A stretch of 64,000 nt of DNA from Idiomarina sp. (GTDB taxonomy: Bacteria; Pseudomonadota; Gammaproteobacteria; Enterobacterales; Alteromonadaceae): positions 1-64,000 of the forward strand of contig JAFIFH010000055.1 of NCBI GenBank assembly GCA_020832105.1, read 5' to 3'. Positions 1 to 64,000 of this stretch are shown here, in pieces (within the stretch, counting starts at the first letter, position 1; every line of letters starts with the position of its first letter). Both the position numbers and the translations under genes were made by a program. The notes below the pieces were generated by a model, which saw only the letters and a list, made by a program, of their open reading frames with translations, was not told the origin of the DNA and did not search any database.

Positions 1-825
1 CACCTGGCCCATGACCGCATAGTCACCGAATCTGTATTTTGCACCGCCACCAAAAGCGTCTCGCTCACCAAATTGCAGATCGCTGGCGTGCTGGTAAAAA
101 GCAATGCCCTGAAGAGCGTCAGTGAAGTTATAGCTACCCGCTAAACGCAAGGCACTGGGATCATTCTGGCTGCCTTCAGTTTGCTCATATGCAACACCTA
201 GCCAGACGCGCTGATACTGATAATTCAGTGCTACGCTCACTGCCTGCAGTTCGTTGTCGGTGGTAGCGTCTGTGGCGTTGTGCGGCGAGTATTGGATATC
301 AAAGGTGGTGTTGTTAAACACCGGGCTGCGATAATGAATGCTATTGCGAAAGCGCGGGTCGAAGCTCATCCCGCCACCACTGGCAATGTTACGCAAATCA
401 CCCAGGCGATCATTAAACACATCTGCTTTTGCGCGTAGCAATTTACCCGGGGTATCAAAAGAGCCGACTCGCACCTGGCCCCAGTCGCCCCGTAAACCTG
501 CGAAGGAGTCGCGGGTTGCGAAATCACCACCGCGCTGATCAAAGCGCACATTCTGTTCTAGCTGCATAAACACTTCGATGTTGTCATGCACCTGATGCTT
601 CGCTCTTATCCCCAAACGGCTCGAGTTACTGGACACGTTGAGGCCGTAGTCGCTGCCATCACCTAATACGTCGGTGCTTAAATGCGCCCGACCATAAATT
701 TGCAGATCAGCGGCCAGTACTGGCGCCATTTGACTGCAAAAGAGAATCGATGCAACCGCCACGGTCGCGACTGTTGGTAGTTTTTTAGACTTTGAAAAAG
801 TCACTTGGGATGTGTGTATGCTCAC
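1..825 (-). CDS. Outer-membrane porin, 3' end cut by the window
   Basis: This Gram-negative trimeric-type porin is read from a GTG at 825 with a GGAG Shine-Dalgarno (SD) sequence about 7 bases upstream. The frame is open for 275 codons to base 1, so the C-terminal barrel strands lie outside the window. An N-terminal signal peptide ends near APVLAA, followed by mature DLQIYGRAHLS, the usual first porin strand. Further porin-like stretches include SRLGIRAKHQ, RDSFAGLRGDWGQVRVGSFD and FRNSIHYRSP. It lies in the outer membrane and should allow small anions or other solutes to diffuse. The Pho box in front suggests a phosphate-starvation role like PhoE or OprP, but substrate choice cannot be read from the sequence. 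No ATG opens the frame, so ATG-only gene finding would miss it. Confidence 0.9.
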   Translation of the reverse strand, partial: MSIHTSQVTFSKSKKLPTVATVAVASILFCSQMAPVLAADLQIYGRAHLSTDVLGDGSDYGLNVSSNSSRLGIRAKHQVHDNIEVFMQLEQNVRFDQRGGDFATRDSFAGLRGDWGQVRVGSFDTPGKLLRAKADVFNDRLGDLRNIASGGGMSFDPRFRNSIHYRSPVFNNTTFDIQYSPHNATDATTDNELQAVSVALNYQYQRVWLGVAYEQTEGSQNDPSALRLAGSYNFTDALQGIAFYQHASDLQFGERDAFGGGAKYRFGDYAVMGQV

Positions 826-863
826 AAATATCTCCAGCTCATGGGTGTGGGTTAGCTGGACGG

Positions 864-899
864 ATAATATAGGGATCTAATGTGACAGTAACGTGACAA
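864..899 (-). promoter_or_regulatory. Pho box and -10 element for the porin
   Basis: Read on the minus strand, 899-882 is TTGTCACGTTACTGTCAC: two 7-bp TGTCAC-type repeats 11 bp apart, close to the PhoB consensus CTGTCAT-N4-CTGTCAY. About 11 bp downstream is a TATTAT-type -10 (about 864-869), and the porin GTG follows at 825. This spacing, with the Pho box replacing a -35, is typical of PhoB-activated promoters. A further TGTCAC half-site lies at about 954-960. Confidence 0.75.
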
Positions 900-1110
900 G
901 GTGACGTTTTTTTGAATCTTTTTTGACCTTACCGAGTCGTTATTAAGTCGAAAATGTGACAAGGGTTTATTTAGTGCTTGTATTCCCCCCTCGCATTACG
1001 GCATTTTAACGCATACACCCTAGCCTCCTCGGCAGGCCGATATTCACTCGTTCTGCTTGAGTCACCCATATTTGCGGGCAGTGGACGCCCTTCACATAAG
1101 AGACATAATC

Positions 1111-2670
1111 ATGATCCAAGCGCCTCAAGCCCGACAGATAAGGCCCTCGCCATTAACAGCAGTAAAAACGGTGCTCCTTGCCACCAGCCTGGCATTGGCA
1201 CTCAACGCCTGCAGTCCGGCAAGTGACGCTGACAATGACCTCTCATTCGCCTCCGCTGAAGACATTCAGCAGCGTCTGGCCGATGGCCAGCTAAGCAGTG
1301 AAGCCTTGGTGCAGTATTACATTGAACAAATTGAAGCCAACAACCAACAGGGCGCAGAACTGCGTGCGATTATCGATATTAACCCCGACGCCCTAAGCAT
1401 CGCGCGTACGCTGGACGAAGAGCGCGCGGCCGGACAGGTGCGCTCCCCCCTGCATGGCCTGCCAGTGGTATTGAAAGCTAATATCGCAACCGCAGACCAG
1501 TTACCCACCACAGCAGGCGCCAACGTTCTTGAAGGCCACCTGACCAGCGTAGACGCGGAACTTGTGGCGCAACTACGGGAACAAGGTGCAATTATCTTAG
1601 CCAAAGCCAACCTGTCGGAATGGGCGAACTTTCGCGGCTATGGGTCCTCCAGTGGCTGGTCCGGCTTAGGTGGCCAGGCGCGCAACCCGTATCGGCACAG
1701 CCACACGCCATGCGGCTCCAGCTCAGGGTCAGCCGTGGCGGTGGCGGCAGACTTCAGTTTACTGGCGATAGGCACCGAAACAGACGGTTCAATCATGTGC
1801 CCTGCGTCGATTAATGGTGTGGTGGGCGTCAAACCCACTCGCGGCAGTGTGTCTGGCCACGGCATTATTCCGATTGCCGCAGCGCAGGACATTGCCGGCC
1901 CGATGACTCGCTACGTGCATGATGCTCGCTTACTGTTACAGGGCATGATAACGGCTGAAGCCAGGTCGCACATGGACGCGACCGACGCTGCCAGCCAGCG
2001 GGTAGTGCTGATTAAAGCCTATGACGATCATTTTCCTGGGGTTGCTGCCATGACCGAACGCCTGGGTCTGTACCTGGAAAGCCAGGGCATTGAGGTGGTC
2101 AGAGTCGACGAATGGCAATTACCCGAGGGCCTGGGTGAAGCTGAAATTGAGGTTTTACTGTATGAATTTAAGCGTGACCTTTCACAGTGGTTAATTGACT
2201 TTGAGGCGCCTGAGATAGCCGCCGATATGCCAGCCATTATTCGTTATAACGAAGAGAACGCCGATATTAACCTGCATCTTTTTGGTCAGGAGTACTTTGA
2301 ACAGGCCGCTATTATCGACCTGGAGCAAGCGCGAGACAGCTACGAGGCCGCTTTGCAACTGGGCAGAACGCTGTCCGCTGACTTCCTTGACGAATTGCTG
2401 CAAACCCATGCGGCAGACGCTATCGTGATTCCGTCCTATGGCCCGGCCTGGCCCATCGACCATGAACAGGGCGACGTCTTTAACTTTGGCACGTCAACCG
2501 CTGCAGCGGTATCGGGATATCCGTCAGTGACTATTCGTGCCGGCTACGAAGACGAGTTGCCGTTGGGTGTGAGCTTGGTTGGCGCACCCTACACTGACTG
2601 GCGCCTGCTGGATTTAGCTGAGCGTTTAGAGCACGACGGCATGGGGTTTGTACCACCGCGGCTCGACTAA
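1111..2670 (+). CDS. Amidase signature family lipoprotein
   Basis: This is a predicted amide hydrolase of the amidase-signature (GatA/FAAH-like) family, 519 residues from the ATG at 1111; an upstream in-frame TTG at 1057 is less likely. The N-terminus is a lipoprotein signal with lipobox LNAC (Cys34), so it should be an envelope lipoprotein. The Ser-cisSer-Lys triad is visible: Lys122 in VVLKANIA, the GSSSGS loop at 202-207, and the nucleophile Ser227 in TETDGSI. Signature text continues through VVGVKPTRG. It resembles the secreted amidases often labelled peptide or indole-acetamide hydrolase. The substrate is unknown. It is a single gene transcribed away from the porin, sharing the 285-bp intergenic region. 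Confidence 0.9.
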   Translation: MIQAPQARQIRPSPLTAVKTVLLATSLALALNACSPASDADNDLSFASAEDIQQRLADGQLSSEALVQYYIEQIEANNQQGAELRAIIDINPDALSIARTLDEERAAGQVRSPLHGLPVVLKANIATADQLPTTAGANVLEGHLTSVDAELVAQLREQGAIILAKANLSEWANFRGYGSSSGWSGLGGQARNPYRHSHTPCGSSSGSAVAVAADFSLLAIGTETDGSIMCPASINGVVGVKPTRGSVSGHGIIPIAAAQDIAGPMTRYVHDARLLLQGMITAEARSHMDATDAASQRVVLIKAYDDHFPGVAAMTERLGLYLESQGIEVVRVDEWQLPEGLGEAEIEVLLYEFKRDLSQWLIDFEAPEIAADMPAIIRYNEENADINLHLFGQEYFEQAAIIDLEQARDSYEAALQLGRTLSADFLDELLQTHAADAIVIPSYGPAWPIDHEQGDVFNFGTSTAAAVSGYPSVTIRAGYEDELPLGVSLVGAPYTDWRLLDLAERLEHDGMGFVPPRLD

Positions 2671-2701
2671 CAGACCACTGAGGGCGCGCTAACTTTGCTG
2701 G

Positions 2702-2992
2702 TTAAGGTCTAGCGTCGTCCTCACGCTTACTTACCACTTCACCTTCAATGACCTGGCTTTGCGATGTCCTGGTCGAACGCTCAAAGCCCTGTTGGTTATC
2801 TTGCTGACGCTGTGCCCGGCGTCCGGCCATGGCTTTTTCAAAGGTACGCTTATGCAAATAAAAACGGACCAGCACCACGGGTATCAAGAGCAGAGCAAGG
2901 ATTAAAAACCCGCTAGCCACCACCACGCCGAGCACCAGGCCGCCGACGAGTAGAAAAATAAATAGTATGCGTTGCAATATAGTTGGTTTCAC
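2702..2992 (-). CDS. Small inner-membrane protein, unknown function
   Basis: This 96-residue protein starts at a GTG at 2992. Residues about 8-45 form one or two closely spaced hydrophobic helices. A basic linker (FYLHKRTFEKAMAGRRAQRQQ) and a polar tail containing VIEGEVV follow. The layout (short hydrophobic hairpin, basic stretch, acidic tail) suggests a small inner-membrane protein with a cytoplasmic tail. No enzyme motif is visible and I do not recognise a family. It sits just upstream, in transcription order, of nothing co-directional, so context does not assign a role. Confidence 0.6.
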   Translation of the reverse strand: MKPTILQRILFIFLLVGGLVLGVVVASGFLILALLLIPVVLVRFYLHKRTFEKAMAGRRAQRQQDNQQGFERSTRTSQSQVIEGEVVSKREDDARP

Positions 2993-3026
2993 AAAGTGCT
3001 CTGTTGTATTGAAATGGATAGGCTGA

Positions 3027-3719
3027 TTAGCAGTGTATCAGATCATTAAGCTGACCCAGATGCTCAACCGTTACTTCCGGTTGCACACCCCAGGGGTCAA
3101 AAACTGCGTTGTGCTGACGTTTCACCCACGCCGTGCGCATACCGACGGAGTCAGCGCCTATAATGTCAAAAGCATTGGCAGAAACCAACCAGGTTTGTTC
3201 AGGATCGCTGTGGGTTTGACGTAAAAAATGCGTATATACCGATGGATCTGGCTTAAACGATTTCGTGTCAGTCACGGATATCACCCCGTTAAACGCATTC
3301 GCCACCCCCGCATTTTCCAGGAGCGACTCCACATTTGACTGACAGCCATTGGAAAAGGCATAGACCCGATGCTTGCGACCTAGTATGCTTAATGCGTTAC
3401 TGACGTCACTAAACAGCGGCAACAGGTCGAATGCCGCTAACAACTCGGTTTCTTCCGCTGCACTGAGGTCCAGTTCGTAGTAGACATTGCAATAGCGCAA
3501 AGCGTCTCTGGTGCACACTGAAAAGTCCTTAAAGCGCTGCATCAAGCCCCGTCGAAACGCATATTCAAGCTGTTTATCCCGCCACAACCGCGCTACGTCT
3601 GCCGCAGACACCTGGCTGTTTCGCGTGCCTGCTTTGGGCACATAGGCCGCAAGTGCTTTCACCACGCCCTGGGTATCAAACAAAGTACCGTACACATCAA
3701 ATGCCAACGTACATTGCAC
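3027..3719 (-). CDS. Type II haloacid dehalogenase (HAD superfamily)
   Basis: This cytoplasmic HAD hydrolase resembles the (S)-2-haloacid dehalogenase type II group, which replaces halogen by hydroxyl on 2-haloalkanoic acids via an aspartyl ester. I choose the GTG at 3719, which has AAGGAG 8 bases upstream and puts the nucleophile Asp8 in FDVYGTLFD at the usual distance from the N-terminus; the frame stays open to 3749. The other HAD motifs are present: SNG at about 123-125, KPDP with Lys156, and SANAFDIIGAD near 180-190. Length, about 230 residues, is normal. Many members of this group have no proven dehalogenase activity, so the substrate remains open. Confidence 0.85.
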   Translation of the reverse strand: MQCTLAFDVYGTLFDTQGVVKALAAYVPKAGTRNSQVSAADVARLWRDKQLEYAFRRGLMQRFKDFSVCTRDALRYCNVYYELDLSAAEETELLAAFDLLPLFSDVSNALSILGRKHRVYAFSNGCQSNVESLLENAGVANAFNGVISVTDTKSFKPDPSVYTHFLRQTHSDPEQTWLVSANAFDIIGADSVGMRTAWVKRQHNAVFDPWGVQPEVTVEHLGQLNDLIHC

Positions 3720-3913
3720 GCCTCTGTCTCCTTCGCCAACCATGAGCATATAGCTTGCAGCGTGAAGTCGATTTTGCCTATTGGATTTAAGTCTAATACA
3801 GCGGATCTTTACATAGCCCCCATCTTTGCCATTCCAGGCTCTTTAAATTCTATACGTTTCATGAGCTTAGGCTAGGCATATGGATTATTTTACTGGATCG
3901 ACTTGCGGCAATT

Positions 3914-3952
3914 GATTACAAGTGTAATCCTTTAAGTATTACAACTGTAATC
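3914..3952 (+). promoter_or_regulatory. Twin BlaI-type operators
   Basis: Two near-identical dyads precede the BlaI-like gene: GATTACAAGTGTAATC (3914-3929) and ATTACAACTGTAAT (3938-3951). Both contain the TACA-NN-TGTA core recognised by BlaI/MecI repressors. Their centres are about 23 bp apart, near two helical turns, which would suit cooperative dimers. They end about 12 bases before the ATG at 3964, so the repressor probably autoregulates the operon. Confidence 0.8.
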
Positions 3953-3963
3953 GGAAAGCATCC

Positions 3964-4347
3964 ATGGACATCAGCAATGCAGAGCTAGAAGTACTTAATG
4001 TATTGTGGGCCGAAGCCCCTCTCCCTGCCAATGAAGTCGCCAAGCGTGTGCAATTGGCACAAGACTGGCACGAAAAAACAGTGAAAACCCTGCTCAATCG
4101 CCTGGCTGGTAAAGGCGCTATTAGCTTTGAGAAAGACGGCCGTGCCTATCTGTACTCCCCGGTAATTGAACAAGCCAACTACCAGCAAAAAGTTAGCCAG
4201 AACTTTGTTGAACGCCTGTTTGCTGGCCGCGTGTCACCGCTCGTCGCAGGGTTTGCCAGACAAGGCAAACTCAGTGCAGACGATGTGGATGAGCTCAAAG
4301 GCCTGATCAAGGACTGGGAGCGCCAGCAGGAGAATTCCGATGAGTGA
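3964..4347 (+). CDS. BlaI/MecI/CopY family repressor
   Basis: This 127-residue winged-helix DNA-binding protein is of the penicillinase-repressor family. The N-terminus (ISNAELEVLNVLWAEAPLPANEV, then EKTVKTLLNRLAGKGAI) is the conserved HTH/wing. A C-terminal dimerisation helix contains the region normally cut by the paired M56 protease. Its stop codon overlaps the start of the next gene by 8 bases, showing translational coupling to the sensor protease. It should bind the twin operators just upstream and be inactivated after the sensor is triggered. No beta-lactamase gene lies alongside, so the signal may be envelope stress rather than antibiotic. In other bacteria such pairs control varied targets. 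Confidence 0.9.
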   Translation: MDISNAELEVLNVLWAEAPLPANEVAKRVQLAQDWHEKTVKTLLNRLAGKGAISFEKDGRAYLYSPVIEQANYQQKVSQNFVERLFAGRVSPLVAGFARQGKLSADDVDELKGLIKDWERQQENSDE

Positions 4348-5611
4348 GCTATTAACCAGCCTGATGGCCTGGCTTTGGCCGGCCAGCCTTGCTTTTTCTG
4401 TGCTCGCGACTGCGCTATTGCTCGGTCATCGCAAATTATTGGCATGGTTTGGCGCCCGCACAGTGTACCCGCTATGGTTGCTACTGCCGGTCGTGTTGGG
4501 TCTGCCAATACTGGCGCACGCTGTATCGCCATTTTTCAGCAGCTGGCTGCAGCCTGCACAACAAGCGCAGTGGCAAAGCTGGACCACCTTACCAGGTGCA
4601 AGCACCGTCAACGCCGTAGAGTCGGCTGTAACTAGCCCTTGGTTGCTGGCTGCGGCTTGGCTGTGGTTAGTGCCGGCAGTGGTGCTGATCGCCGTATTTG
4701 CACAGCAGTATCTGCGCCTGCGCAGAAAGCCCTGTGCTCGTTATAAAGGCCTCAAAGTTCAATGGCAGGCTGCTGGCAGTAGCCCGGGGATCTCGGGCTT
4801 ATGCTCGCCACGCCTGCAGCTACCTCTCGACTTTGACTGTCGATTTAGCCGCAGCGAGCAACGTTTAATTATCCAGCACGAACTCACCCACTGGCGTCGT
4901 CATGACCTGCAGGTCAACGCCTTTGCCTGGTTGTTACTTGCCTGCCAGTGGTTTAACCCGCTGGCCTGGAAAGCCTACCAGCGTTTTCGTGCTGATCAGG
5001 AACTCGCCTGTGATGCCAGCGTGCTTGCGATGCAACATGCGAGCCGGCCACAGGATCTCATTTCTAAGCAAGTTTGCTACGCCAATGCGCTACTGGCCGC
5101 AATGCAGTCTGTGTCACTCAACGCGCGCACCCGCAAGCTGTGGTCAACCGCAACCTGCACTCATTATGGTATTGCCCAAGGAGAACGAGCCATGGCTCAG
5201 GAACGCTTTAACCAACTTAATCAACATCATCAACCGCGTCGCTGGCCTGCGCTGCTCGGCGCATCGCTGGTCACGCTGGCGGGACTGGCCTGGTTAGGCC
5301 CAGTCGCCGCTAATGGCATCGCTAAGGACAGCAGTGTCGCCGACATTGAAGCGGCGCCAGCAGCGCAGCCCATCGTGCGGATTGAGCCAAGATACCCGGC
5401 TGCCGCCGTTGAGCAAGGCCTTGAAGGGTACGTCGACCTTAGTTTCGTGATTACCGATCAAGGCACGGTTGCCAATGTTGACGTTATTCGCGCCGAACCT
5501 GAGGGTGTCTTTACCGACGCTGCAGTGGCCGCATTAGAGCGCTGGCGCTATGCGCCACAAAATGACCTGCCACAACAGATCCGGCTAGAGTTCGCGTTAA
5601 ATCACGACTGA
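4340..5611 (+). CDS. M56 (BlaR1-like) sensor protease with C-terminal TonB domain
   Basis: This 423-residue inner-membrane zinc protease has N-terminal transmembrane segments at about 10-30, 42-60 and 100-120. The M56 zinc site is HELTH at 180-184 with Glu221 in DQELACDASVL, preceded by the conserved GISGLCSPRLQLP stretch. A transmembrane helix near 268-288 leads to a periplasmic C-terminal domain of TonB/energy-transducer type (IVRIEPRYPAAAVEQGLEG to ALERWRYAP, about 335-415). A penicillin-binding sensor domain, as in staphylococcal BlaR1, is absent. Known homologues cleave BlaI-like repressors on signal. What the TonB-like domain senses or touches is unknown. It is co-transcribed with the repressor. 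Confidence 0.88.
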   Translation: MSELLTSLMAWLWPASLAFSVLATALLLGHRKLLAWFGARTVYPLWLLLPVVLGLPILAHAVSPFFSSWLQPAQQAQWQSWTTLPGASTVNAVESAVTSPWLLAAAWLWLVPAVVLIAVFAQQYLRLRRKPCARYKGLKVQWQAAGSSPGISGLCSPRLQLPLDFDCRFSRSEQRLIIQHELTHWRRHDLQVNAFAWLLLACQWFNPLAWKAYQRFRADQELACDASVLAMQHASRPQDLISKQVCYANALLAAMQSVSLNARTRKLWSTATCTHYGIAQGERAMAQERFNQLNQHHQPRRWPALLGASLVTLAGLAWLGPVAANGIAKDSSVADIEAAPAAQPIVRIEPRYPAAAVEQGLEGYVDLSFVITDQGTVANVDVIRAEPEGVFTDAAVAALERWRYAPQNDLPQQIRLEFALNHD

Positions 5612-5641
5612 CCACTCTTTATACACATTTGCTTGCAATTT

Positions 5642-5673
5642 AACGCCACACCTTTGATTGACGGTGTGGCGTT
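5642..5673 (+). terminator. Stem-loop terminator after the BlaI/M56 operon
   Basis: AACGCCACACC pairs with GGTGTGGCGTT (11 bp, about 10-base loop) 30 bases after the M56 stop codon. The downstream T tract is short (GTTTGCG), so strength is uncertain. Confidence 0.6.
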
Positions 5674-5754
5674 TGCGATTCATTCTTAGGGCATAAATTA
5701 AAGAACTCGGGCGCATTGTGTCTGAGTTTTAAGGCACTCAATGAGGGATTCACG

Positions 5755-6711
5755 ATGTCTGTTTTTTCTGTCTCAAAATTTGTACTAAGCAGTCTTGTTC
5801 TGCCAGCCACGCTGGCCTTTGGCATGTCTGCCGCCACCATCAGCGCGCCTGCGCAGGCCGTTGAGGCTGAAGAGAACCTCAGTGCATGTGAAGGCGCTAA
5901 CTGTGAAGAGATCATGCGCCGCTTTATGCGCCTGTCCCGCGGTGGTAGCGGCGATGCCTCGGCATTGGTTGCCGTGGGGTTCGCTAATGGTGAAGGCTTT
6001 GAGCAAGATCATAAAGAAGCAGCACGCTTTATTAATATGGGCGTGCGTCAGCAAAGCGGCCTCGCCGCTTATATAAAATCAGACTGGCTACGCCGGGGTT
6101 TTATTCTTGAACAAGACATGGCTGAGGCATTACAACTGCTGGAAACTGCGATCAATTTGAACCACGCGCCGGCAATGCACCAGAAGGGTGTGCTGTTGAT
6201 GCAGGCTGACGATCTGGAAGGCGCAAACCGTCCACTGCTTGACGAGGCTATCGGCTTATTTATTGACGCTGCCGACCTTGGACTTGCCAGCTCCATGTAT
6301 GCCCTCGCACGTCTTTTACATGCTGGCGTGGGTGTTGACCAGAATATTGAAGAGGCTGCGGAGCTCTATCGCCAATTAACGTTGTCTGGTCACCCTGGTG
6401 CCCGTCAGCAACTACGTCAGTTAACCCGTGAGCTTGAAGCCAGCAGCGGCAACGACGCGCTGGTCGAACGCCTGGTTGAAGCCGACAATATGGAGCGGAT
6501 TCAAGTGTACGGCAGCACCATGAACTTTAACGCCCAACTTGAGGGCTTAGCTCGCCGCCTTGACGCTACCGGTGTTTATGACACCCGCTCAGTGGGTTCA
6601 CGAATTCGCGGGGTGTCTTGCGACCAAACCGGTGCCAATTGCCAATCGGGCCGCCCTGCACCAGGTGCCAGCTCGTTGGCTGAAGTGCTCTCCGGCCGCC
6701 AAGGTCAGTAA
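5755..6711 (+). CDS. Secreted Sel1-repeat protein
   Basis: This 318-residue protein starts at the ATG at 5755 behind GAGGGA. A signal peptide likely ends after APAQA (about residue 36). The mature part is helical with Sel1/TPR-like repeats: DASALVAVGFANGEG, EAARFINMGVR, EALQLLETAINLNHAPAMHQKGVLLM and the clearest one, ASSMYALARLLHAGVGVDQNIEEAAELYRQL. The C-terminal 60 residues are less repetitive and contain a CDQTGANC pair of cysteines. Sel1 proteins usually scaffold protein interactions, here in the periplasm. It follows the BlaI/M56 pair but is separated from it by a hairpin, so it probably has its own promoter. Confidence 0.8.
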   Translation: MSVFSVSKFVLSSLVLPATLAFGMSAATISAPAQAVEAEENLSACEGANCEEIMRRFMRLSRGGSGDASALVAVGFANGEGFEQDHKEAARFINMGVRQQSGLAAYIKSDWLRRGFILEQDMAEALQLLETAINLNHAPAMHQKGVLLMQADDLEGANRPLLDEAIGLFIDAADLGLASSMYALARLLHAGVGVDQNIEEAAELYRQLTLSGHPGARQQLRQLTRELEASSGNDALVERLVEADNMERIQVYGSTMNFNAQLEGLARRLDATGVYDTRSVGSRIRGVSCDQTGANCQSGRPAPGASSLAEVLSGRQGQ

Positions 6712-6725
6712 ACTTGGGTTACAAC

Positions 6726-6758
6726 CCCACCTGCGCGAATCCGTGCAGGTGGGATTTT
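6726..6758 (+). terminator. Rho-independent terminator
   Basis: CCCACCTGC (6726-6734) pairs with GCAGGTGGG (6745-6753), followed by ATTTTGC, 15 bases after the Sel1 gene stop. It lies between convergent genes. Confidence 0.75.
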
Positions 6759-6782
6759 GCCCGGCTTAATTAACCGGCTTAG

Positions 6783-7361
6783 TTAAAACGACGAGCCCGA
6801 CTGTTGTAAAAACTCACGCTCCGCTTTGGATGACTTACGCCCCAGCACCGCGTTGCGATGCGGATAGCGGCCAAAACGCTCGATAATCACCTTATGCTTG
6901 TGCTCGAAATCTAATGACTCCTCTAGCCCTGGCTGAGAAAACAGCACAACCGCTTGCTGGTGAATTGTGAGCGACTCGCTGTGCATATAGGGCATATACA
7001 GAAAAGCCCGCTGCTGCACGGTTAGTGACTTATCCAGGCCTTGCGCCACGGCTTCCTGCGCCAGTGCAAGGGCGAGTGGATCGCTGGCAAAGGCCTGCGG
7101 GTCATCACGAAAGATATTGCGAGAGAACTGATCAAGTACAATCACCTCGGCCAATCGTCCTTCTGCATTCTGACGCCAGTGCGATAGCTCGCACTGCGAT
7201 GCGGCTGCATGCAGCTCACCAAAGCGCTTAGCAATGGTGTTATCAAGGTCATCGCTTTTGTTAAACCAGTCCGCTGAATTAAGCTCATAGAACCAGAAAT
7301 TGAGTACATCATTAGCATTTTGCGCGGTGTCACGGCGGTCTAGATCCTGAAAATCGGTCAT
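6783..7361 (-). CDS. DUF924 family protein
   Basis: This cytoplasmic all-helical protein of about 192 residues belongs to the DUF924 family (TPR-like fold, function unproven). Family landmarks are VLNFWFYEL near the N-terminus, the central VIVLDQFSRNIFRDDPQAFASDPLAL, MPYMHSESLTIHQQAV, and near the end RFGRYPHRNAVLGR. Two adjacent ATGs occur (7364 and 7361) behind AAGGA; the second has the better spacing. Length is typical. It ends convergently with the Sel1 gene. Confidence 0.88.
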   Translation of the reverse strand: MTDFQDLDRRDTAQNANDVLNFWFYELNSADWFNKSDDLDNTIAKRFGELHAAASQCELSHWRQNAEGRLAEVIVLDQFSRNIFRDDPQAFASDPLALALAQEAVAQGLDKSLTVQQRAFLYMPYMHSESLTIHQQAVVLFSQPGLEESLDFEHKHKVIIERFGRYPHRNAVLGRKSSKAEREFLQQSGSSF

Positions 7362-7450
7362 CATTGTCCTTTTGAATAGATTGCGGGTGCTGCGCTACTT
7401 AGTAAGCTTATGCGCTAATTCAAAGGATTCAAATGTGATGCGCTAGAATG

Positions 7451-7984
7451 TCAGAACCATGCGGCATGCAGGATTGGTGCAAGCGCCAGCATTAACGCCT
7501 GTTGGTAGGTACTCTCGCGGGATTCCATATGGTTCGTCAACAAGCCAATGGCGCCGCCCTTCTGTTTCACGTTCGTAGTATGAAAACGTTGATCCAGCAC
7601 GTCGCCAAGCTCCCGGCCAGCCTGAAGATCCTGATAAAACTGCCGTGGCAACGGCAAATCCGCCGTCCGCCCGATACTCAACTGGTCCGCCGTGGCAACG
7701 ACCACATAGGCGAAAGTCGCCACACCATAATCAAATTCGTCCACCCCACCTTCAAAGGCGACATAGAAGTCCGCAGCTTTAGCCTGCTGACAAAAAGCAA
7801 CCCGATTACGGGCCCCCTGCAGAGTTTCAGCTTCACTCATTGGCTGATCCGACACACCAGAGGGCGCATCCAGCGCCTCTACTACAACCGTCGCATCCGC
7901 AAACGCACGCTGTAACGTCGACTTGGCGGCATTCACTTTGACCGGGTTCGTCGAACCCACCACTACTGTTATCGTTTTGCTCAT
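7451..7984 (-). CDS. yjjX: Inosine/xanthosine triphosphatase (YjjX/DUF84)
   Basis: This 177-residue nucleotide-pool sanitising enzyme hydrolyses ITP and XTP so that deaminated purines are not incorporated. Family motifs are the N-terminal VVVGSTNPVKVNAAKSTL, GVSDQPMSEAETLQGARNR, the acidic YVAFEGGVDEFD segment and KQKGGAIGLLTNH. Length agrees with E. coli YjjX (about 170). It is a single gene. Other NTPase members of the Maf/HAM1 fold are less similar in motif order. Confidence 0.9.
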   Translation of the reverse strand: MSKTITVVVGSTNPVKVNAAKSTLQRAFADATVVVEALDAPSGVSDQPMSEAETLQGARNRVAFCQQAKAADFYVAFEGGVDEFDYGVATFAYVVVATADQLSIGRTADLPLPRQFYQDLQAGRELGDVLDQRFHTTNVKQKGGAIGLLTNHMESRESTYQQALMLALAPILHAAWF

Positions 7985-8093
7985 CTGCAGTCATATCTAA
8001 GGATGTCATGCCCGCAGCTTAGCACGCTGCTTTTTAGTGAATCCAGACTAACGTTCTGCAGCCTTCACATAGTCAAAAACGTGCCGAGTAAGC

Positions 8094-9971
8094 TTAAATA
8101 TTCTTCGCAATCAATTCAGCTTTGAGTAGGCCGCCTTTGGTGAATAGCTTCGCAGAGAAGTTAGGGTTACGTTTCGCGCCGTAAGCGTCATGAATCAGCT
8201 TTAATCCTTCAGCGGTTAGTAAAGAGATGTTGACCTCGGTGTCCATTTCCGCTGACTCAACAAAATCCCGAGAAAAGCTTGGCGCAATGATCAGCACCTG
8301 CGCAACACGCCGGCCTTGATTCTCGCAGCGGTTAGCATAAGCTTTGACCTGCCTCGACGTTGTGGAGTACTTAGCAAAGTCTCCGTTCTTACAGGTTTTA
8401 GCCTCGCCTATGATGACATCGTCTTCGCTGATGGAAATAATGATGTCAGCTTTGTCTTTCGCGGTATTAATAGATTTTCTGAGCTCTTCATCGATTGAGA
8501 GATCCAACTCTTCGAATATGGTTTTAGTGACCTCCTCAAACTTACTTCCAATGTCTGCCTCGCTAATGTCCACCCCAGCCTCTTTTAACGCTGCAAGATC
8601 GCGGCGCGCTAACGCAGCGTAATTATCGATAAGCTTGTCATTGGCACTTGCAAAAGCATCAATGATAAGCAACCGAGGGTTACCTCGCTTCGACAAGCCC
8701 ATCTTATCCCTCACATGTTTTACTTCTTCGTTGCTAAGTAGGTACAGCAAATCATGTGGTGTTACACCGAGCGCCCTTAAACGATCAGTATTTAAGTCCT
8801 CAACATCCTCAAGTTCAAATTCTCGTCTTATTCGTTGTGTGAAGTTTTCATCACCAGAAATTGTGGAAGATCCTTCAAAGTTACTCTCTAGCGCCTCTAA
8901 TAAATCATTGTAGCCGCTGACACTTAAGGTCAGAAACTCTCTCTCCGAAGCATTCTTCAGGCTATCTATAATAATTGAAAAGCGTTCTTCAACTGTTGTA
9001 CCCAAGCGGTCAGTCGTTATATCCAAGTCCTGAATCAGCTGCTTCAGTCGTTCTTTACGTTTATTGAGTCCATCTTCCGTATTAAAAATATCTTCCAACA
9101 AAAGGTTCTCAACTGGAATACCGGCATGGACGATGACATGAATCCGTTTAGGCCTGGACACATTGCGAACTCTCTTACCGTATTTTTTCAGAATATTCGC
9201 CAACTCACCATCCGTCATGGTGCGTAAAATCCTCACCACATGCTTGTCCAGCAGTCGTTTACCCTGTAAATCATTCAGAATATTTACTATTTCATCGGGT
9301 ATCAGTACTTCTAGTCGTTTGCGGTTGATGAATACAATGCCGAGTTCACGGAGCATTTGTAAGCCTTCCTCAACCGCATTTTTATCTGCCCGGACCGGAG
9401 AGAAAATATGCTCTATCGCAATCACTTCTTCTTGGGGAATTTTAAGATGCGCGGCGAGCTTGTTCAAAACACTGCGCTCATCGTCGGAAATTCGAGCCTC
9501 TCGGTTTGACTTGAGGTCATTGGTATAAGCAACTTCAAGGCAGTCTTTAAAGATCCGAAGTCGATGCTCGCGTGAAAAGCTATCATCCTCTGCAGCATTC
9601 TCAATGGCAGCAGAAATTTCGAGGGAAAGAGTGTTCATGCTTTCCCATTCCCGACTATACAACTGTTCAACCCAGGAAGCCCTGGCAACACCATTTCCAT
9701 CTCTGGTCAGGATATTTAGCAATAACGTGATTGAAGGACCTGCCAACGCAAGCTGTTCAGTGATGTGTGCTTTGTAGTGAGGTTCAACGGCGTTGAACAA
9801 AATGGTGATTTCACTGCCCGATGCGTCTTTAATATGTTTATTCATCTTACTGAGGCGTTCTGACAGATCTATGTTGCAAGACTCAGCAGAGCTGCATAAC
9901 TTATCAAGACAGGTAATAAATTTGGATTTTTCAATCTGGTTAAGAGCAGTTAATACTTGGGTGAGTTTCAT
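8094..9971 (-). CDS. Uncharacterised protein with C-terminal PD-(D/E)XK nuclease signature
   Basis: This 625-residue protein starts at ATG 9971 behind AAGGA. The N-terminal 480 residues are largely helical and charged, with a TerB-like stretch (ISDDERSVLNKLAAHLKIP) and a SAP-like segment (LLYLLSNEEVKHVRDKMGLS). The C-terminal 130 residues look like a restriction-endonuclease-fold domain: Asp509 in ADIIIS, then IIGEAK with Glu523 and Lys525 (D-x13-E-x-K), followed by a helix with RQVKAYANRC and a strand VAQVLIIAPS. I do not recognise the full-length family. It stands alone between yjjX and a dehydrogenase and is AT-richer than its neighbours, suggesting acquisition. A stand-alone defence nuclease is possible; the function is unknown. 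Confidence 0.8.
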   Translation of the reverse strand: MKLTQVLTALNQIEKSKFITCLDKLCSSAESCNIDLSERLSKMNKHIKDASGSEITILFNAVEPHYKAHITEQLALAGPSITLLLNILTRDGNGVARASWVEQLYSREWESMNTLSLEISAAIENAAEDDSFSREHRLRIFKDCLEVAYTNDLKSNREARISDDERSVLNKLAAHLKIPQEEVIAIEHIFSPVRADKNAVEEGLQMLRELGIVFINRKRLEVLIPDEIVNILNDLQGKRLLDKHVVRILRTMTDGELANILKKYGKRVRNVSRPKRIHVIVHAGIPVENLLLEDIFNTEDGLNKRKERLKQLIQDLDITTDRLGTTVEERFSIIIDSLKNASEREFLTLSVSGYNDLLEALESNFEGSSTISGDENFTQRIRREFELEDVEDLNTDRLRALGVTPHDLLYLLSNEEVKHVRDKMGLSKRGNPRLLIIDAFASANDKLIDNYAALARRDLAALKEAGVDISEADIGSKFEEVTKTIFEELDLSIDEELRKSINTAKDKADIIISISEDDVIIGEAKTCKNGDFAKYSTTSRQVKAYANRCENQGRRVAQVLIIAPSFSRDFVESAEMDTEVNISLLTAEGLKLIHDAYGAKRNPNFSAKLFTKGGLLKAELIAKNI

Positions 9972-10113
9972 CGAACATCCTTATTCACTGTTTAATTATT
10001 AGACAACAACCTTACAGCTTAAATGTGTAAAACTCAAAAACTCATTCGACTTGGTCTGATGCCAGTGAACGCTTATAGTTTGCAGCAGTGAATAATCAAA
10101 CGGGATGTACATG

Positions 10114-11061
10114 ATGTCGAAGTTAAAAGGCGTGATGCTGGATGCTGCGAGCTTGGGGGATGGGGTCGATTTTGGCCCATTGCAATCGCGGTTAAGTGAA
10201 TTTAAAGAGTGGTCGGGCACTGAGACGAAAGACGTGAGTGCGCGGATTGCAGACTATGATGTGGTCTTTACCAACAAGGTGGTGCTGGATCGTGATGTGC
10301 TCAGCAAAGCTAAGCACTTAAAATTAGTCTGCGTGCTGGCGACCGGGCTGAATAATGTTGATCTTGAAGCTGCAGCAAAACTCGGTATCGAAGTTAAGAA
10401 TGTGCAGGCCTATGGCACTGCAAGCGTGGCCCAGCACACAATGATGCTGATGCTGTCTCTGGCTACCCGACTGGCGCAATACCAGGCCTCAGTAAGTGCA
10501 GGTGAGTGGCAGACCGCAGAGCGGTTTTGTCTGATGCAGTACCCTGTGATGCAGTTACAGGGTAAGCATCTTGTGCTGGTCGGTCATGGCGAGCTTGGCG
10601 GTGAAGTGGAGCGCCTGGCGCTGGCTTTTGGCATGCAGGTTCATGTTGCGGCGCGCCCAGGCAAGTCAGATGACCCGCGCCCGCCACTCAGTGAGCTTTT
10701 GCCGCTGGCAGATGTGGTGTCCTTGCATTGTCCGCTAACGGACGACACCCGCGACTTGCTCAGTCGTGAGCAACTGGCACTGTGTAAGCCTGAGGTGTTG
10801 ATTGTGAACTGCGCACGCGGCGGGATTGTGAACGAACGAGATGCGGTGGATGCGTTACGTGAGGGGCGCATTGGCGGCCTCGCGGTAGATGTACTGACCA
10901 GTGAACCACCTCGCGATGGTAACCCGTTACTGGATGCGCTGCATGAGCGGCTTAACCTTATTGTCACCCCGCATAGTGCCTGGCTCTCCCCCGAGGCCCG
11001 CCAGCGCATTATTGAACTGAGCGCGACTAACCTCGAGGACTATATGAGTAAGCTAGGGTAA
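10114..11061 (+). CDS. D-2-hydroxyacid dehydrogenase (NAD-dependent)
   Basis: This cytoplasmic oxidoreductase of about 315 residues reduces 2-oxoacids to D-2-hydroxyacids, closest in look to glycerate dehydrogenase/hydroxypyruvate reductase. The substrate half has KLVCVLATGLNNVDLEAA. The Rossmann half begins LVLVGHGELGGEVERLA. Catalytic Arg lies in NCARGGIVNE, the Glu region in SEPPRDGNPLL and the His in LIVTPHSAW. ATGs occur at 10105, 10111 and 10114; the last has GGGA 8 bases upstream and fits the family N-terminus. It is divergent from the orphan nuclease gene with about 130 bp between. Confidence 0.88.
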   Translation: MSKLKGVMLDAASLGDGVDFGPLQSRLSEFKEWSGTETKDVSARIADYDVVFTNKVVLDRDVLSKAKHLKLVCVLATGLNNVDLEAAAKLGIEVKNVQAYGTASVAQHTMMLMLSLATRLAQYQASVSAGEWQTAERFCLMQYPVMQLQGKHLVLVGHGELGGEVERLALAFGMQVHVAARPGKSDDPRPPLSELLPLADVVSLHCPLTDDTRDLLSREQLALCKPEVLIVNCARGGIVNERDAVDALREGRIGGLAVDVLTSEPPRDGNPLLDALHERLNLIVTPHSAWLSPEARQRIIELSATNLEDYMSKLG

Positions 11062-11062
11062 A

Positions 11063-11269
11063 TTACTGAGGGGAATCAGAGGAGTTAGTGATTTTGTCTT
11101 TACCGTCTTTGGCAGTGGCCACTAAACCGCGAAACAATAAATACGCAACGCCAGCAACGATGGGAACCAAGATCAGTCCAACGATGGCGAAATATACAAT
11201 CAAGAAGATGGAAACAAATACGGCCCCTAGAACGATAAGGGCAGTGATAACTTTGGCAGCCGTCGGCAT
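11063..11269 (-). CDS. Small membrane protein
   Basis: This 68-residue protein starts at ATG 11269 behind AAGGA. Residues about 7-48 form two nearly continuous hydrophobic segments (ITALIVLGAVFVSIFLIVYF and IVGLILVPIVAGVAYLLF), followed by a polar tail. It resembles the small membrane protein at 2702-2992 in layout, but no family is recognised. Its end abuts the end of the dehydrogenase gene (1 base apart, convergent). Confidence 0.65.
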   Translation of the reverse strand: MPTAAKVITALIVLGAVFVSIFLIVYFAIVGLILVPIVAGVAYLLFRGLVATAKDGKDKITNSSDSPQ

Positions 11270-11358
11270 GAGATATCCTTCTGTTTTTAAAGGTAGATGA
11301 GCTCTAAGTGTAGTTCAGCCGCGCCGAGGAACAACTACTCTGGGCGCGACTTTGACAA

Positions 11359-12183
11359 TTACTTTTCGCTAGTGATGGTAAGTTGCGCAGACTGATCATC
11401 CTGACGAAATAGCGCTAGGTTGCTCAGGCTCGCGTGCCGTTGCTGCAATTGTTGCTCCAGAGCGCGTAATTCAAGCATGTTGGCACACATGTTTTCGGCG
11501 CTGTGCTCCAGGTTCGCTGCGCGGGTTTCGATTTCAGCTTCAAGGGTTTCCGCCATGGTTTCCATGCGGGTCTCAAACTGGGCCATGCGGTTTTCAAAGC
11601 TACCGCTGCCGGTTAACAACGCACGGCCTACCATCATCATCATGCTGCCCATGGAATCCGTCACTATCGCATCAATTTCAGTATCAATGGTGTCACCCAA
11701 GCGGTCACCGAATTCGTCCAGCTGGCTGCCATTAATATGGTAAGTGTCGCCATGAAGACCAACGATACTGCGCATCTCTAATTCGATGTCGTCAGCCAAA
11801 GCGTCAATTCGTTTAACAACCCGGTGCCGTGGACTAAACATTTCACTAAAGGTCACATTCAGTGCATAGCGGGTCATGGCTGCGGCTTCGGTCATAATGG
11901 CGTCAAGCTGTTCAGCCTGGCTGTAAATACCCTGATGATATTGCGATAACAACGCCTGAGTTTCAGAATCGATGGCTTGCGGCTGTTGATTCAAGCTTAA
12001 TTCACCATGTTCATGCCACTGCCAGTGCGAATCACCCTGCACGACTTCAAGCCGCTGCGGAGACACTTGGATGTCCTGATCAAAATTAACGTGGCATTGT
12101 GCACCTGGGTCCACGGCGACCTGTCCAAGCATGGCGGTACCGACGGCCATTGCGGAAATAACACTGCTAGTGAATAAAAACAT
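11359..12183 (-). CDS. YggN-like secreted protein (DUF2884)
   Basis: This 274-residue periplasmic protein has an N-terminal signal peptide (residues 1 to about 20-26). The pattern fits YggN/DUF2884: an early CHVNFDQDIQVSPQRLEV, then GELSLNQQPQAIDSETQALLSQYHQGI, and a long helical region that binds nothing obvious. Residues about 190-260 form a likely coiled coil (ETRMETMAETLEAEIETRAANL, MLELRALEQQLQQRHASL). Function of the family is unknown. Confidence 0.75.
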   Translation of the reverse strand: MFLFTSSVISAMAVGTAMLGQVAVDPGAQCHVNFDQDIQVSPQRLEVVQGDSHWQWHEHGELSLNQQPQAIDSETQALLSQYHQGIYSQAEQLDAIMTEAAAMTRYALNVTFSEMFSPRHRVVKRIDALADDIELEMRSIVGLHGDTYHINGSQLDEFGDRLGDTIDTEIDAIVTDSMGSMMMMVGRALLTGSGSFENRMAQFETRMETMAETLEAEIETRAANLEHSAENMCANMLELRALEQQLQQRHASLSNLALFRQDDQSAQLTITSEK

Positions 12184-12494
12184 ATGCTTGCCTTGTGAGT
12201 TTGCAAAAAGTTACCGATGATTTTGCAATCTTAAGGCCAGAATTTAACTCTTTGATTTATAATGACTTATCAATTAGCACAGCCGAGGAAGAATAAGTAT
12301 TTAGACTAAATGTTGTGGGATCTCACCAACTCTTCATTGGCCTGCTGCAACCGCCCATAACAATTTGAGTGGTTAATTTTGGTTACGCAATCACTGAACA
12401 TGCACCACAACGTCCGCAACAGTGATCCTTGAGCCTACTATTCACCGTTAGAACAGTGTTGATTTCACTATTTGCTGCAAACTAAGGCTTACCC
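12184..12494. other. Intergenic region, divergent promoters only
   Basis: This 311-bp AT-rich spacer separates the divergent YggN-like and MAPEG genes. A TGCAAAA/TTTTGCA inverted repeat lies near the YggN-like start (about 12201-12226). I see no small gene with a ribosome site, no RNA gene and no known operator. Confidence 0.5.
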
Positions 12495-12890
12495 ATGACC
12501 GCGCTACTGATTACTCTACTAATAACAATGTTTTTACCCTTCCTGGCCAAAGCACCGCTGGTTGTTGCCATGAACAAACAACCCGGGGGCTATGACAACC
12601 GTAACCCCAGGGCCCAGCAACGGGCGCTGGAGGGCTTTGGCGAACGCGCTAACGCAGCGCACTACAACAGCTTTGAGGCACTGGGCATTTATCTCGGGGC
12701 AATTGTGGTGACTGTTGCGGCTGGCGGCGTTGATAGCGTGACGATTATACTGGGCTGGATCTTTGTGCTCAGCCGGGTCTTTTATTTGCTGTGCTATTGG
12801 GTGGATAAATCAAGCCTGCGCTCACTGATTTGGCTGGCAGGTATAATCGCTGCGTTTACAATGGCGATACGCGCGTTGATTATCGCTTAA
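12495..12890 (+). CDS. MAPEG family membrane protein
   Basis: This 131-residue four-helix inner-membrane protein is of the MAPEG (eicosanoid/glutathione metabolism) superfamily. The signature NPRAQQRALEGFGERANAAH-NSFEA is clear between helices 1 and 2, and further hydrophobic helices follow to the C-terminus. Bacterial members may act as glutathione-dependent membrane enzymes, but this is unproven for this group. AAGG precedes the ATG. Confidence 0.85.
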   Translation: MTALLITLLITMFLPFLAKAPLVVAMNKQPGGYDNRNPRAQQRALEGFGERANAAHYNSFEALGIYLGAIVVTVAAGGVDSVTIILGWIFVLSRVFYLLCYWVDKSSLRSLIWLAGIIAAFTMAIRALIIA

Positions 12891-12901
12891 AGCATACCTG
12901 C

Positions 12902-12943
12902 CACCGGGCTTTGAGTAGATTCAGCTTTGCTCAAAGCCTGGTG
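12902..12943. terminator. Bidirectional hairpin between convergent genes
   Basis: CACCGGGCTTTGAG (12902-12915) pairs with CTCAAAGCCTGGTG (12930-12943) with one G-T mismatch, loop 14. It lies between the ends of the MAPEG gene and the methyltransferase gene. There is no strong T tract. Confidence 0.55.
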
Positions 12944-12960
12944 ACAGGCTGTGTTTTGAA

Positions 12961-13710
12961 TCACTCGTCTTTATCAGCCAGCGAACCCAGGCAAAATTTG
13001 CACTCGCCAACCGCCGGAGCTGAGCTTTCTACATAGCGCACCTTGCGTGAAGACTTACTGCGAGTACTGGATACCTGGTAAATACTATCTCGGGCTGCCG
13101 GTTTTATGCCGATATACTGGCACACGGCGCCCTCCCCCTGATGCCCTTCCCCTTCATGGATGGTTCGTACTAACTCTTTACCATGATGGGTTTGTAAGCC
13201 TTGAAATGCGTCTTTCAATTCTGCCAGGCTTAGCATGAGATCCGCGCTTGGCGGGCCACCGGTGCCACGACCAAGCTGTGCTTCGGTATAACACTCAGCC
13301 AGTAACCAGCCTTCAGGCTTTAGTGCCTGAGCGATTTGTTGATATAAATGAGGGCGCTGGGCACTAGGTAAATGGCAGAAAATCATCACGATGCCATCGT
13401 AAGTCGCTTTTGGTAGGTCGCACTCACTCAAATCCGCCAGCTGGGTTTGAATGCTTACTCCACGCGTGTCCGCCAGTTGCTGTGCTTTCTCCAGCCCCAC
13501 TGTGGAGATATCCACCGCTGTCACATGCGCGCCGAGCTCTGCCAGGTACACGCTGTTGCGTCCTTCACCATCTGCCAGGCACAGAATATGGGCTGGTCCG
13601 CCAGCTTCGCTGCGCGCTAACAGTGCCTGTGCATGGGCCTTCAGAAAGTCATTTGGTTCAGTACCGTAATGGTACGTCTGTTTAGCGTAACGTTCATCCC
13701 ACTGGTTCAT
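12961..13710 (-). CDS. SAM-dependent class I methyltransferase
   Basis: This 249-residue protein starts at ATG 13710 behind AGGAG. It opens with MNQWDERYA, typical of TehB/thiopurine-like methyltransferases. Motif I is ILCLADGEGRNSVYLAELG, followed by VTAVDIS for the ribose-binding Asp. Later motifs are YDGIVMIFCHLPSAQRPHLY and LKPEGWLLAECYT. A tail of about 50 residues after the Rossmann core ends with a CKFCLG pair, unusual for the family and possibly a metal or disulfide site. Substrate unknown. Confidence 0.8.
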   Translation of the reverse strand: MNQWDERYAKQTYHYGTEPNDFLKAHAQALLARSEAGGPAHILCLADGEGRNSVYLAELGAHVTAVDISTVGLEKAQQLADTRGVSIQTQLADLSECDLPKATYDGIVMIFCHLPSAQRPHLYQQIAQALKPEGWLLAECYTEAQLGRGTGGPPSADLMLSLAELKDAFQGLQTHHGKELVRTIHEGEGHQGEGAVCQYIGIKPAARDSIYQVSSTRSKSSRKVRYVESSAPAVGECKFCLGSLADKDE

Positions 13711-13792
13711 GATGTTCTCTCCTGGTTGCGAGTGAAGGCGGGGCATTATGTTGATCTATAATGTAATGCTTAACGTTCAAAAATCGTTTATC

Positions 13793-13809
13793 GTCAGGCG
13801 GAGCCTGAC
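13793..13809. repeat. Short REP-like hairpin
   Basis: GTCAGGC-GGA-GCCTGAC is a perfect 7-bp stem with a 3-base loop, in the intergenic space before the peroxiredoxin gene. Such tight hairpins are often dispersed REP-type sequences. I saw no second copy in this window. Confidence 0.35.
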
Positions 13810-13863
13810 CTACAGTCTGTTAATCGAATCTTGTATTTAGCGCAATCGGTATGCTGAATTAGC

Positions 13864-13886
13864 GTATATTCAATAAAAGAATATAC
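13864..13886. promoter_or_regulatory. Inverted repeat upstream of the peroxiredoxin
   Basis: GTATATTC (13864-13871) and GAATATAC (13879-13886) form a perfect 8-bp dyad with a 7-base spacer, 72 bp before the peroxiredoxin start. The symmetry suggests a regulator-binding site overlapping the promoter. It does not match the OxyR consensus. Confidence 0.45.
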
Positions 13887-13957
13887 TTATAACCATAAAT
13901 ATCAAGCGGTATTGCCATGTGGTTAATACCAGTATCAACGAAGCAGAGGAAAATATC

Positions 13958-14587
13958 ATGAGTTTACGTATCGGCGACACAGCCCCAGATTTTGAAATCG
14001 ACACCACCAAAGGCAAGATCAAGTTCCACGACTGGGCGAAAGATAACTGGGTGTTCTTCTTTAGCCACCCTGCGGATTACACGCCTGTATGCACCACAGA
14101 GATGGGGCGTACCTCTCAGCTGGCTGAAGAGTTTGCAAAGCGCGGCGTGATTCCATTGGGCTTATCAACTGACACCGTAGAGGAGCACCTGGGCTGGATT
14201 GAAGACGTTAACGCCACCCAGAATACCGATTTACAGTTCCCTATCGTTGCTGACAAGGAGAAGAAAATCGCCCAGTTGTACGACATGATTCACCCGGGTG
14301 AAAGTGAGACTGCTGCAGTTCGTTCGGTGTTTATCATCGACCCTAAACATAAAATTCGTTTAACCATGACCTACCCAATGGCAGTAGGCCGTAACTTTGA
14401 CGAGATTCTGCGAGTGATTGACGCGCTGCAGTTCTCGGACAAACATAATGTGGCGTGCCCCGCTGACTGGAAACCAGGTGAGAAAGTCATTATCAAACCA
14501 ACAGTCAGTAATGAGGAAGCGGCCAAGCTGTTCCCACAAGGTTGGGACGAGCAACGCCCGTATCTGCGTTTTACCGACATTAAGTAA
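13958..14587 (+). CDS. 1-Cys peroxiredoxin (Prx6/AhpC-TSA family)
   Basis: This 209-residue cytoplasmic thiol peroxidase reduces H2O2 and organic hydroperoxides. The start is ATG 13958 behind AGAGGA. The peroxidatic Cys45 lies in HPADYTPVCTTE, with the conserved Arg in TAAVRSVFIIDP. The long C-terminal domain (VACPADWKPGEKVIIKP to KLFPQGW) is diagnostic of the Prx6 class, where no standard resolving Cys exists. It heads a stress-gene region (catalase-like peroxidase, cytochrome b561, CbpA). Confidence 0.93.
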   Translation: MSLRIGDTAPDFEIDTTKGKIKFHDWAKDNWVFFFSHPADYTPVCTTEMGRTSQLAEEFAKRGVIPLGLSTDTVEEHLGWIEDVNATQNTDLQFPIVADKEKKIAQLYDMIHPGESETAAVRSVFIIDPKHKIRLTMTYPMAVGRNFDEILRVIDALQFSDKHNVACPADWKPGEKVIIKPTVSNEEAAKLFPQGWDEQRPYLRFTDIK

Positions 14588-14597
14588 CACCCCACAA

Positions 14598-14636
14598 ATA
14601 GACACCGTGCATGCAGCGCGGTGTCTATCGTATTTC
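14598..14636 (+). terminator. Rho-independent terminator after peroxiredoxin
   Basis: ATAGACACCG (14598-14607) pairs with CGGTGTCTAT (14619-14628), followed by CGTATTTCTTT. It begins 10 bases after the stop codon. Confidence 0.75.
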
Positions 14637-14700
14637 TTTAATGTTCGTTGATCTTCTCTACCCCATTTAGCGTTATCCTTATGATTATAATTATAAATGG

Positions 14701-15744
14701 ATGCCGACCATGTCTGCTGCCTACGCTAAACGTATACTCCCGCTCGTCATTATCGCCGCAGTCATTGCTGCTTTAATTGCTCTATTTCTGTACGCTGCCG
14801 GTTTTTTCGGCCGCAGCCATGTCACCGCCCAACAGTTTGTTGATTTCCAGGAAGGTGGCAGCCCCCACGCCGGTTTTCGACGCGCCCATGCAAAAGGTGT
14901 GTGCGTAGAAGGTGACTTTGTCGCCAGTGGCGCACTCAGCGAGTACACCCGCTCCGCTATTTTCGCTGAAGGCAGCACGCCTTTCATTGGCCGTTTCTCC
15001 ATCGGTACCGGCAACCCGTCTGCGCCAGATCTTTCATCTGGTGTGCGCAGCCTGGCGTTAACCTTTGATGCAGGTGCCAACGAGCAGTGGCGTACCGCCA
15101 TGAATACCCCGCCAGTGATGGCAGTCGCGACCCCCGATGCATTTTTCGCCCAATTGAACGCGCTCATGCCCGACCCTGAAACCGGCGAGCGCGATCCGCA
15201 GCGCATTGCGGAGTTCTTTGCTGCACACCCTGAGACACAGACCTTTCGTGAATGGAGTGCGGGCTACACCCCCACGGGCAGCTACGCGAGTGAGCAATAC
15301 AACAGCATCAATGCGTTTTATCTGATTAACCGCAATGGCGATCGACAGGCTGTACGCTGGGCGGCGGTGCCTCGGGTTCAAATAGACGAAAACCCCTACG
15401 CCGATACTGACCAGGCCGACAATGCATTAGGTCTGGACATCGCGGAACGCATTGAAGAAGGCCCTGTTGTATATGATCTGGTATTTACCCTGGCCACAGA
15501 CGAAGACGACCCGAACAATCCGACAGTGGCCTGGCCAGACAGTCGCGAGCAAGTGACCGCCGGTCAGATCGTGATTCAGCGTTTAGCCAGTGATGATGCG
15601 CAGTGTAATAGCCTCAACTTCGACCCACTGGTGTTGCCCCGTGGCATGCAAGCCAGCGAAGATCCGATTTTAAGAGCACGCTCTGCGGCCTATGCGGAGT
15701 CATATCGACGCCGCGCCCGCGAAACCTGGCTGGGAGGGGAATAA
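14701..15744 (+). CDS. Catalase-related peroxidase, membrane-anchored (SrpA-like)
   Basis: This 347-residue haem peroxidase of the small catalase-like family has an N-terminal transmembrane helix or uncleaved signal (about 10-36). The catalase core is shown by FRRAHAKGVCVEGDF (distal His), SEYTRSAIFAEGSTPFIGRFS, and a central YNSINAFYLINRNGDRQAVRW. The C-terminal LVFTLATDEDDPNNPTVAWP and AQCNSLNFDPLVLPRGM are typical. It should lie on the periplasmic face. The next gene, cytochrome b561, begins 3 bases after its stop, so the two probably form an electron-transfer pair. ATGs at 14701 and 14710 are both possible. TATAAT-like sequence just upstream could make the message nearly leaderless. Confidence 0.87.
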   Translation: MPTMSAAYAKRILPLVIIAAVIAALIALFLYAAGFFGRSHVTAQQFVDFQEGGSPHAGFRRAHAKGVCVEGDFVASGALSEYTRSAIFAEGSTPFIGRFSIGTGNPSAPDLSSGVRSLALTFDAGANEQWRTAMNTPPVMAVATPDAFFAQLNALMPDPETGERDPQRIAEFFAAHPETQTFREWSAGYTPTGSYASEQYNSINAFYLINRNGDRQAVRWAAVPRVQIDENPYADTDQADNALGLDIAERIEEGPVVYDLVFTLATDEDDPNNPTVAWPDSREQVTAGQIVIQRLASDDAQCNSLNFDPLVLPRGMQASEDPILRARSAAYAESYRRRARETWLGGE

Positions 15745-15747
15745 ACC

Positions 15748-16281
15748 ATGAGTCACTCACAGGTTAAAACCTTCCCGCTCAGCATGCGTATTTTCCACTG
15801 GGGTATGGCCGCACTGCTGTTGTCACTCATCTTAGCCGGTTTGTCGATGGTGCAGTCGTTGCAGCCCTGGCAAGTGACCATCTTAGCCTTGCATAAGGCC
15901 TTTGGTGTGGTTGCACTGATTGCGGTGATACTGCGCTTAATCAACCGCTTGCGCCAGCCCGTACCTGCATTACCAGCTGACCTGCCAGCCTGGCAGAAGC
16001 TCGCTGCCCGCGGCTCTCACGTGTTGTTGTATGCGGCAATGATTGCGATGCCCGTCAGCGGATACCTAATGCAAAGCGCCGCCGGCCGTGCGGTGGACGT
16101 ATTCGGTTTGTTCACGCTACCGCCACTGATGTCGGCCAACCTTGCCTGGTATGGTGTATTTCGCGAATTGCACGGCTGGCTGGCCTATGCTTTGGTAGTG
16201 CTCATTCTCGTGCATATTGCCGCAGCATTGCAGCATGGTTTGGTGCGTAAAGACGGCGTGCTTAAATCGATGTGGAAATAG
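15748..16281 (+). CDS. Cytochrome b561 family protein
   Basis: This 177-residue inner-membrane dihaem cytochrome b has four transmembrane helices at about 10-32, 45-65, 88-108 and 140-162. Haem-ligand histidines are seen in RIFHWGMA, LHKAFG, SHVLLYA and LVHIAAALQH. It probably takes electrons from quinol and passes them to the periplasmic peroxidase encoded immediately upstream. GGAGG precedes the ATG. Confidence 0.9.
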   Translation: MSHSQVKTFPLSMRIFHWGMAALLLSLILAGLSMVQSLQPWQVTILALHKAFGVVALIAVILRLINRLRQPVPALPADLPAWQKLAARGSHVLLYAAMIAMPVSGYLMQSAAGRAVDVFGLFTLPPLMSANLAWYGVFRELHGWLAYALVVLILVHIAAALQHGLVRKDGVLKSMWK

Positions 16282-16384
16282 GCCAGCGCTTGCTGCTGGC
16301 GTGCCGTCGGCCAAAGCACTACACTGGTGCCGATGGCCGCACTTCGCGTTCATTCAGGCTGCGCTTACGAAGGTCAATCAGGCA

Positions 16385-17338
16385 ATGGATTTCAAGGATT
16401 ACTATAAGATCATGGGGCTTTCCGCGGAGGCCTCTGCGAGCGACATCAAACAGGCGTATCGGAAGCTGGCGCGGAAATTTCATCCGGACGTTAGCAAAGA
16501 GCCAGATGCAGGAAAACGTTTTCAGGAAGTCGGTGAGGCTTACGAAATACTCAGCAACCCGCAAAAAAAGGCCGAATACGACCAAATCAGAGCGCTGCGC
16601 GCGGCAGGCGGTGGACGCCGAAGCACGCGGGCAGGTGCTCGTTCAGGTGAAGACGAAGCCAGCCGTCAATTTAGCGATTTTTTTGAATCTGTTTTCGGCG
16701 CTGGCCGGGCCGGTAACAGTGGATTTGGCTCAGCCAGAGACAGCAGTAGAGGGCAGTCTTTTTCGCGCCGCGGCAAAGACCACCATCACCGCATAACCTT
16801 ACAATTAGAAGAAGCCATTAAAGGCGTGCAGCGAACCCTCAAGCTGCAAATGCCCACCGCTTTGCAGGGGCATTCTCCTACTTCAAGCAAAACACTGAAT
16901 GTAAAAATCCCCGCTGGTGTTCTCCCCAAGCAGCAAATTCGGCTAACGGGTCAGGGTGGGCCAGGCTTTAGCGGTGGTCAAAATGGCGATCTCTTGCTGG
17001 AAATAGACATAGCGCCTCACCCGATCTTTGTCATCGATGACCGGGATATCCTGCTAACCCTGCCAGTGACGCCGTGGGAAGCAGCGCTGGGTGCCAAACT
17101 TAAGGTGCCAACGGTGACAGGGTCAGTCAACCTGATCATACCGGAAGGTTCAGTGAGTGGAAAAAAACTACGTTTAAAGGGTCGCGGGCTAGGGATCAAG
17201 CCAACCGGAGATCTAATCGTGACACTGCAAGTGAGTTTGCCCACTCAGCATTCAGACGAAGCCAAGGCGCACTATCGCAAGCTGGCTGAACTGGAAGTGT
17301 CTTTCAATCCGAGGAAGTCCTTGGAGAAATGGCTATAA
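16385..17338 (+). CDS. cbpA: Curved DNA-binding protein CbpA (DnaJ-like co-chaperone)
   Basis: This protein of about 317 residues begins with MDFKDYYKIMG; an upstream extension of the frame to 16217 overlaps the cytochrome gene and is not used. The J domain carries HPD at 33-35. A Gly/Arg/Ser-rich linker follows (about 75-135), then two DnaJ C-terminal beta domains (GKDHHHRITLQLEEAIKGV; NVKIPAGVLPKQQIRL) and VTGSVNLIIPEGSVSGKKLRLKGRG. The zinc-finger domain of DnaJ is absent, as in CbpA. It stimulates DnaK and binds curved DNA in stationary phase. No cbpM gene follows. Confidence 0.9.
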   Translation: MDFKDYYKIMGLSAEASASDIKQAYRKLARKFHPDVSKEPDAGKRFQEVGEAYEILSNPQKKAEYDQIRALRAAGGGRRSTRAGARSGEDEASRQFSDFFESVFGAGRAGNSGFGSARDSSRGQSFSRRGKDHHHRITLQLEEAIKGVQRTLKLQMPTALQGHSPTSSKTLNVKIPAGVLPKQQIRLTGQGGPGFSGGQNGDLLLEIDIAPHPIFVIDDRDILLTLPVTPWEAALGAKLKVPTVTGSVNLIIPEGSVSGKKLRLKGRGLGIKPTGDLIVTLQVSLPTQHSDEAKAHYRKLAELEVSFNPRKSLEKWL

Positions 17339-17398
17339 ACAGCGATAATACGCGCCGCATTTTTGCTCAATTCGCCCTCGCAACTCAGGTAGTGCCCC

Positions 17399-19579
17399 AT
17401 GGAAATTAAAGTCAACTTTCTCGATAACTTGCGCCTTGAGGCTAAGTTTGATGATTTCACCGTCATCACAGACCAGCCTATCCGCTACAAAGGCGATGGT
17501 TCAGCGCCAAGCCCGTTCGACTATTTCCTGGCGTCTTCTGCGCTCTGCGCAGCGTACTTTGTGAAGGTGTACTGTAATTCCCGCGATATCCCCACCGACA
17601 ATATTCGCCTGTCGCAGAACAATATCGTCGACCCGGAAGACCGCTACAACCAGATTTTCAAGATCCAGGTAGAGCTGCCAGAGGATATTTCTGACAAAGA
17701 CCGTCAGGGTATTTTGCGCTCCATCGACCGCTGTACGGTGAAGAAAGTCGTGCAAACCGGCCCTGATTTTCAAATCGATGTTGTGGAGAACCTCGACGAG
17801 GACGCGCAGGCATTGCTGATGGGGGCACCAGAGGGCGAAGCAAGCACTTACATCGAAGGCAAAGATCTGCCACTCGAGCAAACCATCGCCAACATGAGCA
17901 AAATCCTCGCCGATCTGGGGATGAAAATTGAAATCGCCTCCTGGCGCAACATTGTGCCCCACGTGTGGTCACTGCATGTGCGTGATGCCGCATCACCGAT
18001 GTGCTTCACCAACGGCAAAGGCTCAACCAAAGAAAGCGCATTATGCTCAGCACTGGGTGAATTCATTGAGCGGTTGAACTGTAACTTTTTCTACAACGAT
18101 CAGTTCTTTGGCGAAGAGATTGCCAACAGTGAGTTCGTTCACTACCCCAACGAGCAATGGTTTCAGCCCGGCCCGAACGACGAGCTGCCAACAGAGATCC
18201 TCGACGAGCATTGCCTGGCCATATACAACCCGGATGGTGAGCTGAACGGTTCGCATTTATATGACACCAACTCGGGTCGCACCGACCGCGGCATCGTGTC
18301 GCTGCCCTACACCCGACTGTCCGATAACGAGACGGTGTACTTCCCATCCAACCTAATTGAGAACCTGTTCTTAAGTAACGGTATGAGTGCGGGTAATACC
18401 CTCGCCGAAGCCCAGGTGCAGTGTTTGTCAGAGATTTTTGAGCGGGCAGTTAAGCGCGAGATTATTGAAAACGAACTGACCCTGCCAGATGTGCCACAGG
18501 ACGTACTTGCCCAGTACCCGGACATTCTTGAAGGCATTCAGGCACTGGAAGCCCAGGGCTTTCCGCTGGTGGTTAAAGACGCGTCATTGGGCGGACAATT
18601 TCCGGTGGCTTGCGTCACTTTAATGAACCCGCGCACCGGTGGTGTGTTTGCTTCGTTCGGCGCGCACCCTAGTTTTAAAGTTGCCCTTGAGCGTGCTCTG
18701 ACCGAATTGCTGCAAGGCCGCAGCTTTGAGGGGCTGAATGACATTCCACTACCGACCTTTAATTCCATGGCGGTGAGCGAACCGAATAACTTTGTAGAGC
18801 ACTTTATTGATTCCACCGGTGTGGTGTCCTGGCGCTTCTTTAGTGCGAAGTCGAATTACGAATTTAAGCACTGGGATTTTGCCGGCAGCACACAGCAAGA
18901 GGTGGATACCCTGCTCGGTATCCTCCACAAGATGGGTAAAGAAGTGTATATGGCCGTTTATGAAGAGCTTGGCGCGCCAGCGGTTCGCGTGCTGGTACCT
19001 GGTTATTCTGAGGTTTACCCGGTGGAAGACCTGGTGTGGGACAACACCAATGTGGCCCTGCAGTACCGTGAAGACATTCTTAATCTACACCGCTTAAGTG
19101 ACGATGAACTTACCGATCTGGTTGGTCGTTTGGAAGATAGTCAGATTGATAACTACACCGACATCATTACCTTTATCGGTATTGAGTTTGATGAAAATAC
19201 GGTGTGGGGCCAGCTCACCGTATTAGAGCTGAAGATCCTGATTTACCTTGCATTAGGTCAGCATGACGACGCCATCGAACTGGTCGAGATGTTCCTCCAG
19301 TTTAACGACAACACCGCAGAGCGGGTGCTTTTTTATCGCGCTGTGCATGCGGTATTAGAAATCACCCTTAGTGATGATTTGGAGCTTGACGACTATCGCT
19401 ACAACCTCGCACGTATGTACGGTGAGCACACCATGCAGACGGTCATTGGGTCAGTAGAGGGCAACGTGCGTTTTGCAGGTCTCGAGCCGACCAGCATGAA
19501 GCTAGAGGGCCTTGAGCGCCACCAACGGCTGATTGATAGCTATAAAAAGCTGCACGCCGCCCGAGCAATGGCACGTTAA
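17399..19579 (+). CDS. ycaO: OsmC-YcaO fusion, ribosomal protein S12 methylthiotransferase accessory factor
   Basis: This 726-residue protein has an N-terminal OsmC-like domain (about 1-135, including YKGDGSAPSPFDYFLASSALCAAYFVKVYC and DRCTVKKVVQTGP). The YcaO ATP-dependent domain follows, from about residue 155 (FTNGKGSTKESALCSALGEFIERLN; GMSAGNTLAEAQVQCLSEIFERAVK), plus a helical C-terminal region of about 190 residues. YcaO uses ATP to activate peptide backbones; in gammaproteobacteria it assists RimO in S12 beta-methylthiolation. E. coli YcaO lacks the OsmC domain, but the fusion is widespread in marine relatives. No peptide substrate or dehydrogenase gene lies beside it, so a RiPP role is not supported. 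Confidence 0.9.
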   Translation: MEIKVNFLDNLRLEAKFDDFTVITDQPIRYKGDGSAPSPFDYFLASSALCAAYFVKVYCNSRDIPTDNIRLSQNNIVDPEDRYNQIFKIQVELPEDISDKDRQGILRSIDRCTVKKVVQTGPDFQIDVVENLDEDAQALLMGAPEGEASTYIEGKDLPLEQTIANMSKILADLGMKIEIASWRNIVPHVWSLHVRDAASPMCFTNGKGSTKESALCSALGEFIERLNCNFFYNDQFFGEEIANSEFVHYPNEQWFQPGPNDELPTEILDEHCLAIYNPDGELNGSHLYDTNSGRTDRGIVSLPYTRLSDNETVYFPSNLIENLFLSNGMSAGNTLAEAQVQCLSEIFERAVKREIIENELTLPDVPQDVLAQYPDILEGIQALEAQGFPLVVKDASLGGQFPVACVTLMNPRTGGVFASFGAHPSFKVALERALTELLQGRSFEGLNDIPLPTFNSMAVSEPNNFVEHFIDSTGVVSWRFFSAKSNYEFKHWDFAGSTQQEVDTLLGILHKMGKEVYMAVYEELGAPAVRVLVPGYSEVYPVEDLVWDNTNVALQYREDILNLHRLSDDELTDLVGRLEDSQIDNYTDIITFIGIEFDENTVWGQLTVLELKILIYLALGQHDDAIELVEMFLQFNDNTAERVLFYRAVHAVLEITLSDDLELDDYRYNLARMYGEHTMQTVIGSVEGNVRFAGLEPTSMKLEGLERHQRLIDSYKKLHAARAMAR

Positions 19580-19645
19580 GCGCTATTTACATAAGTTTTA
19601 TTCACCCTGAATCAATAGGGTACACACTAAGACGACTCAACCAGC

Positions 19646-19703
19646 CTCCCGGCGCATGCGTGATCAGGACACTTTGCTAAACTGAATCACGCATAACCGG
19701 GAG
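19646..19703 (+). promoter_or_regulatory. Long hairpin that includes the ribosome binding site of the Crp/Fnr gene
   Basis: CTCCCGG (19646-19652) pairs with CCGGGAG (19697-19703) and, inside a small internal loop, ATGCGTGAT (19656-19664) pairs with ATCACGCAT (19686-19694), leaving a 21-base apical loop. The distal arm contains GGGAG, the ribosome site for the ATG at 19709. If transcription starts upstream of 19646 the ribosome site would be buried in a 16-bp stem, suggesting translational control. Confidence 0.6.
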
Positions 19704-19708
19704 CACTT

Positions 19709-20425
19709 ATGGTCAACCTCTACGCTAACTATCGTAATCAGTTTTTAGCTCAGCTACCTGGGGCCCTACGGGCGCAAATTCAGGCTCAGGCAAGGCTGAT
19801 GACGCTGCGCTGTGGGGAGGAGATTGCCTTGTACGGTAGTGCATCGAACTACCTGTACTTTCCTGAAACTGCCTGGCTATCGTTGTCACAGGGCATGTCT
19901 GATTCTTCACTCACTGAAATACTGACGGTAGGGCGAGAGGGCATACTGTCCATCCCTGAACACAATGGGAGTAGAAGAAGCCTGGTTGCAGAAGTATTGG
20001 TGAGTGGATCAGCCTGGCGGGTGTCCCAAGCAGGCTTGCGTAAGCTCGCGGAGAGTCACCAACAGTTACAACAACAGCTGTATGACTATAACGATATGAT
20101 TAACCAGCAGCTTTTTCAAATGATAGCCTGCTATCGGCATCACACGGTGAAGCAGCAACTGAGTCGCTGGCTACTCGCTTACGACGACAAATTCCCCAAC
20201 AAACCTTTCATTACGACCCATGCGGCCTTAGCGAACAGGCTTGGTGTTCGCCGCGAGGCGGTCAGCACGGTGGCAAGTTATCTGCAAAGCGTCGGCGCGA
20301 TTCAATATCATCGCGGACAAATTGAATCCATCGATCGCTCTAAACTTTTACCATTAAGTTGCGAGTGTTATTCCGCTCTGTGCGCGATTCAAAAAAGAAG
20401 CCCAGCTAAAAAGCTGGGCTCGTAG
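19709..20425 (+). CDS. Crp/Fnr family transcriptional regulator
   Basis: This 238-residue cytoplasmic regulator has an N-terminal cyclic-nucleotide-binding-like beta barrel (about 20-115; GEEIALYGSASNYLYFP, LTVGREGILSIP) without the canonical cAMP phosphate-binding motif and without an FNR-type N-terminal cysteine cluster. A dimerisation helix follows, then a winged HTH (KQQLSRWLLAYDD; TTHAALANRLGVRREAVSTVASYLQSVGAI). The C-terminal tail contains CECYSALC, three closely spaced cysteines that might be redox sensitive. Such regulators often sit beside general-stress genes, as here. The shared palindromes in front of the next two genes are candidate targets. Confidence 0.88.
   Translation: MVNLYANYRNQFLAQLPGALRAQIQAQARLMTLRCGEEIALYGSASNYLYFPETAWLSLSQGMSDSSLTEILTVGREGILSIPEHNGSRRSLVAEVLVSGSAWRVSQAGLRKLAESHQQLQQQLYDYNDMINQQLFQMIACYRHHTVKQQLSRWLLAYDDKFPNKPFITTHAALANRLGVRREAVSTVASYLQSVGAIQYHRGQIESIDRSKLLPLSCECYSALCAIQKRSPAKKLGS
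20391..20420 (-). terminator. Terminator for the Gln-rich gene, inside the 3' end of the Crp/Fnr gene
   Basis: AGCCCAGCT and AGCTGGGCT (20399-20407 and 20412-20420) form a 9-bp stem with a 4-base loop. Read on the minus strand it is followed by TCTTTTTT. It lies within the last codons of the opposing gene (stop at 20425). Confidence 0.8.
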
Positions 20426-20456
20426 TCAAATCTGAAGCTAGGCTTTAAACAGCAGA

Positions 20457-20612
20457 CTATCTGCCCTTTTGGCTTTGCTGGTGCTTGCCTTGTTGCTGGT
20501 CCTGCTTTTGCTGGCTTTGCTTCTGACCTTGTTGGCCTTGCTTCTGACCTTGTTGCTCTTGCTTCTGGCCTTGTTGGCCTTGCTTCTGACCTTGCTGATT
20601 TTGATTAGGCAT
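20457..20612 (-). CDS. Tiny Gln/Lys/Gly-rich repeat protein
   Basis: This 51-residue protein starts MPNQNQQGQKQ at ATG 20612 with AGGAG 8 bases upstream. It is almost entirely Q, K and G in seven-residue units (QKQGQQG, QKQEQQG, QKQGQQG, QKQSQQK), encoded by imperfect 21-bp DNA repeats at about 20500-20590. It should be disordered, basic and very soluble, similar in style to low-complexity desiccation or general-stress proteins. The in-frame extension to 20645 lacks a better ribosome site. A clean terminator follows at 20391-20420. A second, overlapping frame (20438-20650) is also open because of the repeat, but has no ribosome site. Confidence 0.7.
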   Translation of the reverse strand: MPNQNQQGQKQGQQGQKQEQQGQKQGQQGQKQSQQKQDQQQGKHQQSQKGR

Positions 20613-20690
20613 AACATACGCTCCTGAAGGAGTGGTAAGCGCCACACCATTGCAACGCTTATTTAGAGTATGACTGCCAATAGCAGAGGT

Positions 20691-20710
20691 TATGTACGCT
20701 ACCTCACATA
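20691..20710 (-). promoter_or_regulatory. Shared palindromic element, copy 1 (upstream of Gln-rich gene)
   Basis: TATGTACGCTACCTCACATA lies 78 bp upstream of the Gln-rich ATG. It matches the element at 21088-21107 at 17 of 20 positions and is roughly palindromic around GGTAGC. Position fits an activator site. Confidence 0.6.
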
Positions 20711-20729
20711 TAGCGGGATCTTTACGAAC

Positions 20730-21020
20730 TCACTCTTCGTCATAGTCAGTATCAGGGCGCGACTTTCTAAGCACCGCACATAACGCAAAACCTGCCGCAA
20801 CCGCAGCGCCGAGCACCAACATGGGATGACGATGGATGTATCGGTCACCCGCTTTGACCCATTTTTTCTCTGCTTCCAGCAACTGATGACCTTTGTCACG
20901 AATGCTATGATTGGCAGAATGCGACGCATGAGCTGTTTTGTCCACGGCTAGGTGAACCCCTGCTGCAGCCTTGGATATTGCCTCATCTACTCTTGAATTA
21001 TGCTTTCCAAGCTTCATCAT
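20730..21020 (-). CDS. DUF883 (ElaB/YqjD-like) membrane-anchored protein
   Basis: This 96-residue protein starts at ATG 21020 behind AAGGAG. A helical N-terminal region (VDEAISKAAAGVHLAVDKTAHASHSANHSIRDKGHQLLEAEKKWV) is followed by YIHRHPMLVLGAAVAAGFALCAVLRKSR, the C-terminal tail anchor typical of ElaB/YqjD/DUF883. E. coli members associate with ribosomes at the inner membrane in stationary phase and are RpoS controlled. Here it lies in a small stress cluster with a Crp/Fnr regulator. Confidence 0.85.
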   Translation of the reverse strand: MMKLGKHNSRVDEAISKAAAGVHLAVDKTAHASHSANHSIRDKGHQLLEAEKKWVKAGDRYIHRHPMLVLGAAVAAGFALCAVLRKSRPDTDYDEE

Positions 21021-21087
21021 GAACTCCTTAATCGCTGAATAAAATAACGTTAATCAAGACTAAGGATGTGTTCGATCCACCAAACTG

Positions 21088-21107
21088 TATGTGCGCTACC
21101 GCACACA
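21088..21107 (-). promoter_or_regulatory. Shared palindromic element, copy 2 (upstream of DUF883 gene)
   Basis: TATGTGCGCTACCGCACACA lies 67 bp upstream of the DUF883 start. The core TGTGCG-GTAG-CGCACA (minus strand) is a perfect dyad. It is nearly identical to copy 1 and similarly placed. Confidence 0.65.
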
Positions 21108-21121
21108 AAAAGTTAAAGCCC

Positions 21122-23407
21122 TCAATACGGTTGAATCACCACGCTAATAACCCGTTGTTCTGAGGTATCAGGTAGCTGCAGGTTAGTGCCGCTTTGTACG
21201 ATCAATTCAAAGTCGACCGCAGCAGACACAGAGGACACCCAAATCGGTATCAGCACTTCTCGCGACCCAATGCCAAAGGTGAGTTCTTCATTAAGCAACT
21301 CAAACTCAATCTCATTGCGGGCAGTGCGGTCCTGAGTAATCACCCGTAAACGACCCTGTAGCGGTGCAAAATCACTAAACGGTAACGCAATATGGCGACG
21401 ACAGAACAATTCCTCTCGGTCACCATTGAGCGCACAATCCCCGCGATCTTCCGGCGCAACTAGTTCTACCCCGACCGTTGGGACTTCCAACACAGGGATC
21501 ATGCTTGTGTTACGTGGATCAATTTGCACGGTGACGCTGCGACTTTCAGGTAAACGAATGCCCTGGGCTTGCGAAAAGACCAACTCGAACTCTCGTTGCT
21601 CATCGCTGGTAGTGGCAAGTATTTGCAGCGTTATCTCAAGCGCTTTGCTGCCCTCGAGGAGCTGATAGTCGACCATAGCAACCTCATTAAAATCGACTCC
21701 CGACGCTGCGCTGCCATTTCGGCTACGAACCGTAATGCCGGCAGTCTCAGTCAGCTCGTCGGACAACTCGAAGTACAAGGTTACCTCCTGCGGCCCCATG
21801 CTAACCGCGGGCGCTGGCACCCGAATCAGGTCCGGAGTCAGTTGTAACAAAGGTTCTGGTGCTGCGTTACCCGCATCTACGACTCGCACGTTAAAACTAC
21901 GTTCACTCGGTAACGCAAGGTTTGAAGGGCTGGACAACTCAACTCGAAACTCTCGATCATCGGTTTGTTCCGGGTTATACAATAGACGCACCGGCACATT
22001 GACTTCTGTGCTGTATTCGCTGACCTCGATAACTTCAGTGTAAGCGACAAAGTCCAATTGATGACGCGCGGTTTGCTCGATCAGGCTCACTCTTAACGAG
22101 CCATCCTGAGGCATGGCTTCGCTAAGTGGTAAATATATGCTGTAGTCTTTAGTTTCTAAAGGTTCATGGTAAATCACCTCACTGGGTAGTGAGACTGACG
22201 GCGTCACCAAACCAGCTCCATTGCTATTCACAATCTCGATGTCGATGATTCGTTCTTCAGGCAGCATAAGCCCTTCTGCAGAAACCAGCTGTAGTTGAAA
22301 TGTCACATTGTCATCAAGGTCTGCATCGTGAAGCAGCTCAAGCTCAAACGCGAACTCAGTTGCACCAGCCCTCAGCACATTGGCGTCATCGCCTGTGGAT
22401 TCTACTGCAACATAATGCTGACCGGCAAAAGCGCTACCATCGACAGTGCGCCACTCTAATGTCGCGGGAGCCTGTAATTGATGTGACAGGGTAAATACGA
22501 TTGGATATGCAAGGGGAGCGCGCTCTGCACTCGGCATACGCAACGTCAACAACTGCGGCACATTGAGAGCGGCCTCGACCTCGTCACTGTAGCTTATGAC
22601 CACATCCACTTCTCGCTGTTGAGGCAGTTCGAGCCCTTCCGGCGACAAAAACTGGAGTTGGAAGGTGCGCGGGTCTTGAGACGGATGCCCATACACCGGC
22701 AGACTAAAACTAAGTTCAGTTTTACCAGCTTCGATAGCACACACTTGCTGCTCACAGTGGATACCTGTGACTTTCTCTATATGCTCGCCAAGTCTGGCAG
22801 TACCCGGTATGACCCGAATTTCTACGCTGGCATCCTGAGCCGTGCGTGCAGACAAAGGAATGACCACAGAATACTCAAACACACCTTCCGTCGGCGCGGT
22901 CCAGTCAATTTGATTTGGTAGATTGAGAGTGGCTAAGGCTTGGTCGTCATTGGTTTGTTCGCGCGCTGAAATTGTTACCGTATGGCTGACATTACCGGTA
23001 AGGAAGGCGTTATTCGCACCCGTTAACTCTATTCGGAAATCACGGGCTAAGCTACGTCCGCTATCATTCAGCAACTGCACAGGAATATTCACCTGACGCT
23101 GCCCTTCATTAAATGAAACACTGCCAGAATGCTCTTCATAATCACGGTCAGGTAATGCTGTGCCTGAAGTCGTACGAAAGCGGATTTGCCCACCTTCAGG
23201 TGCTGCTCGTGAAAGGTTTACCGGAACCGCATACGTCATTGCACTGTCCGCTGGGTCTATATTTACCGTAGAAGACTCACTGATGGATACATCGGGATAT
23301 GGGTTGTTGACCGCGCCGGGTAGATCATCGGGATGCCCCTCTGAACATGCAGTCAGGGTGAATACGCACAGTAAAGTGAACCAAACACGGGGATGATGGA
23401 ATGTCAT
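21122..23407 (-). CDS. Lipoprotein with Calx-beta-like repeats
   Basis: This 761-residue protein starts at ATG 23407 behind GGAGG, with a lipoprotein signal (lipobox LTAC). The rest is beta-rich and repetitive: about six modules of roughly 115 residues, each running from a strand such as YSVVIPLS or YSIYLPLSEA through acidic turns to an R-x-F/V-x-V-x-L strand (for example GRSLARDFRIELTGAN, DREFRVELSSPSNLALPSERSFNVRVV). The pattern FRTTSGTALPDRDYEEHSGSVSFNEGQ is classical Calx-beta. Such domains bind Ca2+ or act as surface spacers. It is probably anchored in the outer membrane; function unknown. Confidence 0.75.
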   Translation of the reverse strand: MTFHHPRVWFTLLCVFTLTACSEGHPDDLPGAVNNPYPDVSISESSTVNIDPADSAMTYAVPVNLSRAAPEGGQIRFRTTSGTALPDRDYEEHSGSVSFNEGQRQVNIPVQLLNDSGRSLARDFRIELTGANNAFLTGNVSHTVTISAREQTNDDQALATLNLPNQIDWTAPTEGVFEYSVVIPLSARTAQDASVEIRVIPGTARLGEHIEKVTGIHCEQQVCAIEAGKTELSFSLPVYGHPSQDPRTFQLQFLSPEGLELPQQREVDVVISYSDEVEAALNVPQLLTLRMPSAERAPLAYPIVFTLSHQLQAPATLEWRTVDGSAFAGQHYVAVESTGDDANVLRAGATEFAFELELLHDADLDDNVTFQLQLVSAEGLMLPEERIIDIEIVNSNGAGLVTPSVSLPSEVIYHEPLETKDYSIYLPLSEAMPQDGSLRVSLIEQTARHQLDFVAYTEVIEVSEYSTEVNVPVRLLYNPEQTDDREFRVELSSPSNLALPSERSFNVRVVDAGNAAPEPLLQLTPDLIRVPAPAVSMGPQEVTLYFELSDELTETAGITVRSRNGSAASGVDFNEVAMVDYQLLEGSKALEITLQILATTSDEQREFELVFSQAQGIRLPESRSVTVQIDPRNTSMIPVLEVPTVGVELVAPEDRGDCALNGDREELFCRRHIALPFSDFAPLQGRLRVITQDRTARNEIEFELLNEELTFGIGSREVLIPIWVSSVSAAVDFELIVQSGTNLQLPDTSEQRVISVVIQPY

Positions 23408-23598
23408 GCTTCGAGCCTCCGGCGACAAGGGCCGGTAGCCCTATCGTCCATGATAGATAATGAGTCCTTTCAACGTCATAGAAATGTTATCACATGGATG
23501 ACTGTAAACCACAGCTAAAAAATGAACCGAGTCAGGAGCCACCCTGTATTAACTTGCGGGTTTTGCAACTTCAGCAAGAGACTGCGGACTAAAAAAGA

Positions 23599-24153
23599 AT
23601 GGTAAACGTAAGAAGCACAATCATTGTAGGCCTGTTATTCGTCCTCAGTGCCTGCTCGTCTGGTGACTGGCGCACAGCCTCACGCGACTCGGCGGGGCTC
23701 GCCCCCCTGCCTGCTGAAACGCCAGAAGCGGTCATAGAGGTGTATGCGGCGGATGCTTATGGTTGGCGTGGCTGGTTTGCGGTGCATACCTGGGTCGCGG
23801 TTAAGCCGGAACACGCCAGTGAATACACCATATATGAAGTGGTTGGCTGGGGCGTTGACCAAGGGCGCTCAGCGCTGCGTACTTACCAAACAGCCACGCC
23901 TGATCGGTATTGGTACGGTGCGCGCCCCGACGTGTTATTAACGCTGCAAGGGGACGAAGCCAGCGAGCTGATTCCACAAATTGAAGAAGCCGTGGCGCGA
24001 TACCCGTGGACCGGTGAATACCGTGCAGTACCAGGACCAAATAGCAACACCCTACCCGCCTGGATCGCCATTCAAGTACCTGAGCTTGGCCTGCAGCTGC
24101 CGTTCAGTGCTATTGGTAGTGGCTACGCACGCCGCGACCGCGGAGAAGGTTAG
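23599..24153 (+). CDS. DUF3750 family lipoprotein
   Basis: This 184-residue protein has a lipoprotein signal (VLSAC, Cys19). The body matches DUF3750: EAVIEVYAADAYGWRGWFAVHTWVAVKP, YEVVGWG, PDRYWYGARPDVLLTLQG, and the conserved end WTGEYRAVPGPNSNTLPAWIAIQVPELGLQLP-AIGSGY. Function is unknown; conserved His and Asn residues hint at a hydrolase or cysteine-protease-like fold. The ribosome site is weak. Confidence 0.8.
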   Translation: MVNVRSTIIVGLLFVLSACSSGDWRTASRDSAGLAPLPAETPEAVIEVYAADAYGWRGWFAVHTWVAVKPEHASEYTIYEVVGWGVDQGRSALRTYQTATPDRYWYGARPDVLLTLQGDEASELIPQIEEAVARYPWTGEYRAVPGPNSNTLPAWIAIQVPELGLQLPFSAIGSGYARRDRGEG

Positions 24154-24179
24154 CCGAGGTGAGGCGACCTGGTAGCAAA

Positions 24180-26123
24180 TCAGCGAACCGGCGGTAATTC
24201 AGTGCCAGGTGGCGCTTCCAGTTCGGGGTACTGGCTCACCAACGCTCGATATGTTTGTGGATATTTTAATTGAATCACCGCCATTCGGCTTAAATGAAAC
24301 TCATCAATGACCGGTCGGTATTCCATGAGTGTCGGCACCAGCTCTTCGACAACGTCCATTGAAAGCCTGAAGTTAGTTGTATCCAAGGCTGCGTGCAACG
24401 GGTCCTGGCCCAAGTCATCAAAACTGAACGGATAACCTCGCTGCTCCAAGAAGGTCACCAACTCGGTGTTTGCCCGCTTCACCGCATAAAATAACACTGT
24501 TTTTTGCCGCGAGTCCGAACCGCGCATATCAGCGCCAGCATCCTCAAGTTGCTGAATTGCCTCGCTTCTCAGCAATCGTCCATGAAACTGCATATCGAAA
24601 TACTCTAGCGGCTCTTTCAGTAATCCACTATGTCTCATTGCTTCGTAATGACTCACATCCCAACCAAAGATATTCCACATCAGTGAATTTACATTGGCAT
24701 CACTTAACGCCTTGCCTGAATAGAATGCAATCACATTCTCAATTTGGCCCTGGTGAAGAAAATCATGTATCTCTTGTGGCATGTCCACAGGATCGAAGCG
24801 CTGCTGACGCCCTTCATGACGCTCGCGAAATACGTCGACCAAGCTGGGGTCTATCTGCGCTAGCTCACTTTTAATCCGTTCAGGCGCATCCGGATATTCA
24901 GCAATGACGCTGTTGAGTACTTGATGCATCTGACGTGGTTGCCACTGCTCATTCACCGCTTCGACCAGTTGTTCACAAGCCACTAAATCTGTATCTAAAT
25001 GATGAGCAACAGTCTCTGCATTAATATATGCCACTCGTTCTGCTTCTAATTCTTGGATAAGGCGATGGTCAGATGCAATAGAAGGTACCTGGCGGCTTGG
25101 GATCTGAGTCAGGTCGATACCATAGTCCTGGCGTATGGCGTTGATCCTATCCTCGTTAAACCGATATGCATTTCTTGGGAAGTTTGCCGTCACCTGACGC
25201 TGGTTCTGCACATCAAAGCGCGCCGCCGCATTAAACGGTAACAACATTGAAACGATGAGCGCCGCTCTCTCTTGACGTTCACCACGGTGGTTGAGCCCGC
25301 TTAAAGCCCACTCCATGCTCGATCCAAGATAGTTGTCCTCAGCTGGCCTTATCCCGGCATGTAGGAGTGCTTCAACAATACGCGGTCGCGTATTTGCTAT
25401 CGCGTAGTTGAGTAACGATACCGTTTCTAATCTGTCATAGTTCACCAAAGCAAACGGGTCTGTCACATGCTCAAGCAGCAACATGAGGTCATCCTCCGTA
25501 AGCTCATCCCTGGTCAGAAAATATGCAACATCATCTACGGTGGCACCATGCTCTTGTAATAATGCCCCACGCTCGTCGGGGCTTTTATCGACAAACCCCT
25601 CAAGTGGAAGCGCTGGAATGCGGGGCGCCAATCGAAAACCTGAATCTCTTACTTCAGGAAACTGCTGTGCAACTTCTTCTTCAAGCTGCAATATAGTTTG
25701 GCTAACTTCTGTATTTCTACGTAGGAGTTTGGCGCGAAAACTCCCAGCAAAATTTGAGTTGGTAAAATGGTCGACCGCTAAAGTGACCTCGTCCAGCGAG
25801 TAACCTTCATCCAGGTAACGGACCCAATTTTTATAATTCGCCCGACCCCAGTTAATGCTATCACTGTGCGTATCCGTCAATAATCCCTCGCAATAAGCAA
25901 AGCTAAAATTCTCAGGATCTGACGGGCTTTCATCTACTGTGCCAGTACCAGGGGCGGGTATAGCGTTTTGCAGGGTTTGGTTATCGGCGGTAGATTGTTC
26001 TGCCTCTAACTGCGCCACTTCGTCATTGGTGACGTAAAAGGCAACCACAGCAACGATGAGGATAAAAAGGAGAATATACCACTTGGTGCGGGGAGAGCCT
26101 TTCCTGGCAGGTGCACTGGTCAT
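24180..26123 (-). CDS. Membrane-anchored ankyrin-like protein
   Basis: This 647-residue protein has a single N-terminal transmembrane helix (about 15-32, WYILLFILIVAVVAFYV) and a large soluble, probably periplasmic, helical part. Ankyrin-like repeats are visible at about 210-275 (SLLNYAIANTRPRIVEALLHAGIRPAED) and about 510-590 (AIQQLEDAGADMRGSDSRQKTVLFYAVKRANTELVTFLEQRGYPF, DPLHAAL). The region between lacks obvious motifs. No enzyme signature is visible. It converges with the DUF3750 gene, 26 bp apart. Likely a protein-interaction scaffold. Confidence 0.7.
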   Translation of the reverse strand: MTSAPARKGSPRTKWYILLFILIVAVVAFYVTNDEVAQLEAEQSTADNQTLQNAIPAPGTGTVDESPSDPENFSFAYCEGLLTDTHSDSINWGRANYKNWVRYLDEGYSLDEVTLAVDHFTNSNFAGSFRAKLLRRNTEVSQTILQLEEEVAQQFPEVRDSGFRLAPRIPALPLEGFVDKSPDERGALLQEHGATVDDVAYFLTRDELTEDDLMLLLEHVTDPFALVNYDRLETVSLLNYAIANTRPRIVEALLHAGIRPAEDNYLGSSMEWALSGLNHRGERQERAALIVSMLLPFNAAARFDVQNQRQVTANFPRNAYRFNEDRINAIRQDYGIDLTQIPSRQVPSIASDHRLIQELEAERVAYINAETVAHHLDTDLVACEQLVEAVNEQWQPRQMHQVLNSVIAEYPDAPERIKSELAQIDPSLVDVFRERHEGRQQRFDPVDMPQEIHDFLHQGQIENVIAFYSGKALSDANVNSLMWNIFGWDVSHYEAMRHSGLLKEPLEYFDMQFHGRLLRSEAIQQLEDAGADMRGSDSRQKTVLFYAVKRANTELVTFLEQRGYPFSFDDLGQDPLHAALDTTNFRLSMDVVEELVPTLMEYRPVIDEFHLSRMAVIQLKYPQTYRALVSQYPELEAPPGTELPPVR

Positions 26124-26200
26124 AATAACGCCATGTAAGATAAACCAGCACCTAGACTGGCAACCTCAGCGGTTTATGTCAACCTTGTGTAATGATACTG

Positions 26201-26232
26201 CGCGCAGCTATGCCTTTAGTTATAGCTGCGCG
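26201..26232 (-). terminator. Hairpin spanning the yaeQ stop codon
   Basis: CGCGCAGCTAT (26201-26211) and ATAGCTGCGCG (26222-26232) form a perfect 11-bp stem with a 10-base loop that includes the yaeQ stop region. No T tract follows on either strand. Confidence 0.5.
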
Positions 26233-26762
26233 GCTTTCAATTCCAGCAGTTTGAGTTCAACCTGACTATCGCCATTACTAACGAAGAGTACGCCGTCGGT
26301 CATCATCACGCCCCAGTGGATATTTCGGCCAATGCTTGCTGCAAGTTCAGCGTGCTCTGGCTCAGGGAGAGCGAGAATACACACCTGTTTGAGGTCATTC
26401 ACTTTCGGTAGCAGTTTTTCGGCCCAGATGCGGGTGTTACCGTACGCAAGTACTGACATCTTGGGTGCGCGGCGGCTGGACTTGGTGATGCGGTCCGCGT
26501 CGGGCTGACCTACATCTATCCAATGCTCAATCTGCCCATCGAGGCTTAATTGCCACAGCGCAGCCTCATCGGTGTCGGACAAGCCTCGACCAAACGCGAG
26601 ATGCTCGTGGTAGAACATCGCATACGCGATAATCCGCGCCACCAGCCTGAGCTCAGTTTCTGAAGGATGGCGTGCAACGGTCACTTTAACCGTCTCATAG
26701 ACGCCACGATCCATATCTGAAATATCCAGACTGACTTTATAAGGGGTTGCCTGCAACGCCAT
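26220..26762 (-). CDS. yaeQ: YaeQ family protein
   Basis: This 180-residue cytoplasmic protein matches YaeQ across its length: YKVSLDISDMDRGVYETVKVTVARHPSETE, AYAMFYHEHLAFGRGLSDTDEAALW, IEHWIDVGQPDADRITKSSRRAPKMSVLAYG. The fold is a PD-(D/E)XK-like core (Glu/Asp around HWIDVG and the following Lys), but nuclease activity is not established. YaeQ was reported to complement RfaH loss in haemolysin expression. Length is typical. Single gene. Confidence 0.92.
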   Translation of the reverse strand: MALQATPYKVSLDISDMDRGVYETVKVTVARHPSETELRLVARIIAYAMFYHEHLAFGRGLSDTDEAALWQLSLDGQIEHWIDVGQPDADRITKSSRRAPKMSVLAYGNTRIWAEKLLPKVNDLKQVCILALPEPEHAELAASIGRNIHWGVMMTDGVLFVSNGDSQVELKLLELKAAQL

Positions 26763-26824
26763 GTTTCATTCTCTGCTGTGCTAAATCATGGGCGCATCAT
26801 AGCACAGCAGCCAACCAATACGAT

Positions 26825-27868
26825 TTACAAGCCGGCGAATTCGAATGCTGGTGTGGACTCAAAATAGGCAGACGCCTCGCCGGAATAAATTTGATGGTCA
26901 TCAACCCGCAGCCGCTTCACCTCCGCCCCTTCGCTTAAATCAAATTGATTGAGATCGACCCAGAAGGTATTGGGGGTCAATGCCGTTTCAAAATAATACT
27001 TCAGGTTCTTTTGGTCGGCCACTGAACGCCATCGAGTAGAGGAAATATTGGGCTCATTCTCAGAAGATATGCCGTAAGGGACCGACGCATTGCGAATCAC
27101 ACTGAACACGCTTCCCACTGCGATACGCGGGTCGCTGGTTTGCGGAATTGCGTCAATATAGAAGGATGCACGCACAAAACGATCGGCGGCGCGGTTTGTG
27201 CCCGGTAACATAGTCGTACCGCCAATCTGACGCCAGTAATCATTGAGCGCTATTTGCTGCTCAAAGATTGGCGAGTTGGTCATCACCCGATACGCTTCAC
27301 TATGGTGAATCACCAACCTACCATCAATATATTCGAAAATAGCACTGTCACCCTGACGATCAGAAATCGACAGATGCACGGTGGTGAAGCGCTCAGTGCC
27401 AGGAATCTCGGCAGAGACGACAACAAAAGACTCGTCTTCTAACGATCTCACGGCCTCTTCTACTGTCGCATAACTATCAAGTACATATTGTACCCAGGCG
27501 GCAACCGACAGGCCGGTTTGCGAACCATCAAAGTCTGGATACTCTGATTCCGCGAGCCATAACAAATTAGCCACCAACCCCGCTTCATTCATCCCATCGG
27601 TACTGGCAAAATCAAAGGAACTGGTGATCACGCTGGCGTACTGTGAAGTCCATTCCAGCGAACTGTCACCAACCGCACCGTGACGCTGCATGCCACGCGG
27701 AAACACCCATAAATTGGCGGGGATATCATCTTTCCAATCCATAGAGCGAGCGGTGATGGTTAAACCTTCGGGCCCCTGATAGACGGCGCGGGTGCAGGCA
27801 TCCGCGGGGGTCGCAAAACCAACGAATAGTGCACAGGCGACTGCGATTGAGGAATAACGTACTTTCAT
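26825..27868 (-). CDS. Choloylglycine hydrolase-type linear amide hydrolase
   Basis: This 347-residue secreted Ntn-hydrolase uses ATG 27868 (MKVRYSS); the frame extends to 27886. Signal peptide cleavage after PADA exposes Cys25, the N-terminal nucleophile, at the start of CTRAVYQGPEGLTITARSMDWKDD. Other family features are the conserved Asp in MDW, the GMNEAGLVANLLWL segment and FTTVHLSISDRQGDSAIFEYIDGR. Relatives include bile-salt hydrolases, penicillin V acylases and acyl-homoserine-lactone acylases. The substrate cannot be fixed from sequence; a quorum-signal or acyl-amide role is as likely as bile salts in a free-living marine cell. Confidence 0.88.
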   Translation of the reverse strand: MKVRYSSIAVACALFVGFATPADACTRAVYQGPEGLTITARSMDWKDDIPANLWVFPRGMQRHGAVGDSSLEWTSQYASVITSSFDFASTDGMNEAGLVANLLWLAESEYPDFDGSQTGLSVAAWVQYVLDSYATVEEAVRSLEDESFVVVSAEIPGTERFTTVHLSISDRQGDSAIFEYIDGRLVIHHSEAYRVMTNSPIFEQQIALNDYWRQIGGTTMLPGTNRAADRFVRASFYIDAIPQTSDPRIAVGSVFSVIRNASVPYGISSENEPNISSTRWRSVADQKNLKYYFETALTPNTFWVDLNQFDLSEGAEVKRLRVDDHQIYSGEASAYFESTPAFEFAGL

Positions 27869-27973
27869 AATGGGCTCCACCATCAACGAGATTTGCTAAT
27901 GGTTAGATTAAAGCTCATTAATATATAAAGTGAAAAGGTACAATTTTTGAACGTTGAACTTTGACCAGAGTCA

Positions 27974-28993
27974 TTAGTTTGCCTGGTCACACACCAGGGC
28001 CAGCGCTGCGAGATCCTGGCGGCTAAGATTCTGGGGGTAGGCACCGGGGGCCTGCGTTTCTATACGCGCAGACATAATCGACGTCACACCGGCAACATGG
28101 TTAATACCAATGGCATGACCAAATTCGTGCGCCAGAATCGTGGCCAGCCCCAGCTCATTACTCGCGCTGAAGATAGTAATCGCCTCGTCGACGACTGACG
28201 TGCCGCGTCGGGTTGTGCGAATTTGGATGTTATGGCGCCCCGACTCAGTGCCAAGGCCACGCCGTTGCCACTCAACCTGCCGGTTTTGTACCGCTTGATT
28301 GCGCTCCACGACAAGCGCATTTTGCTCCCCAGCCAGACGATTACGCATGTTGACCCGGGTATTAAAATCCGCCTGAAGTCGATTGTAGCGGTTCACTTCG
28401 GTGTTTTGCTGATCTACCAATTGCTGGGTCTGCGCCTGAAATGCATTTACGCGCTCGGCAACTTGCCGCGAAACTTGGCCGCGTCGATTCGCATGCTGAT
28501 TGATCATCTCTTCAGCCTCGGCAGCCCTAATGGCAATGCGCTCGTTCATCGTGTCGATATGCTGTCTTGATGCTTCCAGTTGTGCGCGCTCGCTCGCCAA
28601 TGTGGTATCTAAATCCGCTACTTGCTCACCAAGCCGGGCAATTCTCTCATCCAAATCAGCAATAAATTCCTGTAGCTGCTGACGATGGTCGTACACCAAA
28701 CTCACTCGAATGGCGTCGCGCTCCCCCAATGTAAATAGCTCAACGCCCGCCGCCTGATTCCACATCTCTGCGGCTCTTACGGCAGCAGTGTTGACTTCAC
28801 TGCGAGTAAAACCAAATCGCGGGTCTATCTCATCCACATACCATTGCAATGGCGCGCGGCAAAGCGTTTCTGCAGGCCGCTGTTGGGACAGAAGGGAGGT
28901 ATCTGAATTAGCAACCACTGCGCCAGAAAACAGCAAAGCGCCCAGTAGCATGACATAAACCTGTTTAAACATACCTCGGTTATTGTCAGCCAT
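27974..28993 (-). CDS. Matrixin-type metalloprotease with coiled-coil insertion
   Basis: This 339-residue secreted protein has a signal peptide to about residue 29. Residues 45-102 look like the first half of a matrixin domain (PLQWYVDEIDPRFGFTRSEVNTAAVRAAEMWNQAAG, IRVSLVYD). A highly charged coiled coil of about 140 residues (about 103-245) interrupts it. The second half has the zinc site HEFGHAIGINH (His289, Glu290, His293, His299), then the Met-turn region TSIMSAR. All ligands are intact, so activity is likely. The inserted coiled coil might serve for oligomerisation or substrate binding. Confidence 0.82.
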   Translation of the reverse strand: MADNNRGMFKQVYVMLLGALLFSGAVVANSDTSLLSQQRPAETLCRAPLQWYVDEIDPRFGFTRSEVNTAAVRAAEMWNQAAGVELFTLGERDAIRVSLVYDHRQQLQEFIADLDERIARLGEQVADLDTTLASERAQLEASRQHIDTMNERIAIRAAEAEEMINQHANRRGQVSRQVAERVNAFQAQTQQLVDQQNTEVNRYNRLQADFNTRVNMRNRLAGEQNALVVERNQAVQNRQVEWQRRGLGTESGRHNIQIRTTRRGTSVVDEAITIFSASNELGLATILAHEFGHAIGINHVAGVTSIMSARIETQAPGAYPQNLSRQDLAALALVCDQAN

Positions 28994-29057
28994 GGGCGCT
29001 CCTTAAGCGGTATTTGTGTAGCGTTACTTATTTAGCAAACGCGGGCTACGGCATCAT

Positions 29058-30839
29058 TTAGTTACCAAAATCGTCATAGCGAACCCGCGTTGAGTCTACG
29101 TTAAGCGCTTTAAGCATGGCTAAAGTAGCAGCAAGCATCCGCGGCGGACCACAAATATAGAAGTCGTATTCGCTGACGTTCTGCTGCTCCAGCCAAGCTT
29201 GCGCAATTTCGTGAACAAAGCCTTCTGCATCACCCCACTGGCACGCTTGCCGTGGCTCTGACAACACGGGTGTAAAGCGTAGCTTATTGGCATTGTCCAG
29301 TTCAACGAACTCATCAGTATAGAGCAACTCACCACGATTGCGCGCCCCGTAGAAGAACTGCATCGGCCGTGGCTGATGACTTTTGAGTTCTTCCTGAATC
29401 AACGCTCGTAACGGTGCCATACCAGCGCCGCCACCGATAAAGCAAAGCTTACGTTCGGCACCTTCAAGACGCTGGAAGTCGCCAAACGGGCCTTCGGCAA
29501 TCAAGGTTTCACCCGGCTTTAAGTTGCATAGATACGCAGATCCTACACCCGGAGCTGGCGCACCTGCGGTCTGTGGCTGATAACGCACAGTAAAGACCAA
29601 TTCATCGCCACCTGCTGCCGTCGCCATAGAGTAGCTACGTCGCACTGCATCATGCTTAAAGTTGGTTGCCGCAATCGCATGCCACTCAGTGGCAAAACGC
29701 TCTGGAATATCGGACGGACGACTTTGCCCTGCACCGGCTGGGATCAAGAACTGCATATACTGACCCGCCGCGTAACTCACTTCACCTTCGGTAACTACAA
29801 AGCGCAGCTCTCTAAGCATAGGCGTGATAAACCGCGACTCTTTCAGCTGCAGCGAGTATTTGCGCGCCTCAGTTTCCGGTACCTCAACCTTATGCAGCGT
29901 TTCAATGCTGTGCTGACACGCAAGGCGGTAACCTTCGTTTAACTGTGATTCCGACAACTCAGCACGATCACTCACCGTAATAGGCGTGTCCGGCGCTGCT
30001 TTAACCGCACAGAACCCACAGGTACCACCGCCGCCACAACCACTTTCCACCGCAATGTCATTCTGTTGTAAGACCTGCAGCACGGTTTTGTGCGCCTTGT
30101 CGGTAAACTTAAACTGCTGCTCGCCAACATTCGCCGTTAATGCCGCTCTGCGCAATGTGAAGCGCATTTCACCGCTATTTAGCAGCTTGACCAGCAGGAT
30201 AAAACCAGACAGTGCGAACCAAAGGGTCATCACTGCAAAGGCAATCGCTACCAGGTTATTAAAGTTCCGGCCGCCGGTGTAGTCGATAAAATGAAGTCGG
30301 AACATCCAGTCAGCAACCACCCAGGGAGTATTTCTATGGTCAATAACGGTGCCCGACGTTCTATCAACGTATACCCGGGTATTCAAATCATCATCAAAGT
30401 CGATCCGAAAACCTTGCCCTCTCCAGTTATGTAACTCACGAGTGCGCTCAATCGGCGTCACCCGGGTCAATGTACCGGGGCCAGAATAACTTGCCTGCGC
30501 AATGTGCTGCGCAAAATCTTGGCTTGTCTGCCACTGACTGCCATCACGACCGTCCAGATAGCGGACACCGTCCTGGTGATGAACTTCCACGCGCGGTAAG
30601 CCTTGGGTCGTATAGCTCTGCACCTTGGTCACGCCGCTGAGGTCGTCCCACCAACTTGGTGACAGATTCGCCAACTGCGCCCGATTCAGCGCCTCAGGTT
30701 GCTGCATATTAAAATATTGGTGCCCTTTCATGCCGTGGTGATCAACCAGTGCAAAATACAAACCACTGACGGTCCATAAGACAAGCTGAATTAACAAAAT
30801 TAACCCGGTCCAGCGGTGTAACCATTGTAAAAACTTCAT
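29058..30839 (-). CDS. PepSY membrane protein fused to 2Fe-2S ferredoxin and FAD/NAD reductase
   Basis: This 593-residue inner-membrane oxidoreductase starts at ATG 30839 (MKFLQWLHRWTG) behind GGAGG. It has an N-terminal PepSY-associated transmembrane part (helices near 10-30 and 205-230). A ferredoxin domain follows with C-x5-C-x2-C at about 266-275 (CGGGGTCGFC) and a later Cys in LACQ. An NqrF-like FAD domain (VRRSYSMATAAGG) and an NAD domain (LCFIGGGAGMAPLRALIQEE, YDFYICGPPRML) complete it. It likely moves electrons from NADH across or to the membrane for reduction of a ferric-siderophore or similar substrate. Its start overlaps the end of the upstream PepSY gene by 4 bases. Confidence 0.87.
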   Translation of the reverse strand: MKFLQWLHRWTGLILLIQLVLWTVSGLYFALVDHHGMKGHQYFNMQQPEALNRAQLANLSPSWWDDLSGVTKVQSYTTQGLPRVEVHHQDGVRYLDGRDGSQWQTSQDFAQHIAQASYSGPGTLTRVTPIERTRELHNWRGQGFRIDFDDDLNTRVYVDRTSGTVIDHRNTPWVVADWMFRLHFIDYTGGRNFNNLVAIAFAVMTLWFALSGFILLVKLLNSGEMRFTLRRAALTANVGEQQFKFTDKAHKTVLQVLQQNDIAVESGCGGGGTCGFCAVKAAPDTPITVSDRAELSESQLNEGYRLACQHSIETLHKVEVPETEARKYSLQLKESRFITPMLRELRFVVTEGEVSYAAGQYMQFLIPAGAGQSRPSDIPERFATEWHAIAATNFKHDAVRRSYSMATAAGGDELVFTVRYQPQTAGAPAPGVGSAYLCNLKPGETLIAEGPFGDFQRLEGAERKLCFIGGGAGMAPLRALIQEELKSHQPRPMQFFYGARNRGELLYTDEFVELDNANKLRFTPVLSEPRQACQWGDAEGFVHEIAQAWLEQQNVSEYDFYICGPPRMLAATLAMLKALNVDSTRVRYDDFGN

Positions 30840-31552
30840 GCTGGTTTCCTCCGCGACGCCCATAGGGTCTGTAGCAATAACACCGTGCCGGTAAACAAGA
30901 AGGCAAAAGTGGCAAAGATGAACGCGCGTAACCACCAGGTGGTGATGTCCACACGGTCTTTATAATCCATAATGTGAAGCATCCACATGATGTCGAAACC
31001 ACGCCAGAAGTCGTGACGGCGCACGGTCATCTCACCGGTCTGAGGATGCAGGTATAAACTGGTTCTGCCAAAATCATCGAAGTTAACCTGCCAAATAGGT
31101 AAGAAACGCTCGTTCAATTCACTTGGAGGTGCCTCTTCAATGTACTTAACACCCTTAATATTTGGTTCGCCTTTGGCGTAATAGGCAGCTGCCAGGGCCT
31201 CAATATCATTCGCAGTAAGCTCAACGGGCGCTAAGGTGTTTACATCTACCAAAAACTTACCAGTGTCTGAATGTAGCTGTGCCAAATCCCGGGGCTCACC
31301 GTCTATTAAGCGATTTACCAGTTGGACTTGAATAGCTTGCGGGTAGCGGTCGAGCACTGCCGGTAGGCGAGTCACCAGCGATGCGTCACGAATGTCCCCA
31401 TCTGCGTCCTGGGTCAGGTGCTCTCCATGAATAAAGGGTAACTGGATAATGACCATGTAAGCGCCGGAGATCGCCCAAATAACCATTTGTACGCCAACAA
31501 TGATGCCTAACCAACGATGCCAGGTTCGAAATGCAGAGGATTGATATTGCAT
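30836..31552 (-). CDS. PepSY-associated transmembrane protein
   Basis: This 238-residue inner-membrane protein has N-terminal WHRWLGIIVGVQMVIWAISGAYMVI, a periplasmic PepSY-like region with DVNTLAPVELTANDIEALA and YLHPQTGEMTVRR, then the C-terminal MLHIMDYKDRVDITTW-LRAFIFATFAFLFTGTVLLLQ helix. His residues next to the helices could bind haem. It is translationally coupled to the PepSY-ferredoxin reductase gene and lies just after the TonB receptor, so the three genes probably act in one uptake/reduction pathway. Confidence 0.85.
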   Translation of the reverse strand: MQYQSSAFRTWHRWLGIIVGVQMVIWAISGAYMVIIQLPFIHGEHLTQDADGDIRDASLVTRLPAVLDRYPQAIQVQLVNRLIDGEPRDLAQLHSDTGKFLVDVNTLAPVELTANDIEALAAAYYAKGEPNIKGVKYIEEAPPSELNERFLPIWQVNFDDFGRTSLYLHPQTGEMTVRRHDFWRGFDIMWMLHIMDYKDRVDITTWWLRAFIFATFAFLFTGTVLLLQTLWASRRKPA

Positions 31553-31563
31553 AGATTTACCTC

Positions 31564-31598
31564 AAAAAAGTGGGCGGCCACTGCAACTGGCCGCCCAC
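31564..31598 (-). terminator. Rho-independent terminator after the TonB receptor
   Basis: GTGGGCGGCCA (31570-31580) pairs with TGGCCGCCCAC (31588-31598), 7-base loop, followed on the minus strand by TTTTTT. It separates the receptor from the downstream PepSY genes, so only partial read-through would link them. Confidence 0.8.
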
Positions 31599-31603
31599 AC
31601 TGT

Positions 31604-34303
31604 TTAAAACTCGTAACGTACTTTTGCGTACAGATTACGACCCATCAGGTCATAGGTCATCGTATCTGTATTCGCATCAGTCCAGCTTTGGATGTAAGGC
31701 GCCTTTTTATCAAACAAGTTGTTTGCACCTAACGTTAGAGTCCAGTTGTCGGTGAGGAAATACACACCTTGAACATCGTGATAGAAGACATTTGGTGCGC
31801 GAGCTCCGATATCACCCGGTGATGCATTTATGTCATTCGCAGATCCAATCATGCGGATGCTGTAGTTCGCCTGCCAGGTGTCGCTGCCCATCGTCACTGT
31901 TGCATCTGAACGTATCCGCGCATAACTGCCACTGCCGCCGGTAATATGGCCCGCATACTCAATTGGTTCAGCCCCAGCGAATGGCTCTACCGTGTACTCA
32001 TCGAGATACGTCAGATTCAGGTTGAAGGACGTATTCAGCCCAGCGAGCTGAGTGCGATAGTGAATGGACGCATCCACCCCTGACACCGTCTCAGTTGCCA
32101 CGTTAGCGACCTGCGAGGACAAGTAATCGACCGCACCGGTCAACGCATCGCGGCTGATGCTTCCGTCACTGCAGAATGGGTGGGAGAGGTTTTCGGAGTT
32201 GTAACAAGCATTCAGTTTGGTTGAACCGGCAACGCTGCGAATGGCGTTCTCAATTTTAATGTCAAAGTAATCCAGGGTGACCTGCAGCCCTTCGACAAAG
32301 TTAACGTCCCAAACCATACCAGCAGTAAAGGTGTTCGCATCTTCTGGCTGCAATTCTGGGTTACCGCCAGTTTGCGTCAATACATTTGAGCCAAGCTGAG
32401 TGTACCCGGCTGGTACACCATCAGCCTGGCAGTTGGCAGCCACGGTGGCGTTCGCACCCGGCTGATCCCAACCAGAACAAGGATCGGTAGTAGTCAGGTT
32501 ACCCTCGCCAATACCACCGAACAGCTCAGGGATATTTGGCACCCGGAATGCAGTTGACTGAGTCGCGCGCAATTTCAGATTGTCGTTGACGTTCCAGTGC
32601 AGACCTAACTTATAGTTTCCGTCACTGCCAAAAGTGTCATAGTCAGAATAACGGTACGCAAAATCTATCGCGACATAATCAGCGAAACGGTGCGCTTCTA
32701 ATAGTGGAATTGAAGTTTCAACGTATGCCTCGTTGACCTGATACTGGCCCCGCAACGGCTCACGGCGGTTGGTATTCATGACACCGGCGACTATTGACGA
32801 GTCAGGCTCACTCCAGCCACGTTCCGTGCGACTTTCCACACCAAAGGCGATAGGAATCATGCCGCGTGAGGTTTCAAACAGGTCACCGGCAATGTTGGCA
32901 GTGACTGAGCGCTGTTCGTTTCCACCTTCGTTACTGGTGCGAAATAGCATGTAATCCAGAGCGTCCTGGCTGACATTACCGTAGCCGAGTAAGTCCGCGC
33001 ACGGCACACCATTGCTGCCACAGATATCTGGATCGATGGTGCGCTGCATACGTTCAAGGTTAACAATGTTGGTGGACGCGTCTGAGCCACTGGTGCGGCC
33101 AAAGTTATAAGCGACTTCCCAGGCCCAGTTATTGTTCCACAAACCATTGAGGCCAGTGACAACGCGGAAAGTACTGATGTCCTGTTCAAACGCACGTTGT
33201 CCGCCTTCGTCCAAGCGTCGCTGAACAATCCGTATATCCTCACCAACCGGGTTACTTGGATGATCCGCTGCATAATCGATATTACGTAAGGTACCCGGCG
33301 CGCCAATTTGATTTGAGCGGCGGTTATTGTACAGCAACTCGGTAAAGGCGTAGGTTTCTTGACTTAGGCGGTAATCACCAAAGCTGGAGAAGCTTAAAGT
33401 GGTTACCGGATTGACGGCGTTTAGGAAAGGGAATGAGTTGGTATTGTGAAGCGCGGGATCATAGGCTTGGTACCCATCTGCACTTTCGGCACCTGGCTGA
33501 TTGAAGTTAATCATACTACCCTGGTTTGGCCCGCTGGTGATAACAGCCCGCCCCCCTGGGGTGGAAGCACTACCCACACAGTTAAGTTCGCCCGGAACGG
33601 TTTCAGCTAACGGACAAGGTGCACGGTCGGCCATATTCACTTCTTCGGTGCTACGATAACTGGCTGTGGTGACAATGCGGCCGCGATCAGAACTGCTACC
33701 GAACATCATATTAACCTGCTGCTCGCCACCGTCGCCATGTTCACTACCCGCAACTCTGGCTTCAGCCATGAAGCCTTCGTAACTTTTACGGGTAATCACG
33801 TTAACAACACCCGCCACTGCATCAGCACCATAAATGGCCGACGCACCGTCTTTGAGCACTTCAATGCGATCAACCATGGTCAATGGAATCGTATTCAAAT
33901 CCACTGAACTGTTCGCGCCGGTGCCGCCGTTAACAACCCGGCGACCGTTCAACAGAACCAATGTCCGATTGGCACCGAGCCCACGTAAGTTAACCTGTGT
34001 CGTACCCCAACCGCCGCCGTTCCAGTACGCGCTGGTTTGGTTGCCACCGTAACCAGCTGACGCTGACATACGCTGTAACACTAACTCCATTGACGTCAGG
34101 CCAGTGGCCTCAATATCTTCGGCGGTAAAAACCTGTACCGGCGCTGCACTTTCCGCTTCAGTTCGTAATACCCGCGAACCTGTTACTGCAATGCGTTCGT
34201 AATTTTGCTGCGCTGCTGACTGTGTGTCTTCCTGAGCTAATAGCTGCTGGGCAGGTAACAAACCGAGACTTACCGCTAAGGAGATTTTTGAAATTTTATT
34301 CAT
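31604..34303 (-). CDS. TonB-dependent outer-membrane receptor
   Basis: This 899-residue receptor has a signal peptide ending at LLAQ. An N-terminal plug domain follows (ERIAVTGSRVLRTEAESAAPVQVFTAEDIE, VNLRGLGANRTLVLLNGRRVV, IPLTMVDRIEVLKDGASAIYGADAVAGVVNVITRK) and then a 22-strand type barrel ending in NLYAKVRYEF with terminal Phe. Cysteine pairs occur in extracellular loops (APCPLAETVPGELNC; CYNSENLSHPFC). The ligand is not identifiable; the adjacent PepSY/ferredoxin reductase genes favour an iron chelate. The ATG has GGAG upstream. Confidence 0.92.
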   Translation of the reverse strand: MNKISKISLAVSLGLLPAQQLLAQEDTQSAAQQNYERIAVTGSRVLRTEAESAAPVQVFTAEDIEATGLTSMELVLQRMSASAGYGGNQTSAYWNGGGWGTTQVNLRGLGANRTLVLLNGRRVVNGGTGANSSVDLNTIPLTMVDRIEVLKDGASAIYGADAVAGVVNVITRKSYEGFMAEARVAGSEHGDGGEQQVNMMFGSSSDRGRIVTTASYRSTEEVNMADRAPCPLAETVPGELNCVGSASTPGGRAVITSGPNQGSMINFNQPGAESADGYQAYDPALHNTNSFPFLNAVNPVTTLSFSSFGDYRLSQETYAFTELLYNNRRSNQIGAPGTLRNIDYAADHPSNPVGEDIRIVQRRLDEGGQRAFEQDISTFRVVTGLNGLWNNNWAWEVAYNFGRTSGSDASTNIVNLERMQRTIDPDICGSNGVPCADLLGYGNVSQDALDYMLFRTSNEGGNEQRSVTANIAGDLFETSRGMIPIAFGVESRTERGWSEPDSSIVAGVMNTNRREPLRGQYQVNEAYVETSIPLLEAHRFADYVAIDFAYRYSDYDTFGSDGNYKLGLHWNVNDNLKLRATQSTAFRVPNIPELFGGIGEGNLTTTDPCSGWDQPGANATVAANCQADGVPAGYTQLGSNVLTQTGGNPELQPEDANTFTAGMVWDVNFVEGLQVTLDYFDIKIENAIRSVAGSTKLNACYNSENLSHPFCSDGSISRDALTGAVDYLSSQVANVATETVSGVDASIHYRTQLAGLNTSFNLNLTYLDEYTVEPFAGAEPIEYAGHITGGSGSYARIRSDATVTMGSDTWQANYSIRMIGSANDINASPGDIGARAPNVFYHDVQGVYFLTDNWTLTLGANNLFDKKAPYIQSWTDANTDTMTYDLMGRNLYAKVRYEF

Positions 34304-34622
34304 CGTGGTGTTCTCCGCTTATTGCACATTTAGTTGTCTGAACACCCTATTGATAACAGTTATAAAGATGTATATGCAACTTCGGGAATTTCCACTTTTC
34401 CTCTCTAAAACCCTTTACTCAAGCTTTGCATACAACTATAAAAGTTTCAAAACCCCTTCAAGACCCAGCACTTGTATAGTCAACTTACATGGTGCTTTCG
34501 TACTACTGTTGCTGGGCCTCAACTGGTCGTATTTCGGTCGACCGATTAGTTGTACATGAATTTATATATTCTTTTAATGCATAACAATTTATAAATAAGA
34601 GTTAAAATAGTTTAAAGAAATA
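34304..34622. other. Intergenic region before the TonB receptor
   Basis: This 319-bp AT-rich spacer carries the receptor promoter and a long leader. A CCCAGCA/TGCTGGG pair (arms at about 34468-34474 and 34511-34518) could close a large stem-loop in the leader. I see no convincing Fur box, riboswitch or small gene. Confidence 0.45.
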
Positions 34623-34988
34623 TCAATGATTATGTTGTTCGACGTCCATTTCGATAATGACGAAGTCCTGTTCCTGTCGTTCCACCTTCACCATGATGTC
34701 ATCGCCTTCACTCAGGTGCGTGATATCGATGCCATCAGCCACACTAAACGCCATGGTCATTGCGGCCATATTGAGGTGCTCAATCGCTTCGTGACGCAGC
34801 ACGAGTTCGTTGTGCTCTACATCCACGTCTATCACTTCTGCGCGCACAAACTCTATCTCAGCATGTTCATCCGCATGGGCATGGCCGTGTTGATGGTGAG
34901 CGTGCTGCTGATGTGCCAGCGCCGGGCCACTCAGCAAAAATGTCACTGCTACTGCGCTAATAACCTGATTAATTTTCAACATGTTCAA
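34623..34988 (-). CDS. CusF-like periplasmic copper-binding protein
   Basis: This 121-residue protein has a signal peptide (ending GPALA), then a His-rich stretch (HQQHAHHQHGHAHADEHAE). A CusF-like OB-fold follows: VIDVDVEHNELVLRHEAIEHLNMAAMTMAFSVADG, with the Met and His ligands in LNMAAMTMAF, and VKVERQEQDFVIIEMD. It should ferry Cu(I)/Ag(I) to the efflux pump. It is the last gene of the efflux operon and its start overlaps the CusA-like stop by 4 bases. Confidence 0.87.
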   Translation of the reverse strand: MNMLKINQVISAVAVTFLLSGPALAHQQHAHHQHGHAHADEHAEIEFVRAEVIDVDVEHNELVLRHEAIEHLNMAAMTMAFSVADGIDITHLSEGDDIMVKVERQEQDFVIIEMDVEQHNH

Positions 34989-37900
34989 ACTCCTCTACGA
35001 TTAAATTTAATTTTCATTTCTTCGCGCCAGCTATACAGCACTGGCACTACAAACATCGACAACACCACGAAGGTCAAACCACCCACGGTAGGTATCGCCA
35101 TTGGAATCATCAGATCAGCCCCTCGACCGGTCGCTGTAAGCACCGGGAAGAGCGCAAGGATAGTCGTAGCGCTGGTCATCAGGCAGGGTCGCACTCGCTG
35201 CAACCCTGCCTCGACAGTGCGGTTACGTACGCTTTCTATAGTGTCACTAGCACCCTCACTAAAGCGCTGCTTCAAATAGGTTGCCATCACCACACCATCG
35301 TCCACCGCGATGCCAAACAAGGCGAGGAAACCAACCCATACAGCGACACTTAAATTGGTCACCTCAAACTGGAAGATCTCCCGCACCGTAACGCCCTGGG
35401 TAATCAGTGGAATGCTAAAGTTTGCGAACCATGACTGACCATATAGGTAGAGCATGATAAAACCACCGCCCCAGGCGACTGCGATGCCACTGAACACCAT
35501 CAACGCGGTACTGACTTCCTTAAACTGCAGGTACAGCAGAATGAAAATCAAAACCAGCGACAACGGAATCACCAACTGCAGGGTTTGCATTGCGCTTTGC
35601 TGCTGCTGATAGCTACCCGCAAAGCTATAACTTACCCCTGAGGGCAGGCGCAATTCGCCGCGCTGCTGCGCCTGGCGTAGGTGCTCTCCAGCCGCTTCCA
35701 CCGCTTCCACTTCGGCATAACCTGGTGCAGAACCAAAGGTCACATAAGCCGTAAGGAAGGTATTTTCCGAACGGATCATCTGTGGACCACGGGTATAGGT
35801 GATTTCAGCCACCTCAGACAGCGGTACTTGCGCGCCGTTGGCAGCTGTCACCAGGCTTGCGTACATGGCTTCGATATCGTCACGTCGTTCACGCTGATAG
35901 CGCACCCGTATCGGGTAACGTTCACGGCCTTCGATGCTGCGCGTTACCTCAACCCCACCAAGGGCTGCAGCAATGGTGTTTTGCACAGACTCGACACTTA
36001 ATCCATAACGGGCGATTTGGTCTCGCAACAGGTTAATTTCCAGGTATGGCTTGCCAACCACCCGCTCGGCGCTGACCGATGCCGCGTTAACCCCGTCGGA
36101 ATCACGCAATACTCGTTCAATATCAATCGCGGCTTGTTCCAGGGTTTCCAGATTCGGTGCTTGCACCTTAACGCCCATCGACGCACGCATGCCGGTTTGC
36201 AGCATTAGCTGACGGGTTTCAATCGGTTGCAGTCGCGGTGCTGAGGTTACCCCAGGCACTTCGGCGGCAGCGGTAATTTCGGTCCAAATATCCGCCGGGC
36301 TGCGGATATGGTCACGCCACTGACGGAAAGGCCTGCCACGCCGGTCTTCAATCAGCTCGCCATCACTATCACGCACAAATTCACCGTCTGAGTCGGTTTT
36401 AAAGTGCAGTCTGCGGCCATTTTCGTCGGTGCGGAATTCGCTTTTGTAGTCGATAATGGTTTCAATCATCGATACTGGTGCCGGGTCGAGGGCCGTTTCC
36501 GCACGGCCGATTTTACCGACCACGGATGCGACTTCAGGAATCGCCGCAATCGCCTTGTCCTGCTGACTTAACACGTCCAGAGCTTCACCAATAGACGCAT
36601 GAGGCATGGTGGTTGGCATCAGCAAGAACGAGCCTTCATCCAGCGAGGGCATAAACTCACGGCCCAGGCCTGGCACTGTGGCCAGCCCGGCAATCAGCAC
36701 CAGTACCGGCAGCGCGAGGAATGCCGCTTTAAAGCGCAGACACCAGCGCAACATCGGCTCGTAAAAGCGAATAATCAGCGCGAAACTGCCGACCACAGAC
36801 GCGAATAGCAGCATCACAAAGATCATGTTACGCACCGTGCCAGCCGCCGGGCCTAACGGCTCCCATAAATTGGCCAGCACAATCAACACCACCAGCGTGA
36901 GCACCACATACACAATGCGATACGCCTTGCGCCGGGCCTCAAGCCAGGCATCAAGCCGCTGCAGGCGGTCACTCAGCAGGACACGTAACATCACCGGCAC
37001 CACTACCAGCGCTAGAATCACGGCTGAGAGTAATACCAGGGTCTTGGTATAAGCCAGCGGGGTAAACAGCTTGCCTTCGGCACCACTCATGGTGAACACC
37101 GGCAGGAAGCTGATCACGGTGGTCGCAATCGCGGTCATCACCGCAGGCCCCACCTCTTTGGTACCACGCTGAATCAGGGCACCGATTTCACTATTCGGAA
37201 ACTGTTTGCGTAGCCTTAATATATTGTCAGTGACAATAATCCCCATATCGACAATGGTACCGATGGCAATGGCTATGCCCGCTAACGCCACAATATTGGC
37301 TTCCACGCCAAGTACACGCATGCCAATAAAGGTCATCAACACCGCTAGCGGCAGCATGGTGGCGACGGTTATCGCCGAGCGCAGGTGTAACAACAGGATC
37401 ATCACCACTGCGGTGGTCACCAACAATTGCTGTGCCAGGGCGTCATTCAGTGTGCCTAAGGTTTCCATGATGAGTGTCGAGCGGTCATAGAAGGGTACGA
37501 CATTGATTTGGCTCAAATTCAGCCACTCAGGCCAACTGTCCTGTGGGTGTGCCTGCAACCACTCAGCCCAGGCGCGTTGGTCATGATCATCAAAGTTAAG
37601 GGTCCCACTGCGATAATTGGGCAATTGCTGGCTGGCCGCAAATTCCCGCACTTGCTGCGGCGTGACTTCGTTCCAGTCAATCACAGCACGGGCTGGCATA
37701 CTGCTGGCGATTTCTGCAATGCGTGCTTTGGTGTTTTCAATTGCTTCAAGGGGGTTAAAGCCCTCGCGCACCGTCACCACACCACCCACCGCTTCCGCAC
37801 CAGCAACATCCAATGCACCACGACGCTCCGCAGGACCAAAACCGACGTTGGCAACATCAGACACTAATATTGGCGAGTTATCGGAAGCTAACCGCACCAC

Positions 37901-38677
37901 CGCGCGTTCGATATCCTCGAGGGATTCAATAAAGCCAACCCCACGCACAATGTACTCCACCTGATTAATCTCGGTGGTACGCGCGCCAACATCAAGGTTC
38001 GATTGTTGAACAGCGGTCATTACCTGTTCAAGGGTGACGTCATAAAAGCGCAGTGCATCGGGATCTACATCAATTTGATATTCGCGGACATAACCGCCAA
38101 CTGAGGCAACCTCAGAGATACCTTCGGCCGCTAAAAGCGCATAGCGCAGATACCAGTCCTGCACTGACCGTAGTTCATCTAAGTCCCAGCCACCAATGGG
38201 GTTACCCTGGGGGTCACGCCCTTCCAGGGTATACAAATACACCTGGCCCAGGCCCGTCGCGTCAGGGCCCAATGCCGGTTGCACGCCTTCAGGCAACGTG
38301 CCCGGTGGTAAGCTGCTGAGTTTTTCCAACAAGCGCGAACGTGACCAGTAAAACTCCACATCATCATTGAAAATGACTGCGATACTAGAGAAGCCAAACA
38401 TCGATAGCGTGCGTACATCTTTGACCCCAGGCACCCCCATCATTTGCACAGACAAGGGGTAACTGATTTGATCATCTACGTCTTGTGGTGAGCGGCCAGG
38501 CCACTCGGTATAAACGATCTGCTGGTTCTCACCAATATTCGGGATTGCGTCTACCGCTACCGGCGAGCGCGGCATGCCGGTGTCCCAGTTAAATGGTGCC
38601 ACCAGGATGCCGGCAACCACCACCAGCACCGCCAGCAAGCCAACCACGAGCTTATTCTGTAACAGCCAATTGGTCAT
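34985..38677 (-). CDS. Heavy-metal RND efflux permease (CusA/CzcA type), long form
   Basis: This 1230-residue inner-membrane proton antiporter exports Cu(I)/Ag(I) through the tripartite complex. The start MTNWLLQNKLVVGLLAVLVVVAGI and the sequences AIPNIGENQQIVYTEWPGRSPQDVDDQISYPL and GIAIAIGTIVDMGIIVTDNILR are HME-RND hallmarks. It is about 190 residues longer than CusA. Extra segments appear at about 345-400 (aromatic, Trp-rich insertion before YDRSTLI), at about 585-650 (added hydrophobic helices after LLSDRLQRLDAWLEARRKAYR), and at about 765-800 (acidic DSDGEFVRDSDGELIEDRRG). It lies between adaptor and CusF-like genes. Confidence 0.9.
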   Translation of the reverse strand: MTNWLLQNKLVVGLLAVLVVVAGILVAPFNWDTGMPRSPVAVDAIPNIGENQQIVYTEWPGRSPQDVDDQISYPLSVQMMGVPGVKDVRTLSMFGFSSIAVIFNDDVEFYWSRSRLLEKLSSLPPGTLPEGVQPALGPDATGLGQVYLYTLEGRDPQGNPIGGWDLDELRSVQDWYLRYALLAAEGISEVASVGGYVREYQIDVDPDALRFYDVTLEQVMTAVQQSNLDVGARTTEINQVEYIVRGVGFIESLEDIERAVVRLASDNSPILVSDVANVGFGPAERRGALDVAGAEAVGGVVTVREGFNPLEAIENTKARIAEIASSMPARAVIDWNEVTPQQVREFAASQQLPNYRSGTLNFDDHDQRAWAEWLQAHPQDSWPEWLNLSQINVVPFYDRSTLIMETLGTLNDALAQQLLVTTAVVMILLLHLRSAITVATMLPLAVLMTFIGMRVLGVEANIVALAGIAIAIGTIVDMGIIVTDNILRLRKQFPNSEIGALIQRGTKEVGPAVMTAIATTVISFLPVFTMSGAEGKLFTPLAYTKTLVLLSAVILALVVVPVMLRVLLSDRLQRLDAWLEARRKAYRIVYVVLTLVVLIVLANLWEPLGPAAGTVRNMIFVMLLFASVVGSFALIIRFYEPMLRWCLRFKAAFLALPVLVLIAGLATVPGLGREFMPSLDEGSFLLMPTTMPHASIGEALDVLSQQDKAIAAIPEVASVVGKIGRAETALDPAPVSMIETIIDYKSEFRTDENGRRLHFKTDSDGEFVRDSDGELIEDRRGRPFRQWRDHIRSPADIWTEITAAAEVPGVTSAPRLQPIETRQLMLQTGMRASMGVKVQAPNLETLEQAAIDIERVLRDSDGVNAASVSAERVVGKPYLEINLLRDQIARYGLSVESVQNTIAAALGGVEVTRSIEGRERYPIRVRYQRERRDDIEAMYASLVTAANGAQVPLSEVAEITYTRGPQMIRSENTFLTAYVTFGSAPGYAEVEAVEAAGEHLRQAQQRGELRLPSGVSYSFAGSYQQQQSAMQTLQLVIPLSLVLIFILLYLQFKEVSTALMVFSGIAVAWGGGFIMLYLYGQSWFANFSIPLITQGVTVREIFQFEVTNLSVAVWVGFLALFGIAVDDGVVMATYLKQRFSEGASDTIESVRNRTVEAGLQRVRPCLMTSATTILALFPVLTATGRGADLMIPMAIPTVGGLTFVVLSMFVVPVLYSWREEMKIKFNRRGV

Positions 38678-38679
38678 GG

Positions 38680-40524
38680 TTAATGGCCTCCGTGGTTGTC
38701 ATGGCCCACTTCAAAGCTTTCAACCCGGTCACCACAACGCAGCATGCTTGAACCAAAGTACGGATTTAGCAAACGGTTGTCTGGTTGCAGCCAGAAAGCA
38801 CCCTGGTTATCAAAGGCCATTGGACAAAACATCAGATAGGCATTTACTTGCAGGTAGTCAGCACGTGCCAGCGCAATCATCGCCTGAGAGTGAACCTGAA
38901 ACAGCTCACGGGCTTGTTCAAGGCTACCCACATGATGCGCATGACCAGCACCGGTGCTAAGTTCCGCATGCAGATCATGCATATTGTGTGGCCAGCTGAT
39001 GTCATCAGCAGCGGCGTAGAACTGCTCCGCAGCACTCTGCCAGGCTTTTAAATCATCACTGTGCAGAGCTTCCCACATCGCGAAATAGTGTTGCGGCAGC
39101 TCGTTTAGCTGCAGGTTTTCACCCGCCGGAGCTACGCGCTCTTCATGTTGCTCGTGCGCTGCTTGTTGCTCTCCACCAGCGTCACTGCCATGATCGTGAC
39201 CGTTGCCATGGCCATGGTCGTGACCAACGGCGCCACCACCTTGCGGCGCCATCATGCTTGGGCGGCCACGTAATTGCAGTTCACTGTCGATGCGAAATGC
39301 ACCACGACTCACCACTAAATCGCCTTCTTCAAGGCCACTGAGCACTTCATAGTAATCGCCCAGCTTGCGCCCCACCTCTATATTACGCGCTTCGAACTCG
39401 CTGCTGTCTTCGGCTACCCGTACATAGACCACCGCTCGATTACCAGTGAGCAACGGCGCCGATGCCGGAATCGTCATCACATCATCAACGTCGATATCCA
39501 CCACCGCGCGCACAAAAGAACCTGCAGTGAGAGTGTTTTCACCAGCCTCAATGGCCACGCGAACTTCGCGGGTGCGACGCTCTGCATCAATACGTGGGCC
39601 AAGAGATTCGACGGTACCCTGGATGCGTTCATTAGAAGAGCGCAGATTAAACTCGAGTTGCTGCCCTACTTCAATGTATTGAAGATCACGTTCAAACAAC
39701 TCGAAGACTGCCCACAGCTGATCCTGGGCGGCCAGTTCAAGCACCGTATCACCGGTGTTGACATAATCCCCCTGCGATACATTTCGAGTAACTACCAGTC
39801 CCGCCGACGGCGCATGAATGGTGATTCGATCGCTGGCTTCGCCACTTTCGATAATCGCTTCAATTTGCGTATTGGACAGGCCTAGTAAGCGCAAGCGCTC
39901 GCGGGATGCACGCAGCGTGGTTTGGTTAGAGTCAGCGAGAAAGCCTGGGGCTTCACGCTGAGCCTGAGTATGTGCCTGAATCAGTTCCTGTTGAGCCACG
40001 AATAGCTCAGGGCTATACAGCTCTACTAATGGGTCCCCTGCTTCCACATACGCACCGGTGAAATTCACATGCAGGCGCTCAATGCGCCCACCTGTCCAGG
40101 CACTGATGGCGGTCAGCGAACGCTCGTCGAAATCCAGCGAGCCTATCATCCTCAGCTGTGCGCTGGCGGTACCACGCTGTACCACGTAGGTTTGCAAATC
40201 CAGCAAGGCCAGGCTTCGGCCAGTAAATTCAATGCGAGTGAGATCATCGTCTCGGGCTGCACTGCTAGTCACCGGGATAAGCTCCATGCCACAAATAGGG
40301 CAGCGTTCATTTGGATCGGTGGAGCGAAAGTTGGGGTGCATAGAGCAGGTATATTCCTGTTCTTCATCCGCAACTAAAGAATCACTAAAACTCGCCTCCT
40401 GGCTATGGTCGTGATTATGATCTGCTTGGTGAGGGGTCTGAAACGATAGGCCAAGGGCAGTCGCGCCAAGCACAATCACAACGAAAATAACGGCAATAAT
40501 GGTAACTGGATTCTTCTTATTCAT
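38680..40524 (-). CDS. Heavy-metal RND efflux adaptor (CusB type) with HMBD and DUF3347-like domains
   Basis: This 614-residue periplasmic adaptor starts at ATG 40524 (MNKKNPVTIIAVIF). Domains in order are: an N-terminal membrane helix; a heavy-metal-binding domain YTCSMHPNFRSTDPNERCPICGMELIP; the beta-barrel/lipoyl/hairpin adaptor core (RIERLHVNFTGAYVEAGDPLVELYSPELF, APSAGLVVTRNVSQGDYVNTGD); a His-rich linker (HDHGHGNGHDHGSDAGG); and a C-terminal DUF3347-like domain with FCPMAFDNQGAFWLQPDN-LLNPYFGSSMLRCGD. The metal ligands point to Cu(I)/Ag(I). Its start overlaps the end of the TolC-like gene by 8 bases. Confidence 0.9.
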   Translation of the reverse strand: MNKKNPVTIIAVIFVVIVLGATALGLSFQTPHQADHNHDHSQEASFSDSLVADEEQEYTCSMHPNFRSTDPNERCPICGMELIPVTSSAARDDDLTRIEFTGRSLALLDLQTYVVQRGTASAQLRMIGSLDFDERSLTAISAWTGGRIERLHVNFTGAYVEAGDPLVELYSPELFVAQQELIQAHTQAQREAPGFLADSNQTTLRASRERLRLLGLSNTQIEAIIESGEASDRITIHAPSAGLVVTRNVSQGDYVNTGDTVLELAAQDQLWAVFELFERDLQYIEVGQQLEFNLRSSNERIQGTVESLGPRIDAERRTREVRVAIEAGENTLTAGSFVRAVVDIDVDDVMTIPASAPLLTGNRAVVYVRVAEDSSEFEARNIEVGRKLGDYYEVLSGLEEGDLVVSRGAFRIDSELQLRGRPSMMAPQGGGAVGHDHGHGNGHDHGSDAGGEQQAAHEQHEERVAPAGENLQLNELPQHYFAMWEALHSDDLKAWQSAAEQFYAAADDISWPHNMHDLHAELSTGAGHAHHVGSLEQARELFQVHSQAMIALARADYLQVNAYLMFCPMAFDNQGAFWLQPDNRLLNPYFGSSMLRCGDRVESFEVGHDNHGGH

Positions 40525-41839
40525 GATCAACCTCGGTTTGGGTTGTTGACGGACTTGCGAATGGGATAAGTGCATGGATAGTAGCCACAGCAGCAAGCTG
40601 ATTCGCCAGCGCCCGGCGATGTGCCAGGGCAAAGCTTAACCACTCACGCTGGCTGGTGATCACATCGGTAAAACCTGCATTTCCGCTTTGGTAATTGCTA
40701 AGTGTTGTTGCAACAGCCTGCTCAGAACGGGCCACCAGCACGTCACCGTAGAGTTCACGGTTACGCTCTGCTTCCTGCCACTGATATAACGCCATACTGA
40801 GCTCTGCCTGCACCTCAAGTTCCGCCGCCTGGAGCTGCTGAATGCCGGTTTGCACATCGGCTTCAGCCGCGTCTCGCTGGGCACGATAATTCGAGCGCCA
40901 GATAGGTAGTGACACAGATACCATTCCAGCCACCGTACCTGAGGCCATATCAGTGTTCATATACTCGGCCCCGACCATCAGCCTTGGCAACCCTGCGCTA
41001 CCAGCAAGATCCTGTGCAACCAACATGCTTTCTACTTCATAGCGACTGGCAAGCAAGGCAGGGTTGTGTGCTTTGACCTGGGCGTAGAGTTCACTTGGCT
41101 GCGCTGGCAGTTGCGCGAATTCGCGATGTGACTGGATAAGCGAATACTCACCTTCGATTTCCATGCGGGCATCACGACCCAACGCTGAATTAAGCCGGGC
41201 CCGTTGCGAGAACAGCATAGCGTCAAGATTCTGATAATCGCTGCGCGCCTCGTCCAGCGCATTCTGCGCGCGCAGTAAATCCGGCATACTCACCGAACCT
41301 GCCGCATAGGCTCGCTCTGCAACCCCAGTGAATTGCTCAAGCAACTGAATCAAATCACTTTGTAAGCGCTGATTCTCTCGAACATAAAGGTATTCACTAA
41401 ACGCTTGTACTACATTAGCGGCCAAATCGGCTTTAATCTCTTCAAGGCGTGCCTGGGCAGCGCGCTGCGCTGAGCGTGCCTGCTCAATACTCATACCGCG
41501 ACGACCAAATACCGGAATTTCCTGAGTGATACCTAAGGTCTGATAGGCGGTGTCATTTAACCCTTGGGTGATATTTAACTGTGGGTCAGCAAACGCACCC
41601 GCAGCTATAGAATCAGCGCGGGCCCGTTCGATCTGGGATTTTGCGGCAAGTACCGCCGGGTGATGACGCTGGGCATAGCGAATCAATTCAGCAATGTCTG
41701 CGTCCACCGGAAGTGGTGCAGATTCGGCGCGAACCTGTTGGTCCAACGCTTCGTAATTAGGGCTGTAACTAGCGCAAGCTGCCAGCGTTAGCGTGGCAAC
41801 AGCCACCGTCAAACGGGCTGTGCGGGTAAAAAGTGACAT
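40517..41839 (-). CDS. TolC-family outer-membrane efflux lipoprotein (CusC-like)
   Basis: This 440-residue outer-membrane channel of the efflux pump has a signal peptide with lipobox LAAC. Two internally repeated helical halves are typical of OEP/TolC: HHPAVLAAKSQIERARADSIAAGAFADPQLNI with GITQEIPVFGRRGMSIEQARSAQRAAQARLEEIKADL, and AHNPALLASRYEVESMLVAQDLAGSAGLPRLMVGAEYM with VSLPIWRSNYRAQRDAAEADVQ. It is the second gene of the operon, 70 bp after the metal-binding small protein. Confidence 0.9.
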   Translation of the reverse strand: MSLFTRTARLTVAVATLTLAACASYSPNYEALDQQVRAESAPLPVDADIAELIRYAQRHHPAVLAAKSQIERARADSIAAGAFADPQLNITQGLNDTAYQTLGITQEIPVFGRRGMSIEQARSAQRAAQARLEEIKADLAANVVQAFSEYLYVRENQRLQSDLIQLLEQFTGVAERAYAAGSVSMPDLLRAQNALDEARSDYQNLDAMLFSQRARLNSALGRDARMEIEGEYSLIQSHREFAQLPAQPSELYAQVKAHNPALLASRYEVESMLVAQDLAGSAGLPRLMVGAEYMNTDMASGTVAGMVSVSLPIWRSNYRAQRDAAEADVQTGIQQLQAAELEVQAELSMALYQWQEAERNRELYGDVLVARSEQAVATTLSNYQSGNAGFTDVITSQREWLSFALAHRRALANQLAAVATIHALIPFASPSTTQTEVDHE

Positions 41840-41909
41840 GCATTATCTCCTGCATTCTCAACATGACCGGCGCGCGCTCAGGCGTACGACCGGAACCTAA
41901 CTGTCGAAA

Positions 41910-42335
41910 TCAGGAAATAATAGGTGGTGGTGTGGGTTGCCCCGATAGAAGTTGGTAAAACGAAGCGTTGCCTACAACAGGCGTGCTCACAACTGAATTA
42001 GTAAAGGTTTGCTGCATCGGCAGCGCTGCGGTTGAGCCATGATCAGACATTACGCAGTGGCCACAATCTGGTGGACAACTGCCACACTCAGGCCCGTTGG
42101 TGGTCTCTTCGCAACAATCATGCACCATTTCAACTGCCGGCATGCTCACTGGGCAATGTTCGGCGTCATCCATGGCTGGTGTTGGCATGTGATGGCCATG
42201 GGCCATCTGTTGGCTATGCTCAGGAGCGCTTTGCATTGCGTTGGTGTGATGCGCACTATCCGCCGCCATACTGCCTGAAAAAGGCAGACTGAGCAGTGAA
42301 CATATTGTCATCAGCACGATCCAGAAACGCATCAA
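41910..42335 (-). CDS. Secreted Cys/His/Met-rich metal-binding protein (CopL-like)
   Basis: This 141-residue first gene of the copper-efflux operon has a signal peptide ending at SMA. The mature part is rich in His and Met (HHTNAMQSAPEHSQQMAHGHHMPTPAM) and in Cys (EHCPVSMPAVEMVHDCCEE, CGSCPPDCGHCVMSDHG). The composition indicates binding of Cu or similar soft metal in the periplasm. It resembles short CopL/DUF2946-type proteins found at the head of copper operons, but alignment to a defined family would be needed. A ribosome site AGGAGC precedes the ATG. Confidence 0.7.
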   Translation of the reverse strand: MMRFWIVLMTICSLLSLPFSGSMAADSAHHTNAMQSAPEHSQQMAHGHHMPTPAMDDAEHCPVSMPAVEMVHDCCEETTNGPECGSCPPDCGHCVMSDHGSTAALPMQQTFTNSVVSTPVVGNASFYQLLSGQPTPPPIIS

Positions 42336-42358
42336 AAGCTCCTATGAGTAGTTTCAAC

Positions 42359-42386
42359 ACTATACCCCCTGGAATGACAAAAGCAA
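42359..42386 (-). promoter_or_regulatory. Candidate promoter of the copper-efflux operon
   Basis: On the minus strand TTGCTT (42386-42381) and TATAGT (42364-42359) are spaced by 16 bp and lie 24 bp before the first gene. The spacer contains TTGTCATTCC, a half match to CusR/CopR-type boxes. Several GGAAT repeats occur further upstream (about 42390-42460). Confidence 0.4.
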
Positions 42387-42558
42387 TACCCTAATTCCTT
42401 GAGCTAACCGATTGTCCTCTTAAGCTACTAATTCCAATAAGTTAGCAAATATTCCAAAGCCCGTTGTACAGCTTTAATGCGCTTTACATTGAATGATCGG
42501 GCCAGATCGCGTACCCTGCGCGACTTCATTCGCCTATCTACATTTGAGTACCCATTAC

Positions 42559-44145
42559 GTGATTTCAGCTTCAAATATCACCATGCAGTTTGGTGCAAAA
42601 CCTCTGTTCGAAAATATCTCTGTCAAGTTTGGCCAGGGCAACCGATACGGCCTGATTGGCGCGAATGGATGTGGCAAATCCACGTTTATGCGTATTTTAA
42701 GCGGTGACCTGGACCCTTCGTCAGGTAACGTTTCCGTCGGCCCCAACCTGCGCGTGGGTAAGTTGCGCCAGGACCAGTTCGCCTATGAGAAATTCACTGT
42801 CGTCGACACCGTGATCATGGGTCACGAGACCCTATGGGCAGTGAAAGAAGAGCGCGACAAAATCTATGCCGGCGATATGAACGAAGAAGACGGCATGCGC
42901 GTGGCTGACCTAGAAGTTGAGTTCGGCGAGCTTGATGGCTATACCGCAGAGTCCCGTGCTGGCGAACTATTAACCGCACTGGGCATTCCGATTGAGCAAC
43001 ATTTTCAGCCGATGTCGGCACTTGCCCCAGGCATGAAAATCCGGGTGTTATTGGCCCAGGTGTTGTTCTCAGACCCAGACATCATGTTACTGGATGAGCC
43101 AACCAACAACCTCGATATCAATACCATTCGCTGGTTGGAAAACGTGCTGGCCGAGCGCCAAAGCACGATGATCATCATCTCCCATGACCGCCACTTTTTA
43201 AACAGCGTATGTACGCACATGGCGGACATCGATTACGGCGAGCTGCGCCTGTACCCGGGCAACTATGACGAGTACATGTTCGCATCTACCCAGGCTCGTG
43301 AGCAGTTGTTGTCTGACAACGCGAAGAAGAAAGACAAAATCGCTGAGCTGCAAAGCTTTGTGAGCCGCTTCTCGGCCAACGCGTCAAAAGCCAAACAGGC
43401 GACCTCGCGTGCGCGCCAAATTGAGAAGATTAAGCTGGATGAAGTGAAAGCGTCGAGCCGCATGAGCCCGTACATTCGCTTCGAACAACAGAAAAAGCTT
43501 TACCGCCAGGCGCTCGAAATCGACAAGCTGAGCAAATCATTTGGCGATGAGAAAATATTAGATAAAGTATCGTCGCATATTGAAGTCGGTGAGAAAGTAG
43601 CGATTTTAGGTGCGAACGGTATTGGTAAAACCACCCTGCTGAAATGTTTGATGGGCGATTACGAGCTCAATGACGGCAAGTTCAAGTGGTCTGAGAACGC
43701 CAACATCGGTTATTGCCCGCAGGACCACGGTGACATGTTTGACCAGGATTTGAACGTGTTTGACTGGATGAGCCAGTGGATGCAACCACAGCACGACGAG
43801 CAGAATGTGCGTGGTGTTTTAGGCCGCATGCTGTTCTCCCAAGACGACATTAAAAAGCCAGTGAAGATTTTATCAGGTGGTGAAAAGGGCCGGATGATTT
43901 TCGGTAAATTGACCCTGCAAACGCCAAATATCCTGGTGATGGATGAACCCACCAACCACCTGGACATGGAATCTATTGAATCCCTGAACCTGGCACTGGA
44001 AGATTACAAAGGCACATTGCTGTTCGTCAGCCACGACCGTGAATTCGTGTCGTCACTGGCTAACCGCATTATTGAAATCACTGAAGACGGTATTCGCGAC
44101 TTCGCAGGCAGTTATGACGACTACCTGCGCCAGCTCGACAACTAG
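42559..44145 (+). CDS. ybiT: ABC-F ATPase YbiT
   Basis: This 528-residue cytoplasmic ABC-F protein acts on translating ribosomes. I choose the GTG at 42559 ([25 protein letters not shown]), since this matches the start of YbiT and gives its normal length; the frame is open upstream to 42493. The two ATPase domains have Walker [10 protein letters not shown] and GANGIGKTT, Walker [14 protein letters not shown] and [13 protein letters not shown], and ABC signatures [12 protein letters not shown] (degenerate) and LSGGEKGRM. The linker is rich in Arg/Lys as in the family. No membrane domain is present. Confidence 0.93.
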
Positions 44146-44171
44146 TCCCGGGCTCTAACTGCGCGCCCGGC

Positions 44172-45551
44172 CTAAAGCAGGCGCGCTTTAAAGCGACGAC
44201 CTTTGAGTTTGTCGTTCATTAATAAGGACACAGCCTGCTTGGCTTTGTCCTTTTTTATTGCAACGTAGCTGGCTCTCGCCTGAACAGTGATTTTACCCAC
44301 ACTATCAAAGTCAATCGCGTCACTTTTAGTCAGCGCACCGACGATATCGCCCGGGCGTAACTTGTCTTTCTTACCACCCATGATTTGAATCGTGCTCATC
44401 TCTGATTGCAACGGCACATGGTCCTCACTGGAGGCTTCAGGCAGCTTTTGTGGCTCTACCGGCGTTTGCATGGTGTCCTGTAGCAGCGCGAACTTGTAAT
44501 CGTCCGCAGGGGTCAGCAAGGTAATCGCCACCCCGGATTCACCCGCGCGGCCGGTGCGACCCACCCGATGCACATGGGTGTCGGTGTCATGGGCAAGACT
44601 GACGTTAATCACCATGTCCAGCGCTTTAATATCGAGCCCGCGCGCGGCAACGTCTGTGGCCACCAAAATACGCACACTTTGGTTATTAAACTGCAGCAGG
44701 GTTTGCTCACGGTCTTTTTGCTCCAAGTCACCATGCAGTGCCTGCACGCTAAAGCCATAGTTGTTCAGCATGGTAAACAGCGCATGGGTTTCACGCTTGG
44801 TGTTACAGAATAAAATTGCGTTCTTCGGCTGACGTTCCAGTAGCAGCTGAATCACCGCGTCTTCACGGCTGCCGCCATTGAGCTGATAAAATACCTGCTC
44901 GATGTGCGCTTCAATACTGGTCTCTTCCACCACCACATGCTCAGGCTCTTTCATCAACGCTTTGGTCATACTGGCAATTTGCGCCGGAAAGGTCGCACTG
45001 AATAGCAGGGTTTGGCGGGTCTCCGGCGTGGCCTCGATAATCTTATCCAGCTCGTCCTGGAAGCCCATGTCCAGCATGCGATCGGCTTCGTCTAGCACCA
45101 GGGTTTGCAGGTTGGAGAAGTCAACGCGTTGGTTGGTTAAGTGATCAAGTACCCGGCCCGGTGTGCCGACAATAATATGCGCGCCATGTTGCAGTGACAG
45201 GGTTTGCACTTTAGCTGGCGCCCCACCGCATAACGTTAATACCTTAATGTTCGGTTGGCTGCGCGCCAGGCGACGAATCTCTTCGGCCACCTGCTCGGCA
45301 AGCTCGCGAGTTGGGCACAGCACCAGCGACTGAATATCGAAGCTGGTGACATCAAGTTTTGCCAACAGCGCCAGCGCAAAGGCCGCGGTTTTACCTGAAC
45401 CAGTTTGCGCCTGGGCTATAACGTCCTGGCCAGCGAGCATGGCAGGCAGGCTTTGTGCCTGAACTGGGGTCATTTGTTCGTAATTGAGCGTTTTCAGCGT
45501 ATCTAGCTGCTCGCTGGAGAGTGATAAGGTGGAAAAATCAGTTGCTGACAT
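44172..45551 (-). CDS. dbpA: ATP-dependent RNA helicase DbpA
   Basis: This 459-residue DEAD-box helicase acts in 50S subunit assembly via 23S rRNA hairpin 92. The ATG at 45551 has AAGGA at 9 bases, better than ATG 45557. Motifs are Q motif (LKTLNYEQMTPVQAQSLPAML), AQTGSGKT, PTRELAEQ, VLDEADRMLDMGF, SATFP, DVAARGLDI and HRVGRTGRAG. The C-terminal DbpA RNA-binding domain (LRPGDIVGALTKSDAIDFDSVGKITVQARASYVAI) is present. It converges with ybiT; a GC-rich CCGGGC/GCCCGG hairpin lies between (44148-44170). Confidence 0.95.
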   Translation of the reverse strand: MSATDFSTLSLSSEQLDTLKTLNYEQMTPVQAQSLPAMLAGQDVIAQAQTGSGKTAAFALALLAKLDVTSFDIQSLVLCPTRELAEQVAEEIRRLARSQPNIKVLTLCGGAPAKVQTLSLQHGAHIIVGTPGRVLDHLTNQRVDFSNLQTLVLDEADRMLDMGFQDELDKIIEATPETRQTLLFSATFPAQIASMTKALMKEPEHVVVEETSIEAHIEQVFYQLNGGSREDAVIQLLLERQPKNAILFCNTKRETHALFTMLNNYGFSVQALHGDLEQKDREQTLLQFNNQSVRILVATDVAARGLDIKALDMVINVSLAHDTDTHVHRVGRTGRAGESGVAITLLTPADDYKFALLQDTMQTPVEPQKLPEASSEDHVPLQSEMSTIQIMGGKKDKLRPGDIVGALTKSDAIDFDSVGKITVQARASYVAIKKDKAKQAVSLLMNDKLKGRRFKARLL

Positions 45552-45695
45552 GAGCATAGTTCCTTGCAGGCATGCAGCCTGAGTGACAAAAGTGGGAGTA
45601 TATCAGGTCGGGTAAAGTGGTGTTGTTTGTTTTATGGATATTGGGAATGTGCAGAGCGCCAATGTTAGCTTAAGCATTTGTTGGCGTGTAAAACC

Positions 45696-45722
45696 AAAAA
45701 AGAGCCTAAATAGGCTCTTTTT
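45696..45722 (-). terminator. Bidirectional rho-independent terminator
   Basis: AAAAAGAGCCTA and TAGGCTCTTTTT pair around a 2-3 base loop with A and T tracts on both sides. It ends the small TPR-protein operon on the minus strand. Confidence 0.85.
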
Positions 45723-45749
45723 AACGACTTTATATGATTAGGTACCGGT

Positions 45750-45785
45750 TTAAACCCAAGTATCGTCTCTTTTGAATGCGTTCAT
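45750..45785 (-). CDS. Possible 11-residue peptide (MNAFKRDDTWV)
   Basis: An ATG at 45785 has AGGAG 9 bases upstream and a TAA at 45750. It lies 38 bases after the TPR-protein stop and 28 bases before a strong terminator, so it would be the last unit of the same message. It is too short to prove by sequence alone, but the ribosome site and position are good. No known peptide is recognised. Confidence 0.35.
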   Translation of the reverse strand: MNAFKRDDTWV

Positions 45786-45823
45786 AACGTCTTGCTCCTC
45801 ATAGTCGCTGAAGTTGGAATTTA

Positions 45824-46165
45824 TCATTTCCCCGGACTTGTATCAACATTTGTTGCTTCAAAAGCTGCCGGTCGCGCAGCCAACAATGGCACTAAGTCTT
45901 CATCTGTACGCAACTGGATTCCATATCTATCATTAAGTTCGATTGCTTTTTCTAAGTTTAGTTCAGCGCTATCAAAGTGACCACCTAGAGACTGATAGCA
46001 GGCTAAATTATAACGATAACGGGCTTCAGCACCTTTTTCACCCAACAAGGAAATGTCTTTCTCAATGTCTTTCAAATGGAGGATCGCTTGCTCCAAATTC
46101 TTCTCGAACCCGGAAACCATGTACTTGCGCTTGTAAGCCAGACCAAATGCAACTGTAGTGGTCAA
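45824..46165 (-). CDS. Small TPR-like protein
   Basis: This 113-residue cytoplasmic protein starts at a TTG at 46165 immediately after a stop codon, with AGGAGG 10 bases upstream. Two to three helical hairpins fit tetratricopeptide repeats: KNLEQAILHLKDIEKDISLLGEKGAEARYRYNLACYQSLGGHFDSAELNLEKAIEL, then the capping RTDEDLVPLLA. The last motif is common at the end of TPR arrays, so this may be a stand-alone adaptor. A terminator and a possible micro-ORF follow. Confidence 0.7.
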   Translation of the reverse strand: MTTTVAFGLAYKRKYMVSGFEKNLEQAILHLKDIEKDISLLGEKGAEARYRYNLACYQSLGGHFDSAELNLEKAIELNDRYGIQLRTDEDLVPLLAARPAAFEATNVDTSPGK

Positions 46166-46358
46166 CTAATATTCGCCTCCTGATTAGAGCTGTTGCGTTG
46201 ATGTTAACAAAGTAGTTGCGACGATAAATTTTTTGCTCTTGAGTGCTTTAAGTTTATGGTAACAAGATTGGTATGGGGTGAATGGCGAAAAAAGAAAAGT
46301 TCAGTCTGCTGCTTTGGCGGGCACAATCAACTTAGCATATAGCAATAGGAGAAGTTTC

Positions 46359-47474
46359 ATGGACCCAGTCGCGCATGCGTTAAGCGGCTCAGCAATGGCC
46401 GCAGCTGGTCTACGTCGTGTCACGCCGCTGGCGACCGCAGCACTGTTGATCGGCGTTATGGTGCCCGATATTGACGGGCTGATTCTATTCGATGAGTACG
46501 CAGCCCTAGCCCATCGTCGCGGCCTGACCCACGGCATAGCAGCGGTGGTAGTGTTGCCACTGCTGGTGACATCATTATTGCTATTATGGGATCGCTGGGT
46601 GCGACGGCGCCGCAACCCTGACGCCCGCCCCGCACAGGCTGGGCAATTATTTTTACTGACTGCACTTGGTGTGTCACTACACCTGTTCTTCGACTGGCTG
46701 AACAATTATGGCGTTCGGCTGCTCATGCCTTTCGACGACCGTTGGTTCTACGGCGATGCGCTGTTTATCATCGACCCATGGCTATGGCTTATGCTCGGCG
46801 GCATCACGTTCCTAACCTGGTCGACGCGCCCCGTGGCACTGGTGGCCTGGGCGATACTCGCGATAGTGCTGTCACTACCGATGTTCCTCAGCGACTTAGT
46901 CGCGCCCTTCGCACGGGTATTGTGGCTACTAGCCCTGGGGGCATTGGTGGTGATACGTCTGCGCTGGCCACCAGAGCAGATGGGCAGCCAACGCGTTACT
47001 CGTATCACACGAATTGTGCTGCTAGTCGCCGCAGCCTATGTTGGCGCAAATATCGCCGGTGCCACGGCCGCCAGGGAACAGGTGCGCGCCATCGCTTTGG
47101 AACAAGGCATTGAGGTGATAGACGTCATGGTTGGGCCTGTCGCAGTTAATCCACTGCGTGGCAGCGTCATCGTGCAAACCGATGATGCGTACTTTATGGG
47201 TCAATGGAACTGGCTTGGCAGCCCACCATTGGAACTGGAGCAGACGGCATTGCCTAGCCTGATGCAGGACCCACGCGCACAGCGCGCCGCGACTACGGCG
47301 GAGGCGCAAAACTTTCTTAGCTGGTCGCGCTATCCCTACGCGCTTGTTGAGGTGGGTGATAATGGTGGCTACATCGTGCACTTCTATGATGTGCGTTTCG
47401 CCGATTTTGATGACGCGATCAGCGGGCCGAGTGTTGAGCTCAACCAAGAGCTTGAGGTGATTAGCGTGGAGTGA
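46359..47474 (+). CDS. YdjM-like membrane-bound metal-dependent hydrolase (DUF457)
   Basis: This 371-residue inner-membrane protein starts at ATG 46359 behind AGGAGAAG. Metal-ligand motifs are in MDPVAHALSGSAMAAAGL, VPDIDGLILF, AHRRGLTHG and LHLFFDWLNNYG, characteristic of the YdjM/DUF457 group. Six to eight transmembrane helices follow, and the C-terminal 130 residues are soluble. The enzyme role is not established. E. coli ydjM is LexA controlled, but I see no LexA box in front of this gene. Confidence 0.85.
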   Translation: MDPVAHALSGSAMAAAGLRRVTPLATAALLIGVMVPDIDGLILFDEYAALAHRRGLTHGIAAVVVLPLLVTSLLLLWDRWVRRRRNPDARPAQAGQLFLLTALGVSLHLFFDWLNNYGVRLLMPFDDRWFYGDALFIIDPWLWLMLGGITFLTWSTRPVALVAWAILAIVLSLPMFLSDLVAPFARVLWLLALGALVVIRLRWPPEQMGSQRVTRITRIVLLVAAAYVGANIAGATAAREQVRAIALEQGIEVIDVMVGPVAVNPLRGSVIVQTDDAYFMGQWNWLGSPPLELEQTALPSLMQDPRAQRAATTAEAQNFLSWSRYPYALVEVGDNGGYIVHFYDVRFADFDDAISGPSVELNQELEVISVE

Positions 47475-47479
47475 GTGTC

Positions 47480-47573
47480 GGGTGAATCAGCGACGATTCA
47501 GAGGTGTTCGATGGCCGACCATGCTCATCTCCTCACGCTCAAAGGCGCCTATTGAGCGAGTGCTGATTCACCC
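47480..47573. repeat. 12-bp inverted repeat flanking the gene ends
   Basis: GGGTGAATCAGC (47480-47491) and GCTGATTCACCC (47562-47573) are perfect inverted copies 70 bp apart. One lies just after the YdjM-like stop and the other in the 3' end of the broken esterase. It may form a large terminator-like stem or be chance. Confidence 0.35.
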
Positions 47574-48700
47574 TTTAGGTTAGCGTTCTGCAGTAGGATT
47601 TCACTTACGTATTTAGAGTCATGCTTCGTTGCATACCCCACCGCTTTTTCAGAAGCTGCTAACGCCGCCGATAGCTCATCATTCATACGATAAACCGTTG
47701 CCAGGCTGTCCCACAGAATCTCAGAATGGGGAAACGCTTGCGTGCCTGCCTCAAGGATTTCAATGCCCCAGGGCAGTTGGTCTTCATACGCAGCTTTTAA
47801 CCCATACACATTGTATTGATGAACTCCCATAGGTAGCTGATAACCAGATGCTCCACCGTATGCCTGATAATAGCTCTCCAGCGCTTGCAGTGACTTTACA
47901 TCAATTTCCGGCACCGCATTGAAACCCTTGAAAACAGATCTTAACCCCGCAACATTGCCAATCAACGGAGTCGAATCATGTGTTTCGTCATCGAACTGCT
48001 GAAGCTCCCAAGTCAGGTGGCTTACCGAGCCGCTGTTGAGCTTTTCTTGCAGTCGCGCAAAACCATCAGCCATTTCGCCAGGCTCGTTTGCCATACTGGC
48101 AAACCAACGAACACTCGGCGTCTCATCCGCAGGCTTTTCCAGTTCAGATAGAATGGCAAAGTCGTCCCACCACAGACTCGGGCTTATTGAGATAGCCGCC
48201 TGAATATTATCCGCATGATGAAGAGCCAGGTATGTTGTATACAACCCAGAGAGTGAATGACCCGTCACGGTCGTGTGGGGAGCAATGCGCTAGTCTTCGC
48301 GAAGCTGCGGCAATAGTTCTCTTAACAAAAACTCAGTGTAGCGTGGAGCACCGCCAGACCGACCTGCGAATTGCTCTATCTCAGTATGAGTAAAATTAAA
48401 TAGTCGACTGTTCGCACTTACCCCCACCACAATCATGTCAGGGATTTCGGCAAAGGTACTCATGAACTCGACATTGCCCGCAATGTGATTAAATTGCGTT
48501 GAACCATCCAGAATGAGAAGTAACGGGTACTCAAAGTCGACCGAATGAGGATAGCTTTCGGGTAAAGCAACCCGAATCGTGGTGTCCTCGCCTAGCAACT
48601 CAGAGTGGAATTGGAATGACGTGCTGGCATTGGAAACTGGAAGTAAACTGCTGATTGAAAACATCAAAGTACTGGTGAGTATTGCGAGAAATCTTCCCAT
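47549..48700 (-). pseudogene. Secreted alpha/beta-hydrolase esterase interrupted by an in-frame TAG
   Basis: This esterase is of the Fes/IroE-like (COG2819) type. The N-terminal part (48700-48290) has a signal peptide, then FQFHSELLGEDTTIRVALPESY, YPLLLILDGSTQF and FLLRELLPQLRED, and ends at TAG (48292-48290). Reading on in the same frame, without any shift, gives RIAPHTTVTGHSLSGLYTTYLAL: the nucleophile elbow GHSLSG and the rest of the hydrolase, ending at 47549. The stop stands where the family has Tyr (TAC or TAT to TAG, one base). The whole gene would be 383 residues. A GTG at 48268 could restart translation but would lack the signal and N-terminal strands. Confidence 0.8.
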
Positions 48701-48819
48701 CTGGTGTTCCCGTAAGTAAGGCCTCTACTGATTCGCTTATGGTACCAGAGAACTTGTACTTTGGTGTCCGCGCACGGGGGGAATCTCTTCAATGTCGTGG
48801 TTTTATTTTTGGGGAAAAG

Positions 48820-50136
48820 TCACCTGGCCTTTGGAATATCCGCCCATCGCGTCGTATACGCCGGTGACAGCCGCTCGCGCTTCATGTGCCAGTCGGTTTT
48901 AGTCTTTTGCGAGGCAAAGAATAGCGTGCCGGTTTGCTGCTGATTCAAGGCGTCCAGCACCGCCATAAGTTCTTGGCTTTTCGGTTTGGGCTCGTGCACG
49001 GCAAAAAGCGATGGCTGGAATACGCCGGGTTGATAAAAGTCAGTCAGCATCACCCCGGCTTTAGTGTACCGGTAGCCCGGGCGAAAGAGGCGCTGGCATA
49101 GAGCCTGAGTTACACCCAATAGCTCTCGCGTGTCCTGGGTCGGTAGCGACAGCGTGCTGGTGGTCGTGTTGCTGTATTGCGCGTGTGTTTGATTAAACGG
49201 GTTGGTACGCATAAACACCGTCACCTGCTTCGCGCATTGGCCTTCATAGCGCAGCTTCTCTGCCGCGCGCACAATGAACGAGGCCACCGCAGACTCAATA
49301 CTATCGAGGGTCTCTACCGGGCTGCCAAAGCTACGCGACACCACAATTTGCTGTTTGGTTGGGGCAATGTCGTCCATCGCCAGGCAAGACTCACCACGAA
49401 GTTCCCGTGCAGTGCGCTCAAGCACCACCGAAAAGGTTTTACGAACGGTTTTGAGGTCAGCGTCCGCCAGCTGCAGTGCAGTTCCAATGCCCATGGCATT
49501 GAGTCGTTTAGATAGCTTTCTGCCAACGCCCCACACTTCATCGACCGGGGTAATCGCCATCAGTTTGCGTTGCCGTGTCTCACTGGTTAAATCCACCACC
49601 CCGCCAGTTTTGGCGTACTTTTTCGCGCCATAGTTGGCAAGTTTTGCCAGGGTTTTGGTCGGCGCCATGCCCACACAGGTACGAATACCCACCCAGCGCT
49701 CGATTTTATCGCGTAATTCACTGGCAAATGCCTCCAATGAGACCACAGATGACAGCCCACTTAAATCAGCAAAGGCCTCATCAATGGAGTACACCTCCAG
49801 TTTGGGCACCATGCCTTCAATGGTCGTCATCACCCGGTTAGATATGTCGGCATAAAGCGCATAGTTGGATGAGAATACCTGCACGTCGTGCTGACGAATA
49901 AGGTCCTCAATTTTGAAAATAGGTGTACCCATTTTAATACCAAGGGCTTTGGCTTCAGCCGAGCGCGCTACCGCGCAGCCATCATTATTGGAGGCGACAA
50001 TTACCGGCTTATACTTTAAATCGGGGCGAAACAGGCGCTCGCACGACGCGTAGAAGTTGTTGCAGTCAATCAGGGCGAAACATTGCGCTGGCTTTTTGGT
50101 TGAGCCACCGCTGGGGTTCGAAGCTTCAGCGCAGGC
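48820..50136 (-). CDS. umuC: DNA polymerase V catalytic subunit UmuC
   Basis: This Y-family translesion polymerase has about 438 residues from ATG 50136, which overlaps the umuD stop by 11 bases; the frame is open to 50181. Catalytic acids are in FALIDCNNFYASCE and YSIDEAFADLSG. Fingers/palm motifs are PVIVASNNDGCAVARSAEAKALGIKMG and GVGRKLSKRLNAMGIGTA, and a C-terminal little-finger and UmuC-specific tail follows (KPKSQELMAVLDALNQQQTGTLFFASQ). With UmuD' it forms Pol V for SOS mutagenesis. Coupled translation and a LexA box confirm the operon. Confidence 0.93.
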   Translation of the reverse strand, partial: ACAEASNPSGGSTKKPAQCFALIDCNNFYASCERLFRPDLKYKPVIVASNNDGCAVARSAEAKALGIKMGTPIFKIEDLIRQHDVQVFSSNYALYADISNRVMTTIEGMVPKLEVYSIDEAFADLSGLSSVVSLEAFASELRDKIERWVGIRTCVGMAPTKTLAKLANYGAKKYAKTGGVVDLTSETRQRKLMAITPVDEVWGVGRKLSKRLNAMGIGTALQLADADLKTVRKTFSVVLERTARELRGESCLAMDDIAPTKQQIVVSRSFGSPVETLDSIESAVASFIVRAAEKLRYEGQCAKQVTVFMRTNPFNQTHAQYSNTTTSTLSLPTQDTRELLGVTQALCQRLFRPGYRYTKAGVMLTDFYQPGVFQPSLFAVHEPKPKSQELMAVLDALNQQQTGTLFFASQKTKTDWHMKRERLSPAYTTRWADIPKAR

Positions 50137-50551
50137 CATGGATGACATAACTGACGACCCCAAACACATCGAGCTCGGCACTATCTGGAATACGTATAGG
50201 CGGGTAGTTAGGGTTATGCGACAACAACGCGGGGTAAGGCTTTAACTGCAGCTCTTTGACCGTCAGCTCGCCGTCCCAGCCGGCAATAATAATATCCCCC
50301 GCATTGGGCGATAGTGAGCGGTCAACGACCAGAATGTCGTTGTCATGAATGCCGGCGCCTATCATCGAATCACCGGTTGCCCGCACAAAATAAGTCGCCG
50401 CCGGGTGCTTGATACACAGCTCGTTTAAATCAAGTTGCTGCTCGACATAGTCCTGCGCCGGCGACGGAAAACCAGCCTGCACCGCTTCCAGCAGATAAGG
50501 GATTTGCAGCTTAGGATAGACCCCTGCCCGACAGATGATTTCAACCGACAT
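50126..50551 (-). CDS. umuD: UmuD, LexA-like self-cleaving Pol V subunit
   Basis: This 141-residue S24 peptidase homologue has its cleavage site at Ala26-Gly27 (QAGFPSPAQDY) with Ser62 (GDSM) and Lys99 (LTVKEL) as the catalytic dyad; numbering is offset by two from E. coli UmuD. RecA-stimulated self-cleavage would give UmuD'. Typical features VVDRSLSPNAGDII and NPNYPPI are present. It is the first gene of umuDC. Confidence 0.95.
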   Translation of the reverse strand: MSVEIICRAGVYPKLQIPYLLEAVQAGFPSPAQDYVEQQLDLNELCIKHPAATYFVRATGDSMIGAGIHDNDILVVDRSLSPNAGDIIIAGWDGELTVKELQLKPYPALLSHNPNYPPIRIPDSAELDVFGVVSYVIHGLR

Positions 50552-50564
50552 AAAACCTCGACCA

Positions 50565-50580
50565 CTGTATTTATGTACAG
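50565..50580. promoter_or_regulatory. LexA (SOS) box of umuDC
   Basis: CTGTATTTATGTACAG fits CTGT-N8-ACAG, 14 bp before the umuD start (SOS box TACTGTA-type when extended on the minus strand). It places umuDC under LexA repression. Confidence 0.88.
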
Positions 50581-50666
50581 TATCTAGATTTTTGTTACTT
50601 GGGGCAAGTGGGTTATGCCATACTTTTCTTGTGACTGCGGTTTAGTTGAATCAATGAGGCGAGGCA

Positions 50667-50768
50667 ATGACTGATACGATCGCCATGGTCCTTTTGCTTT
50701 TAGGGCCTATCATGCTCGGCATTGGGTTCATGATTTTCTATTACAAACACGGCGGCGACGATGAATAA
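50667..50768 (+). CDS. 33-residue membrane micro-protein
   Basis: ATG 50667 is preceded by GAGGCGAGG. The product starts MTDTIAMVLLLLGPIM, spans one hydrophobic helix and ends FYYKHGGDDE. Positive-inside topology is weak. It is divergent from umuDC, with the LexA box about 90 bp away, so it could share SOS control. I know of no named family. Confidence 0.5.
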   Translation: MTDTIAMVLLLLGPIMLGIGFMIFYYKHGGDDE

Positions 50769-51030
50769 CGTTGAAGTTGGGAATACCCTCATCCATCACT
50801 TGACTGCTGTTAGCTGCCTTCTGTTTTACAATTCATCTGCTAGTCAGATTGTCACCTAATTGACTCTTCGTGCGCCAGGGACTTCCAATGAGTTGGCCAA
50901 ATTAATTATGCCACTAAACTGTGCTTCGAATGCGCACCCGGAGCACAGCTAAGTAGAGATATGAGAAGAAAAATTTAGAACTTGAATAATAACATATACG
51001 TTACTATGATTGGCAACAAAGGAGTGTAGC
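50769..51030. other. Spacer before the toxin-antitoxin operon
   Basis: This 262-bp low-GC spacer holds repeat copy A and, near 50985-51012, an AT-rich stretch (AATAATAACATATACG, TTACTATGATTGG) that probably contains the toxin-antitoxin promoter. No other gene is seen. Confidence 0.45.
50890..50919. repeat. Diverged 30-bp repeat, copy A
   Basis: The core CCAAATTAA-NN-ATGCCACTA is shared with 54380-54409. About 23 of 30 positions agree. It could be a remnant of an insertion-sequence end; no transposase gene is present. Confidence 0.4.
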
Positions 51031-51450
51031 GTGGCAGCGATACCAGTGATCGAAAGGAAAGCTCAAGAGTACAAAGCCCAGGATGACAGCAGCCCATTTG
51101 GGGAATGGCTGGTCAACCTTAAGGATGCCAGAGCTAAGGCTAAAGTTACTAGAGCTGTGACCCAAATGGAGGCTGGCAACTTCGGTGACCATAAATCTAT
51201 TGCTGACGGCAATGGCTTAAAAGAACGCCGAATCGATTATGGCCCAGGCTACCGCATTTATTACATTTCAGAAGGCGACGAGCTGATCATTTTGTTCGCT
51301 GGTAGCGACAAGTCTGATCAGCAAACGGCAATTGATGCAGCCAAGGATTACTTGGCGGATTATAAAGCAAGAAAACCGAAGAAGGCTGCCCAGCTACAAA
51401 GGTCTGGGCGTACAGCTTCCAAAAAGCGAAAGCGTAGAGCTAAAAAGTGA
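51031..51450 (+). CDS. RelE/HigB-type toxin (type II toxin-antitoxin)
   Basis: This 139-residue protein starts at GTG 51031 behind AAAGGAG; a TTG at 51010 is less likely. The fold-defining segments are FGEWLVNLKDARAKAKVTRAVTQMEAGNFGDHKSIADGNGLKERRIDYGPGYRIYYISEGDELIILFAGSDKSDQ, matching the COG3657 addiction-module killer group (ribosome-dependent RNase fold). A Lys/Arg-rich tail (KPKKAAQLQRSGRTASKKRKRRAKK) is longer than usual and would bind RNA. The antitoxin gene follows 11 bases later, toxin first as in HigBA. Confidence 0.88.
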   Translation: MAAIPVIERKAQEYKAQDDSSPFGEWLVNLKDARAKAKVTRAVTQMEAGNFGDHKSIADGNGLKERRIDYGPGYRIYYISEGDELIILFAGSDKSDQQTAIDAAKDYLADYKARKPKKAAQLQRSGRTASKKRKRRAKK

Positions 51451-51461
51451 GGTAACAGACG

Positions 51462-51785
51462 ATGGCTTTAACACGTGAATTTAAAGATACAGTCATGGAG
51501 CTATGCCGCGACCCTGAATATCGCAAAGGGTTACTCTTGGAGGCGCTCGAGTCTTACCTTGAGGGAGACATCGTCGTTGGCAATTCTTTGCTCCGAGACT
51601 ATCTCAATGGAACTCAGGCTTTCGATGAGGTAGCAAAAGCACTCCAGATGCAGGAGCCAAGCCTACGCCGCATGGTTAGCCCAAGTGGCAATGCGACTGC
51701 GAAAAATTTGTTTCGCCTCTTTAAAGTCTGTCAGGACCGTGAGGGCATTCAGTCTGCCGACGAGTTTTTAGGTCATGTGGCCTGA
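51462..51785 (+). CDS. HTH antitoxin of the RelE/HigB-type pair
   Basis: This 107-residue DNA-binding antitoxin is of the COG3636 type: FKDTVMELCRDPEYRKGLLLEALESYLEGDIVVGNSLLRDYLNGTQAFDEVAKALQMQEPSLRRMVSPSGNATAKNLFRLFKVC. The xre-like helix-turn-helix covers about 45-85. GAGGT precedes the ATG. It should neutralise the upstream toxin and repress the operon. The pair lies just outside the island edge. Confidence 0.88.
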   Translation: MALTREFKDTVMELCRDPEYRKGLLLEALESYLEGDIVVGNSLLRDYLNGTQAFDEVAKALQMQEPSLRRMVSPSGNATAKNLFRLFKVCQDREGIQSADEFLGHVA

Positions 51786-52130
51786 ATGTTACTTACATTA
51801 CAGCAACTTAAGAAGCTTTGATACGGAGCTAAATTAATGAATATGTCATTGAAAAGATTGGTGGCCCCTCCCAGATTTGAACTGGGGACCAACCGATTAT
51901 GAGTCTAATCCAACCATGTTTTACCAAGCTCCAACCTGCTTTAGAGTCGTTATAAAATATTGATTTAAAAAGCTATTTTAAAATAAACGAATTCATCGTG
52001 TTTCATCTCCCCCCATCAAGGGCCGACCGTTAGGTAACCCCTTAGGGTACCCCCAAACCGCAATTGAACATCAGCTGGCCGAAAATTAGAGCGTACATAT
52101 TTACCCTCTCTAACTTTTGGCGATCCTGGG
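51786..52130. other. Attachment region between antitoxin and integrase
   Basis: This 345-bp spacer contains the tRNA fragment (listed separately), an AT-rich stretch, and a GC-rich inverted element GGTAACCCCTTAGGGTACC-like at about 52036-52055. The latter may be an integrase arm site or terminator. No gene is seen. Confidence 0.45.
51859..51905 (-). other. 47-nt 3' tRNA fragment (CAT anticodon), attachment-site scar
   Basis: Read on the minus strand from 51905 this begins in the anticodon arm as GACTCATAATCGG, then GGTCCCCAGTTCAAATCTGG (T arm), and ends AGGGGCCACCA. It matches the 3' 47 bases of a tRNA-Ile2 (CAT, lysidine type) or tRNA-Met, including CCA. The 5' half is absent: bases upstream of the anticodon loop do not complete the stem or a GGCCCCT acceptor strand. 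This is the usual scar of integration into a tRNA 3' end. The orientation places the element to the right, with the intact tRNA beyond the window. Confidence 0.82.
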
Positions 52131-53429
52131 TTGAACAGCGAAAATGGTCGGATTGTAAAGCTAAATAGCTACATACCGGGATTGAATGTGAAAGTATTTA
52201 CGGTGAAACAGATTCAGGCTCTGAAGCCTAAAAAAGAAAAGTTCTACGTTTGGGAAGCCACTGGGCGCCGTAACATAGGATCGCTTGGCGTGTGTGTTTA
52301 TCCCAGTGGCACCAAAACATACCTCTACCGTTATTCCAAGGGCAAGGTACGTCGGCGTATCAAGCTCGGCCAAACGCATTTGGTCTCGTTAGTTGATGCA
52401 CGCACTAAAGTTCAGGAGTACTCATATAAGGTGTCAATTGGTGAAGATCCGTTGCCTCAATGCAACAAGATTGAAGCTTCCCAGGCCAGCGGCACAATTG
52501 AGGACATGTTCAGCTACTACATCGAAAAAATGAAGGCCGATGGCAAACGCTCGTATAATGAGGTGATTTCGGCAGTAGAGCGAGATGTATATGTGGAAAT
52601 TGACAAGTCCATAGCCGCTAACGAAGTAACGTCTCGCCAAATCGCCGAGATTCTGGCCAAAATGATACAACGCGGTGCCGCAACTGGCTCAAATCGCCTG
52701 CGCTCGTATCTACATGCAGCCTTTAATACCGCGATTAAACATGACAACGACCCTGCGAATCTGCATAACCAAATGCGGTTTGGGCTCACCCAAAACCCGG
52801 TTACCCCAGTACCTCGGCAAAACGTAGAGAAGGTTGGCGAGCGAGCGCTAAGTGAAAATGAGCTAGCAACCCTGTTAAAAGATATTCAAGCGACTGGCTT
52901 CAGCCCGCTTACCAAGTTCGCAATCCTGCTGTGCCTATACGGCGGTGGCCAGCGCCCATACGAGGTGATCAACACCAGATACTCTTGGATTGATATACAA
53001 GCTAAAACCTGGACGATACCAGGAACGATCACGAAGAATAAATTAGAATTAGTGATACCAATGAGCAAGCAACTTACGGCTCTGATCGAGGAATCTCGCC
53101 TCTTTGCCTGGAATAGCCCGTTCCTTATCTGCAAGCGGTTAGACCCAGGCCAACCAATGCATACCAGCAGTATTGCTCAAGTATTGCAGCGGTACTGCAA
53201 ACGAAAAGGGATCGAGCCCTTTGTACCCCGCGATCTGCGACGCACTTGCAAAACCTTAATGACCAAACACGGCATAGGTACTATGGAAACTCGCAACCGG
53301 TTGCATAATCATGCCCTTAATGATGTCTCAAACAAGCACTACAACAAGTACGATTATTTTAATGAGAAGCTTGAGATTGTTTGTGAGTGGGGGAACTACT
53401 TGGATAGTTTAGTCGAAAAGCGAGTGTAG
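52131..53429 (+). CDS. Tyrosine integrase of a tRNA-targeted island
   Basis: This site-specific recombinase has about 432 residues from a TTG at 52131; GTG 52188 is an alternative. The N-terminal arm-binding domain (KEKFYVWEATGRRNIGSLGVCVYPSGTKTYLYRYSKGKVRRRIKLG) is of the DUF4102 type of P4-like integrases. A core-binding domain follows, then a catalytic domain with Arg in YGGGQRPYEVIN, PRDLRRTCKTLM (HxxR position, with Arg in place of the usual first His), HNHALNDVSNKHYNKYD with the second His and nucleophile Tyr. It lies 226 bp from the tRNA scar, pointing into the element. Confidence 0.88.
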   Translation: MNSENGRIVKLNSYIPGLNVKVFTVKQIQALKPKKEKFYVWEATGRRNIGSLGVCVYPSGTKTYLYRYSKGKVRRRIKLGQTHLVSLVDARTKVQEYSYKVSIGEDPLPQCNKIEASQASGTIEDMFSYYIEKMKADGKRSYNEVISAVERDVYVEIDKSIAANEVTSRQIAEILAKMIQRGAATGSNRLRSYLHAAFNTAIKHDNDPANLHNQMRFGLTQNPVTPVPRQNVEKVGERALSENELATLLKDIQATGFSPLTKFAILLCLYGGGQRPYEVINTRYSWIDIQAKTWTIPGTITKNKLELVIPMSKQLTALIEESRLFAWNSPFLICKRLDPGQPMHTSSIAQVLQRYCKRKGIEPFVPRDLRRTCKTLMTKHGIGTMETRNRLHNHALNDVSNKHYNKYDYFNEKLEIVCEWGNYLDSLVEKRV

Positions 53430-53618
53430 CCTTCGCTGTTACCAATTTCTCGCACACAAAGTACGCTAACTTTCCTCAGATAAAGTAATGAGCGATTGGC
53501 CAACTCAAAAGTCTGGTTGAGCGGTGACCTTTCACAGATACCTATTGTAATCCTGTATGCTTTGGGATTAATATTTTGTATATTTATTAGTCACTTATCG
53601 AAAGGGAGCTAGTGCTCA

Positions 53619-54170
53619 ATGAATGCAAACGAATCATCCAAGAAGAGTGAGAATAGGCCTTTTTCGTTTCTTGTTAGTGAGCTAAATCGAGGTTTGATTA
53701 TAATTCTTAGCTTGATTGGAGTCTTCCAAGTTTTAGAAACTCTGTCGCCAGGCTTCTCAGCTCTCTTTACCTTCATTAGCTCAGAAACCTTCACGCAACT
53801 GTCTGTACTCGTAGCTATTCTGCTTTGGTTATCTGCGTATGGAGTCCTGCTAGCTTTCATGCCAGTTTGGGACCAATACAAAAAGCCTTTAAGTAAATTT
53901 CTTCATTTTATCTTTGCTATTCTAACGCTTGTTGTCGGGGTGCAGGTCGCTGGTATCACTCAAGCACTCCAAAAGGTTCAAAAGCAAACAGATGAAACTA
54001 TTCTAACGATTCAATTTCGAGCACTTGAAAGAGAAAGACAAAAAGTTAGGAATGAGATGCAAATGCTCGAAAGTGCAATAGTTGATTTATGTCGACATCT
54101 AGATGAGCCCTGCCGGAGCCTCCCTCAAACAGAGAGCAATGATAATTATACAGGCCCCACCAACGACTAG
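53619..54170 (+). CDS. Membrane protein with cytoplasmic coiled coil, unknown function
   Basis: This 183-residue protein starts at ATG 53619 behind GGGAG. Transmembrane helices are predicted at about 25-50, 60-82 and 95-115. A charged helix follows (QALQKVQKQTDETILTIQFRALERERQKVRNEMQMLESAIVDL), then a C-terminal tail with CRHLDEPC. Compact membrane plus coiled-coil proteins of this size occur as effectors in defence islands, but no domain is recognised here. It is AT-rich like the rest of the island. Confidence 0.7.
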   Translation: MNANESSKKSENRPFSFLVSELNRGLIIILSLIGVFQVLETLSPGFSALFTFISSETFTQLSVLVAILLWLSAYGVLLAFMPVWDQYKKPLSKFLHFIFAILTLVVGVQVAGITQALQKVQKQTDETILTIQFRALERERQKVRNEMQMLESAIVDLCRHLDEPCRSLPQTESNDNYTGPTND

Positions 54171-54480
54171 AATCAAAGATAATAAATGAATCGCCATTAG
54201 TTGACTAAACACTTTGTAGATCCCTTTTTCAAATCGTTTTTCATACTCTACTAGCGATAGCTGGCCGTTAAAGCCATGGCGCCGTTATACGGTGTAAAAC
54301 ACCTCTATGTAATCGAGGTATCGCGCCTGAAATGACCCCAGTGAGTACGCTTTGAATTTCAATCGCTCTCGCTTCGGTCAGCTCACCAAATTAACCATGC
54401 CACTACACCAAATATTAGGCCGGTGAAGGAGCAATTAAAACTGCTCTCTACCCCGGCCTAAAGCGTCTCCTCTGACTAGA
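54171..54480. other. Intergenic region with possible insertion-sequence remnant
   Basis: This 310-bp spacer contains short hairpins (for example ACACCTCTATGTAATCGAGGTAT near 54300) and repeat copy B at 54380-54409. The layout of short imperfect repeats suggests an eroded mobile-element end. No reading frame is convincing. Confidence 0.4.
54380..54409. repeat. Diverged 30-bp repeat, copy B
   Basis: This is the partner of 50890-50919, with core CCAAATTAA-CC-ATGCCACTA in the same orientation, 3.5 kb away. The two copies lie on opposite sides of the tRNA scar. Confidence 0.4.
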
Positions 54481-54975
54481 TTACTTTTCTTCAGTGAGAC
54501 GCTGGATAGCACGAATAGCGGCGTTAATTTTCCTAATCGATTCATGAATAGCAGCTTGTTCTCTGATCAAAGGCTCGAACATTCCATGAGTTTGGCGGAT
54601 TATTGGCTCTTTCCATTCTCGGGCAGCCTTTAAGATCTTATCTAGATCCGTAATACCATTTTTATTCCGGGAAATGTCTTTAGCAAATACGCGTGCTTCC
54701 TTTTTCACCAGGTTAATACGGGCATAATTATTTGGATAAATTCGCCAGCGCATATAAACAGCCCCAAACTCCCCGGAATAAACTCGCAGCGACGGCGCAA
54801 CGAGACCTGGCTTTTCCCTTCTGTCACCTTGGGTATTCGCCTTGATTACCTGTCGATTCTTCATCTTCCACATTGCCCAGTACCTGCTAGTTGCATACTC
54901 AAGTCGATCAATCGCTTTCCTTTTGAACCCGAGTAGCTGTTCCCGCGCCTCTTCCAGCCTTACTATATCGGCCAT
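54481..54975 (-). CDS. Unknown protein, possibly MobI-like
   Basis: This 164-residue protein starts at ATG 54975 behind GGAGAGG. It is basic and helical at both ends, with a central beta-rich part (PSLRVYSGEFGAVYMRWRIYPNNYARINLVKKE). The pattern YATSRYWAMWKMKN, then a Pro/Arg strand and xxxYMRWRIY, is reminiscent of MobI, an auxiliary mobilisation protein of SXT/R391-type elements. This assignment is tentative. If right, the island may be mobilisable. It could instead be an unrelated phage or plasmid protein. Confidence 0.6.
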   Translation of the reverse strand: MADIVRLEEAREQLLGFKRKAIDRLEYATSRYWAMWKMKNRQVIKANTQGDRREKPGLVAPSLRVYSGEFGAVYMRWRIYPNNYARINLVKKEARVFAKDISRNKNGITDLDKILKAAREWKEPIIRQTHGMFEPLIREQAAIHESIRKINAAIRAIQRLTEEK

Positions 54976-55410
54976 AACCTCTCCTGTTTGAATACGCCCT
55001 CACTCTGAGAGCTGAGCAAACATTTTCTTGGAAAAATGAGTTAAAGGCCATTCGCTAGAGAGGGTCAAAACATGCCCTCTAAATTTCGTTTTTTTTGTTT
55101 GATAGATACTTAATTAGAATTTAGGCAGTAACTGTGCTTTCACAAGTGCCGAATATGCGGTCCATTGTGTCTGCGAAATCTACTCCAAAAGCGTATCGTC
55201 GCCGGTAACAGATTCACACTATTTAACCCCCGTTAGTTCTGGGTGAGCACTAGGCAACGTTTAAATTACCCAAGCTTCCATAGCAACTCTCTCTACTTAA
55301 ACTGCTTGCGGGGCGTGATGGCTCACCGCTCATTTTTGGTTGATTATTAACCTTCTTTTTTTAACCTGTGCTGCTATTGTAAGGGTGTCGATTTTGAGTA
55401 GGTATTGAGC
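54976..55410. other. Intergenic region before mcrB
   Basis: This 435-bp AT-rich spacer carries the divergent promoters. A weak hairpin AGAGGG-N10-CCCTCT (about 55055-55080) and a GGTT-GATTATT-AACC hairpin followed by TTCTTTTTTT (about 55339-55362) lie in it. No gene or RNA is recognised. Confidence 0.45.
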
Positions 55411-57621
55411 ATGGAAGACCAAAACAAAAACTATTGGCTGGTGGGCTCATCCCGCGGACATAGCGAGGACATGACGGATCACTTGATTAAGAGAGGTATC
55501 TGGGAGTTCTGGCCGTCGAAGAACAAACCAGATCGTTACGCAGACACAATTAAGTCGATGCGGCCCGGAGATAGAATTGCGATAAAGGCCGCATATGTTC
55601 GCAAAAAAAATCTACCGTTTGATAACCACAACCAGCCGGTTGCTGCAATGGGTATTAAGGCGGTGGGTACCATTACTGCCAACCAAGGAGACGGTCGCGT
55701 TGTCGAAGTGGATTGGGAGCCGCGCATTGAGCCGCCAAAGGAGTGGTTTTTCTATACCTACCAGCAATCAATCTGGAAGCCAGATATAAATCACCCAAAA
55801 CGCGGTGAGTTGGCCAGGCAGCTTATCGACTTTGTCTTTCACGATGCGCCCCAGGATATTGATTTCTTCTTAGAGCACAACTTCTGGAGTGATCGTTACC
55901 AGGCAAAATCTACCAACGAACTCGTGAGCACTACGTCTCAGTTTTCATGGGTGACATTTTACGAAGAGTTCGCTTCCAAACTGCTCCGTTATAGGCATGA
56001 TCGCCAAACTTTACTGAATGGGATTGATAAGCTTATCCAGAAAAAGGAAACGCCCTATTTAGAGATCCTTTCTACGGCAAATGAAGATGGCTCGAGAACT
56101 GTCCTTGATGATGTCTGTCCATTTACGGTGATGGCAACATTCAATCGCTCATTAACACCAGAGAATAGAAAGGCGATATGTGCCGCCCTGGGGGAGCTAA
56201 TTGGTGTTGAGTCTCCAGTACCCGATGGGTTCGATGGTATTCCAATCATGAATAACCAGAAATCCTGGTTTTTCACTTCAAAAGAGAAACGCGACCCAAA
56301 TGATATCGATCGCTTGTGGGATATCTTTGAATCAGTCCTCGATTATGCGAAAGCCTGTGATGATGGCCGTGAAGAGGAACTTAAATCTGATTTTGCAGAG
56401 AAGTTTGATCGCGTAATTCTACAAAAGGGATTGCGTTGGACGCCGAGTTTTGGCTTTTATTGGGCGCGACCCAATCACTTTGCGCCTCTTGATCAAAATA
56501 CGCGACGCCTCATTCAAGAATACTTAGACATTGAGTTTCCGTTGGATACGAAGTACGCAGATTTCAAGGGTTACGATTACTTAAACCTGCTCGACACTTT
56601 GAAGGCATGGTTTAGCGAAAGTGACGCCTTTGCCAAAAGCTTCATTGAACTCTCCTACAAGGCGTGGCATCGGATTGACGAAACCAAAGAACCGACGTCC
56701 CCAGAAACCGACAGTGAGCAAGATCCGGAATCTGAAGCCGAAGCTTATGATGTTGAACGCCTGGTTGGTGAAGGTTGCTTTATCGAGCCCGCCACACTAA
56801 CCAGAATGGTTGAACGTTTAAAGTTAAAGAAAAACCTCATTCTGCAAGGTCCACCAGGTACCGGTAAAACATGGTTGTCGAAGCGACTAGCATTTTGCTT
56901 GATGGGTGCACAACGAACTAAAGACATTATAGCGTTGCAGTTTCACCCTACTTTATCGTACGAAGACTTTATTCGAGGTTGGCGCCCCAGTGCAGACGGA
57001 CGGCTACAACTTGTAGATGGGCCTCTCATGCGGGCAGTCGAAACCGCAAAGCGCAATCCGAATAAGCAAATTGTCGTCGTCATTGAAGAAATAAACCGCG
57101 GCAACCCGGCGCAAATTTTTGGGGAGATGCTGACCTTAATCGAATCGAACAAGCGTGACCAACTCTATGGCTTGGAGCTAAGCCATATGCGAGAAAAGGA
57201 AGCGTCGGTGTTTGTTCCTGCCAATCTTTATATTATTGGTACGATGAACAATGCCGACCGTTCATTAACCATGATGGATTATGCGCTCCGTCGACGGTTT
57301 AGTTTCTTTGATTTAGCACCTGAACTTAGCGAGCGCTGGGTGAATTGGCTTGTACAAAAGGCGAAAGTAAAGGAACAGGATGCTCGCACCATTGGGGATC
57401 GTATGCGAGCGCTCAATCAGATAATTGCCGAGGATGACTCTCTAGGTAGGGATTTTCTGATTGGACACAGCTACGTGACACCAAAAGAACACGCGTTACC
57501 TGACGTAGATGATTGGTTTACTGAAATTGTTGAAACGGAGTTGAAACCACTTTTAGAAGAGTACTGGTTTGATCGCCCGGCACAGGTTGCGAATGCACTT
57601 AAAATACTGCGAGGTCAATAG
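55411..57621 (+). CDS. mcrB: EVE-McrB fusion: modified-base-dependent restriction NTPase
   Basis: This protein has about 736 residues from ATG 55411. The N-terminal EVE/PUA-like domain (NYWLVGSSRGHSEDMTDHLIKRGIWEFWPS, GDRIAIKAAY, VVEVDWEP) recognises modified bases in related proteins. A helical middle follows, then the McrB AAA+ domain from about 460: Walker A QGPPGTGKTWLS (about 480-491), Walker B region VVVIEEINRGNPAQIFGEML, and the McrB GTP-specific motif MNNADRS (about 612-618), then LRRRFSFFDL. The stop overlaps the mcrC start by one base. With McrC it forms a type IV restriction complex that cuts DNA containing modified cytosine. Confidence 0.9.
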   Translation: MEDQNKNYWLVGSSRGHSEDMTDHLIKRGIWEFWPSKNKPDRYADTIKSMRPGDRIAIKAAYVRKKNLPFDNHNQPVAAMGIKAVGTITANQGDGRVVEVDWEPRIEPPKEWFFYTYQQSIWKPDINHPKRGELARQLIDFVFHDAPQDIDFFLEHNFWSDRYQAKSTNELVSTTSQFSWVTFYEEFASKLLRYRHDRQTLLNGIDKLIQKKETPYLEILSTANEDGSRTVLDDVCPFTVMATFNRSLTPENRKAICAALGELIGVESPVPDGFDGIPIMNNQKSWFFTSKEKRDPNDIDRLWDIFESVLDYAKACDDGREEELKSDFAEKFDRVILQKGLRWTPSFGFYWARPNHFAPLDQNTRRLIQEYLDIEFPLDTKYADFKGYDYLNLLDTLKAWFSESDAFAKSFIELSYKAWHRIDETKEPTSPETDSEQDPESEAEAYDVERLVGEGCFIEPATLTRMVERLKLKKNLILQGPPGTGKTWLSKRLAFCLMGAQRTKDIIALQFHPTLSYEDFIRGWRPSADGRLQLVDGPLMRAVETAKRNPNKQIVVVIEEINRGNPAQIFGEMLTLIESNKRDQLYGLELSHMREKEASVFVPANLYIIGTMNNADRSLTMMDYALRRRFSFFDLAPELSERWVNWLVQKAKVKEQDARTIGDRMRALNQIIAEDDSLGRDFLIGHSYVTPKEHALPDVDDWFTEIVETELKPLLEEYWFDRPAQVANALKILRGQ

Positions 57622-58742
57622 TGCTCAGCGAATCTGAATCAGAGGTACACGACTACCAAACGGGAATCACCAAATATGGCATCCCAATTCGCAATATATG
57701 GTTGCTACTGCTGTATGCCTCTGATTTATATCGTGCTGGTTATGTTCAGTCTGCAGGCACTGAAAATACTGTGGACGATACCTCAGAGCTCGTCGCCGAG
57801 CTTTTGTGTTATCAGGTAGAGCAGCGACTTCGCAATGCGCTTACTCATGCCTACGTCTCTCGCACAGAAACGCGAACTCGCGTTCGTGGTCAGATAGAGC
57901 TACTGCGCACAGAGCAACAGCAACTGCTGCGCCAGGGCAAGGTAATGTGCACTTTTGAAGCGCTCACACTGAACACAGCTCGCAACTGCTTTATTCGCGG
58001 TGCACTCGAGCACCTGGGTCACTTAGTTACTAATAAGAACTTAGGTAAGCGTTGTGTTCAATTGGCCAAACAGCTGCTACTTCGGGGAATTACTGACCCT
58101 GCCCCCTCCCTCAAAATCATGTGCCGGGAACGCTTTGGCCGACACGATAAAGCCGATCAATCCATGTTTTTTGCGGCTAAGCTGGCTCACCAGCTACGTA
58201 TTCCAACCGAGCAAGAAGGAAACCAAAATCTAAATAATTATCACCGTGACGAGCATGCATTGCGGCAACTTTTTGAAAAGGCAGTTGCAGGGTTTTACGC
58301 TGTTCGTTTCGCAGGGACATCATGGCGTATTCATCAGGGCAAGCAACTATCATGGCAAATCGACGCATATTCCGAAGGGGCGCCCGCAATATTTCCGGGG
58401 ATGAAAACCGATATTGTGCTTGAAAATCTTCAGCAGCAGCGGCGCATTATCATCGACACAAAATTTAGTACCATATTGAAATCGGGTCAGTTTCGCTCCG
58501 ATACACTCCACTCTGGTTACTTGTATCAGTTGTACACTTACTTACGTAGCCAAGAGCACCGCGATGACCCTCTCTCACTTACCAGCGAAGGGGTGTTGTT
58601 GCACCCCAGCACCGGTGTCGATATCGATGAGTTTGTGGTGGTTCAGGGACATCGAATGCGGTTTGTGACGGTGGATTTGGGTTGTGATGCCACTGTTTTC
58701 CAGCGGCAATTGATGGAAGCTATCGCTCTCTATGATGTTTAG
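57621..58742 (+). CDS. mcrC: McrC, nuclease subunit of McrBC
   Basis: This 373-residue protein starts at GTG 57621, sharing one base with the mcrB stop. The N-terminal ITKYGIPIRNIWLLLLYASDLYR matches the McrC beta-barrel start, and the middle has RTETRTRVRGQIEL. The C-terminal PD-(D/E)XK nuclease has Asp264 in MKTDIVLE and Asp279/Lys281 in IIIDTKF, followed by YLYQLYTYLRSQ. It stimulates McrB GTPase and cleaves DNA. Length is a little above E. coli McrC. Confidence 0.92.
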   Translation: MLSESESEVHDYQTGITKYGIPIRNIWLLLLYASDLYRAGYVQSAGTENTVDDTSELVAELLCYQVEQRLRNALTHAYVSRTETRTRVRGQIELLRTEQQQLLRQGKVMCTFEALTLNTARNCFIRGALEHLGHLVTNKNLGKRCVQLAKQLLLRGITDPAPSLKIMCRERFGRHDKADQSMFFAAKLAHQLRIPTEQEGNQNLNNYHRDEHALRQLFEKAVAGFYAVRFAGTSWRIHQGKQLSWQIDAYSEGAPAIFPGMKTDIVLENLQQQRRIIIDTKFSTILKSGQFRSDTLHSGYLYQLYTYLRSQEHRDDPLSLTSEGVLLHPSTGVDIDEFVVVQGHRMRFVTVDLGCDATVFQRQLMEAIALYDV

Positions 58743-58968
58743 CTAGCTTGTCAGCGACCTATGCGGCTTAACGAGAGAGTATAATAATTCACCAGAGCTA
58801 TTCAAAGCATCAAAACTCCAGCTTTTAACTGGGCACGTATAGAGCCCAGACACTCTTAACATACCCGTGCAGCCCATGTAGGTACTGGTATGTAGTGTTG
58901 AACGAAGTTAGCAACAGTACTGGTGTGCTTTTAATACGTGCATAAGGTGGCCTGTTTGCTTCTCATTA

Positions 58969-61900
58969 CTAAATATTGAGCTCAATAATCTCGAAAACTT
59001 GCTCTAGGTACTTACCCTCTTCAGGCGCTGTCGCTCCGCGAACATAGGATGGGATAACCTGCAAAAATTCATCACGATTTATCGGCGTATACTCAATGAG
59101 TGATTCGAGCATGGCTGGTCTAAGCAACCTTTTATTTTCGGGCGTGTTGGGTAGCTCTGCGCGAATTACCTGCTGGTCAAAGTGATTTAACTTCTCAGCT
59201 AATGTACTTGCAGAGTCGTTGGCATCTTTAACTCTCTGCTCTTCCTTCTCCACGCCCGCTACTATGCTGTCTATGTTCTCAGGTTCTGGCATCTCCGGCT
59301 TGTTGACGTCATTTATATCTGTTTTGAGTGCGTTGAGCTCGCTAATAATAGGTTTAAGCTGCCCTTTAGGGTTTTTGAACCAGTCAGTTGACCATATTCG
59401 ACGTATGCGCCAACCCAAACGCTCAAGAATCTCCTGCCGCAAACGGTCCCGATCTCGTGCTGACTTGGCCGAGTGATAGGTAGCACCATCACACTCTATA
59501 CCCATTAAATACCTGCCAGGACGACCGGGGTCCACTACAGCGATATCAATATAGAATCCTGATTCACCAACTTGAGGTTCACACTCAAAACCAGCGTCAT
59601 TTAACGCTTTTATTACCGCGACCTCGAAATCACTATCTGGCTCTTTCCCTGTCTGTCCAGCGGTATTACCAAGTAGCCCAGTCTCGCAATAGCGCAGGAA
59701 ATTTCTTAAGGCTCTCACGCCGCGTTTACTAGTTTCACTAACGACTATGTCGTCAGAGCTCATCGAGCTAAAGATATGCATCCGCTTTTTCGATCGAGTA
59801 AAAAGCACATTCAGTCGTCTCCAACCAACATCACTGTTGATAGGGCCAAAGCGCTGAAAAACTCTACCGCCGATTTCTTGTGGACCGTACGTCATAGATA
59901 TAAAAATGACGTCACGCTCATCGCCTTGAACATTTTCTAGGTTCTTAACGAATAGAGGATCTTCACCAGAGGCATTTCGATGAAGTATCTGTTGAAACTC
60001 AAAGTCCTGCTTGCTTAGCGTTTCAATGGCTCGCTCTATATGCTGCTGTTGCTCACTATTCATCGCAACCACCCCCAGACTCTCATTTGGACGGGCTTTG
60101 ATGTGATCCTTTACAGCTTCCGCTATAACCCTTACCTCTTCCATGTTCTTTCTGTTAATGAAGCAACCATTTTGCAGACGCTTATACTTCAAACCGAACT
60201 CACCACTTGCCTTATTTGGAGATGGGAAAAGGATTAAATTATCGTCGTAAAAAGAATGGTTTGAGAACGAAATTAAGCTCTCGTGCTGAGAGCGATAATG
60301 CCAACGTAACCGCCGTGCTTGGAACATTGGCAATGTAGCATCAAGAATACTCTCTGACTCCTCAACACCAGTGGTCTCATCTTCTTCTTGCTCGTCATCT
60401 ACGGCTCTCTCAAAAAAGCTCGTTGGAGGTAATTGTTTAGGGTCCCCTACTATAACCACTTGCTTACCCCGAGCTATCGCGCCCAGCGCATCCTGCGGTT
60501 TAATCTGAGATGCTTCGTCCATGATCACCAGATCAAAATCCATTTGGCCAGGCTCTAAGTAGTGAGCAACTGACATTGGCCCCATCATAAAGCACGGTTT
60601 TAATGCGACAAGTGCTTGTCCTGCTCTCTTAACTAACTGCCTGACCGGTATATGTCGCGTCTTTTTATCACATTCCCACTTTATTAGCGCCAGCCCACTT
60701 TTTTCTTTAACACGAGCAGCGTCATTCCCTTTGGGTACAGGAGTTTGATCAATTTTGTGAGCTATAGCTTCACTTTGAAGCAATTTTAATTTTTCATCAT
60801 ACTTCGCAAAACTTTTTTGGACTTCCTCTTGGCTCTTGCCCGAAAAATAAGCAAGCTCCTTATGGCCAGCAAGTATTTCTCTGGCTAGCTTGTCATAGAT
60901 ACCGAGAGAAAAGCCCTGCAATAGCTGATCTGGCTGCAATGCACCAACTTCCAATAGCCGAACTAGGTTAATTAGGCCCTCTGCGCTCATTAACTCTCGT
61001 TGTTGCAGGTAGTCAAGCCAATCACTCAAGCTATCGGGCCGCTCTAAAGCAAGCTGGTTGCGCTTTATTAATTGATCTAAGGAATCTGCTACATTCGCAT
61101 TCCACTCTTTTTCATCCAAATGCACGATATCTGAAAATGAAGCTTTTGCTTCCTGGCCGTTCGACAGCTTCATACCAAGTGCCTCTGCATGTGTCCGCAC
61201 AAGCTCGAAAGCGTCACTATTTTTCTCTTCCACTAGAAATTTACTGACTCTCTCGTCATCCACCTCGATAGATATCGATTTTGCTAATGCAATTGTTCTT
61301 TCAAAAGCTGCGATTTGCTGGGGCTCATTGTTTTGGACATCTGCCGTTAACGTAATTTGATTCTGAAAGATTTCTTCAATAACGTTTGCTGAGCGCCACA
61401 TTGCTACGTGTTTAGAGTATTCACCAAGCTTCTTCACTCGCTCGCTAAGGGCTTCAAACGTCGGATCATCCTCAGAAGCGAGCTCGTCTAACTTATCAAC
61501 TGCTGTTTTTAGCTCATTAACAAAGCGAGCCAGGGCATCTTTTGCTTCTAATAAGTCGCGCTTTGTGTCCTGCAGAAGAACAGCTGGCGTAAATCGATGC
61601 CTTGCTCGTTCGAGAACTTCATTAACCTCAGTTACCGCAGCTTTAAGCCCACTTGAGCTTTGTGCTTTGACAGCTGTATAGGTGTTTTTTGACATATTGA
61701 CGAGTGCATTCCCTAAAGCTGCGCGCCTACCCAAACCTGTACCGAACTCTTCCCTAATTTGTTTGTACCACGAGCGAACTGACACAAGACCTTCAATGTC
61801 GGTATCTAGCTCCTTGTAGAGTTTTTCTAAGCACTGCTCGTATTCAATATTGTTTCTCAACTTTGTGAGCTCCTTCGCAAACTGAATCGCTTGAGGGAGC

Positions 61901-64000
61901 CGTAGTTTTAAGTCTTTCAATTTTGTAGTGTTGTTCAATGCCAATAATCTGAGCTCAGAGCGGGCAATCCACCAGCTAGACGCAGTCCAACAAAACAAAC
62001 TAGTTTTATCAATTTCAACTTGTATCGCCTCTAACTTCGTTGGCGAACCTAATTTTTCGATATCAAAATATGGCTTTAGTTGCTCCCGCAAGGGGTTAAG
62101 CAAGGAAAGGCTCTGCTTTAGCTCAGGTAACAGAGCATCCAAGTCAGGGTTCTCAAAATACTCGGAACGCAGATCCAGGTAACGCTGTGGAATTGAGTCG
62201 ATCAAATCTAAAACGAGACCGAAGTCTTTCAAACCGTCTGTATGGAAGTTTGGCGTCCTTTTGCCATTCAAACCTAGCTCTTCGCCAATCTGTTCATAAT
62301 GCTCGTGAATAGGCTCAAGCTCTTGAATGACCGTATCTAACTCGTCAAGTAATTGTCCGGCTTCTCCAAGCGTGACTTCTGGTTGAAAGTTTTCGACAAC
62401 TACCTCATTTGCGGCTCTATACTCGTCAAAATTTAGATTGGGCTGCACTATGCCAGACAGCGAAAACTCACTGAGGGATGTCGAGAGGGAGCTGATTGCC
62501 TGATAAGACTCGAGCGCCTGGATAGCGCTCAAAAGCCCTTTCCCTTGAAGCCGTGGCAATGCATCCAGCAATTCACTTCCGTTTAAAGGCGGTATCAGGT
62601 TGAGGTCTTCACACAACTTCTGAAGCTCACTCAAGCTGGGTGTCGCGGAGTCGTCATTTACCCCAAGAGCACGAATAAACTCTCTGTAGCTTGCTGCAAC
62701 AGACATCAAATGTTGTTGCCACGACTCAAGAGAACTCAACACACTTTCTGCATCAAAATACTGAAGATTTGAATTTCTTACTCCAAACCACGGGTGATAG
62801 TCGATTTTGCGAGCATTTCCTTCAGACGACAGAATACCGAGATATACGCCTTTAAAGCGTTCAATGTGCTCTGCTAATCGTCTCTGGGTCACAGAATCAA
62901 AAGACGGGCCATCTAGTTTCTCCGGGTGCACTTGCTCCGGATTAATACCTAGTTCATTTCTGTAACGCGCTGCAGAACATAGAATTTCATGTAATGTTAG
63001 ACCAGTGCTTTCCCATTCTGCATTTATCTGTTGAGCGTAACTGGTCAGTTGTGACTTGAGTTCCTCGTAGCGACTTATTTCAGTGCTAATTGAGGATGGT
63101 GGTCTATACTGACCTGCTTTATCAAGCCTCAACTTTAAGTCATCTAAAACACGACGTTTTTGTGTCTTATGACTGTGCAGCTCTAGGCAAAAATCACCTA
63201 GCCCAGCAGCATCTAGGCGAGTTTTAACGACATCTAAAGCAGCCATTTTTTCAGCTACGAATAAAACTTTCTTTCCTTGTGATAGTGCCGCAGCTATCAC
63301 ATTGGTAATTGTTTGCGATTTACCTGTACCTGGAGGCCCCTCAATGACTAAGCTCTTGCCTTCAAGTATGTCTATTAGCGCGCTATGCTGAGAACTATCC
63401 GCGTCACTGATAAGTGGATACTTATCATGAATGTCGTCAATATCGTCAAGCGAATGCTCCTCTCCAAAACCTAACCCCGGTTCTGACTCTGGATTTTCGT
63501 TCTGCCCGTTTAAAAATCCATCAACAACCTCATGAGACAATAGACGGTTATCAGGCCAACGTTTCGGGTCTAAATCGAGATACATCAACAGCCGACTAAA
63601 ATTGAACAATCCCAGCGATACGAATCTTCTAATGCTCCACTCTTGTTTGCTTTCAAGAATCGTTTGCTCAATGGAATTAAAATACGATTCAGGGGTAGTC
63701 TCTTCGTCAACCTCTGGTAATGATAACGCGAAGTCAGTACGCAGCTTCTCTCGCAGGGAAAGGTTTGCGATGATGCTTTCTCCGGTCGTACTGACTGTAT
63801 ATTCATAAGTACTTGTTTTAGCGTTAAGACGGCCTTTGTTAAGTTTAACCGGTAACAGGTACAACGGAGCTTGTCGCACACTTTTAGTATCATCAGTTTC
63901 GTACCACTCAAGAAACCCGAATGCTATAAACAGAATATTCGCACCAGTCTCTTGAACTGATGACTCTGCGGTTCTGAAAAGGTTTTTCAAACGAGTCTCG
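58969..64000 (-). CDS. DUF4011-type SF1 helicase with Vsr-like nuclease, N-terminus outside the window
   Basis: The frame is open through base 64000, so at least 1676 residues are seen and more lie beyond. The visible N-terminal part (RLKNLFRTAESSVQETGANILFIAFGFLEWYE) is DUF4011-like. Walker A is IEGPPGTGKSQT (about 217-228), followed by VLFVAEKMAALDVV. A long coiled-coil/helical insert covers about 330-1100. Then FDLVIMDEASQIKPQDA (about 1155), VIVGDPKQLPPTSFF, LENVQGDERDVIFISMTYGP and RLNVLFTRSKKRM complete an Upf1/Dna2-type helicase. The C-terminal nuclease resembles the REase_MTES_1575/Vsr group (GFECEPQVGESGFYIDIAVVD, IECDGATYHSAKSARDRDRLRQ, LGWRIRRIWSTDW). It converges with mcrC and is likely a second, independent defence system. 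Confidence 0.87.
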   Translation of the reverse strand, partial: ETRLKNLFRTAESSVQETGANILFIAFGFLEWYETDDTKSVRQAPLYLLPVKLNKGRLNAKTSTYEYTVSTTGESIIANLSLREKLRTDFALSLPEVDEETTPESYFNSIEQTILESKQEWSIRRFVSLGLFNFSRLLMYLDLDPKRWPDNRLLSHEVVDGFLNGQNENPESEPGLGFGEEHSLDDIDDIHDKYPLISDADSSQHSALIDILEGKSLVIEGPPGTGKSQTITNVIAAALSQGKKVLFVAEKMAALDVVKTRLDAAGLGDFCLELHSHKTQKRRVLDDLKLRLDKAGQYRPPSSISTEISRYEELKSQLTSYAQQINAEWESTGLTLHEILCSAARYRNELGINPEQVHPEKLDGPSFDSVTQRRLAEHIERFKGVYLGILSSEGNARKIDYHPWFGVRNSNLQYFDAESVLSSLESWQQHLMSVAASYREFIRALGVNDDSATPSLSELQKLCEDLNLIPPLNGSELLDALPRLQGKGLLSAIQALESYQAISSLSTSLSEFSLSGIVQPNLNFDEYRAANEVVVENFQPEVTLGEAGQLLDELDTVIQELEPIHEHYEQIGEELGLNGKRTPNFHTDGLKDFGLVLDLIDSIPQRYLDLRSEYFENPDLDALLPELKQSLSLLNPLREQLKPYFDIEKLGSPTKLEAIQVEIDKTSLFCWTASSWWIARSELRLLALNNTTKLKDLKLRLPQAIQFAKELTKLRNNIEYEQCLEKLYKELDTDIEGLVSVRSWYKQIREEFGTGLGRRAALGNALVNMSKNTYTAVKAQSSSGLKAAVTEVNEVLERARHRFTPAVLLQDTKRDLLEAKDALARFVNELKTAVDKLDELASEDDPTFEALSERVKKLGEYSKHVAMWRSANVIEEIFQNQITLTADVQNNEPQQIAAFERTIALAKSISIEVDDERVSKFLVEEKNSDAFELVRTHAEALGMKLSNGQEAKASFSDIVHLDEKEWNANVADSLDQLIKRNQLALERPDSLSDWLDYLQQRELMSAEGLINLVRLLEVGALQPDQLLQGFSLGIYDKLAREILAGHKELAYFSGKSQEEVQKSFAKYDEKLKLLQSEAIAHKIDQTPVPKGNDAARVKEKSGLALIKWECDKKTRHIPVRQLVKRAGQALVALKPCFMMGPMSVAHYLEPGQMDFDLVIMDEASQIKPQDALGAIARGKQVVIVGDPKQLPPTSFFERAVDDEQEEDETTGVEESESILDATLPMFQARRLRWHYRSQHESLISFSNHSFYDDNLILFPSPNKASGEFGLKYKRLQNGCFINRKNMEEVRVIAEAVKDHIKARPNESLGVVAMNSEQQQHIERAIETLSKQDFEFQQILHRNASGEDPLFVKNLENVQGDERDVIFISMTYGPQEIGGRVFQRFGPINSDVGWRRLNVLFTRSKKRMHIFSSMSSDDIVVSETSKRGVRALRNFLRYCETGLLGNTAGQTGKEPDSDFEVAVIKALNDAGFECEPQVGESGFYIDIAVVDPGRPGRYLMGIECDGATYHSAKSARDRDRLRQEILERLGWRIRRIWSTDWFKNPKGQLKPIISELNALKTDINDVNKPEMPEPENIDSIVAGVEKEEQRVKDANDSASTLAEKLNHFDQQVIRAELPNTPENKRLLRPAMLESLIEYTPINRDEFLQVIPSYVRGATAPEEGKYLEQVFEIIELNI

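Follow-up and report, generated by a model that had tools for sequence, protein, structure and literature searches.

A putative tRNA-Ile2-integrated defence island with a MobI-like protein and a candidate oriT, placed across two contigs of an Idiomarina draft genome

Here, we present an analysis of a 64,000-nucleotide stretch of DNA from Idiomarina sp. (the window; positions 1 to 64,000 of contig JAFIFH010000055.1, here C22, which ends 1,044 bp beyond the window). We conclude that a single integrated element of ~31.1 kb very probably extends from position 51859 to the tRNA-Ile2 gene on a second contig of the same draft genome (C74), because the two contigs share a 61-nt repeat, a split WYL gene and a paired end motif. 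Much of the cargo is predicted to be anti-phage genes. tRNA-integrated defence islands of this general kind are already well known; the combination of genes found here is unusual.

Table 1. Features of the putative island (positions in the window unless a contig is named)
Feature	Position	Strand	Remark
Distal attachment site (last 47 nt of tRNA-Ile2(CAT) and 14 nt past CCA)	51845..51905	minus	
End motif TTAGGTAACCC-NN-TAGGGTACCCC, 24 nt	52030..52053	plus	
P4-type tyrosine integrase, 432 aa	52131..53429	plus	
Predicted membrane/coiled-coil protein, 183 aa	53619..54170	plus	label by eye, from the sequence-only reading
MobI-like mobilisation protein, 164 aa	54481..54975	minus	PF19456
Candidate oriT core upstream of mobI	55056..55088	minus	motif common to two Pseudoalteromonas plasmids
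McrB-type GTPase, type IV restriction, 738 aa	55405..57621	plus	
McrC nuclease subunit, 373 aa	57621..58742	plus	
Predicted Hhe-type DUF4011/helicase/REase_MTES_1575 defence protein	58969..64000	minus	runs on to C22:64416
AlpA-like gene, possible directionality factor	C74:17338-17589		beside intact tRNA

A sequence-only reading of the window had noted a 47-nt, CCA-ending 3' fragment of a CAT-anticodon tRNA and predicted a complete minus-strand tRNA gene with the same last 47 bases further right, outside the window. The fragment is present exactly as described (51859-51905, minus strand, CCA end at 51859), and none of 100 shuffles gave a match to it at ≤3 mismatches. The prediction holds because the far end of the island sits on C74, where an intact 76-nt CAT tRNA gene lies on the minus strand at 17895-17970; its 3' part is the sole other copy of the 47-mer, with no third copy in the draft genome at ≤3 mismatches. 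This tRNA matches E. coli genes annotated as tRNA-Ile at 87-88% (best 5 of 6,008 records) and, judged by its sequence, is of the Ile2 type. The fragment is part of a perfect 61-nt direct repeat (C74:17881-17941), one copy of which forms the end of the intact tRNA gene. The end motif occurs at only one other place in the draft genome (C74:17824-17847, same orientation, ≤2 mismatches) and is possibly an integrase arm site or a directionality-factor site.

The last gene of C22 and the first gene of C74 resemble the two parts of a single BrxR-like WYL regulator. The C22 end, where the draft genome has its single WYL-domain match (E ≤ 0.001), matches residues 119-292 of BrxR (7QFZ, the best solved-structure match of the regulator), while the C74 start matches residues 7-100; the halves are correctly oriented with ~16 residues absent between them. 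The GC content is 0.453 and 0.451 in the two parts of the island versus 0.517 and 0.540 in the flanks, and in the left part of the contig, sliding segments of 13.1 kb all (75 of 75) fall between 0.504 and 0.529. No read or contig spans the join, which would comprise a gap of ~48 unsequenced bases; based on the split gene, the end motif, the low GC content and the orientation, we infer that C74 follows C22. With the join inferred in this way, these data support the earlier proposal that all genes from 52131 to beyond 64000 belong to one element.

As suggested in the sequence-only reading, relatives lacking the island were sought among 16 congeners. In G011, homologues of the gene pair located left of the fragment (51.8-51.0 kb; 95% over 107/107 residues and 85% over 88/146) begin 118 bp from the tRNA gene and are followed by homologues of the window's 46.3- and 42.5-kb genes. 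This synteny is only partial because no counterparts of the umuDC, DEAD-box and 45.8-kb genes of the window were found within the 20 kb of the G011 locus examined, and the esterase gene sits elsewhere. G002 also has an arrangement without the island, which is less close than that in G011, and the stretch examined in the other 14 congeners contains no clear left-flank neighbour. The fragment is not fixed in relatives, as none of the 16 congeners has a second near-identical copy (≤3 mismatches), though G002, G004 and G012 have degenerate tRNA-like copies next to the gene. The tRNA-Ile2 gene is an integration hotspot: the sequence downstream of it varies between congeners, and G005, G007 and G009 have similar right ends.

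The integrase gene lies adjacent to the attachment site, as the sequence-only reading had stated; its ORF starts 225 bases beyond the fragment (226 bp in that reading). The catalytic and arm-binding domains score above the Pfam cut-off, and the core-binding domain scores just below it (26.1 versus 27 bits). We compared 26 loci of integrase relatives, including L041-L056 (16 of the 30 loci listed from 46 matches; L040 is the island's own copy). Twelve of them, counting L041 and L072, which are probably from the same genome, have the same target and polarity, with an Ile2 copy (≥41 nt) that lies ~150-310 bp upstream of the integrase and on the other strand; in five of the 12, an intact CAT tRNA lies on the strand of the Ile2 copy ~3-5 kb past the integrase. 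The Ile2 copy is a whole tRNA gene in L075 and L079 and only 13 nt long in L080; in L077, the same arrangement is found at tRNA-Arg. In 12 loci (L042, L043 and L047-L056), no Ile2 copy was found in ~1.5 kb upstream of the integrase; of these, L042 and L043 (43%) are among the closest relatives. The compact elements of some relatives encode YagK/YfjJ (L078, L081), VapE-like (L080) or DUF3987 (L077) proteins, and we take these four elements to resemble satellites.

Of the defence genes named in the sequence-only reading, McrB and McrC stood, while an EVE domain at the McrB N-terminus was not confirmed (no Pfam match at E ≤ 0.01). An McrB AAA GTPase gene is directly followed by mcrC; McrB scores 228.9, below the E. 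coli-type equivalog cut-off of 637, and McrC scores 354.3, above its own NCBIfam cut-off of 338. The giant helicase-nuclease of that reading can be refined to a predicted Hhe system: the protein, which starts outside the window, has 1815 aa and is nearly full-length, with residues 120-1812 matching positions 203-1895 of the 1911-position profile PDLC02194 at 1736.5 bits. The protein at 53619..54170 matches no family above a cut-off. On C74, the predicted anti-phage cargo includes a PD-Lambda-1-like gene and FRG and AbiJ-like genes, alongside SRAP and umuDC-like genes. The PADLOC search covered 10 proteins, a set without C74's second T5orf172 gene, 11.0-kb gene, umuDC-like pair and AlpA-like gene. 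The AlpA-like gene matches its family weakly (17.6 bits versus a cut-off of 21). The scan for relaxase and secretion (T4SS) families, which left out C74's umuDC-like pair and most C74 ORFs of <90 aa, found none among the island ORFs scanned, and on this basis, a self-transmissible ICE was rejected.

The MobI-like protein noted in the sequence-only reading is a borderline case by Pfam score (26.4 bits, just below the PF19456 cut-off of 26.6), and its plasmid homologues speak for the label: via Pseudoalteromonas homologues, it is linked to annotated MobI(A/C), and the closest MobI found are those of two Pseudoalteromonas plasmids (35% and 33%), one of which is MOBH. Only the island's own copy was found in 246 sampled genomes of the family (E ≤ 1e-4) and 369 of the class (E ≤ 1e-6), and no relative was found in phages (E ≤ 0.01) or viral contigs. 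We compared the regions around MobI in six plasmids, out of 113 matching plasmid records. The same two Pseudoalteromonas plasmids share the candidate oriT motif (33-35 nt) with the island; it was not found in the four more distant MobI plasmids (three from Shewanella and one from Photobacterium). Motifs as good or better arose in 0/300 and 7/300 shuffles and, in a second run, in 1/500 and 12/500. The island copy holds a short inverted repeat that may represent a different kind of hairpin. In the Pseudoalteromonas arctica plasmid, the MobI homologue is located two genes before a MobH relaxase; no mobH is listed in the P. nigrifaciens stretch. A resident MOBH helper is not evident because the only match to the relaxase family in the genome covers 24 residues, barely above the cut-off (on C68). 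Based on the MobI homologue and the upstream motif in common with these plasmids, we regard mobilisation of the island as evenly poised. With somewhat more reserve, we suggest that the island is a hybrid, in which an integration module of the tRNA-Ile2 integrase clade is joined to a MobI/oriT module akin to those of marine MOBH plasmids and hitch-hikes on MOBH elements. The integration module in this suggestion has the integrase at the distal end, a fixed polarity and relatives in satellite-like elements.

A reading with several islands, in which the 51859 element ends on an unseen contig and a C74 island shares the tRNA by tandem accretion, would fit the hotspot nature of the site, with its varied downstream sequence and the similar right ends in three congeners, and a draft genome that is only 92.83% complete (~7% missing). 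Tandem islands are also known at another site, trmE, according to the part of PMC7449626 available. However, the WYL gene is split in the right orientation with only ~16 residues missing, the end motif is matched at the two ends only, no tRNA-Ile2 fragment of >10 nt other than those described was found in C22 or C74, and the 47-mer has no third copy, which together make this reading very improbable.

A phage satellite (PICI-like), excised and spread via a helper phage rather than by conjugation, is distinctly unlikely. The satellite-like look of the elements of some integrase relatives would fit it; however, a PICI of 31 kb would be large, and no primase, replication or packaging family was found among the island ORFs scanned. 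PICIs at tRNA-Ile2 have been described (PMC10111431, in part), while MobI family proteins are conjugation proteins according to the available part of PMC7449626. The possibility that the island is a dead remnant, one that has kept its integrase gene and att sites but has lost excision and movement, would be in line with the lack of an evident helper in the genome and the weak directionality-factor match, but we consider it rather unlikely, as no interruption is seen in the ORFs for the integrase, MobI and the defence proteins of the window, and the 61-nt repeats are identical.

For the single island, we suggest that the P4-type integrase would recombine attP of the element with the tRNA-Ile2 gene, within its 3' half. 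The element would bring a replacement 3' end, so that the tRNA stays whole at C74:17895-17970 and the 47-nt copy is left at 51859-51905. On excision, possibly aided by the AlpA-like protein as a directionality factor, the integrase gene by the fragment and the AlpA-like gene by the intact tRNA would meet at attP. The BrxR-like WYL regulator ahead of Hhe probably represses Hhe. The likeliest route between cells would be mobilisation, in which MobI would bind the candidate oriT just upstream of mobI and bring in the MOBH relaxase provided by a helper, either a plasmid or an ICE.

The following comparisons extend as far as the available parts of the cited papers. The island resembles MGIVchHai6 and MGIVmi1 (PMC7449626, PMC8409611) in having an integrase, a Xis/AlpA-like gene, phage-resistance cargo and MobI with an oriT, here a candidate, just upstream; their transfer uses the helper's relaxase and T4SS, as may that of this island. 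Unlike MobI islands at trmE, yicC or dusA, it is located in tRNA-Ile2 and its integrase belongs to another clade. A further difference is that the MobI of the island is closest to Pseudoalteromonas plasmid MobI. It shares the target gene, an integrase and an AlpA-like regulator with tRNA-Ile2 PICIs and satellites (PMC10111431), some of which lack alpA, but is larger, has MobI and has no primase or packaging genes in the scanned ORFs. As in the pEFER defence island (PMC9122601), a BrxR-type WYL regulator lies near type IV restriction; here, however, the regulator precedes Hhe rather than BREX, and the island is chromosomal rather than on a plasmid. "Hhe" does not occur in the available text of PMC9122601. 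We noticed no difference between the island Hhe and "Gao Hhe" (PMC13249269), and McrB and McrC are side by side as in McrBC/EVE-McrB (PMC7641849), without the EVE match.

Altogether, the two ends of a defence island with several systems could be placed although they lie on different contigs, and in several genera of Gammaproteobacteria, part of the integrase clade has retained a single target and polarity. Among the literature matches listed, no title or abstract opening mentions a MobI island located at a tRNA gene. As far as these sources go, the hybrid organisation, if true, would add a tRNA gene to trmE, yicC and dusA as sites of MobI islands, and 55056-55088 provides a concrete oriT candidate for a MobI element outside the islands at those three sites.

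The tRNA fragment at the left end of the proposed island lies exactly where the sequence-only reading had placed it, is 47 nt long, and has its CCA end on the left side. A search of the 64-kb window for tRNA genes found no intact one. That reading had predicted a whole minus-strand CAT tRNA with matching last 47 bases beyond the window, and it is present on C74, another contig of the same draft genome (3.03 Mb, 77 contigs, 92.83% complete; the window covers positions 1-64000 of its contig, C22, which has 65,044 bases). There, ARAGORN called an intact CAT tRNA containing the second copy of the 47-mer, and no further copy was found in the draft at ≤3 mismatches. Identity of the repeat extends 14 bases beyond the CCA, giving 61 nt in total, and ends at the fragment's anticodon-side end. 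E. coli genes carrying the annotation tRNA-Ile match this 76-nt gene at 87-88% among the five listed records of 6,008, which places it in the Ile2 type; the ARAGORN label 'Met' stems from the CAT anticodon alone.

Coordinates of features in the draft genome and in the compared loci
Feature	Location	Strand
tRNA fragment	window 51859-51905	minus
Second 47-mer copy	C74:17895-17941	minus
Intact CAT tRNA	C74:17895-17970	minus
Esterase gene	window 47549-48700	minus
umuDC-like pair, left of island	window 48820-50551	
umuDC-like pair, inside island	C74:8459-10178	
Two similar proteins	C74:2572-3987; C74:11034-12245	
Tandem tRNA-like copies	L035 (G004) 1521-1777; L025 (G002) 1654-1739; L028 (G012) 2055-2146	
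tRNA-Arg(CCT) layout	L077 9776; 14851-14927	
Two CAT tRNA copies	L075, L079 near 9750-9850; 15776-16103	

The last gene of C22 encodes the WYL half of a regulator and lacks its start, while the first gene of C74 encodes an N-terminal regulator half, lacks its end, and has a fitting orientation. The halves correspond to residues 119-292 and 7-100, respectively, of 7QFZ from E. fergusonii, which is named as BrxR (PMC9122601); measured on 7QFZ, the gap between them is ∼16 residues, or ∼48 bases. The end of C22 carries the sole WYL match of the draft genome at E ≤ 0.001. Both island ends carry the motif TTAGGTAACCC-NN-TAGGGTACCCC in one and the same orientation, 124 bp inward from the fragment end and 47 bp inward from the tRNA end, and at ≤2 mismatches no other site was found throughout the draft. 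The GC content of the island pieces is 0.453 and 0.451 versus 0.517 in the left flank and 0.540 beyond the tRNA. The split regulator, the paired end motif, and the matching GC content argue that 13.1 kb on C22 and 17.9 kb on C74 very probably form a single island of ∼31.1 kb, and bear out the proposal that the genes to the right of the fragment belong to one tRNA-integrated element.

Each of the 17 genomes searched within the genus, the own one among them, has a match to the tRNA, and two copies at ≤3 mismatches occur only in the own genome; thus, none of the 16 congeners showed the second copy. In G011, a relative, homologues of the gene pair at 51785-51010 start 118 bp past the tRNA (95% over 107/107 residues; 85% over 88/146), followed by homologues of the 46.3-kb (84%) and 42.5-kb (95%) genes; the esterase is located on the far side, and in the 20 kb compared no homologue of the window's umuDC, DEAD-box, or 45.8-kb genes was found. 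Next to the tRNA in G002 comes a degenerate tRNA-like copy, with the esterase gene of 47.5-48.7 kb beyond it (71% and 70%). Hence, in at least one relative, the sequence that here flanks the fragment on the left adjoins the tRNA. In the sequence compared, the remaining 14 congeners showed no clear left-flank neighbor at the tRNA (G015 without and G008 with little downstream sequence). The pair at 51.0-51.8 kb, which is toxin-antitoxin-like (Gp49 match 21.9, under the cut-off of 23.9) and with its surroundings has a GC content of 0.453, may itself be an older insertion. The opening bases of the island on its tRNA side recur in G005, G007, and G009, so the tRNA-Ile2 site is a hotspot.

In three genomes, between one and three tRNA-like copies lie in tandem 3' of the intact tRNA-Ile2, at a spacing of 85-91 bases; their T-arm/acceptor 3' end is intact and includes the CCA, whereas a proper anticodon arm is lacking. 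They could be tRNA pseudogenes or scars left by earlier insertions. The window's esterase gene is split by a stop into two same-frame ORFs and is possibly broken. Compared with the window's ABC-F protein, that of Pseudidiomarina woesei shows 80% identity, and its counterparts in a Colwellia, a Motilimonas, and an Enterovibrio show 71-72%; taken together with genome size, these values point to a probable host of the Idiomarina group.

In many islands, the integrase lies beside the intact tRNA; here, it adjoins the fragment instead. This polarity recurs among integrase relatives, the named hosts of which are Aeromonas, Colwellia, Motilimonas, Vibrio, and Pseudidiomarina. Twelve of the 26 loci examined carry an Ile2 copy ahead of the integrase gene, always on the opposite strand (12/12), and in five of these 12 an intact CAT tRNA follows on the same strand as the copy ∼3-5 kb past the integrase. 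Against this pattern, another 12 loci show no Ile2 copy in the ∼1.5 kb upstream, including two (L042, L043) at 43% identity, and L080 has an Ile2 match of 13 nt only. A related Vibrio integrase (L077) repeats the arrangement at tRNA-Arg(CCT); therefore, target choice has shifted among these relatives. Two Aeromonas loci carry compact islands of the same clade between two whole CAT tRNA genes, with no fragment. Eight proteins from elements of integrase relatives were scanned for families, yielding YagK/YfjJ-like (L078, L081), VapE-like (L080), DUF3987 (L077), and coupling-protein-like ATPase (L073) proteins, and AlpA matches above the cut-off (L080) or slightly below it (L076), a set resembling that of phage satellites.

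As to cargo, the sequence-only label 'EVE-McrB, McrC' held for McrB and McrC, both encoded in the island, while EVE was not confirmed. The WYL regulator is followed on its own strand, after 103 bp, by the start of the gene for Hhe (1815 aa, 1736.5 bits), and the two therefore likely form a BrxR-type repressed operon. C74 adds an MbcA/ParS-like protein, SRAP, FRG (PDC-S15), AbiJ_NTD4 (PDC-S32), and two T5orf172 genes, the first of which matches PD-Lambda-1 (353.7 bits; PADLOC, first gene of two). The AlpA-like protein adjoining the C74 tRNA scores 17.6 bits, below the cut-off of 21. The C74 umuDC-like pair, called from ORFs, has an 80% DNA match to the umuD end of the window's pair. Two C74 proteins, similar to each other by eye, match no Pfam family and are possibly nucleases; that at 2572-3987 weakly matches the candidate defence family PDC-S69.

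No relaxase or secretion families were found among the island ORFs scanned. The MobI-like protein (164 aa) is 35% identical to a Pseudoalteromonas nigrifaciens plasmid protein, near which no mobH is listed, and 33% identical to a P. arctica plasmid protein encoded two genes ahead of a MobH relaxase. This P. arctica protein matches annotated MobI(A/C) at 27-30% in the plasmids of Shewanella and Photobacterium that were inspected, and mobH is the second gene after mobI in each of the four compared. In MGIVchHai6, oriT is described as a 49-bp stretch immediately upstream of mobI, and transfer as dependent on the helper's TraI (PMC7449626). The island and P. arctica share a 33-35-nt block upstream of mobI (equalled in 0/300 and 1/500 shuffles), which P. 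nigrifaciens shares less well (7/300 and 12/500); it sits 62-113 bases before the start codon in all three and was not found in four more distant plasmids compared. We consider this block a candidate oriT. Because the island block contains a short inverted repeat seen by eye (AGAGGG/CCCTCT), it may instead be a hairpin of another kind.

Altogether, the observation and the interpretation of the sequence-only reading both stand: the element is a tRNA-Ile2-integrated defence island with both ends placed. Its kind is already known; the pairing of this integrase clade with MobI is uncommon.
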